A DNA stretch of 29,516 nt from IMG/VR virus record IMGVR_UViG_3300028837_001285, positions 1 through 29,516 of that record. One strand, written 5' to 3'. The DNA is from a virus. Of the stretch, positions 1-29,516 are shown piece by piece. Each line of letters starts with the position of its first letter. Positions within the stretch are counted from its first letter, which is position 1. The position numbers and the translations under genes are program-made. A model generated the notes under the pieces. The model worked only from the letters and a program-made list of their open reading frames with translations, made no database searches and was not told where the DNA came from.

Positions 1-85
1 GGGGGGGGGAGGGTATCCGAGTGTGTTTTATTTGTTAAGAATTATTTATATAGCCCCCAAACACTAAAAAACACAAATTACGCAA
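1..85. other. Window end with G-run and short leader; no gene seen
   Basis: The first nine bases are all G, followed by an AT-rich leader up to the first start codon at 86. The G-run is unlike the rest of this AT-rich window and may be an assembly or sequencing artefact at a contig end. I see no convincing promoter here: the TTGTTA and TATATA hexamers are only about 10 bases apart. Confidence 0.5.
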
Positions 86-409
86 ATGAAGTGTTTAAAT
101 TGTAAAATTGAACTAAAACAAATTAAAGGTAAAAAGCCCCGTTTGTTTTGTGATGATGCTTGTAGGAAAGCTCATAGCAGAGGTTTAAAAGCGGACATCA
201 AAAGCGGACAAATCAAAAGCGGACATTCAAATACGGACACGATTTCTTTAAAAACGGACAAACCAGAAAAAGACACCTCAAAATATGAAATAGCAGGCCG
301 TTCCTGGAAGAAGAAAGGCAAGACAGAACCTATGTATTATTGCGGTAGGCATCAGGAACATTGTAAGTCATATTGTCTTGTTATGTGTGATAATTGTAAG
401 CATTTATGA
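86..409 (+). CDS. Zinc-finger protein in small-terminase position
   Basis: A 107-residue basic, Cys-rich protein of unproven function. The N-terminus has CLNC (residues 3-6) and a second Cys pair in FCDDACRKAHSR, forming a likely treble-clef/zinc-ribbon. The C-terminus has further Cys/His pairs (YYCGRHQEHC and CDNC). The middle is low-complexity, with KSGQ and KSGH repeats. It ends in an ATGA overlap with the large terminase start, so the two are translationally coupled. Small Cys-rich proteins with such repeats are found just before terminases in other phages, as I recall the family; a DNA-recognition or small-terminase role is inferred from position. The repeats within the gene act at DNA level (see the iteron entry). 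No Shine-Dalgarno precedes the ATG. Confidence 0.7.
   Translation: MKCLNCKIELKQIKGKKPRLFCDDACRKAHSRGLKADIKSGQIKSGHSNTDTISLKTDKPEKDTSKYEIAGRSWKKKGKTEPMYYCGRHQEHCKSYCLVMCDNCKHL
187..260. repeat. CGGACA iterons, candidate packaging site
   Basis: The hexamer CGGACA occurs five times at 192, 205, 220, 234 and 255. The first three lie in the identical 11-mer AAAAGCGGACA (187-197, 200-210, 215-225). Spacings of 13, 15, 14 and 21 bases are not all multiples of three, so the repeats fall in more than one reading frame and give different peptides (KADI, KSGQ, KSGH, TDT, KTDK). That points to selection on DNA, not protein. Location inside the gene before the large terminase fits a pac-type site, but this is inference. 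Confidence 0.6.
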
Positions 410-1725
410 AAGATTCAACATTACAGGATAAAATAAAGTGGTATCCTCATATTAACCAGCAAAAGATATTGAAGTGTAAAAACCAGGATATAGTGATATG
501 TGCTGGACGGAGGTTTGGAAAGAGTGCTATTTGTGCTTATATAGCCCTTAAAACCATTTTAGAGGCTGATATGGCAGGAAAACCAGTTAAGATATGGATA
601 GTTGCCCCTACATATGATTTGGCTGATAAGGTGTTTGAATATCTGGCAAGGTGGTTTATGAGGGTTTGTCCGAGTCAGGCAAAAGGAGTTTCCTTTCGGG
701 TTCCGCAGGTATTGAAGACGGCTAAAGGGAGTTTTACTAAGGGCAAGTCGGCTGATAGTCCAAATGCTTTATTGGGTGAGGGATTACACCTTTTGATTAT
801 TGACGAGTGTTCCAGAATACAAAGGGATGTTTATGATACTTATTTGTATCCGACTACTACTTCGGAAAAGAATTGCCGCAGATTCTTTATTTCAACCCCT
901 TTTGGAAAGAATTGGTTTTGGGAAAAGTGGAAGATAGCTAATGAGGAAGGGGGTGCGTTTCATTTCACAACCAGAGATAATCCTACTTTGCCAGATGTTG
1001 ATAAAATAATGGAGGATGCAAAAAGAACTCTTCCAGCAGACATTTATTCTCAGGAATTTTTAGCGCAGTTTAAAGAAGGAGCTGGAACGGTTTTCAGAAA
1101 TGTTGATAACTGTATATCGCAGGATTTAGACGGAAAAACGCCTCCAGTTGTCGGACATCGTTATTATATGGGTCTTGATTTGGCGAAAATGAGGGATTTT
1201 ACCGTTATCACGATAATTGATAAGAGTTCCCACGATTTGGTTTATTTTGACAGGTTTCAGAAGGTTCCCTATACTTTGATTAAAGACAGGGTTAGGATAG
1301 CGGCTAAAAAATACAACAATCCCAAGATTATAATTGATTCAATAAATGTTGGAGGTTCTGTGGCTGATGAGTTAAGGGCTATGGGATTAAATATAAAGGA
1401 GTTTAAATCAGAGGGAACAATATCAAAGGACTGGAAAAAGAGGGGAACCAAAACCCAACTAATAGAAAAACTGGCTATGCTGTTGGAGGAACATTCAATC
1501 AACCTTCCTTATATACCAACTTTAATAGAGGAGCTTAAGTCGTTTAGTTATGTGTTGTCGGAATCAGGAAATATGAAATATTCAGCTCCTACTGGATTAC
1601 ATGACGATTGTGTTGATTCACTGGCGTTAGCCGTCTGGATGCTTCACGGCAAAATAAAACAAAAAAATATATTATTAAAAAGGTCAATTACATCAAATAA
1701 TAAAAATAAATTTGAATATGAATAA
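406..1725 (+). CDS. terL: Terminase large subunit
   Basis: The 439-residue DNA-packaging motor and nuclease. An N-terminal ATPase has Walker A AGRRFGKS (residues 33-40) and Walker B LLIIDE (129-134). The C-terminal RNase H-like nuclease shows three acidic clusters: GLDLAKMRDF, IIIDS and the terminal HDDCVDSLALAVW. Length and motif order are normal for a complete TerL. Translation is coupled to the upstream zinc-finger gene through ATGA, and the end overlaps the next small ORF by 8 bases. It would dock on the portal encoded at 1959 and cut and pump the concatemer into proheads. I did not assign a packaging type (pac or cos). Confidence 0.96.
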   Translation: MKDSTLQDKIKWYPHINQQKILKCKNQDIVICAGRRFGKSAICAYIALKTILEADMAGKPVKIWIVAPTYDLADKVFEYLARWFMRVCPSQAKGVSFRVPQVLKTAKGSFTKGKSADSPNALLGEGLHLLIIDECSRIQRDVYDTYLYPTTTSEKNCRRFFISTPFGKNWFWEKWKIANEEGGAFHFTTRDNPTLPDVDKIMEDAKRTLPADIYSQEFLAQFKEGAGTVFRNVDNCISQDLDGKTPPVVGHRYYMGLDLAKMRDFTVITIIDKSSHDLVYFDRFQKVPYTLIKDRVRIAAKKYNNPKIIIDSINVGGSVADELRAMGLNIKEFKSEGTISKDWKKRGTKTQLIEKLAMLLEEHSINLPYIPTLIEELKSFSYVLSESGNMKYSAPTGLHDDCVDSLALAVWMLHGKIKQKNILLKRSITSNNKNKFEYE

Positions 1726-1864
1726 AAAAAAGAAAACAAACAAAAACGAACTCAAAGAGCTTTTATTAAAAAGGGCTTATAATATATTTGAGCAGGTTCC
1801 GAGGGGCGGCATTATCATCTCCGAACTTGATAAATTAGTTGAAGAAATTAATAAGTTAAAATAA
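1718..1864 (+). CDS. Small basic protein between terL and portal
   Basis: A 48-residue ORF beginning MNKKKKTNKNE and ending EEINKLK. It is Lys-rich at the N-terminus with a predicted helical second half (ELDKLVEEINKLK). The start overlaps the terminase stop by 8 bases, and its stop shares bases with the next ATG (TAATG), so it fits a run of coupled small genes. I do not recognise a family. Coding status rests on the two precise overlaps and on filling an otherwise empty gap in a packed operon. Confidence 0.6.
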   Translation: MNKKKKTNKNELKELLLKRAYNIFEQVPRGGIIISELDKLVEEINKLK

Positions 1865-1962
1865 TGCCTTTCAAAAAAAGAGGAAAGTATTATTATCATA
1901 AAGGTAGAAAATACACGGCTAAACAGGTCCGTGCTTATTACGCTGCCAAAGGACAAAGATGA
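1864..1962 (+). CDS. Very small Arg/Lys/Tyr-rich protein
   Basis: A 32-residue ORF starting MPFKKRGKYYYHKGRKY and ending YYAAKGQR. It is strongly basic and aromatic. It starts in a TAATG overlap with the gene before and ends in an ATGA overlap with the portal gene, so ribosomes could pass straight from terminase to portal through it. The composition fits a nucleic-acid-binding peptide, but no family is recognised. It could also be only a coupling peptide. Confidence 0.55.
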   Translation: MPFKKRGKYYYHKGRKYTAKQVRAYYAAKGQR

Positions 1963-3716
1963 CGGAAGTAACAATAGATAAAATAATATTAGGGGAAATA
2001 AAGGATTTTCAAAACAAGGATATAGTTATTGTTGAGGGTTTTAATTTCAACCAAATTGAAACTATTAAGAATATTTATCTTAAATACAATTCAAGGTTTA
2101 AGGACGGACAGATTGACACAGATGGAAACAGAAAGTATTTCTTCAATATAAATAAAAATCCCTGTAAGGTAACCTCAAAGGCGATAGATTTTGACACCAA
2201 GGACATTAATATCCAGACAGCATCTGGAGGAGACCAGTTAAAAACCTGGTATTTTGAAAGGGATTTAAAGTTCTGGATGAAAGACCAGGGCTTTGGTAAA
2301 GTGTTAAACCGAATATTCAGCGAATTGCCGATATTCGGTTCTGTTGTTTTAAAAGTAATAGAGGGCAAGCCGTATTTTGTTGATTTAAGGAATTTTGTGG
2401 TTGAACAATCTGCTGATTCTTTAGAACAGGCAAACTATGTAACCGAGGTTCATCATTATACCCCGAGGGAATATAAGAAATGGGCTGATAAGTTTGGTTG
2501 GAATAATACGGAAAAGATAATGGAATTGCACAGCGAAACAAAAAAACCGTATATTACCGTTTTTGAAAGATACGGAGAGGATTTGGACGGGAAATACAAA
2601 AGAATATTTGCCGCCAGTATAGGAAGCAAGAAAAGAGACGAATTTACTGATTACGGAACAGAAAAAGCCGAGGTTATAAAAACGGACATAGTTGAAAATC
2701 ATCCTTATTGGGAATTTCATCTGGAGAAAATATCAGGAAGGTGGCTGGGAGTTGGAATAGTTGAAGTGTTGCTTGACCCTCAAGTTCGCCAAAACGAATT
2801 AGCCAATCAGTTAGCCAAAGCCACTTATTATGCTTCTTTACATGTTTGGCAAAGTCAAGACCCAGAGGTTAATGTTAATATTCAATCAGAGGTAAAAAGC
2901 GGACAGATTTTAACTTCCGATTTCCCGATTTCACCGATAGATATGACCGAAAGAAATCTGTCTTATTTCGCCCAAGAGGTTAATAAATGGATTACAAATA
3001 GGGATGAATTAACATTTAGTTATGATGTAGTTCAAGGTGAACGATTGCCAGCTGGAACACCATTGGGTTCAGCTCAACTGGCTGCGACAATGGCTGGTTC
3101 TTATTTTGACCAGATAAGGGAAAATATAGGTTTGGACATTAAGGAATTTTTATACAAAGTAATAATTCCTCAATTTAAAAAGGAAAATAAAAGTGAACAT
3201 ATTTTACGGTTAGTCGGGGAGGATTTGGAAACAGTTCGCAATATGATGATTAATCAGAAAGCAAACAATTCCTTATTTGAATTTTTGGCGAGAAATAAGA
3301 AATTTCCAACTCAGGACCAATATGATATAATGAAAACCGCTATTTCAGAAAGAGTGAATCAGGGAAAAGAGCAGTTAATTGATATTCCAGATAAATTTTA
3401 TGATAATATTAAGTATAAAATAGACATAATAATTACTGGAGAACAAAAAGACACCAGAGTAACCTCTGCGACCAAACAGGCAATACTTCAGGCTATAACT
3501 GTTGACCCGACAATTCTTCAAGACCCAGCAAGAAGAAAGTTATTATTCAGTATGGCTGAGGATGCTGGAATTAATATGAATGATTTTGTTCCGACTGAAC
3601 AACCTTCAGTTGAAGGATTAGCTGAAAGAATTGCCCCGAAACAGGGAGGAGGAGGGGTATCAAAACCAGCGATTCCAGTTGTTCCCACTCAGGGAAAAAC
3701 TGAAGCAACATTATGA
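1959..3716 (+). CDS. Portal protein
   Basis: A 585-residue protein assigned as the dodecameric portal from its place between large terminase and scaffold/capsid, its length, and content typical of portals: a mixed N-terminal domain with LPIFGSVVLKVIEG and PYFVDLRNFVVE, then a helical core. A Pro/Gln/Gly-rich C-terminus (QGGGGVSKPAIPVVPTQG) is consistent with a flexible end. No catalytic motif is expected. The ATGA at its start couples it to the preceding 32-residue ORF, and an ATGA at its end couples it to the next. It would form the prohead vertex, bind TerL, and later bind the adaptor at 18200, which is unusually far away because of the inserted cassette. Confidence 0.85.
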   Translation: MTEVTIDKIILGEIKDFQNKDIVIVEGFNFNQIETIKNIYLKYNSRFKDGQIDTDGNRKYFFNINKNPCKVTSKAIDFDTKDINIQTASGGDQLKTWYFERDLKFWMKDQGFGKVLNRIFSELPIFGSVVLKVIEGKPYFVDLRNFVVEQSADSLEQANYVTEVHHYTPREYKKWADKFGWNNTEKIMELHSETKKPYITVFERYGEDLDGKYKRIFAASIGSKKRDEFTDYGTEKAEVIKTDIVENHPYWEFHLEKISGRWLGVGIVEVLLDPQVRQNELANQLAKATYYASLHVWQSQDPEVNVNIQSEVKSGQILTSDFPISPIDMTERNLSYFAQEVNKWITNRDELTFSYDVVQGERLPAGTPLGSAQLAATMAGSYFDQIRENIGLDIKEFLYKVIIPQFKKENKSEHILRLVGEDLETVRNMMINQKANNSLFEFLARNKKFPTQDQYDIMKTAISERVNQGKEQLIDIPDKFYDNIKYKIDIIITGEQKDTRVTSATKQAILQAITVDPTILQDPARRKLLFSMAEDAGINMNDFVPTEQPSVEGLAERIAPKQGGGGVSKPAIPVVPTQGKTEATL

Positions 3717-3946
3717 ATAAAGAATCAAGGGATAAATTATTAAAAGGATTGGCTACCGATAGAAATATCGGTATGGCTATTAGAGATTTTTTAGAGGAAA
3801 AAATTAGAGAGTTTAATAATATTGATGATGTTCAAAGCTGGGAAGAATTATTAGGAAAACAAGAGGCTACCAAAAAATTAAAAGAAATATTAAGGAAATT
3901 TACACCAAAACAAGAACCTGAAGTTCAAAAAACTAATTATGATTAA
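3713..3946 (+). CDS. Small acidic/helical protein after portal
   Basis: A 77-residue protein, predicted largely helical and rich in Lys and Glu (for example FLEEKIREFNNIDDVQ and KKLKEILRKF). It starts in the ATGA overlap with the portal stop. I recognise no family. Its place between portal and scaffold makes a head-assembly role plausible, and nothing in the sequence shows an enzyme. It ends in TAATG, where an 18-codon ORF follows. Confidence 0.65.
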   Translation: MNKESRDKLLKGLATDRNIGMAIRDFLEEKIREFNNIDDVQSWEELLGKQEATKKLKEILRKFTPKQEPEVQKTNYD

Positions 3947-4002
3947 TGGTTATGCTTCCAATAAAAAGCACTAAAAGGTCGTTAATCCATAGACGAATAT
4001 AA
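3946..4002 (+). CDS. Possible 18-residue coupling peptide
   Basis: A short ORF starting in a TAATG overlap with the stop of the gene before and ending four bases before the scaffold start. The peptide ends KRSLIHRRI, resembling a KRSLIKRYK segment in the unrelated gene at 5800. There is no evidence beyond position, so it may be untranslated spacer. Confidence 0.25.
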   Translation: MVMLPIKSTKRSLIHRRI

Positions 4003-4006
4003 AATT

Positions 4007-4705
4007 ATGGTAGAAAACAAAACTGAGGAAACCGAAGCCAACCCAGGAGAGGAAACTCCTGAAAATCCGCTAGAACCACAGGAACCAACGGAGCCCGAGC
4101 AGGAAACTGCCAAACCCGAGGAACCTGAGGAACCAACGGAACCTTCTGAAATAAATCCTACTTTAAGGGATGCTAAGAAGGAAGAAATCAAAAGTCCTGA
4201 AGAACAATATTCTGAAAGGGAAAGACGCTATTATGCTCGCATGAAAGCAGCAGAAGAAGAAGCCAAAAAAGTTAAAGCGACTTTAAATGAGCTTAAAAAA
4301 CCTCAATCTGAGATAGACGCTATTTTAGAGATTCAATATGCCACAAAGGATTTGGATCCTGCTGAAATAGAGGAACTTAAGATGAGGTCTTCTGCTACAA
4401 GTCAATCTCTTACAGAAGCTCGTAAAGATAGCAATTTTGTTCTTTGGCAAAAAGCATATAGGGAAAAGGTTGAAAAAGAAAGAACACCTCTTCCTTCAGG
4501 GAGACAACCCGAAGAAGATAAACCTATGACAATACAGGAGAGATTAAATAAAGCAAGAAGAATTGTAGAGAAGAAAGAAGGAGAATTAGTTGATGATAGA
4601 TTAAGAGAAGAAATGAAAGAAAAAGAGGAAATCCTAAAAAAATCAGGATTATATAAAGAAGATAGGTATCGTAAATCAAAGGTTGATTTTTTAGCCCAGA
4701 AGTAG
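4007..4705 (+). CDS. Head scaffolding protein
   Basis: A 232-residue, highly charged protein directly before the capsid gene, which is the usual place for a scaffold. Residues 1-55 are an acidic Pro/Glu/Thr tract (PEEPEEPTEP and similar). The remainder is predicted coiled coil (YYARMKAAEEEAKKVKATL; RLNKARRIVEKKEGELVDD), ending in a basic tail (RYRKSKVDFLAQK) that could contact the capsid protein. Composition, order and size match P22/HK97-type scaffolds. No protease motif is visible, so prohead maturation by an encoded protease is not supported here. Confidence 0.8.
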   Translation: MVENKTEETEANPGEETPENPLEPQEPTEPEQETAKPEEPEEPTEPSEINPTLRDAKKEEIKSPEEQYSERERRYYARMKAAEEEAKKVKATLNELKKPQSEIDAILEIQYATKDLDPAEIEELKMRSSATSQSLTEARKDSNFVLWQKAYREKVEKERTPLPSGRQPEEDKPMTIQERLNKARRIVEKKEGELVDDRLREEMKEKEEILKKSGLYKEDRYRKSKVDFLAQK

Positions 4706-4714
4706 AGGTTAAAT

Positions 4715-5662
4715 ATGACTCAGGTAGTCAGTGATGACGTTTCCGCTATTCAACCTGAATTGTGGAGCACAATGGTTCAAGTTCCATTGTACAAAAGATT
4801 AGTAGCTCTTGATGTAGCAAATTTGAGGTTTTCAGATACAGTTAAGAATGCTGATATAATTCATATTCCATATTTTGGAAGTTTATCAGCTCAAACTTAT
4901 ACTCCAGGAACAACTCTTTCTGCTACAAATCAAGAATGGGATTACGATACATTAACTGTTTCAACTTACAAGCACTGTACTGTTTATGTTGATAATCCAG
5001 AAGCATTGACAGTTAATATTGACCAGGCAAGAGAATTAGCAGGTGAAGCCGCATATCAGCTTGCTAATGCAATTGACACTGATGTTTTGTCTCAGATTAC
5101 TGGTGCACACGGATTTACTTGTGCAGATGCTGAAGATTTACAAGGAGGAACAAATTTAAGACCAGTTTCAGCTGGTTCAGCAGCCATAATTAATATTTTT
5201 ACAAACGCGAGAAAAGTATTAAGACAAGGCAATGTTGAAGAAGATGGAAACTGGTGTGCTATCGTAACACCTCAAATTGCTCAGTATATTGAAGTAAAAG
5301 CTGCTAATGTTGGATATAATGTAGCTGACGCTACTTTAAGGAACGGTTATGCTGGAGATTTTCTTGGTTTCCAAGTATATATTTCCAATAATCTTCCTTC
5401 AGGTAAATGTTCTGCTATTGCTCCTACTGCTAAGAGTGGAGTGGGAACTGGTCCTGTATCTGCTACATCTTGTAAGAGTATTTACTTTGGTAGAAAAGGA
5501 ACTATTGATGTAATTTTGATGAAAGCACCAGCTCTTGAAATCAGGCAAAAGAGCGATATGATTGGTTCTAACTTTATTACATGGACCGTATATGGTCAGG
5601 GAGTTCTTACCAAGAATCAAAGCAGAGGCAGAAATGTACCCGTACAATCAGGTTATTACTAA
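4715..5662 (+). CDS. Major capsid protein, HK97 fold
   Basis: A 315-residue protein assigned by position after the scaffold and by typical capsid content: QPELWSTMVQVPLYKRLVA at the N-terminus, the IHIPYFGSLSAQTYTPG segment, an E-loop/P-domain-like middle (ELAGEAAYQLANAIDTDVL), and GDFLGFQVYISNNLP near residue 220. It has one of the few clear ribosome sites among the structural genes: AGAGG seven bases before the ATG, fitting high expression. No N-terminal protease-cleaved delta domain is evident. The stop is followed within six bases by the structured RNA element at 5668-5728. Confidence 0.9.
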   Translation: MTQVVSDDVSAIQPELWSTMVQVPLYKRLVALDVANLRFSDTVKNADIIHIPYFGSLSAQTYTPGTTLSATNQEWDYDTLTVSTYKHCTVYVDNPEALTVNIDQARELAGEAAYQLANAIDTDVLSQITGAHGFTCADAEDLQGGTNLRPVSAGSAAIINIFTNARKVLRQGNVEEDGNWCAIVTPQIAQYIEVKAANVGYNVADATLRNGYAGDFLGFQVYISNNLPSGKCSAIAPTAKSGVGTGPVSATSCKSIYFGRKGTIDVILMKAPALEIRQKSDMIGSNFITWTVYGQGVLTKNQSRGRNVPVQSGYY

Positions 5663-5667
5663 TTTTT

Positions 5668-5728
5668 AGTCGTTTATATCAGGCATTTACCTTTCGCACG
5701 ATGCCTGATATGGCGAAAGGAAGCGACT
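5668..5728 (+). promoter_or_regulatory. Bistable RNA/inverted-repeat element after capsid gene
   Basis: Three interlocked inverted repeats fill 61 bases. Stem A pairs 5668-5675 with 5721-5728 (8 bp, one G-U). Stem B pairs ATATCAGGCAT (5676-5686) with 5701-5711, 11 bp perfect. Stem C pairs CCTTTCGC (5690-5697) with 5713-5720, 8 bp perfect. Arm order is A-B-C-B'-C'-A'. B and C cross; with only one base between B' and C' they cannot both form fully, so the element has two exclusive folds inside stem A, or a partial pseudoknot. There is no T-run, so it is not an intrinsic terminator. Function unknown. Confidence 0.7.
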
Positions 5729-5729
5729 T

Positions 5730-5822
5730 ATGATTAAAAAAGAAATCAAGAAGTGTATTCTCTTATGTCCAAATTGCCATACTATAATTCACTTAACAAA
5801 TGATTATGAAAAAGAAAATTAA
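5730..5822 (+). pseudogene. HNH endonuclease C-terminal remnant
   Basis: A 30-residue ORF containing KKEIKKCILLCPNCHTIIHL. This is the usual C-terminal signature of an HNH nuclease family (the second Cys pair and final His of the zinc/HNH unit), but the first Cys pair and the catalytic His-His region are absent. It starts at the ATG directly after the inverted-repeat element. I read it as the remaining end of a homing endonuclease. A stand-alone zinc peptide is the alternative. Confidence 0.6.
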
Positions 5823-6036
5823 AAACTTAATAAAAAAACCTAACTTTATTAGATGGAAAGCCAAAAGGTCATTAATCAAAAGATATAAATACTTGCTTGA
5901 AGTTAATAAGATTTTAGAGGAATATATCACTACAAAAATCATAGGTGGTGATAAGAATCGTAGAGATGAATTGTTAAAAAAGCAAAAAGAAAGTGAGGAA
6001 ATGGAAAATATGATAAACTTCTTTAAAAAAGTATGA
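5800..6036 (+). CDS. Small basic helical protein, unknown
   Basis: A 78-residue Lys-rich protein (ATG at 5800; a second in-frame ATG at 5806). Predicted helices cover most of it ([40 protein letters not shown]). It overlaps the HNH remnant by 23 bases at its start and the full HNH gene by ATGA at its end, so it belongs to the same small mobile-type region behind the capsid gene. No family is recognised. Confidence 0.6.
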
Positions 6037-6557
6037 AAGGTTGGGCAAGAGGATTAACAAAAGAAACAGATGAAAGGGTTAAGAGAATGAGTGAATCGTT
6101 AAAAGGAAGAAAACCTCCAAAAACTGCTTTTAAGAAAGGAGAAAGATTAGGAAAAGAGCATCCTAATTGGAAAGGTGGAAAATCAAAGTGTAAAAAATGT
6201 GAAAAAGTATTAAGTATAAGAAATTTAAAAACTGGTTTTTGTAAAAAATGTTTATTGAATGGTAGAAAACTTTCAAAAGAAACAAAAAGAAAAATTAGTT
6301 TATCTAATGGTGGAACAGGAATGTCTTTTATGAGTAAAAAAAGATATTATCATCTAAGAGATAAAAAATATATGAATTGGAGAAGTAAGGTTTTTGAACG
6401 AGATAATTGGACTTGTCAAACTTGTGGATTAAGAGGCAGTTATTTAGAGGCACATCATATTAAGGGATGGGCTAAATATCCAAAAATAAGATATGAGATT
6501 GAGAATGGGGTTACTCTTTGTGTAGAGTGCCACAGATTAATCCGTAAGAAAAATTAA
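6033..6557 (+). CDS. HNH homing endonuclease with NUMOD3-type motifs
   Basis: A 174-residue protein. The N-terminus ([13 protein letters not shown]) and a second copy near residue 85 ([14 protein letters not shown]) match NUMOD3-like DNA-binding modules of homing endonucleases. Between them is a zinc ribbon (CKKCEK...CKKC). The C-terminal HNH domain has CQTCG, the catalytic AHHIKGW, an Asn in EIENGVTLC, and LCVECH, so all metal ligands and catalytic residues appear present. It is a free-standing enzyme that would nick or cut DNA at a specific site and spread itself. It lies between the capsid gene and the sugar/phosphonate cassette, at the insertion border. ATGA couples it to the gene before. 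Confidence 0.88.
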
Positions 6558-6582
6558 AATAGAATTTTTATTAGATACACCA

Positions 6583-7665
6583 ATGGCTTGGCAATCTGGT
6601 ATTTGGTATCACAGAAATGAAATGCCAGCACAAGCCCTTAAAAAAAGAGGACATGGAATAAAACATGTCGCTATTGGAAAAGAAATGCCAGATGAATATC
6701 TTGATTATCCAGATACGGTTATATTCGGAAGGACATATCCACAGGCATTTGACCCAGTTTCCTTGATGAAAGATTTTAAGAAACGGGGAAAAAGAGTTCT
6801 TTATGATATGGATGATGATTTCTGGTCTGTTAGTAAGGATAATCCTTCGTTGATAGTTTCTAATGCCTTTAAGGACCAGTATGAATCACTCATAAAGGAA
6901 TGTGATGCGATTATAACCCCAAGCAATATACTGGCTAAGAAGTTTAAGAAATTAGCCAAAAAACCAGTATTTATTTGTCCTAATGGAGTTAATCTTGATA
7001 TTTATAGGGAAAGACCTCATCAGATGAATAAATTGGTGATCGGATATAGCGGGGCGGCATCTCATTGGAAAGATTTAAGTATAATAGCCGAAGCAATAGA
7101 AAAACTTAGCAATGATTATGATTTTTTCTTTTCACTTTATGGAATGGTTGGAGAATCAATAGAAGCAGCAATGTATTTTTATAAGAAAATGCTTGATAGC
7201 GGTTTTCAACCAGAGAAGAACGAATACTTTAGAAGTGCCTTAGATTTTTATTCTCAACTTAAGAATGTTAAAATGCTTCATGTTCCGTTTCATCCGCCAG
7301 AAATTCATCCGAGTATATTAAGCAGAGCTGACTTTGATATAGGATTAGCACCGTTAGAAGATACAGAATTTAATCGCGGAAAATCCTGTATTAAGTTTTA
7401 TGAATATGCGGCAGTTGGAGCAGTTACTCTTGCTTCAGATATTGAACCTTATAAATCAGAAGTAAGTTATAGGGCTAAGAATACCGCAAAGGACTGGTAT
7501 AAAAAAATTCAGAAGTTAATAGAAGATGAAGAATTTAGAAAAAAACTATTAAAACAACAGCAAGATTATGTAAAGGAAAACAGAAGCTGGGATAAGGTTG
7601 CTATTGATTGGGAATTGGCTTGTCAAAGACCTGGAGGTTTAGAAGTTCTTAATCAAAAAAGATAA
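6583..7665 (+). CDS. GT-B glycosyltransferase (GT4-like)
   Basis: A 360-residue glycosyltransferase using a nucleotide sugar. It shows a Rossmann N-terminal domain with LYDMDDDFW and ITPSNILAKKF, the inter-domain PNGVNLDIY, and the C-terminal donor-binding segment CIKFYEYAAVGAVTLASDIEPY, typical of GT4-like enzymes. The ATG at 6583 is the first in frame, but ten in-frame codons upstream read [10 protein letters not shown], which looks like the missing first beta strand. An ATT at 6553, overlapping the HNH stop, may be the true start. It is the first gene of the cassette and would add a sugar to the glycan that the LicD enzymes could later decorate. Donor and acceptor unknown. Confidence 0.85.
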   Translation: MAWQSGIWYHRNEMPAQALKKRGHGIKHVAIGKEMPDEYLDYPDTVIFGRTYPQAFDPVSLMKDFKKRGKRVLYDMDDDFWSVSKDNPSLIVSNAFKDQYESLIKECDAIITPSNILAKKFKKLAKKPVFICPNGVNLDIYRERPHQMNKLVIGYSGAASHWKDLSIIAEAIEKLSNDYDFFFSLYGMVGESIEAAMYFYKKMLDSGFQPEKNEYFRSALDFYSQLKNVKMLHVPFHPPEIHPSILSRADFDIGLAPLEDTEFNRGKSCIKFYEYAAVGAVTLASDIEPYKSEVSYRAKNTAKDWYKKIQKLIEDEEFRKKLLKQQQDYVKENRSWDKVAIDWELACQRPGGLEVLNQKR

Positions 7666-8129
7666 TGGATAAAAATTTTAAGATTCATTATTTTAAATTA
7701 ACTCCGAAAACAATAGAAAAGTTTTATTTTCCAGAAGACGGAAGGGCATTTGCACCTATTTCAAAAAATGAATACTGGATAACAGTAGAACATTTGAAAG
7801 AGGAAATAGAGGAATATTGTAAGAAAAATCCAAAGAAGCCAAGATATGATTTAATCGTATTTAATTACAAACACGATAAACCACATTTTCGTATTACAGA
7901 TGGATGTCATAGAACTTATGCCTTGAGACAATTATTTAAAGAAAAAGCAATTAAAGAATTTAATGTTATTTTACTTCCAGGAACTACAGGTATTAATGCT
8001 GTTGATGCTGTTCAGAAAACAAAGGATTTAATAAAAATGTTAAGAAAAAAGGGCTTACCTAAAGAGATTATTAAGCAAAGACATGTAATAATTGATGGAA
8101 AACAAAAAATTATAATTAGACCTTACTAA
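7665..8129 (+). CDS. ParB/sulfiredoxin-fold protein
   Basis: A 154-residue protein with ITDGCHRTYALRQLF, the DGxHR motif of ParB-N/sulfiredoxin-like domains, preceded by a strand DLIVFNY. It is shorter than chromosomal ParB and lacks a visible helix-turn-helix DNA-binding domain. It starts in a TAATG overlap with the glycosyltransferase stop. Stand-alone members of this fold occur within surface-glycan clusters, and the activity there is not settled. A nucleotide-dependent enzyme is as likely as a DNA-segregation role. The family call is firm on the motif; the function is not. Confidence 0.65.
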   Translation: MDKNFKIHYFKLTPKTIEKFYFPEDGRAFAPISKNEYWITVEHLKEEIEEYCKKNPKKPRYDLIVFNYKHDKPHFRITDGCHRTYALRQLFKEKAIKEFNVILLPGTTGINAVDAVQKTKDLIKMLRKKGLPKEIIKQRHVIIDGKQKIIIRPY

Positions 8130-8179
8130 TGAATATATTATTATTTGACTGGAATAATATTTTAACTATAGAAGAATGA
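8129..8179 (+). CDS. 16-residue coupling peptide or GT remnant
   Basis: The short ORF MNILLFDWNNILTIEE starts in TAATG with the previous stop and ends in ATGA with the next start. The sequence resembles the first strand of glycosyltransferases that begin with a hydrophobic strand plus WN. It may be a leftover N-terminus of a lost enzyme that now keeps the operon translationally coupled. Confidence 0.4.
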   Translation: MNILLFDWNNILTIEE

Positions 8180-9069
8180 AAGTATTTTTTACGAACTTTA
8201 ATAATGTTCTTTCAGATTTAAAGAATAAAATAATTGATATTGGTTGGAAAGGAGTTGATTTTATGGAAGCAGACAAAGTAATCCTTTGGAATGAAGTAGG
8301 AGATGATGCCATAATGTTAATTAATTTGGTTTATAAATATAATAAATCAGTAATTACTATCCAGCACGGTAGATATGGAACATCTCGTTATTACCCTCCT
8401 TTTAATCAGCAAATACTATCAGATAAATTATGTGTTTGGGGAATAAGGGATAAAAAAGCATTAGTGGAAGCAGGACATCCAGCAAATAAGATAGAAGTGG
8501 TTGGAACAACTATATTTAATTATCTTAAGCCAAGAAAAAAACATAAAGGAATAAATGTAGTTTATAGTCCAGAACATTGGGCTAATGAAATAGAGGAAAA
8601 TAGACAGGTGGCGGAAGAGTTGCGTAAATTGAAAGATGTTAAGATTATCACTAAATTATTGGAAGGAGAGCATAATGTGGAGTGGTATGATAATCCAGTT
8701 ATTTCTGATAGAAAAAAAGACGGTCATTTAAAAGTATGTGCCGATGTATTATCAAAAGCAGATTTAGTCGTAGGAATATCAGAGGGAACATTTGAACTTA
8801 TGGCTCAATATCTTGATATACCAGTTGTGATTATGAACGAGTGGAATCCTAAACCGTTATTAAATGATGAAAGATATTTAAAATATAGACGGGTAACATC
8901 AGAAGCATCAAAAAAAAGCACCCTAAAGAACCTTTGTAAAGTAGTGAAACAACAACTTAAAAATCCAGATGAGTTAAAAAAAGAAAGAAAAATAGTTGTC
9001 AGAGAGGAAGGAGGTGCCGATATTAAGGATACAGTTGATAGGATTATTAAAATTATAAAAAATGCCTAA
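8176..9069 (+). CDS. GT-B glycosyltransferase / glycerophosphotransferase-like
   Basis: A 297-residue protein with a GT-B appearance. VITIQHGRYGTSRYYPP matches the QHG loop seen in CDP-glycerol glycerophosphotransferase, polysialyltransferase-like and 2-epimerase-like enzymes. It is followed by SDKLCVWG, the IEVVGTTIFNYL strand, and the donor-side segment ADLVVGISEGTFELMAQYLDIPVVIMN. Given the TagD-like CDP-glycerol synthase homologue at 17744, transfer of a polyol phosphate is possible, but an ordinary nucleotide-sugar donor is equally compatible. Start chosen at the ATGA overlap with the 16-residue ORF. Its end overlaps the radical SAM gene by 8 bases. Confidence 0.7.
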   Translation: MKVFFTNFNNVLSDLKNKIIDIGWKGVDFMEADKVILWNEVGDDAIMLINLVYKYNKSVITIQHGRYGTSRYYPPFNQQILSDKLCVWGIRDKKALVEAGHPANKIEVVGTTIFNYLKPRKKHKGINVVYSPEHWANEIEENRQVAEELRKLKDVKIITKLLEGEHNVEWYDNPVISDRKKDGHLKVCADVLSKADLVVGISEGTFELMAQYLDIPVVIMNEWNPKPLLNDERYLKYRRVTSEASKKSTLKNLCKVVKQQLKNPDELKKERKIVVREEGGADIKDTVDRIIKIIKNA

Positions 9070-10588
9070 TTTTTTATTAATATCACCGACTTTAATTTCA
9101 GAAGCACCAATGACGCTTGCTATGTTGGCAGGAGTGTTAAAGGAAAAGGGATTTTCAGTAAAAACTGCTGTTAATACCTTTAAAAGACCCCTAAAAATAG
9201 AAGATTTTGTAAATAAAGCAAAGGAATGTAAAGCGGATTTGGTTGGTATCAGTATGATGACCTTTGATATAATTTTTACTTATAAGTTGATAAAGAGATT
9301 AAAGGAGGCAGGATTTAATGTAATCGTAGGCGGACCTCATCCAACCGATTGTCCAGAAGAATGTATTGAAGCTGGGGCTGATGTTGTGGTTCAAGGTGAA
9401 GGGGAAGCCGTTTTAAAGGACATTTGCGATGAATATCCCAATATCAAAAAGGGAATTAGGGAAAGAAAACCACCAGTGGATTTAGATACGTTACCCTCGC
9501 CAGATTTAGAAATATTTGATTTGGACTTATTTAGAGGAGACGATAATTTAATTAGGGGATTTCATAGGATATATACGACAAGGGGTTGTCCAGGAAGATG
9601 TACTTTTTGCGATTGGCAGGTTTTTAAGCAGAATATTCGTTTTTATCCAGTAGATATTATTATAGGTGAAATCAAAAAAAGAGCGGATAAATACGGAATA
9701 ACCACATTTTCAATAGCAGATGATTGTTTCACTATTAACCACCAAAGGGTTTATGAGTTTTGTAAAAAAATAAGCAAGATTAAGCCAAAGATAACTTGGA
9801 GGGCAAATGCGAGAGCCAATTTAGTTAATGCTCAATTGTTAAAGGCAATGAAGGAATCTGGCTGTCATTCAGTGGCATTCGGATTAGAGAGTGGAGACCC
9901 AGAAACATTGAAGCGAGTAAAGAAGTTTGTAACCTTGGAACAGAATATAAAAGCACCTTGGTTGGCTCACGAGGCAGGATTAGAGGTATATGGTTGTTTA
10001 ATGACAGGGTTTCCTTGGGAAAGATTAGAAAATGTTTATAATCAAATAGATTTTATTCATAAAGTTTGGGATGCTGTATCTTTATTTCAGGTATCAGGTT
10101 CTTTAATGCCTTTTCCAGGAACAGAGATTTATCGTGAGTTTGCCAAGAAATATGGATTTGAGAAGTATTGGTTGAGACCAGAATATCAAAAATACGGAAT
10201 ACAAGTATATCAGAATGTTAAAAATCCTTATGCTGTTAGCACTTTTTACCAAAGAACATTTTTTGATGATACATATATTCAGAAAGATGTTTTCTTTAAA
10301 TATACAGAAGAATATAAAGAAGGTGTTAGGAAAATGGTAAAGGAGATAGGGAAGCATAATTTATTGTTTATGTTAAAAAATAAACCATATAAGCAGAAAC
10401 TTTATTATTTATTGGGAAGATTATCAATGTTTGGCTATGATTATTTGCCAGGATTAGAACAAAAAATAGGAGGTAAATTATATGATTTATTTGCCCAAAA
10501 AGGTCAAAGAAGTTCCATAGAAAAATTAAGAGACAAACGAAGGGGTTTTGTTAAGAATAAAACATTTGAGTTAATGAAAAAAAAGTGA
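9062..10588 (+). CDS. B12-binding-type radical SAM enzyme
   Basis: A 508-residue class B radical SAM protein. Residues 1-130 form a cobalamin-binding-like Rossmann domain (FLLISPTLISEAPMTLAMLAG; VIVGGPHPTDCPEE; GADVVVQGEGE). The cluster-binding C176xxxC180xxC183 in RGCPGRCTFC follows, then GLESGDPETLKRV (SAM-binding GxES) and GCLMTGFPWE. No DxHxxG motif is seen, which is usual when B12 is bound without a lower His ligand. Such enzymes methylate unactivated carbon or rearrange carbon skeletons. Fom3 of fosfomycin synthesis, which methylates CMP-HEP, is in this broad class, and this cluster appears to make CMP-HEP. That link is inference, since related proteins also sit in ordinary glycan clusters. 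An ATGCCTAA overlap joins it to the gene before. Confidence 0.85.
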   Translation: MPNFLLISPTLISEAPMTLAMLAGVLKEKGFSVKTAVNTFKRPLKIEDFVNKAKECKADLVGISMMTFDIIFTYKLIKRLKEAGFNVIVGGPHPTDCPEECIEAGADVVVQGEGEAVLKDICDEYPNIKKGIRERKPPVDLDTLPSPDLEIFDLDLFRGDDNLIRGFHRIYTTRGCPGRCTFCDWQVFKQNIRFYPVDIIIGEIKKRADKYGITTFSIADDCFTINHQRVYEFCKKISKIKPKITWRANARANLVNAQLLKAMKESGCHSVAFGLESGDPETLKRVKKFVTLEQNIKAPWLAHEAGLEVYGCLMTGFPWERLENVYNQIDFIHKVWDAVSLFQVSGSLMPFPGTEIYREFAKKYGFEKYWLRPEYQKYGIQVYQNVKNPYAVSTFYQRTFFDDTYIQKDVFFKYTEEYKEGVRKMVKEIGKHNLLFMLKNKPYKQKLYYLLGRLSMFGYDYLPGLEQKIGGKLYDLFAQKGQRSSIEKLRDKRRGFVKNKTFELMKKK

Positions 10589-11238
10589 GATTAGTATTTA
10601 ACTTATTACAACATATGGATAACCCAATATATCAAACAGGAGATGAAATAAAGTTTCTTAAAGAGGAATTAAAGTTGATAAAAGAAAAACTTGATAAAAA
10701 AGAATTGAAAGGAGAAATAGCAGAAGTTGGAGTAATGTGGGGCGGTTCGGCTAAGATAATAACTAAAATAATTCCAGATAAGACAGTATATTTATTTGAT
10801 ACATTTGAAGGACTGCCAGATGATATGGATTATACTGTAGACCCCACAGATTATTTTGTAGGTGCTATGGCAGTAGATTTGGATAAGGTTAAGAAGTTTC
10901 TTAAGAATTGTAATGTTAAGATATATCCAGGAATATTTCCTCAAGAAACAAGTAAATATATAAAAGATAAGAAATTTGCTTTTGTTCATATAGATGTAGA
11001 TATTTATAAAGCAACGAAGGATACATTGGAGTTTTTTTATCCAAGATTAGAAGTTGGCGGTTCAATAGTTATACACGATTACCCGCTTCATAGGGGAGTT
11101 CAGAAAGCAGTGGACGACTTTATGGAGAATAAAGGAACATTCCAAAAAGAGAAATGGAAGAAATGGAAACGAGATTATTTAATAAGAACGGCATTTAGAC
11201 AATTAATAATAAGAAAAAAATATGAAAAACATAATTAA
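10585..11238 (+). CDS. TylF/macrocin-type SAM methyltransferase
   Basis: A 217-residue class I methyltransferase. IAEVGVMWGGSAKI is the SAM-binding glycine loop; VYLFDTFEGLP and the metal-site-like HIDVDIYKATKDTLEFFYP and SIVIHDY match the TylF family, which O-methylates sugars. The start is GTG in a GTGA overlap with the radical SAM stop; an ATG at 10615 (MDNPIYQTG) is an alternative with little loss. It probably caps or modifies a hydroxyl of the glycan. It could equally act on a phosphonate hydroxyl, which nothing here decides. Confidence 0.85.
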   Translation: MRLVFNLLQHMDNPIYQTGDEIKFLKEELKLIKEKLDKKELKGEIAEVGVMWGGSAKIITKIIPDKTVYLFDTFEGLPDDMDYTVDPTDYFVGAMAVDLDKVKKFLKNCNVKIYPGIFPQETSKYIKDKKFAFVHIDVDIYKATKDTLEFFYPRLEVGGSIVIHDYPLHRGVQKAVDDFMENKGTFQKEKWKKWKRDYLIRTAFRQLIIRKKYEKHN

Positions 11239-12562
11239 AGACCTTTACAAATTAAATAGATGTTTATTAGGAGAGGGTTATGATAATGCCCTTGAATATA
11301 TCAAGATGCTTATAAAATTAGAAGTGATAGAAATACCAAGCGGAACTAAATTTGATACTTGGACTGTTCCCGATGAATGGATAGTCAGGGATGCTTGGGT
11401 TAAGTTTAACGGAAAGAAAATAATTAATTATAAGAAAGAACCTCTTAGTTTGGTTATTGGTTCGCTTCCATTTAAAGGAAAAGTAAAACTAAAAGAACTT
11501 AAAAAGCATTTACATTATTCAGATGAATCACCGAATTCTATTCTTTATCAATATATGTTTTATGATAAGGATTGGGGATTTTGTATGCCTAAATCCAAAA
11601 TCAGAAAAAAGGTAGTTGAAGGTTGTGGCAAGGGAACTTGCGCTCCAGAACTTAAGAAATATGACCCAACAGTAGGACAGGTAATAATAGAAGGGGCTAC
11701 TGATAAGCCGATATCACCTAAATTTGAAAATGTATTAGAAGAAGGAGAATACGAAGTAATGATAGATACCGAGTATAAGCCAGGCAAAATGAAAATAGGA
11801 GTACATACCATTAAGGGAAAATCAGATAAGGAAATACTTTTATTTGCTCATTTAGACCATCCTTTTCAGGCAAATGACAATTTATCAGGAGTAGCTTGTT
11901 TGATAGATATGGCGAAACAATTAAAGAAAGCGAAGTTTAATCACACCATAAAACTTGTATTTTGTCCAGAAACAATAGGTTCAATAGGATATGCTTTTAC
12001 TCAGGATATTTCTAATGTAGATTTTGTGATAGCAGTTGATTCAGTGGGGAATAAAAATACATTACTGCTCCAAAAGAGTTTTGACCAAGAAGCCAAAATA
12101 AACAAGGTAGCTCATTTAGCAATTCAAAGTATAGGAGAAAGTTATAGAAAAGGAATGTTTAGAGTATTATTAGGTTCAGATGAATATGCTTTTAATGACC
12201 CAGATATAGGAATACCAGGAGTAATGTTTTCCAGAATACCTTACAAGGAATATCATACATCAGATGACAAGCCAGAACTTATTGATTATAAGGGGATAAA
12301 AAATGTTCAGAAAATAATAATGAAAATTGTAGATATTTATGAAAATGATTATATTCCGATAAAGAATTTCAAGGGTCCGTTAAGGAGAACTAAATACGGA
12401 GCCCAAACACCTTATAAGCAATTAAACCTATCTTATGATTATATGTTTTATTCAATGAATGGAAAAAAGTCATTAGTGGAATTGTGTTGTGATTTCGCAC
12501 TTAATTTTGATTATACTTATGAGTTGTTGGAAAAAATTAAAAAAGATGGATTTGTAAAATGA
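11222..12562 (+). CDS. M28-like/DUF4910 aminopeptidase-fold protein
   Basis: A 446-residue protein with the zinc-peptidase core of M28/DUF4910 (COG4310-like) proteins found in surface polysaccharide loci. Candidate metal ligands are His210 (AHLDHP), Asp219 (AND), Glu250 (CPETIG), a later Asp in VDSVG or GSDEYAF, and His345 in EYHTSDD. A C-terminal winged-helix-like segment (KSLVELCCDFALNFDYTYELL) is also usual for this family. The length looks complete. The substrate is unknown; the family's repeated presence next to sugar genes suggests amide removal or transfer on a modified sugar. It overlaps the methyltransferase by 17 bases. Confidence 0.75.
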   Translation: MKNIIKDLYKLNRCLLGEGYDNALEYIKMLIKLEVIEIPSGTKFDTWTVPDEWIVRDAWVKFNGKKIINYKKEPLSLVIGSLPFKGKVKLKELKKHLHYSDESPNSILYQYMFYDKDWGFCMPKSKIRKKVVEGCGKGTCAPELKKYDPTVGQVIIEGATDKPISPKFENVLEEGEYEVMIDTEYKPGKMKIGVHTIKGKSDKEILLFAHLDHPFQANDNLSGVACLIDMAKQLKKAKFNHTIKLVFCPETIGSIGYAFTQDISNVDFVIAVDSVGNKNTLLLQKSFDQEAKINKVAHLAIQSIGESYRKGMFRVLLGSDEYAFNDPDIGIPGVMFSRIPYKEYHTSDDKPELIDYKGIKNVQKIIMKIVDIYENDYIPIKNFKGPLRRTKYGAQTPYKQLNLSYDYMFYSMNGKKSLVELCCDFALNFDYTYELLEKIKKDGFVK

Positions 12563-13149
12563 AGATAGTAGGATTATTAGGGGCAAAGGCGAATAGTAAA
12601 CGGCTCCCTAATAAAGCATTGCTGGATTTTCACGGAAAGCCAATGTTTCAATGGAATGTAGAAAAAGGTGTGAAGATATTTAAAAAAATGTATGTTACTT
12701 CTGATAGTAAGGAAATCTTGAAGAAATCAGAGGAACTTGGAGCAATTCCCATAATGAGATATGACCCGAAATTGATGAAATGTCCAAATATTACTTATTA
12801 CAAGCACGCTTTACAGTATATGGATAATCCAGATGTGATAGTTGCTATTCAGATTAATTCTCCGACAGTTGATGTTAAACTTATTAAAAGAGTTAAGGAG
12901 TTAATGGAAAGAGGATATGATGAGGTTAAAACCTGCCACGAGGATTATACTGATTATGGTTCTGTTTGGGCAATTAATGTTAAAAAGTTAAAGGTATATT
13001 CAAATCCTTATAAAGCCAATCCAAATGTTTGGATTATAGATAGGTCAGTGGATATACATAATAAAAATGATTATCGCAGAGCTCGGTCACAATTTCAACG
13101 GAAACATCAAATTGGCAAAGGTAATGATAGAGGAAGCAAAAGCCTGTAA
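12559..13149 (+). CDS. NeuA-like acylneuraminate cytidylyltransferase
   Basis: A 196-residue GT-A nucleotidyltransferase. The CTP-binding N-terminus is GAKANSKRLPNKALLDFHGKP (an R-S-K-R-xP-xK variant). MYVTSDSKEIL, VAIQINSPTVD and the final WIIDRSVDIHNKNDYRRA match CMP-sialic acid synthetases, VDI being the usual end. It would couple CMP to a nonulosonic or similar 2-keto acid sugar made by the NeuB-like protein next door. After the expected end, about 28 further residues overlap the NeuB gene in another frame and look unselected. The length without them is slightly short for NeuA (about 220). ATGA joins it to the gene before. Confidence 0.8.
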   Translation: MKIVGLLGAKANSKRLPNKALLDFHGKPMFQWNVEKGVKIFKKMYVTSDSKEILKKSEELGAIPIMRYDPKLMKCPNITYYKHALQYMDNPDVIVAIQINSPTVDVKLIKRVKELMERGYDEVKTCHEDYTDYGSVWAINVKKLKVYSNPYKANPNVWIIDRSVDIHNKNDYRRARSQFQRKHQIGKGNDRGSKSL

Positions 13150-13741
13150 AGCAGATGTAGTTAAAATTCAATTATATGATGTTGATAAGATAAAAAAGCC
13201 ATATCAAAGTAGATATTTTGAATTATGGGCTTCTCAAATTGATAAAGAAGAATTAAAGGAACTTAAAAAACACGCTGATAAAGTGGGAATAGAGTTTATA
13301 GCTTCGGCATTTGATGTAGAGAGGGTTAAATGGTTAGAGGAGATAGGCGTTAAACGCCATAAATTGGCTTCCAGAAGCATTTTTGACAAAGAGTTGATAC
13401 AAAGTATGGAAAAGACGGGAAAACCGATTATAGCGTCTTTGGGGGCTTGGAATAAAAAAGAGTTTCCAAAGATTAAAAATGCTCAATTTCTTTATTGTGT
13501 TTCAGAATATCCAGCATATATTACAAAAGATATGTTTCCAGAAAAATTTGATAAGTATTCAGGATTTTCAGACCATACGATAGATAATTTTTGGGCTAAA
13601 CAGGCAATAATCAGGGGAGCAAAAATAATAGAAAAACATTTCACATTAAACAAGTCAATTCCAGGTTGCGACCAATTAGGAAGTGCTGAACCTATTAAAT
13701 TAAGAGAATTAGTAAAATTTTCTAAAAGATATGGACAGTAA
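13067..13741 (+). CDS. NeuB-like synthase lacking the SAF domain
   Basis: A 224-residue TIM-barrel enzyme that would condense PEP with a hexosamine to give a nonulosonic acid. Signatures: IIAELGHNFNG at the start, DVVKIQLY, VSEYPAY, GFSDHT, and EKHFTLNKSIPGCDQLGSAEP. Typical NeuB proteins are about 340 residues with a C-terminal antifreeze-like (SAF) domain that closes the partner's active site; here the protein stops right after the barrel. The start ATG lies 83 bases inside the NeuA frame. PEP is also the substrate of the PEP mutase in this cluster. No NeuC-type epimerase is seen, so the precursor would come from the host. Confidence 0.82.
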   Translation: MIIAELGHNFNGNIKLAKVMIEEAKACKADVVKIQLYDVDKIKKPYQSRYFELWASQIDKEELKELKKHADKVGIEFIASAFDVERVKWLEEIGVKRHKLASRSIFDKELIQSMEKTGKPIIASLGAWNKKEFPKIKNAQFLYCVSEYPAYITKDMFPEKFDKYSGFSDHTIDNFWAKQAIIRGAKIIEKHFTLNKSIPGCDQLGSAEPIKLRELVKFSKRYGQ

Positions 13742-14219
13742 AAAAGCGTTTGAGGATTTAAAGTTAGTTAAAAAAGTGTGTGATATTTGTAAAATACCTT
13801 TCTTTTTAACTTGTGGAACAGCTTTAGGAATATATAGAGACGGAGAATTTTTGATAGATGATAAAGATATAGATATAGGAATAATAGGACGAGACAAAAG
13901 AGAAATAATTAAAGATGGTTTGAAAGAAAATGATTTTAGGGTAATACAATTCAATCCCAAATTTACTGGTTATCACTTAACAGTAAAGAGAAATATAGTT
14001 ATAGATGTTCATTTTTTTGATAGGGAGGGAGATTTTTATCAATGTTATGTTAAATATCAAAAGCCTTGTATTAGTTTTCCAGCAGAATTTGGCAAATTTA
14101 AGAAAATTAATTTTAAAGGATTAAAATTTGATATTCCTGCTTTAACTGAGAAATATTTAACTTATGTTTATGGCAACTGGAAAGATAAAACCAGTAGAAA
14201 ATCTGCTAAAAATGGATAA
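13731..14219 (+). CDS. LicD-family phosphotransferase 1
   Basis: A 162-residue nucleotidyltransferase-fold protein. The core motif CGTALGIYRDGEFLIDDKDIDIG is the LicD signature: glycine turn, Arg, then paired acidic metal ligands. RNIVIDVHFF gives the third acidic strand. LicD moves phosphocholine from CDP-choline to sugars; homologues move other phospho headgroups. Here the likely donor is the cluster's own CMP-phosphonate (inference). It starts 11 bases inside NeuB. The final codons NG-stop come from the 43-base repeat unit at 14207. Confidence 0.83.
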   Translation: MDSKKAFEDLKLVKKVCDICKIPFFLTCGTALGIYRDGEFLIDDKDIDIGIIGRDKREIIKDGLKENDFRVIQFNPKFTGYHLTVKRNIVIDVHFFDREGDFYQCYVKYQKPCISFPAEFGKFKKINFKGLKFDIPALTEKYLTYVYGNWKDKTSRKSAKNG

Positions 14220-14300
14220 TCAAAAAGCAATAAAAGATTTAAAAATTATTAAAAATGGATAATCAAAAAGCAATAAAAGATTTAAAAATTATTAAAAATG
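14207..14300 (+). repeat. 43-bp tandem duplication spanning LicD junction
   Basis: Two identical 43-base copies (14207-14249 and 14250-14292) are followed by 8 bases of a third. Each copy begins TAAAAATGGATAATC. The period is not a multiple of three. Copy 1 supplies the stop of LicD 1 and a duplicate start encoding MDNQKAIKDLKIIKNG then stop; copy 2 supplies the working start of LicD 2. Removing one copy would leave both genes intact with an ATGGATAA overlap. It looks like a recent slippage event. Confidence 0.95.
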
Positions 14301-14905
14301 TTTTTGATAAGTACAAAGTACCTTTTTTCTTAGCTTATGGTACTTGTCTTGGGGCATATAGAGATAAAGATTTTTTACCAGATGATGATGATATAGATTT
14401 AGTAGTTGTTGAACCAATAGATTTTAAAATCCGTAAAAAAATAGGTTGGATGTTATATGACCTTGGATTTAAAAATCCTATAATGGGTTTTAATGTATTT
14501 AATAGAATGGAACCAATGGAAATTGGCTATAATGGAGATGAAAAAACAGGAATAATAGTGTGTGAAAAAAGTGTAGAGTTTTCTATATTCTTTTTCAAGG
14601 AAGAAGATTGTGATATTCACGGAAAAGAAATGGTATGTATTCCAAAATTAGGAGCATTAAGATTAATATCAAGCCCAAGTAAATTTTACAAAAAACCTCA
14701 AACAATTAAGTTTAAAGGAGAACAATTTTTAATTCCAAGTCCAGTTGAAGAATATTTAAAGTTCACTTATGAGGATTGGAAAGACCCATTAAAAAGAGAC
14801 CATGGATTGACATATTTTGAGATGCACCCAGAGAAAATGGAAATGCTGGATAAATTAGCAGATAAACAGCAAGTATATCATCATGTAAAACGTTCAGAAG
14901 AATAA
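14255..14905 (+). CDS. LicD-family phosphotransferase 2
   Basis: A 216-residue LicD-type enzyme with AYGTCLGAYRDKDFLPDDDDID near the N-terminus, closer to canonical LicD than its neighbour. VEFSIFFFKEED is the third acidic strand, and IPSPVEEYLKFTYEDWKDP is the typical LicD C-terminal piece. It shares fold and N-terminal layout with LicD 1 but is diverged, so this is an old gene pair or two separate acquisitions rather than part of the recent 43-base duplication. The ATG at 14255 is in repeat copy 2; the ATG in copy 1 is closed by a stop after 16 codons. Probable role: second headgroup transfer, or a different acceptor. Confidence 0.84.
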   Translation: MDNQKAIKDLKIIKNVFDKYKVPFFLAYGTCLGAYRDKDFLPDDDDIDLVVVEPIDFKIRKKIGWMLYDLGFKNPIMGFNVFNRMEPMEIGYNGDEKTGIIVCEKSVEFSIFFFKEEDCDIHGKEMVCIPKLGALRLISSPSKFYKKPQTIKFKGEQFLIPSPVEEYLKFTYEDWKDPLKRDHGLTYFEMHPEKMEMLDKLADKQQVYHHVKRSEE

Positions 14906-14908
14906 AAA

Positions 14909-14962
14909 ATGCCAAAAGGAATTTATAAACATATGAAAAAAAATAACATGCTTCATTTATAA
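14909..14962 (+). pseudogene. Truncated NUMOD3/HNH N-terminus upstream of pepM
   Basis: The 17-residue ORF MPKGIYKHMKKNNMLHL sits three bases after LicD 2 and six before pepM. MPKGIYK is a very common opening of NUMOD3-type HNH endonucleases. The rest has lost similarity. It is best read as a remnant of an endonuclease gene; a coupling peptide is the alternative. Confidence 0.45.
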
Positions 14963-14967
14963 TCATC

Positions 14968-15720
14968 ATGTTGAAAGACCTGAATAAAAAATCACTTAAA
15001 ATACTTGAAGCACATAACGGTTTATCAGCCAAAATGATAGAACATAGTAAATTAGATGGAATATGGGTTTCTTCATTAACCCATAGTTTAAGCAAGGGAT
15101 TACCTGATACAGAATTGATACCTTTAAGTGAAAGAGTTGATTTAGTTCGTGAAATGAGACGGGTAGCTACTAAACCGATTATAGTTGATTGCGATACTGG
15201 CGGACAGGCAGAACATTTTGAATTTCACGCTAAATGGTTTAAAGATGCTGGGGCTGATGCTTTAATAATAGAAGATAAGACCTTTCCAAAAAAGAATAGT
15301 TTATTAGATGTTGACCATAAATTAGAGGATGTAGATAAGTTCTGCGAGAGAATAAAAGCAGGCAAAAAATCAGGAATAATGATAATCGCCAGATTAGAGT
15401 CGCTTATCGCTAAGAAATCTATCTACGATGCCCTTATAAGGGCTGAAGCATATGTAAATGCTGGAGTGGACGGAATAATGATACACTCCAAAAAAGAGGT
15501 TTCAGCAGATGAGGTAATGGAATTTGCTAAGAAGTTTAGGGAAAAATGGGATTTACCGTTAGTGGCTGTTCCTACAACATATAAATTACCTGAAGAACAT
15601 CCGTTTAATATAGTAATATATGCTAATCATTTACTGAGGGCTTCTTATAAAGCAATGATAGATACGATAAATGGGAAAAGAGAATTAGCTTCAATAGATG
15701 AAATATTAACAATAATATAA
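14968..15720 (+). CDS. pepM: Phosphoenolpyruvate mutase
   Basis: A 250-residue isocitrate-lyase-superfamily TIM barrel converting PEP to phosphonopyruvate, the entry step of nearly all known C-P bond synthesis. The diagnostic mutase loop EDKTFPKKNS (residues 102-111) is present, with Lys108, Asn110 and Ser111 matching K120, N122 and S123 of the mussel enzyme. Metal and active-site residues Asp47, Asp74, Asp76 (VDCDTGG), Glu102, Arg142 (IIARLES) and His173 (IMIHSK) also align. PEP hydrolases and lyases of the superfamily lack this loop signature. It is somewhat short (about 295 in mussel) and lacks the fused cytidylyltransferase domain, which is encoded separately at 17304. The reverse reaction is favoured, so the decarboxylase next door is needed to drive flux. 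Confidence 0.95.
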   Translation: MLKDLNKKSLKILEAHNGLSAKMIEHSKLDGIWVSSLTHSLSKGLPDTELIPLSERVDLVREMRRVATKPIIVDCDTGGQAEHFEFHAKWFKDAGADALIIEDKTFPKKNSLLDVDHKLEDVDKFCERIKAGKKSGIMIIARLESLIAKKSIYDALIRAEAYVNAGVDGIMIHSKKEVSADEVMEFAKKFREKWDLPLVAVPTTYKLPEEHPFNIVIYANHLLRASYKAMIDTINGKRELASIDEILTII

Positions 15721-15721
15721 T

Positions 15722-15817
15722 ATGCCATCAGGAATTTATAAAAGAAATCCTAAAAATGAAAAGATAAGAAGAAGAAAGATTAGTAAGTCTTTATGTGGAA
15801 ACAAAAGAACTCTATGA
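15722..15817 (+). pseudogene. NUMOD3-like peptide between pepM and ppd
   Basis: A 31-residue ORF with MPSGIYKRNP and RRRKISKSLCGN, matching the opening and the KIS-x-SL-x-GN core of NUMOD3 modules in homing endonucleases. No HNH domain follows. It starts two bases after pepM ends and ends in ATGA with the next gene. It is a remnant or a captured DNA-binding module. Confidence 0.55.
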
Positions 15818-16158
15818 GTTTTTATATAGGAATACCAGATAAATTATTAGTTAAATGGCTTGGCAAGAAAGATTATATAAAACCAGCAGATGAAGGAGAA
15901 GCAATAGGAATAGGAGCAGGATATTATTTGGCAATAAGAAAAAAAGCAACAGTGTTTATGTCGGCAGACGGTTTCTGTAATGCCTTAAATCCCTTAACCA
16001 GTTTAGTGATACCAGAAGGAATTAAAATGAATCTTGTAATATCAACTGGCAGAAAAGAATCAGCTCATTATGTAATGTCTAATTCTATTAAAGTAATTTT
16101 AGAAGCAATTAAATATGACCCAAAAAGAATATCTGTCAAGTTTATTGAAGCGAAATAA
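15814..16158 (+). CDS. Phosphonopyruvate decarboxylase, alpha (PYR) subunit
   Basis: A 114-residue protein matching the TPP pyrimidine-binding domain of phosphonopyruvate and sulfopyruvate decarboxylases: GIPDKLLVKWLG, then PADEGEAIGIGAGYYLA with the catalytic Glu27, then FMSADGFCNALNPLTSL. The start at 15814 (MSFYIGIPD) gives an ATGA overlap with the NUMOD3-like peptide and begins at the conserved region; an upstream ATG at 15793 would add seven unconserved residues. It must pair with the beta subunit to form the active site. It removes CO2 from phosphonopyruvate to give phosphonoacetaldehyde, pulling the mutase reaction forward. It is shorter than ComD-type subunits (about 165-170). Sulfopyruvate decarboxylase is excluded only by context. 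Confidence 0.82.
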   Translation: MSFYIGIPDKLLVKWLGKKDYIKPADEGEAIGIGAGYYLAIRKKATVFMSADGFCNALNPLTSLVIPEGIKMNLVISTGRKESAHYVMSNSIKVILEAIKYDPKRISVKFIEAK

Positions 16159-16492
16159 AGAGGCGATTATAGTTGGTTCCCTTGGAACGATTAGTTATGA
16201 CTTAAAGGAAATATCTCATAAACATAAGATTATAATTAAGGGAGCAATGGGTTGTGTTATGGGAGTTGGATTAGGAATAGCATTAAATACCGACAAGAAA
16301 GTAATTGTTCTTATAGGAGATGGTTCGTTTTTAATGAAAATGGGAAGTATGGCTACTATTTTAAGATATAAGTTAAAAAATCTGAAAGTGATAATTTTAA
16401 ACAATAACTCCTATAAATCTTGTGGAGGTCAAGAAACTAATTTTAAATACATTAAAAAATATGTGCCTTTTAAAATAATAAATATATCGTGA
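16115..16492 (+). CDS. Phosphonopyruvate decarboxylase, beta (PP) subunit
   Basis: A 125-residue TPP diphosphate-binding domain. GDGSFLMKMGS (GDG at 68-70) and LNNNSY (NN at 96-98) make the standard TPP/Mg motif with the usual 28-residue spacing. GAMGCVMGVGLGIAL and the N-terminal IIVGSLGTISYDL fit decarboxylases of the Ppd/ComE group. The gene overlaps the alpha subunit by 44 bases in another frame. Single-chain Ppd proteins are about 370-400 residues; here the two parts total about 240, an unusually compact form. It ends in a GTGA overlap with the reductase gene. Confidence 0.85.
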   Translation: MTQKEYLSSLLKRNKEAIIVGSLGTISYDLKEISHKHKIIIKGAMGCVMGVGLGIALNTDKKVIVLIGDGSFLMKMGSMATILRYKLKNLKVIILNNNSYKSCGGQETNFKYIKKYVPFKIINIS

Positions 16493-17307
16493 AAAAGTTT
16501 TATCTTCATTATAAAGAAGTTCCAGAAAATCCTTCACTTAAGTTCGCTGTTGATATAGTTAATAAGGTTAGGGAATATGATGAAATAATTTCAGAGGGAG
16601 GTGGCTCAACAATAGATGTCGGTAAATATATTTCTTACATTTTAGATATTCCTCATACAGCAATTCCGACAACGGCAGGAACTGGAAGCGAAGTAACCAA
16701 GTATGCTGTGTTCATTCATAATAAAAAGAAGATGTCATTAGAGGATGATAAGTTTATTCCAGATAATTATATTTTAGACCCCTCAAAAGTTGTTTCATTA
16801 CCACCAAAACAAACAGCTTCATCAGGATTAGATGCTCTTTCTCAAGCCATAGAATCATATTGGTCTCCCAAATCTACATTTAAAAGTAGATGGTATGCCA
16901 AGAAAGCAATAGGTTTGATAATGAATAGTTTATGGAATTCGTATAATTATCCTTTAAGTGAAGTATTTAGGTTTAATATGTTAAAGGCGGCAAATTATTC
17001 TGGTAGGGCGATAAATATAACCAAAACAGGGGTATGCCACGCAGTATCATATCCATTAACAATTCATTATGGAATACCTCACGGAATTGCTTGTATTATG
17101 ACTTTGCCTCAAATGATATTATTTAATGATTTCAGGTTAATTTCAGCTTCAAAGATAGAAAGGCTTATTAAATCGTTGGATATTGATGTTTATTCAATTA
17201 GGAAGAAAATTGATAAAAATTTGATAATAAAGGAAGTTTTTGACTCGGATAGAGTCCAAAATAATCCAATAAGGATTACAGAAGAAGATTTAAAAATTAT
17301 ATTATGA
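16489..17307 (+). CDS. Iron-ADH-family phosphonoacetaldehyde reductase
   Basis: A 272-residue protein of the iron-dependent alcohol dehydrogenase family. NAD-site GGGSTIDVGK (37-46), TTAGTGSEVT (61-70), GLDALSQAIESYWS (113-126) and CHAVSYPLTIHYGIPHG (183-199) are clear. Metal ligands Asp115, His184 and His198 are kept, but the usual His four residues after the Asp is Gln119. The family is normally about 380-400 residues; here roughly the first 70-80 residues before the NP motif and the C-terminal helices are missing or reduced. Start is GTG in a GTGA overlap. In context it would reduce phosphonoacetaldehyde to 2-hydroxyethylphosphonate. The short length leaves some doubt that it is fully active. 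Confidence 0.8.
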   Translation: MKKFYLHYKEVPENPSLKFAVDIVNKVREYDEIISEGGGSTIDVGKYISYILDIPHTAIPTTAGTGSEVTKYAVFIHNKKKMSLEDDKFIPDNYILDPSKVVSLPPKQTASSGLDALSQAIESYWSPKSTFKSRWYAKKAIGLIMNSLWNSYNYPLSEVFRFNMLKAANYSGRAINITKTGVCHAVSYPLTIHYGIPHGIACIMTLPQMILFNDFRLISASKIERLIKSLDIDVYSIRKKIDKNLIIKEVFDSDRVQNNPIRITEEDLKIIL

Positions 17308-17747
17308 AAATATATTTCCCAATGACAGCTGATATTTTAACTCCTGGACATATTAAATGCCTTAAATTTTTAAGGGATTATAAGGGACAAATGCATCCTT
17401 TCATAATAATAGGACTTTTAACTAATAAGGCATTAAAAGGATACAAGAATCCAGTAATGTCCTTTAAGGATAGAAAGTATATTTTAGAAAATTTAGATGT
17501 TAAATATCATCATTTAGAGTGTATAGATATAGTATCACAAAATAGTTTAGACCCTTCCAAGAATATTGAGAAATATAAACCAGTGGCAATAGCCAGTGGA
17601 GATGGCTGGGAAAAAGAGGAGTTGGAAGCGATTAAAAAATACAATTTAATTAAAATAAATATTCGTTTAAAAGGTGAAAAAAAGAAAAAATATTCATCAA
17701 GTAAATTAAAGGTCAATCGTTCTTTTAACAAAGGAGGTGTAAAATGA
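17304..17747 (+). CDS. CTP:phosphonate cytidylyltransferase
   Basis: A 147-residue Rossmann nucleotidyltransferase. MTADILTPGHIKCL (HxGH-type motif with Thr in the first His place), IIGLLTNKAL, YKPVAIASGDGW and the KYSSSKL loop resemble the cytidylyltransferase domain often fused to PEP mutase, including those that make CMP-HEP or CMP-aminoethylphosphonate. Presence directly after PepM, Ppd and the reductase, with ATGA coupling, supports activation of the phosphonate as a CMP ester, the donor form a LicD enzyme would use. The basic tail (GEKKKKYSSS...KGG) is loosely conserved. Confidence 0.85.
   Translation: MKIYFPMTADILTPGHIKCLKFLRDYKGQMHPFIIIGLLTNKALKGYKNPVMSFKDRKYILENLDVKYHHLECIDIVSQNSLDPSKNIEKYKPVAIASGDGWEKEELEAIKKYNLIKINIRLKGEKKKKYSSSKLKVNRSFNKGGVK
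17730..17739 (+). promoter_or_regulatory. Strong ribosome binding site
   Basis: AAAGGAGGTG ends four bases before the ATG at 17744. It is close to a perfect anti-16S match, in contrast to the SD-less starts of the cassette genes before it, and marks a change in gene origin or expression level. Confidence 0.85.
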
Positions 17748-18178
17748 AAAAAGTATTCTTTCAGGGAGCATTTGATATTCTCAATTACGGGCATATCAGG
17801 GCGATAGAAGCCGCCAAACAGCAGGGTGATTATCTTATTATAGGTTTAAATACGGACGAGTTAATTCGCGACTATAAAAACCGCGAGGTAATTCTTCCCT
17901 ATGAGCACCGAAAGGTAATCCTTGAGGCGATTAAATGGGTTGACAAGGTTGTCCCAGCAAGGGAGGTCAGTCCTCTTGACTTGCTCAGAAGATTAGACAT
18001 TTATGTCTATATCATAGGAACAGAGTGGAAAGGAACAAAGATGAAGGAAATCGCCTATATGAAATCAAAAGGCGGTCAGGTAGTTTTTACTCCCAGATAT
18101 AAAGGGACAATATGTTCTTCTGACATTAGAAGAAGAATAGCCAAACAAGCACTTTCTTTAAAGGGTAATTCTCTTTAG
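17744..18178 (+). CDS. TagD-like glycerol-3-phosphate cytidylyltransferase
   Basis: A 144-residue cytidylyltransferase of the TagD/COG0615 type. GAFDILNYGHIRAIEAAKQQGDYLIIGLNTDE holds the HxGH motif (first His replaced by Asn, a known variant), and YEHRKVILEAIKWVDKVV and CSSDIRRRI (ISSTxIR-type CTP loop) complete it. It may make CDP-glycerol for the QHG-type transferase at 8176, or use another phosphorylated polyol or sugar. A strong SD and visibly higher GC and different codon use set it apart from its cassette neighbours, suggesting separate acquisition. It is the last gene of the cassette. Confidence 0.85.
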   Translation: MKKVFFQGAFDILNYGHIRAIEAAKQQGDYLIIGLNTDELIRDYKNREVILPYEHRKVILEAIKWVDKVVPAREVSPLDLLRRLDIYVYIIGTEWKGTKMKEIAYMKSKGGQVVFTPRYKGTICSSDIRRRIAKQALSLKGNSL

Positions 18179-18199
18179 GGTTGCCCTATCTTTAAAATT

Positions 18200-18913
18200 A
18201 TGCAATTTAACGAAGCAACAAATGATTCAGGTTTAATTCAAGATGTGGATTTTTTATGCGGCACAACAAGTGCCTCTTATCCCATTAATGATAAAACCAG
18301 AAATATAAATAATCATTATAACGCTACTGTAGTAAAAATTTGGCAGGCAGTAGATGGTTGGCAATATGATGACAGTAATAGAACTGATTTACCTATAGCT
18401 ACTACTACTTTAGTTGATGCTCAACAGGATTATGAATTGCCTTCAACTGCCCAAAGAATAGAAAGAGTGGAGGTTTTAAGTTCAAATGGTAATTATAAAA
18501 AAATAAAACAGATTGATTGGCACGATATAGGTATAGCAACTTCAGAATATCTGGAAACAAATGGATTACCACTTTATTATGATTTAGTTGGAGATTCTAT
18601 CTTTTTATATCCAGCTCCAGCAGATGGTTATGTTACATTAGCAACAGGATTGAAACTTTATTTTAACAGGGAACCAGACCAATTTACTACTGGAGATACT
18701 TCTCAAGAACCAGGGATTCCAAAAGCATTTCATAGAATTCTTTCATTGGGAGCAACGATTGATTTTCTAAAACCAGGGAATAGAAGGGAAAGATTAGTAG
18801 CGATGAAAGAAAAATTAGAAAGAGGACTTCAAAAATTTTATAGCAAAAGACATATAGAAAGAAAATCATCAATAAGACCTTTTGATAAAAAAAGATGGCG
18901 ACAATATGAATAA
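18200..18913 (+). CDS. Head-tail adaptor/connector protein
   Basis: A 237-residue protein resembling head-completion adaptors of short-tailed phages: an N-terminal helix region, [33 protein letters not shown], and [25 protein letters not shown], a pattern common in these connectors. An Arg/Lys-rich C-terminus ([19 protein letters not shown]) ends it. In most phages it follows the capsid gene directly; here 12.5 kb intervene. No SD is visible. It would bind the portal after packaging and carry the tail. Confidence 0.75.
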
Positions 18914-20720
18914 ATCACAATACAATAAAATAAAAAAAATAATAAACCAGTTGGAGAAAGAGGCATTAGAACAAGGAATTGACATAACTTCATTTGAATT
19001 TAACGAACTTCTTAATAAATTACTTAATGAGAAAGGTTTTAGTTTGGAAGATTATTTGGTAGCAGAAGAAAAATATGAAAATAATGAGTTAGAATTAAAG
19101 GGTATTTCTCAAGTAAAGGGTGAGAAGGGCGAACAGGGAATTCAAGGACCAAAAGGTGATGATGGAAATTCTATTCAAGGACCAAAAGGTGATAAGGGTG
19201 AGAAGGGTGAGAAAGGCGATAAGGGTGAAAAAGGCGATAAGGGCGATAAGGGAGATAAAGGGAATTATGGAGACCCAGGACCAGAGGGACCAAAAGGAAA
19301 AGACGGAAAATCAGTAGACAAAAAGAAAGTATTTGATGAATTATCTGGATTTGTAGAAAAAAAAGCGAAAACATTTATATCATCAACTTTAGAAGGACAC
19401 GAAAGTCCAATAAACAATAAAGTTCAGGAGGCAATTATAGAACCAGTTAGAAGATTAGGTATGGGATTACAGGGGCAAATAGATACCTTAAGAACCGATT
19501 TAACCAATGAAAATCTTTGGGACAGAACAGCGGCGACATCAACCTTAACTCCTCATACCGCTAATGATAATGTGAATTTAGGAAGTGGAACCTTTACAAC
19601 AACTGGAGCTTTAACAATAGGAGGCAATGCTACATTAGGAGATGCCGATACTGATTATCACGGAATAAACACGGCTCCTGTTGCCCAGAATATGATTACA
19701 TCTTGGTTTGCCAACTCAACCAATGATGATGTGGCTTATATGTGGTATGGCACAGGCGATTATCAGGGAGATGTTGGAGCAAGTGGAGTTGGTGGATTAG
19801 TTGGAGTTTATCTTAATCTTCTTCACCGACAAGGTTCGGGTGATGGTGGCTCCAGTGTTTATAATGTTTATGGATTTCAGACGGATTTAAATGGGGCATA
19901 TTTAACTTTTGATGATGTAAGTTATATTCAAAGGGCGTTTGATGCGGATTTAATTTGGAGTGGAGCATCTACTGGAAATACAACATTATCTTTAATAGGG
20001 GGTGATATTCGTTCTTCAAGTAATTTAGGCGTTACTTCAGCAACTACAAAATACGGGCATAAAGTTGCTTTATCAGGAACAGCTGATACTCATTATGGAT
20101 TTTATGCTTCGGTTTCAGGTGCTACTAAAAATTGGGCTTTTTATAATTCTTTGGGTGAGATGTTTATGGGAGGGGATTCTAAAAAAAGTTATTGGGGGGC
20201 TGGAAATGATGCTTATGTGGAATTTGACGGTGATTCTATGAATATAGTAGCTAATGCTGTAACAGGAACAGACGATTTGGAATTAACAGGACAAATTATA
20301 AAAATCAATGGAATACTTCAAGCTAACGATGTGCGGATACAAGATGTTATAAACTTATTTCAGACAGGAACTGGAGTATCAGGCAATACTAACTTTGGAA
20401 GAAATGTCTATTATGATGGTTCATATAAAAGGATGGTAGCGGACAATGACGCTATGTTATTACAATTCCTCTCTGATGGACATTTTGATATTTATACAGA
20501 ATCGGATGGAAATACTACTGCTAATAGTGTTATTACTTTTGCTAAAAGATTTAGTTTAGATACAAATGGAAACTTAGATTTATCAGGAACTATCAATACA
20601 ACCTCTGATGATAATTGGGATTTAAATGACTATACTGCTGGAGCTCCTACCTGCACAGGATATATAACTGTAACAATAAACGAAACAGAATATAAATTAT
20701 TAGCGAGATTAGAACCATAA
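18906..20720 (+). CDS. Collagen-like tail fibre
   Basis: A 604-residue fibre. Residues 1-65 are predicted helical, a likely virion attachment. About residues 70-135 are Gly-X-Y repeats rich in GEK, GDK and GPKG, forming a collagen triple helix. A helical trimerisation stretch follows ([16 protein letters not shown]), then a large beta-rich domain with Thr/Ser/Gly/Asn-rich strands and a short conserved-looking end ([19 protein letters not shown]). The ATG at 18906 is preferred, giving an ATGAATAA overlap with the adaptor stop; an upstream TTG is possible. The C-terminal part most likely binds the receptor. No chaperone/peptidase tail domain is obvious. Confidence 0.85.
19119..19311 (+). repeat. 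Gly-X-Y coding repeat
   Basis: Nine-base-phased GGT/GGC/GGA-AAG/GAT-containing repeats encode the collagen-like stalk. Third bases vary between units, so the repeat is kept at protein level and is open to slippage in length. Confidence 0.9.
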
Positions 20721-20754
20721 TAAAGGTCAATAATAATTAACTAAATAAAAAAAT

Positions 20755-20985
20755 ATGGCTTTAAGTGCAACTGCTTATAATTACGGAAAAAAAGAATTCT
20801 TTACTGGAAATATAGATTTTGATTCAGATACTTTGAAGTGTGCTTTAATGACTTCAGCATATACTCCAGATATAGATGCAACTTCTCTTTTAATAGGATT
20901 CATAAATTTCGGAGCAAATAAAACATTAACAGACGGCACATTTACAATAACTTTAAGTGCCGCAGGAGTAATAAGATTAACTTAA
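20755..20985 (+). CDS. Short tail protein with apparent internal deletion
   Basis: A 76-residue protein. The N-terminal half (GNIDFDSDTLKCALMTSAYTPDID) matches the opening, and the C-terminal half (LLIGFINFGANKTLTDGTFTITLSAAGVIRLT) the ending, of a common phage structural family that, as I recall it, is about 140-150 residues with a central SGTGY-x-AGG region. That central part is missing here, and the two ends are joined in frame. The protein may still fold as a minimal domain or be decaying. It lies between fibre and DUF2341-type protein, so a tail or receptor-binding role is expected. Confidence 0.7.
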   Translation: MALSATAYNYGKKEFFTGNIDFDSDTLKCALMTSAYTPDIDATSLLIGFINFGANKTLTDGTFTITLSAAGVIRLT

Positions 20986-20988
20986 TAT

Positions 20989-22158
20989 ATGGCTTATCTT
21001 TCGGGGTATTCATATCGCAAACAAATAGATTTAACTGGTGCGGCTGGTTTAGGGACAAATGCTCAAGTAATGTTAAAGATAGGGGCTACCAGTTCAGCCA
21101 CTGGTGAAGATTTTGATTTAGGGGGAAGATGCGATAGTTTTCCCACTGACATTAGATTTACTGACAATGACGGTTCAACGGAACTGGACTTTTATCACGA
21201 GAAAACAGAAGGTTCAGGTGATAGTGCTTTGGCTTATGTTTGGGTAGAAGTGGCAGATAGTTTGGAAAGTTCAGCAACTATTTATATCTATTACGGGAAA
21301 TCGGGAGATAGCACTGGTTCTAATGGGGACAATACATTTATTTTATATGAAGGATTTGAGGATTTAACTACTGGTTCAGCATTAGCAACACAAGGAGGTT
21401 GGACAGCAGAAGGAGGAACGGCAACTAATTTATCAGTAGAAGCAAATAATCCCAGTGAAGGTTCTAATTCAGTTCAAAATACTAAAAATGGAGATGCTAA
21501 TGCCGCCCATACTTTTGCAGCAACAGCAAATATAGGATTAGTGTTTCATATAAAAGTGAGTGATGATGGAGCTACTATATATCCTGTTTTATCATTAATG
21601 AGGTCAGCCGATTCAACTGCAGCAGTTACTTTTAGATGTAATGCTGATGGGGATTTTGAGTATTTTGATGGAGCAGCTTCTCAAGTAGATATCTACGCCA
21701 ATTATACAGCAAATACTTATTACAGAATAGAAGGAAGATTTGAAGCTGGAACCGATACTGGAAACTGGAGACAAGTTGTCGCTTCAGCAGGTGGAAATGG
21801 AATATTTGCGGGAGCAGATTCTCAAAAAACAACTTGGGCTACATTTAATGAGATATTTCTTTATACAGATGTTTCAGAAAATGCTTATTTTGACCAGATA
21901 TTTATATACAAAGTAGCAACAGATGGAAGTGCAGCAACTTATAATACATCAGGAGATGAAGAAACTATTATAAAAGCTCCTTCGCTTATTCTTGCTTCAA
22001 GTATGCCTTCACCTTCATCAATTACTAACTTAACAAATGTTAATGCTGCTACATTGGTATTAACAATGACAATGATAGCACCAGCAGTTTCGGAAAGTGG
22101 TGGTTGGGATGAAACACCTAAAAATACAGCTGATTGGACTAATTTAACTAAACATTAA
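20989..22158 (+). CDS. DUF2341-containing tail/adhesion protein
   Basis: A 389-residue beta-rich protein. YSYRKQIDLTG, DIRFTDNDGSTELDFYHE and TIYIYYGKSGDST are the DUF2341 signature. The following 180 residues look like a concanavalin-type beta sandwich (ANIGLVFHIKVSDDG; YYRIEGRFEAGTDTGNWRQVV; FDQIFIYKV). The final 60 residues are low-complexity Ser/Thr/Ala with a WDETPKNTADWTN end. Such domains bind carbohydrate or serve as adhesins, so it is a plausible receptor-binding tail protein. It starts just after a TAA with no SD. Confidence 0.75.
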   Translation: MAYLSGYSYRKQIDLTGAAGLGTNAQVMLKIGATSSATGEDFDLGGRCDSFPTDIRFTDNDGSTELDFYHEKTEGSGDSALAYVWVEVADSLESSATIYIYYGKSGDSTGSNGDNTFILYEGFEDLTTGSALATQGGWTAEGGTATNLSVEANNPSEGSNSVQNTKNGDANAAHTFAATANIGLVFHIKVSDDGATIYPVLSLMRSADSTAAVTFRCNADGDFEYFDGAASQVDIYANYTANTYYRIEGRFEAGTDTGNWRQVVASAGGNGIFAGADSQKTTWATFNEIFLYTDVSENAYFDQIFIYKVATDGSAATYNTSGDEETIIKAPSLILASSMPSPSSITNLTNVNAATLVLTMTMIAPAVSESGGWDETPKNTADWTNLTKH

Positions 22159-22160
22159 CT

Positions 22161-23654
22161 ATGCCAACAATACATCTAAACAACTATCAAAAAGGGCAAA
22201 CTTCTTCACCTTATATAAATAACGGGGCTTTTAGCAGGGCTCAAAACTTGGATGTATTTTCACAGCCAGGTATGGCAAGGATTAACTATTTACCAGTAGC
22301 TTATGATACTGACACTGATAGTTTAGCTGATATTCCTGTATCAGTAGCAAGACAAGAAAGCATATTAACTAATGTATTTATAGGGTCACAAGATAATAAA
22401 GTATATTTATATAATACAAGCACTACTAAAATAACTGATAGAGGAACGGGTGGTAAATTTGTAACTGATTGGAAAGGATATTTATTGGGAGCAGGAACAG
22501 GAGTGGGAGATATAAAATATTGGACTACACCAACTACTTGGGCTAACTTAGCAGATGGTTCTTCTCTTGGTGTGGGAGAACATTTTTTATTTAAAAGTAG
22601 TCAAGATGATAAATTATATATATGTAATGGTCAAAAAATAGCAGTAGTGGATGAAGATACTGATTTTGACCCATCTAATGCGGCAACTCATAGTTTTACG
22701 GCAGCAGCATTTACTTTGCCTGAAGGTTATTTGTCTTATTCTATCACTGACTTAAATGACCGACTTGTTATTTCAGCAGTTAGAAGCACATCATCAGCAA
22801 CTCCTGAAAAAGTATCAGAAACTGCTTATTTCATTTGGGATAGAGCCGCTACAAGTTCAGACCAGATATTTTTTATACCAGAATCTGATATGACTACTAT
22901 GATGAATATCGGTAATATTATTTATATTACAGGAGGGGAAAATGGAAGAGTTTATACTTTATCAGAAAGCGGGTTAAAGTTTCTGGCTCAAATTCCTTTT
23001 GACTTGGATAATAACAAAAAAGTAAAAATAGGAAGATTTGGACATCAATCATTGGCTTGGTTTAATAACCATTTATTAGTGGGAGTTTCAAGTGATGACG
23101 GACTTTACCCAGCAGGAATATATGGAATTACTCCTGATGGAAGAATATGCCACGAGTTTTTGCCAAGCGAAGGATATGATGGTTCAACTAAAGATGTTCG
23201 TATAGGACCGATATTTACAATAGATGAAAACAATATAGTGTTTGGTTGGGAAAATAATACAGATTCTACTTACGGATTTGATAAAATTCAAACATCAGGA
23301 AATAGACAAATATCATATTCCTCTTATTTTGAATCAATTTTACACAGGGTAGGAACGCAGCATAAATTAGCCCAGTTTGAGGATATTGATGTTCAGTTAA
23401 TCAGACCTTTACAAACAGGAGAGGGAGTTAGGTTAAAGTTTCGTGAGAATACAAATGATAGCTGGACAACCCTTACCACAAGAGACGGAAATGAATTTAC
23501 ATATGCTCAATATGGGGCAATAACTCAATTTACAATGCCTTTTGGAAAAAGAGATATTCAAAATATACAATTTAGGATTGATTTAACAACTGGGGCAAGT
23601 TCTAAAAACACCCCTTATTTATTTGATATAACAATACCTTATGCCTACAATTAA
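22161..23654 (+). CDS. Tail tube/hub protein, beta-propeller-like
   Basis: A 497-residue beta-rich protein. The N-terminus (LNNYQKGQTSSPYINNGAFSRAQNLDVFSQPG) is the usual opening of large phage tail proteins in which a propeller-like body follows. Repeated strand pairs (NKVYLYNTSTTKI; DDKLYICNGQKIAVV; IYITGGENGRVYTL; HLLVGVSSDDGLYPAGIYGI) are consistent with that. The end (PYLFDITIPYAYN) is compact. Probably part of the tail tube or hub. Its last 14 bases overlap the next gene. Confidence 0.7.
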   Translation: MPTIHLNNYQKGQTSSPYINNGAFSRAQNLDVFSQPGMARINYLPVAYDTDTDSLADIPVSVARQESILTNVFIGSQDNKVYLYNTSTTKITDRGTGGKFVTDWKGYLLGAGTGVGDIKYWTTPTTWANLADGSSLGVGEHFLFKSSQDDKLYICNGQKIAVVDEDTDFDPSNAATHSFTAAAFTLPEGYLSYSITDLNDRLVISAVRSTSSATPEKVSETAYFIWDRAATSSDQIFFIPESDMTTMMNIGNIIYITGGENGRVYTLSESGLKFLAQIPFDLDNNKKVKIGRFGHQSLAWFNNHLLVGVSSDDGLYPAGIYGITPDGRICHEFLPSEGYDGSTKDVRIGPIFTIDENNIVFGWENNTDSTYGFDKIQTSGNRQISYSSYFESILHRVGTQHKLAQFEDIDVQLIRPLQTGEGVRLKFRENTNDSWTTLTTRDGNEFTYAQYGAITQFTMPFGKRDIQNIQFRIDLTTGASSKNTPYLFDITIPYAYN

Positions 23655-23934
23655 CGAATTACAACAACAAATAGATGAATTAAAATCCAAACTGGAAGAA
23701 GATAATGAAACCATTAAAAAACAAGAGGATTTAATTAAAAATCATTTTCATTTAGGAGGTGAAACACAAAATATAATACAAATATTAAAACAAGTTCCAA
23801 GTATAGATGTTAAAAAATATAAAGTCGCTGGAACTGATGGTTATAATGGAACTATAAGCGTTCGTAAAGGTGATGATTCTGCTGCTTGTAATTTAGTTTT
23901 TACAAACGGAATCCTTACCTCAACAACTTGTTAA
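23641..23934 (+). CDS. Small coiled-coil tail protein
   Basis: A 97-residue protein: residues 1-33 form a strong heptad coiled coil (INELQQQIDELKSKLEEDNETIKKQEDL), followed by NHFHLGGETQ and a short beta domain ending NGILTSTTC. The HFH(L/D)G motif after a coiled coil is common in phage fibre and baseplate-associated peptides. It likely forms a trimer on the tail. Confidence 0.65.
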   Translation: MPTINELQQQIDELKSKLEEDNETIKKQEDLIKNHFHLGGETQNIIQILKQVPSIDVKKYKVAGTDGYNGTISVRKGDDSAACNLVFTNGILTSTTC

Positions 23935-23936
23935 AT

Positions 23937-25358
23937 ATGGCAATGACAATAGAAGATATAGAAAAATTAATAAAGGATATACAGGCAAAAATACCTGGCA
24001 TAACATCTCAAATACAAAAGATGCAGGTAAGAAAGGATACAAGACAAACATTGGATAAGACAGGTGATATACCAGCTGCCACTGATTTGACTTATCCTGC
24101 AGCAGGAGTTCCGCCTCAAGAGAGATTAGAGGGAACACAAGAATTAATAGACAGAACAAGAGCTGCTGGAACAGCTGCTGTTGCTGGGGCTGGGGCTGAA
24201 CAGGAATACTGGACAGCTATGCAGAAAAGAATGGAAGAATTATCTAAACAGATTTCTGGAGCCGAAACTCAAAGAAAAGGATGGTTTGAAAAATACTTTG
24301 CTGAAAAACCAGACATTGCTGGAGAACTTGAAAGATTAAGAACCCAGTATAAAGTTCCTGAATATATGGAACAGATTAATACTCTTATTCCAGAAATAGG
24401 TGCTTTGAATGAACAGATAGCTACATTAGAAGGAAATAGAAATCAAGCTATTTTGGCTGCTGAACAAAGATTAGCAGGATATACCAAAGGAGTATTAAGA
24501 GGAGAGGAGGCTTTAATTCAAAGACAATATGATAGCAGAATATCATCTTTAGCTGCCCAATCTAATGCTAAAATAGCTTTAATGAATGCTTATAAAGGAC
24601 AAATGGATACAGCCCGTTCCTTTGTTAATGAGACAGTTCAAGCATTGATGTATGATACTGAACAAAATAGACAAAACATTAGAGATGCTATGGATTTTTA
24701 CGGAGACCAAATAAATGATATGAAATCCGAGTATAAGGATATTCTTACATCAGCTCAAGATTATTGGGAAACAAGGGCTAAAGAAGAAAAAGAAGATTAT
24801 GACTGGAAATTAGACCTTATGATAGATGCTGCTAATAAGGGAGTAAATATACCTTTTGGGGATGTTCAAAATATGTCAAGAGAAGAACTTGCCAGAACAT
24901 ACTCTGAATTTGTAGCACCAGCTATGGCGGCAGGAGAAGCTCCAAAAGGAGTTGACTATAATAAATTACTTTCCATATCAGAAGCTAAAACATTAGGAGT
25001 TGCCTATGGAACGACTGTCGGAGAAGCTATAGAAATGGGAATAATTCCAAGTGCTGAAAAGGAAGAATTATTATCACCAGCAGAAGCTGAAAGATTAGGG
25101 GTTCCTTATGGAACTACAAAAAGTGAAGCAGCAAGAGAATCAATTCTTTTTTCAACATTAGAACAATGGAAAACCGCTGGAAAATCAAGAGAAGAAATAG
25201 AAAGAGAATATAAAAGCCAAAATTTTGTTAGTGTTATTCCTAATGAGGTTTCTGTTGTGTTAGATGAATTATTTAAACCAGGTTGGTGGGAAGGAACAAA
25301 ACAATGGGTAAAAGGAAAAACACAAGAAATAAGAAATTGGTGGTCTGATTTATTTTAA
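23937..25358 (+). CDS. Internal virion/ejection protein with coiled coils
   Basis: A 473-residue, almost wholly helical protein. Long coiled coils lie at about residues 60-110 and 140-290 (EQIATLEGNRNQAILAAEQRL; NQRD-type Gln/Asn-rich helices). Two copies of an LS-x2-EA-x2-LGV-x-YGTT-x2-EA motif start at residues 344 and 378, a repeat I have seen in putative ejection proteins of podo-like phages. A Trp-rich end (GWWEGTKQWVKG; NWWSDLF) may touch membrane. The ATG at 23937 is preferred over a TTG at 23928. Followed at once by another large internal protein. Confidence 0.65.
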   Translation: MAMTIEDIEKLIKDIQAKIPGITSQIQKMQVRKDTRQTLDKTGDIPAATDLTYPAAGVPPQERLEGTQELIDRTRAAGTAAVAGAGAEQEYWTAMQKRMEELSKQISGAETQRKGWFEKYFAEKPDIAGELERLRTQYKVPEYMEQINTLIPEIGALNEQIATLEGNRNQAILAAEQRLAGYTKGVLRGEEALIQRQYDSRISSLAAQSNAKIALMNAYKGQMDTARSFVNETVQALMYDTEQNRQNIRDAMDFYGDQINDMKSEYKDILTSAQDYWETRAKEEKEDYDWKLDLMIDAANKGVNIPFGDVQNMSREELARTYSEFVAPAMAAGEAPKGVDYNKLLSISEAKTLGVAYGTTVGEAIEMGIIPSAEKEELLSPAEAERLGVPYGTTKSEAARESILFSTLEQWKTAGKSREEIEREYKSQNFVSVIPNEVSVVLDELFKPGWWEGTKQWVKGKTQEIRNWWSDLF

Positions 25359-25359
25359 T

Positions 25360-27357
25360 ATGGCACTTCCATCTCTTAAAAATATAAATAAAGCAATTTC
25401 TGTTCTTTCAAAAAGAGGTGATTTTTCTTGGTCAAGAAAAGAAAGAATAAGACAAGCTCCCAAACCGACATTTGGAGGATTGCTTCAAGAAAAAGTATTT
25501 GACCCTTTATCAGAAATTCTTTCAAGATATACACCATTAAAAAGTCCGAGAGAAAGAGCAATGTTAGGTGATGAAGTTTCTTTTGAAACAAAACAAAAAG
25601 CATTCCAGATTTATTTAATGAATGCAATGAAAAAAAAAGGACAACCAGAAGGTTTAAAAGAACTATCTCAATCTTATTTAAGTGATATTTCTACTACGGC
25701 ATTAGGGTTTTTAGGTGGTGGTAAAATTCCTTTCGTTAAAAAAACAACTCCAATTCAACAAGTAATAAATGCTCTTAAAAAAGCGAAGCCAGTAAGGGCT
25801 AAACAGGAATTATTATATACAGTAGAAAGAGGAAGAAGAATAGCCAAATCATTAGAAGTAGGAAAAAAAGTTAAGGGAGAAGCTGGATTTTTTGCTGAAA
25901 AAGCGGCATTGAAGGGAAAAATGCCTAAAGTTCAATTTGATTCAATAAAGAATTCTCTTGGAAAAACAGTAGAAGAAAGACAATCTGTAATAGATTCTTT
26001 ATTTATTCAGGTAAAGGAAAATCCATTACTTAGTAATTTTGAAAAAATAACAGCCAGAGAAGGACTTGCTAAAATGTTTGATGGTTCAGTTCCAACAGGA
26101 GGAGAATTATCTTTATTAAATAATGTATTTGGTGAAGAATTTGTAAATGCTGTAAAAAGTAATTTACCATTTTGGAAAAGAGCAGGAGAATTAGGATATG
26201 AAGTAGCTAATATACCAAGAGCTTTAATGGCTTCTTTTGATGTATCTGCTCCATTAAGACAGGGTGCGTTTTTTATAGGAAAACCAAAGCAGTTTGTTCC
26301 GTCTTTTGGAAATATGTTTAAATATCTTGTAAGTGAAAAAGGTTTTAAAGGATTACAAAAAGAAATATCATCAAGACCAACATTTAATTTAATGAAAGAA
26401 GCTAAATTAGATTTAAGTGCTTTTGCGAGGTCTCTTACACAAAGAGAAGAAGCATTTATGTCTAACTTGGCTGAAAAAATACCAATAATAGGAAGATTTG
26501 TAAGAGCAAGTGATAGGGCATATACTGGTTTTTTGACTAAATTAAGAGCTGATGTCTTTGATGATTTGGTGAATAAAGCAATTTCAATCGGAAAAAATCC
26601 TTATACAGATACTAAATTTACAAAACAATTAGCAGATTATATAAATGTTGCTACTGGAAGGGGGAAAAAATTGGCTGGAGCAATAGATATTCAAAAACCA
26701 GCAAAATTTTTAAATACTTTTTTCTTTTCACCAAAGTTAATGGCTTCAAGAACTACTCTTTTAAATCCTCTTTATTATGTAAAGTTAGACCCATTTATAA
26801 GAAAAGATGCTATTAAATCTTTATTAACATTTTCTGGAACTGCTTTATCTATTTTAGGATTAGCGGGTTTGGCAGGAGCAAAAGTGGGAAAAGATATAAG
26901 AAGTTCTGATTTTGGAAAAATTAAAATAGGAAATACAAGAATAGATATTGGAGCAGGTTTTCAGCAATACTTAAGGATGTTCGGACAACTTTATACGGGA
27001 GAATATGTAAGTTCCACTACTGGAAAATTGATAACATTAGGGGAAGGATACAAACCATTAACAAGATTAGATATTTTAACAAAACAAATAGAAGCAAAAG
27101 AATCACCATTATTTTCTTTGCTTACAAACTTATTAAGACAACAGGATTTTAAAGGACAACCAGTAAATTTAAAAAATGAAGTAGCTCAAAGATTTATTCC
27201 AATGTTTATTCAAGATATAATTGAAGTAGCTAAAGATAATCCAAACCTTTTACCAATAGCATCATTAGGAGCTTTTGGGGTAGGAATACAAACTTATGGT
27301 GAAGAAGATAAAAAACAAATAAAGAAAATGGGACTTCCATCTCTTAAAGGATTATAA
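25360..27357 (+). CDS. Large internal virion protein (LPD-like)
   Basis: A 665-residue basic protein. IPRALMASFDVSAPLRQGAFF, FVRASDRAYTGFLTKLRADVFDDL and FFSPKLMASRTTLLNPLYY match a conserved segment of large polyvalent/ejection proteins of tailed phages. A hydrophobic stretch (LTFSGTALSILGLAGLAGA, near residue 495) could be a membrane segment inserted into the host on DNA entry. The protein begins MALPSLK and ends MGLPSLKGL, from nearly identical DNA. It probably enters the cell with the genome. Enzymatic residues are not evident. Confidence 0.7.
   Translation: MALPSLKNINKAISVLSKRGDFSWSRKERIRQAPKPTFGGLLQEKVFDPLSEILSRYTPLKSPRERAMLGDEVSFETKQKAFQIYLMNAMKKKGQPEGLKELSQSYLSDISTTALGFLGGGKIPFVKKTTPIQQVINALKKAKPVRAKQELLYTVERGRRIAKSLEVGKKVKGEAGFFAEKAALKGKMPKVQFDSIKNSLGKTVEERQSVIDSLFIQVKENPLLSNFEKITAREGLAKMFDGSVPTGGELSLLNNVFGEEFVNAVKSNLPFWKRAGELGYEVANIPRALMASFDVSAPLRQGAFFIGKPKQFVPSFGNMFKYLVSEKGFKGLQKEISSRPTFNLMKEAKLDLSAFARSLTQREEAFMSNLAEKIPIIGRFVRASDRAYTGFLTKLRADVFDDLVNKAISIGKNPYTDTKFTKQLADYINVATGRGKKLAGAIDIQKPAKFLNTFFFSPKLMASRTTLLNPLYYVKLDPFIRKDAIKSLLTFSGTALSILGLAGLAGAKVGKDIRSSDFGKIKIGNTRIDIGAGFQQYLRMFGQLYTGEYVSSTTGKLITLGEGYKPLTRLDILTKQIEAKESPLFSLLTNLLRQQDFKGQPVNLKNEVAQRFIPMFIQDIIEVAKDNPNLLPIASLGAFGVGIQTYGEEDKKQIKKMGLPSLKGL
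25365..25380 (+). repeat. 16-bp direct repeat, copy 1 (gene start)
   Basis: ACTTCCATCTCTTAAA encodes LPSLK at the start of the large internal protein. An identical copy lies at 27333-27348 in the same frame at the end of the gene. Confidence 0.85.
27333..27348 (+). repeat. 16-bp direct repeat, copy 2 (gene end)
   Basis: The second ACTTCCATCTCTTAAA, encoding LPSLK just before the stop. All five codons are identical to copy 1, which suggests a copied or selected DNA sequence and not just a shared peptide motif. Confidence 0.85.
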
Positions 27358-27362
27358 ATAAT

Positions 27363-27560
27363 ATGGACATAAACTTACCAACAATTATACAAGGAGGGGC
27401 AGTGGGATTAAGTATTCTTCTTATAGGATTAGTTGCTTACCTGGCAAAATTATTCTATAAGTTTTTATCTAATCATATTTCCCATAACACTGAAGCCCTA
27501 AACAAAGTTAATGAAACATTGAGAGAATTATGCGTTTTGTTAAGACGCAACAACAAGTAG
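27363..27560 (+). CDS. Small one-helix membrane protein (holin-like)
   Basis: A 65-residue protein with one membrane helix (residues 8-34, AVGLSILLIGLVAYLAKLFY) and a polar, partly heptad-like C-terminus (NTEALNKVNETLRELCVLLRRNNK). Size, layout and place before the lysin suggest a holin or a tail-tube-linked membrane protein. There is no SD, and the gene begins five bases after the preceding stop. Confidence 0.6.
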   Translation: MDINLPTIIQGGAVGLSILLIGLVAYLAKLFYKFLSNHISHNTEALNKVNETLRELCVLLRRNNK

Positions 27561-27581
27561 TTCCTTTCAAAGGAGGTTTCA

Positions 27582-27881
27582 ATGTCAGCTTTGGTTGGAT
27601 ATTGTGCCAGCAAGGAAAAGAAGATTCCTGATCCGAAGGTTGTTTTCTACTGCTTTTTTAGAGGAGGTAAAATGCCTTGCGAACACCTGCGTCTTCTCTT
27701 AATTAGGAGAGGGAAAAATGGAAGGTTTAAAGCGAGGACAGGTCAAATCCCTCGGCATCAACACCCAAAGAGGGTTGGAAGAACTGAGGGTCAACCTCTA
27801 CCGATTAGTGGGGTTGGAACAAAGCAGAGGCGAAGAGTTGAGAATAATCGTCGGAACAAAACCTTACACCTTAACAGATAG
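27582..27881 (+). CDS. Uncertain ORF with strong SD
   Basis: A 99-residue ORF preceded by AAAGGAGG (27569-27576), a near-perfect ribosome site. The first 45 residues (with VGYCASKEKKIPDPKVVFYCFF) look plausible, but from about residue 46 it runs in another frame through the better ORF at 27718, and the composition there (Arg/Gln/His-rich) looks like a shadow. A second SD and in-frame ATG occur at 27672. Either the gene is short in function, has been frameshifted, or only the start signals are real. No family is recognised. Confidence 0.35.
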   Translation: MSALVGYCASKEKKIPDPKVVFYCFFRGGKMPCEHLRLLLIRRGKNGRFKARTGQIPRHQHPKRVGRTEGQPLPISGVGTKQRRRVENNRRNKTLHLNR

Positions 27882-27981
27882 CTTACAAATAGAGGACATT
27901 ATTCATCAGATGAGTCCTCTGATAACAGAAGGTAAAACCCTTCTGGTGCGCATATTCGTCAACGGGGCTGACAAGCCTTAA
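27718..27981 (+). CDS. Small protein of unknown function
   Basis: An 87-residue protein with a purine-rich ribosome site AGGAGAGGG just before the ATG. Balanced composition (LEELRVNLYRLVGLEQ; LRIIVGTKPYTLTDSLQIEDIIHQM; KTLLVRIFVNGADKP) reads as a real alpha/beta fold, with higher GC than the neighbours. It is followed directly by an intrinsic terminator, so with 27582 it forms a self-contained unit inserted between the two lysis genes. Possible moron gene; function unknown. Confidence 0.6.
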   Translation: MEGLKRGQVKSLGINTQRGLEELRVNLYRLVGLEQSRGEELRIIVGTKPYTLTDSLQIEDIIHQMSPLITEGKTLLVRIFVNGADKP

Positions 27982-27985
27982 CATA

Positions 27986-28052
27986 GGGCAAGGGAGAACT
28001 ACCGCCAATAACGGCATTAGTTGAACTAAATGAGTTCTCCCTTCCCTTTTTT
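27986..28052 (+). terminator. Intrinsic terminator
   Basis: AAGGGAGAACT (27990-28000) pairs perfectly with 28033-28043. Outside it GGG (27986-27988) pairs with CCC (28044-28046) past a single C bulge, giving 14 bp in all. The 32-base loop holds a smaller GCC/GGC hairpin, and six T residues follow at 28047-28052. It is the best intrinsic terminator in the window and ends the 27582-27981 unit. Confidence 0.85.
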
Positions 28053-28056
28053 ACTT

Positions 28057-28530
28057 ATGTTATTATTAAAAATCAAGCTATTAAAAAAAGCCATAGAACT
28101 GGTTAAAAGAATAATCGGGCTTAAAAAAGAATTAGGACAAAAGGTAGGACAAAAGATAAGACAAGAGAAAATACCTTTAAGAAGATTAGCAAGGACAATG
28201 GCTACATTTGAAGGGTGGGACAAAAAGAACTCATTAGCCAGAAGAAACAACAACCCTCTTAATCTTAGGCGTTCAATATATCAAGCAGGCAAGAGAAACG
28301 GATTTGCTTATTTTGATTCAGAGGAACTCGGCTGGAAAGCAGGTATTTTTGACCTTGCTTGTAAAGTCAGAGGAAAAACAACTACTGGATTAACGGCTGA
28401 AAGCACGATTAGGGAATTGATTTACAAATTCGCTCCCCCGATAGAAAACAATACAGAGGAATATCTGATGTTTGTCTGCGATGAATTACGAATAAATGAC
28501 GGATTTCAATTAAAGCATTTTGGGGGTTGA
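28057..28530 (+). CDS. Lysozyme-like endolysin/virion lysin
   Basis: A 157-residue protein. A basic, amphipathic N-terminus (MLLLKIKLLKKAIELVKRIIGLKK) precedes a lysozyme-like domain: MATFEGW with the candidate catalytic Glu, RRNNNPLNLR (NNPxNLR motif), FAYFDSEELGWKAGIFDL, TIRELIYKFAPPIENNTEEYL. This arrangement is typical of transglycosylase-like phage lysins that cleave peptidoglycan. I start it at 28057, since an earlier in-frame ATG at 28030 would begin inside the terminator stem. Surrounded by small membrane proteins, it is the probable endolysin. Its last bases overlap the promoter for the next gene. Confidence 0.8.
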   Translation: MLLLKIKLLKKAIELVKRIIGLKKELGQKVGQKIRQEKIPLRRLARTMATFEGWDKKNSLARRNNNPLNLRRSIYQAGKRNGFAYFDSEELGWKAGIFDLACKVRGKTTTGLTAESTIRELIYKFAPPIENNTEEYLMFVCDELRINDGFQLKHFGG

Positions 28531-28555
28531 CAAAAATAAAAAGGTCGTATAAAAT
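28527..28555 (+). promoter_or_regulatory. Sigma-70-type promoter
   Basis: TTGACA (28527-28532), a 17-base spacer, then TAAAAT (28550-28555). The -35 is a perfect match and overlaps the lysin stop. Predicted transcription starts about ten bases before the ATG at 28572, so this would give a very short leader. It drives the two small membrane proteins, possibly independent of the late operon. Confidence 0.8.
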
Positions 28556-28571
28556 AATACAATTATTTATT

Positions 28572-28739
28572 ATGAGATTGTTTAATTTTTACAAGGGAAA
28601 ATTAACTTATACCATTGCTGGATTAACTATTGCTTGGGCTATTGTCGGATTAATACTGGGATACATTGAGAAGTCAACGGCAATGGAATTAATTTTAGCC
28701 AGTTTAGTTGTCTTCGGAATCAGACGGGCTATTAACTAA
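28572..28739 (+). CDS. Small two-helix membrane protein (holin-like)
   Basis: A 55-residue protein (MRLFNFYKGKL...). Two hydrophobic stretches, TYTIAGLTIAWAIVGLILGYI and AMELILASLVVFGIRRA, are joined by a short EKST turn, the layout of a class II holin. I chose the ATG at 28572 over an upstream TTG at 28527 because the TTG is the promoter -35. It ends in a TAATG overlap with a further membrane peptide. Confidence 0.7.
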   Translation: MRLFNFYKGKLTYTIAGLTIAWAIVGLILGYIEKSTAMELILASLVVFGIRRAIN

Positions 28740-28822
28740 TGATTTGGAATAGAAGATTATTTTGGCTTTCTTTGATTTTAGGGGTTTTATTTGGCATATT
28801 GGTATCTAACCTCATCTTTTGA
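28739..28822 (+). CDS. 27-residue membrane peptide
   Basis: MIWNRRLFWLSL starts in TAATG with the stop of the holin-like gene and continues as one hydrophobic helix ending GILVSNLIF. Positive residues at the N-terminus give an N-in topology. Coupled expression with the holin-like protein suggests an antiholin, pinholin or lysis regulator, but this is inference from position and topology only. Confidence 0.55.
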   Translation: MIWNRRLFWLSLILGVLFGILVSNLIF

Positions 28823-28870
28823 TATAAAACCTCTTAGAAGGGCAAATAAGCATTAAATATAACGAATCTT

Positions 28871-29089
28871 ATGGCTTGGTGTGTTCAATGTAATAGAAAA
28901 ATAAAGAATAAGGAATTCCCCAGATGCTGGGATTGCCGTATTAGCAATTATAACAAAGAAAAAAAGGTCGCTAAAAAACCTAAATCTAATAAAGATATGT
29001 TTAAAAACCAAGAAACAGCAACCGAAGAAGAAAAAGAGGAAGAAGTTGAAGAAGAAACCGAGACCTCTGATGATGAGGATACGGAATAA
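28871..29089 (+). CDS. Zinc-finger protein with acidic tail
   Basis: A 72-residue protein. MAWCVQCNRKI and CWDCR form a four-Cys zinc ribbon, then a Lys-rich linker (KEKKVAKKPKSNK), then an almost purely Glu/Asp/Thr tail. A nucleic-acid- or protein-binding regulator is plausible, and DNA mimicry by the acidic tail is possible. Function unknown. There is no SD before the ATG. It is the last gene before the structured non-coding end. Confidence 0.65.
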   Translation: MAWCVQCNRKIKNKEFPRCWDCRISNYNKEKKVAKKPKSNKDMFKNQETATEEEKEEEVEEETETSDDEDTE

Positions 29090-29100
29090 GTTTTGTCGCG

Positions 29101-29422
29101 AACCCCATCCTGGAGATATATAAATAAATGACTATTAACCCGAGTCCTTATACTTTTTTAGTAAGGGAGAATACAATCAAATTTATTAAGTCAAACTATA
29201 TCTCTGGGACGGGTTGGCTATTTTACCTTGAACAGTGGCTGAATAAAGCTCGTTCTGTGGCTTAAGGCATTATCTACTTGTCAATGTAGAAATCTATGAG
29301 GCAGGTGGGGATAAGTTGTGGAGGCAAACCCAATTAAGAAATTCTTATAACTTGGGTAGCAGAGCACCGCTGAAGCTTGAGGGTAAGGCTTTAACCCAGT
29401 CATCCCTCCTGTTCAAGGTAAA
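29101..29422 (+). ncRNA. Two-domain structured RNA, unidentified
   Basis: No convincing ORF lies here. Domain 1 is closed by 29101-29120 pairing with 29197-29215 (18 bp including two G-U, one bulge/mismatch), holding a nested AATAAAT/ATTTATT helix (29123-29129 with 29181-29187) and a CCTTA/TAAGG hairpin. Domain 2 is closed by a perfect 14-bp stem, TTTACCTTGAACAG (29222-29235) with 29409-29422, and holds hairpins 29273-29290 and 29328-29357 plus others. GC is above the surroundings. It matches no RNA I can name. Confidence 0.65.
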
Positions 29423-29460
29423 GTAATTTTTACTATAAATAAATTGGCATTATAAAGGAC

Positions 29461-29489
29461 TTGACAAAACTTTTTGGATTTGATAAGAT
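29461..29489 (+). promoter_or_regulatory. Sigma-70-type promoter toward window end
   Basis: TTGACA (29461-29466), 17-base spacer, TAAGAT (29484-29489); a TAAAAT lies four bases further. It reads off the window and would drive the next, unseen gene. With the same -35 and spacing as 28527-28555 it suggests host sigma-70 control of this end of the genome. Confidence 0.7.
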
Positions 29490-29516
29490 AAAATATATTG
29501 GACAAATAAACAATAT

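Follow-up and report, generated by a model that had tools for sequence, protein, structure and literature searches.

A predicted cassette for phosphonate synthesis and activation in a glycan-tailoring island among phage structural genes

The window analyzed here is the whole of a 29,516-nucleotide stretch of viral DNA (IMG/VR record IMGVR_UViG_3300028837_001285), in which five intact open reading frames occupy positions 14968-17747 of the plus strand, the strand that encodes every feature described below. As an earlier note on this sequence had claimed, the block lies in the phage structural region, between the genes for the major capsid protein (4715..5662; phrog_267, E 1e-37) and an SU10-type head-tail adaptor (18200..18913; PF24175, E 5e-11). 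The note also described the reading frames as overlapping, which holds for most of them and fails at the junction between the first and the second, where a 72 bp gap, the sole one in the block, was found. The enzyme families that it had named, PepM, Ppd, Fe-ADH and cytidylyltransferase, were each matched in HMM searches (TIGR02320 and PF13714, TIGR03297, TIGR03405 and PF01467, respectively). The PepM, both Ppd halves and the Fe-ADH score under their NCBIfam equivalog cut-offs, as is consistent with short, divergent proteins. The cassette enzymes are miniaturised, and dN/dS values of 0.03-0.26 between close viral pairs reveal purifying selection on all cassette genes, ruling out a reading of the block as a set of pseudogenes.

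The first gene (14968..15720) encodes a phosphoenolpyruvate mutase (PepM) of 250 aa, which carries the EDKxxxxxNS motif as EDKTFPKKNS and the PF13714 fold (154.6 bits), and which keeps the motif residues when aligned with solved PepM, in agreement with the active site ascribed to it before. It scores far higher on the PepM model TIGR02320 (275.8 bits, E 3e-82) than on the phosphonopyruvate hydrolase model (126.9) or on the lyase model PrpB (88.3), and its shortfall from the equivalog cut-off of 319.55 fits its short length. The next two genes correspond to the two-part phosphonopyruvate decarboxylase of the earlier note: PpdN (121 aa; 15793..16158; TIGR03297, E 1.2e-13) is a PYR-domain half with the catalytic Glu in DEGEAIGIGAGYYLA, and PpdC (125 aa; 16115..16492; PF02775, E 1.2e-18; TIGR03297, E 3.5e-25) is a TPP-binding half with GDG...NN and GGQ motifs. 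Compared with the full-length Ppd chain of some 370 aa, PpdN has a reduced loop without the conserved W-R-G-E, and PpdC aligns without the C-terminal ~60 aa. A deletion of the Ppd C-terminus and the ADH N-terminus peculiar to the window was considered and rejected, since relatives have the short forms too. The split is common to most viral cassettes, whereas cellular Ppd is nearly always a single chain. Sulfopyruvate decarboxylase (ComD/ComE) belongs to the same family and is likewise two-subunit, but PpdN and PpdC adjoin PepM and favor the phosphonopyruvate model TIGR03297 (50.9 and 88.8 bits) over ComD/ComE (32.1 and 78.4). By sequence, the pair is classed as a divergent two-subunit Ppd relative.

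The fourth gene (272 aa; 16489..17307) encodes a compact reductase that does belong to the iron-ADH family, as had been proposed. Its top match among 18 models is the phosphonate Fe-ADH model TIGR03405 (PhpC/FomC/PsrA; E 6.5e-46), with 156.7 bits that lie far under the cut-off of 423.7. The protein keeps the GGGS nucleotide-binding motif and the metal ligands D115, H184 and H198, with Gln and not His at the fourth ligand position; the same D-Q-H-H set is found by alignment in sulfoacetaldehyde reductase (6jko), which is also the closest fold (TMq 0.90) to its structural model (pLDDT 96.3). The fifth gene (147 aa; 17304..17747) encodes a cytidylyltransferase, CyT1, with the motifs MTADILTPGH, GLLTNKALKGYK, SGDGWE and YSSS. 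Its PF01467 match is weak (E 6e-6, 27 bits), and its sole credible PDB match is 5x3d (E 3.9e-9), the cytidylyltransferase domain of Fom1; with the (H/T)xGH signature present as TPGH, CyT1 has the fold features of a Fom1-type enzyme. In fosfomycin synthesis, that Fom1 domain makes CMP-2-hydroxyethylphosphonate (CMP-HEP; PMC6697681). Immediately downstream, outside the conserved cassette and absent from the earlier note, CyT2 (17744..18178) is a TagD/RfaE-like nucleotidyltransferase (PF01467, 63 bits; glycerol-3-phosphate cytidylyltransferase 1coz, E 6e-23).

The cassette is not confined to this record. It occupies the same capsid-to-adaptor slot in eight other contigs of the same phage lineage, and its gene order and flanks are repeated in five (L014, L017, L161, L164 and L168). 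PepM was found in 43 IMG/VR contigs in all, and EDKxxxxxNS is kept in each of the 28 viral PepM tested. These relatives were recovered with alignment queries: a single PepM sequence gave no matches among viral contigs, nor did the adaptor alone, and an adaptor alignment that included L006 returned 41 loci. One PepM contig, L018, is T4-like, with gp23, portal and terminase. Among the large contigs, gp23 and T4-portal searches confirmed L018 alone, and TerL searches also L016, L019 and L027, so that many contigs of the V2 viral PepM clade are viral on IMG/VR assignment. Two database matches labeled 'Bacteriophage sp.' (L003 and L004) were discarded as viral evidence, being bacterial by gene content and placed within cellular PepM clades. 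Together with a linear record that begins with a run of G, these bacterial-looking matches might suggest an artefact, the block being either the product of a chimeric assembly or contaminating bacterial DNA fused to a phage contig. Yet independent contigs from other datasets show this same block between the same two flanks, capsid and adaptor, and the viral PepM sequences form a clade apart from the cellular ones (support 100/98). We exclude a chance arrangement, give a chimera practically no credence, and consider the module recurrent in viruses rather than a single oddity. With regard to the host, no tRNA was found that might hint at it, and TerL matches cultured phages at just ~30%.

Upstream of the cassette lies a set of genes that the earlier note had missed, comprising two LicD genes, NeuA, NeuB and glycosyltransferases. 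LicD2 (14255..14905), a predicted phosphonyl transferase, matches PF04991 well above the cut-off (46.6 versus 22.6 bits, E 5.7e-12) and displays the GTxLGxxR...DDDID motif in GTCLGAYRDKDFLPDDDDID; it is preceded by a second LicD-like protein (LicD1, 13731..14219; PF04991, E 2.3e-7), a NeuB-family synthase of 224 aa without the C-terminal SAF domain (13067..13741; PF03102, E 1e-42) and a NeuA/KdsB-like CMP-sugar synthetase (12559..13149; PF02348, E 4.4e-15). Further towards the capsid gene are a glycosyltransferase (6583-7665), a protein of GT-B fold (8176-9069), a B12-radical SAM protein (9062-10588), a TylF methyltransferase (10585-11238) and a DUF4910/M28 protein (11222-12562), the GT-B protein assigned by its fold and the others by Pfam. 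LicD accompanies PepM in 7/7 sister loci as against 1/26 of those without PepM (Fisher p 1.9e-6, with no phylogenetic correction). The cassette belongs to an island for glycan tailoring that includes a LicD-type transferase, and for this reason the activated phosphonate probably serves as an intermediate and not as an end product. CyT1 and LicD could instead act on an ordinary phosphate ester, with the PepM block unrelated or vestigial, as the weak PF01467 match of CyT1 and the occurrence of LicD without PepM in L119 might indicate. We regard this as very improbable, given that CyT1 is nearest to the Fom1 domain and not to TagD, which its neighbor CyT2 does match, that a CyT1-homologous domain is fused to PepM in other viral contigs (V2 clade), and that purifying selection acts on every gene of the cassette. 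Two further arrangements were seen among these contigs: CyT is fused to LicD in L013, and a CDP-glycerol glycerophosphotransferase-like gene adjoins CyT-PepM in L029.

With its gene content, order, motifs, conservation, recurrence and selection directly observed, the locus can be assigned a candidate pathway, in which we infer the enzyme activities, the order of substrates, HEP as the product, LicD as the transferase and the virion as the target. PepM would convert phosphoenolpyruvate to phosphonopyruvate, which PpdN and PpdC would jointly decarboxylate to phosphonoacetaldehyde, the substrate predicted from sequence and model for the compact Fe-ADH; its putative reduction with NAD(P)H would yield HEP, and CyT1 is predicted to join CTP and HEP into CMP-HEP. 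The motifs, the TIGR03405 match with its sulfoacetaldehyde reductase fold and the Fom1-like CyT all point to such a make-and-activate scheme, which withstood each computational check applied to it. The earlier note had put the scheme forward, drawing the product identity from the lack of an aminotransferase or dioxygenase; indeed, the AEP transaminase PhnW/AepZ (TIGR03301) was detected in 0/19 records and in the positive controls. Another phosphonate might nonetheless be made, be it AEP through a host transaminase, phosphonoacetaldehyde itself or a methylated, Fom3-like product. On a 28 kb record, L141 has PepM, Ppd and CyT with no Fe-ADH found, L127 and L165 have just a mini-ADH of 161-168 aa located elsewhere, and the window holds a B12-radical SAM gene. 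Fom3 methylates CMP-HEP, but a Fom3-like cassette step was rejected for the B12-radical SAM gene, which is not co-distributed with the cassette (it occurs in L122 without PepM, and L017, L164 and L168 lack it). As an ADH is found in nearly every cassette and PhnW in none of the records, we deem a different product quite unlikely.

From CMP-HEP, the LicD-family protein encoded just upstream would transfer the HEP phosphonyl group to a sugar, the acceptor being supplied by the island glycosyltransferases and NeuA/NeuB. A virion protein would be the likeliest target, because the island is soluble, has capsid and tail genes around it and differs from one sister phage to another; the host surface and DNA are other possible targets. 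In cellular phosphonate clusters, LicD-like transferases are usually employed to tailor the cell surface (PMC6697681), and according to a proposal by Acker et al., phosphonate glycans lower viral killing (PMC8931226), so the pathway might serve to remodel host glycans, for instance to block superinfection, and not to decorate particles. The window island, however, shows no membrane protein, flippase or polymerase, and no transmembrane segments save one hydrophobic core stretch in PpdC, and the position of the cassette between capsid and adaptor genes suggests late expression. A role at the host surface thus seems unlikely, though less so than the other alternatives. On balance, we rather favor a phage that makes CMP-HEP and uses LicD to move HEP onto an island-built glycan, most likely on the virion, with the cassette as cargo in the structural operon.

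The early fosfomycin pathway of Streptomyces (Fom1, Fom2, FomC) takes the same four steps to CMP-HEP, with PepM, Ppd, Fe-ADH and a PF01467-type CyT. In the window, by contrast, CyT is separate from PepM, Ppd is split, the enzymes are shorter and the cassette sits in a phage structural operon next to glycan genes; no Fom4-like epoxidase match appears among the annotated ORFs, and the window's B12-radical SAM gene shows no linkage to the cassette. Bacterial phosphonyl-tailoring clusters, which combine PepM, a nucleotidyltransferase and LicD (Rice et al. 2019, PMC6697681), likewise place nucleotidyl activation of a phosphonate beside LicD-like transferases and glycan genes. The characterized ones use the AEP pathway and PntC (PF12804), whereas the window has Fe-ADH, a PF01467 CyT, no PhnW and a viral carrier. 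Borg extrachromosomal elements also carry a likely PepM-cytidylyltransferase fusion on a non-chromosomal element, in a glycoconjugate region, but they are giant archaeal elements and not tailed phages, and no split Ppd or ADH cassette among structural genes is described in the passages on them considered here (PMC12660748). The cultured Vibrio phage Va2 (MW073017) has an annotated PepM (TIGR02320, 89 bits) and a Ppd-like TPP enzyme (TIGR03297, 152 bits). Its PepM is very remote, with EDKx6NS and an extremely long branch, its Ppd is unsplit, the genes lie beside ribonucleotide reductase and not capsid genes, and no Fe-ADH was found on the record.

De novo synthesis of the C-P bond has hitherto been credited to cells, with the Borgs a recent hint of it beyond them, and no phage-borne cassette of this kind was found in the open-access literature searched. 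Miniaturised enzymes that form a viral branch of their own, and that recur in phages whose capsid genes are unrelated, would be an unrecognized potential source of phosphonates, and the two-gene decarboxylase and reduced dehydrogenases (161-287 aa) among them may be useful as minimal enzymes. The cassette would also add new chemistry to phage glycosylation. More tentatively, and with the odds somewhat against it, tailed phages of several unrelated lineages might carry phosphonate-modified virion glycans, a C-P coat laid down through viral CMP-phosphonate and LicD. If so, such a virus-made, phosphatase-stable coat could protect the particles or imitate the chemistry of host surfaces. Host phosphonoglycans have been proposed as a defense against viruses (PMC8931226), and should phages produce that chemistry as well, the defense would turn into an arms race open to testing.

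The window spans a complete linear IMG/VR virus record of 29,516 bp, on which a small terminase-like ORF, TerL (phrog_2), a portal-like gene (weak phrog_332 match) and the major capsid protein (MCP; phrog_267) are followed by a cargo island of about 12.5 kb, the adaptor (SU10-type; PF24175) and further structural genes. The nine consecutive G at the contig start (1-9) are possibly a sequencing or assembly artefact of the end, and a protein with collagen-like GXY repeats (18882-20720; PF01391, E 6e-7) lies immediately 3' of the adaptor. The presence of the predicted five-gene phosphonate block that the earlier note had claimed at 14968-17747 is confirmed by intact ORFs and by family, motif and PDB matches for each step. 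All five ORFs lie on the + strand and overlap, save for a 72 bp gap 3' of the PEP mutase gene (PepM). The PepM protein matches TIGR02320 (E 3e-82), carries the motif EDKTFPKKNS and aligns along its length with solved PEP mutases. Phosphonopyruvate decarboxylase (Ppd) is split at the domain boundary into PpdN and PpdC, in which the catalytic Glu and the TPP motif GDG...NN are both retained; the best model for the Fe-ADH-family reductase (ADH) is TIGR03405, phosphonate Fe-ADH; and the sole credible PDB match of the cytidylyltransferase (CyT) is 5x3d, the Fom1 CyTase domain, a known maker of CMP-hydroxyethylphosphonate (PMC6697681).

The weakest step is that of the ADH, a 272 aa protein that is shorter than normal at both its N- and its C-terminus. 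The top PDB match of its AlphaFold2 model (alignment of 29; pLDDT 96.3, pTM 0.92) is 6jko (E 3e-20, TMq 0.90), a sulfoacetaldehyde reductase, which acts on the sulfonate counterpart of phosphonoacetaldehyde. Where the classical Fe-ADH metal site reads Asp, His, His, His, both proteins align with Asp, Gln, His, His.

The cassette is recurrent, and no one-off. One IMG/VR profile search returned 26 PepM-bearing viral contigs, two additional profile searches 14 more, and L127 and L141 came to light through an adaptor search; with the window this makes 43 IMG/VR contigs, some near-identical and many of them fragments. The motif EDKxxxxxNS is present in all 28 viral PepMs examined. A tree of 112 PepMs places the window inside an eight-member viral clade (V1; support 100/98) apart from cellular sequences, and a second, sixteen-member viral clade (support 100/100) has CyT fused N-terminally to PepM, as in Fom1, followed by PpdN, PpdC and an ADH of about 260 aa. 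Two contigs carry Fe-ADH homologues away from the customary cassette position, and these do not reach half the normal length, at 168 aa (L127:350-856) and 161 aa (L165:5519-6004).

The split Ppd and short ADH are a viral style rather than damage, since cellular Ppd is nearly always unsplit and dN/dS between close viral pairs is 0.03-0.26 for every cassette gene. Cellular loci encode Ppd as a single chain of at least about 350 aa, the exceptions being a contig-edge fragment (L074) and L041, a 4,160 bp Thermoplasmatota MAG contig that combines split Ppd, CyT-PepM and LicD, a LicD-family transferase. In the PepM tree L041 lies near the window's viral clade, and this contig may itself be viral, placed in an archaeal bin.

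Within the window's lineage the same slot holds the cassette in L014, L017, L127, L141, L161, L164, L165 and L168, contigs which also carry MCP and/or adaptor homologues. Elsewhere it lies downstream of an unrelated MCP and head protease (L013); T4-like L018 has gp23, T4 portal and TerL on its 96 kb record, TerL is present in L016, L019 and L027, and the remaining PepM contigs are counted as viral on IMG/VR classification only. In sister phages (L119, L121, L122, L006) the MCP-adaptor position holds other sugar genes, or glycan genes but no PepM, which marks it as a hotspot of glycan cargo. At the left border of the window's island, an HNH/NUMOD3 homing-endonuclease-like gene (6033-6557) could contribute to cargo exchange. 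The island also encodes a conserved GT-B-fold protein without Pfam match (8176-9069), whose top fold matches are NeuC-like UDP-GlcNAc 2-epimerases (TM about 0.6), and a 224 aa NeuB-family synthase without SAF domain (13067-13741); many of its enzymes are smaller than their cellular counterparts.

LicD proteins are known partners of CDP-choline-type activation. They adjoin phosphonate clusters in bacteria (PMC6697681), and among adaptor-lineage loci LicD occurs in 7 of 7 with PepM vs 1 of 26 without (Fisher p 1.9e-6, related phages counted as independent). Pfam places LicD in all eight V1 records, L013 has a LicD domain fused to CyT, and in L029 a CDP-glycerol glycerophosphotransferase family gene directly precedes CyT-PepM. 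Together, these associations support a putative hand-over of the CyT product to LicD. A search of 19 records for the AEP transaminase PhnW gave no match, which argues against AEP as the product. Pfam-unmatched proteins adjoining PepM (L023:8340-9566, L018:10841-11869, L019:7338-8153) resemble alkaline-phosphatase/sulfatase-fold enzymes by eye and might act on a phosphonate ester.

No description of a phage-, virus- or AMG-linked PepM or phosphonate-synthesis cassette was found in the open-access papers searched. A Bay of Bengal survey names 'phosphonate metabolism' among AMG pathways without detail, and PMC12660748 reports a likely PepM-CyT fusion in Borgs. Among cultured phages, remote PepM-like and Ppd-like genes were found only in Vibrio phage Va2 (MW073017; 4092-10197), flanking ribonucleotide reductase genes. 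There the PepM-like protein (EDKx6NS) has 434 aa with a C-terminal domain of no known type and the Ppd-like enzyme is unsplit; these genes are apparently of separate origin and possibly connected with the modification of nucleotides or DNA.

As to what the window's phage would modify, the host surface and DNA are both possible targets. Hydropathy reveals no transmembrane segments in the island proteins except one PpdC stretch, which falls within the conserved core of PpdC, the island sits in the structural operon, and mycobacteriophage virions are known to be glycosylated, according to work cited in PMC12619734. On these grounds, we favour virion proteins as the probable target of phosphonate modification.
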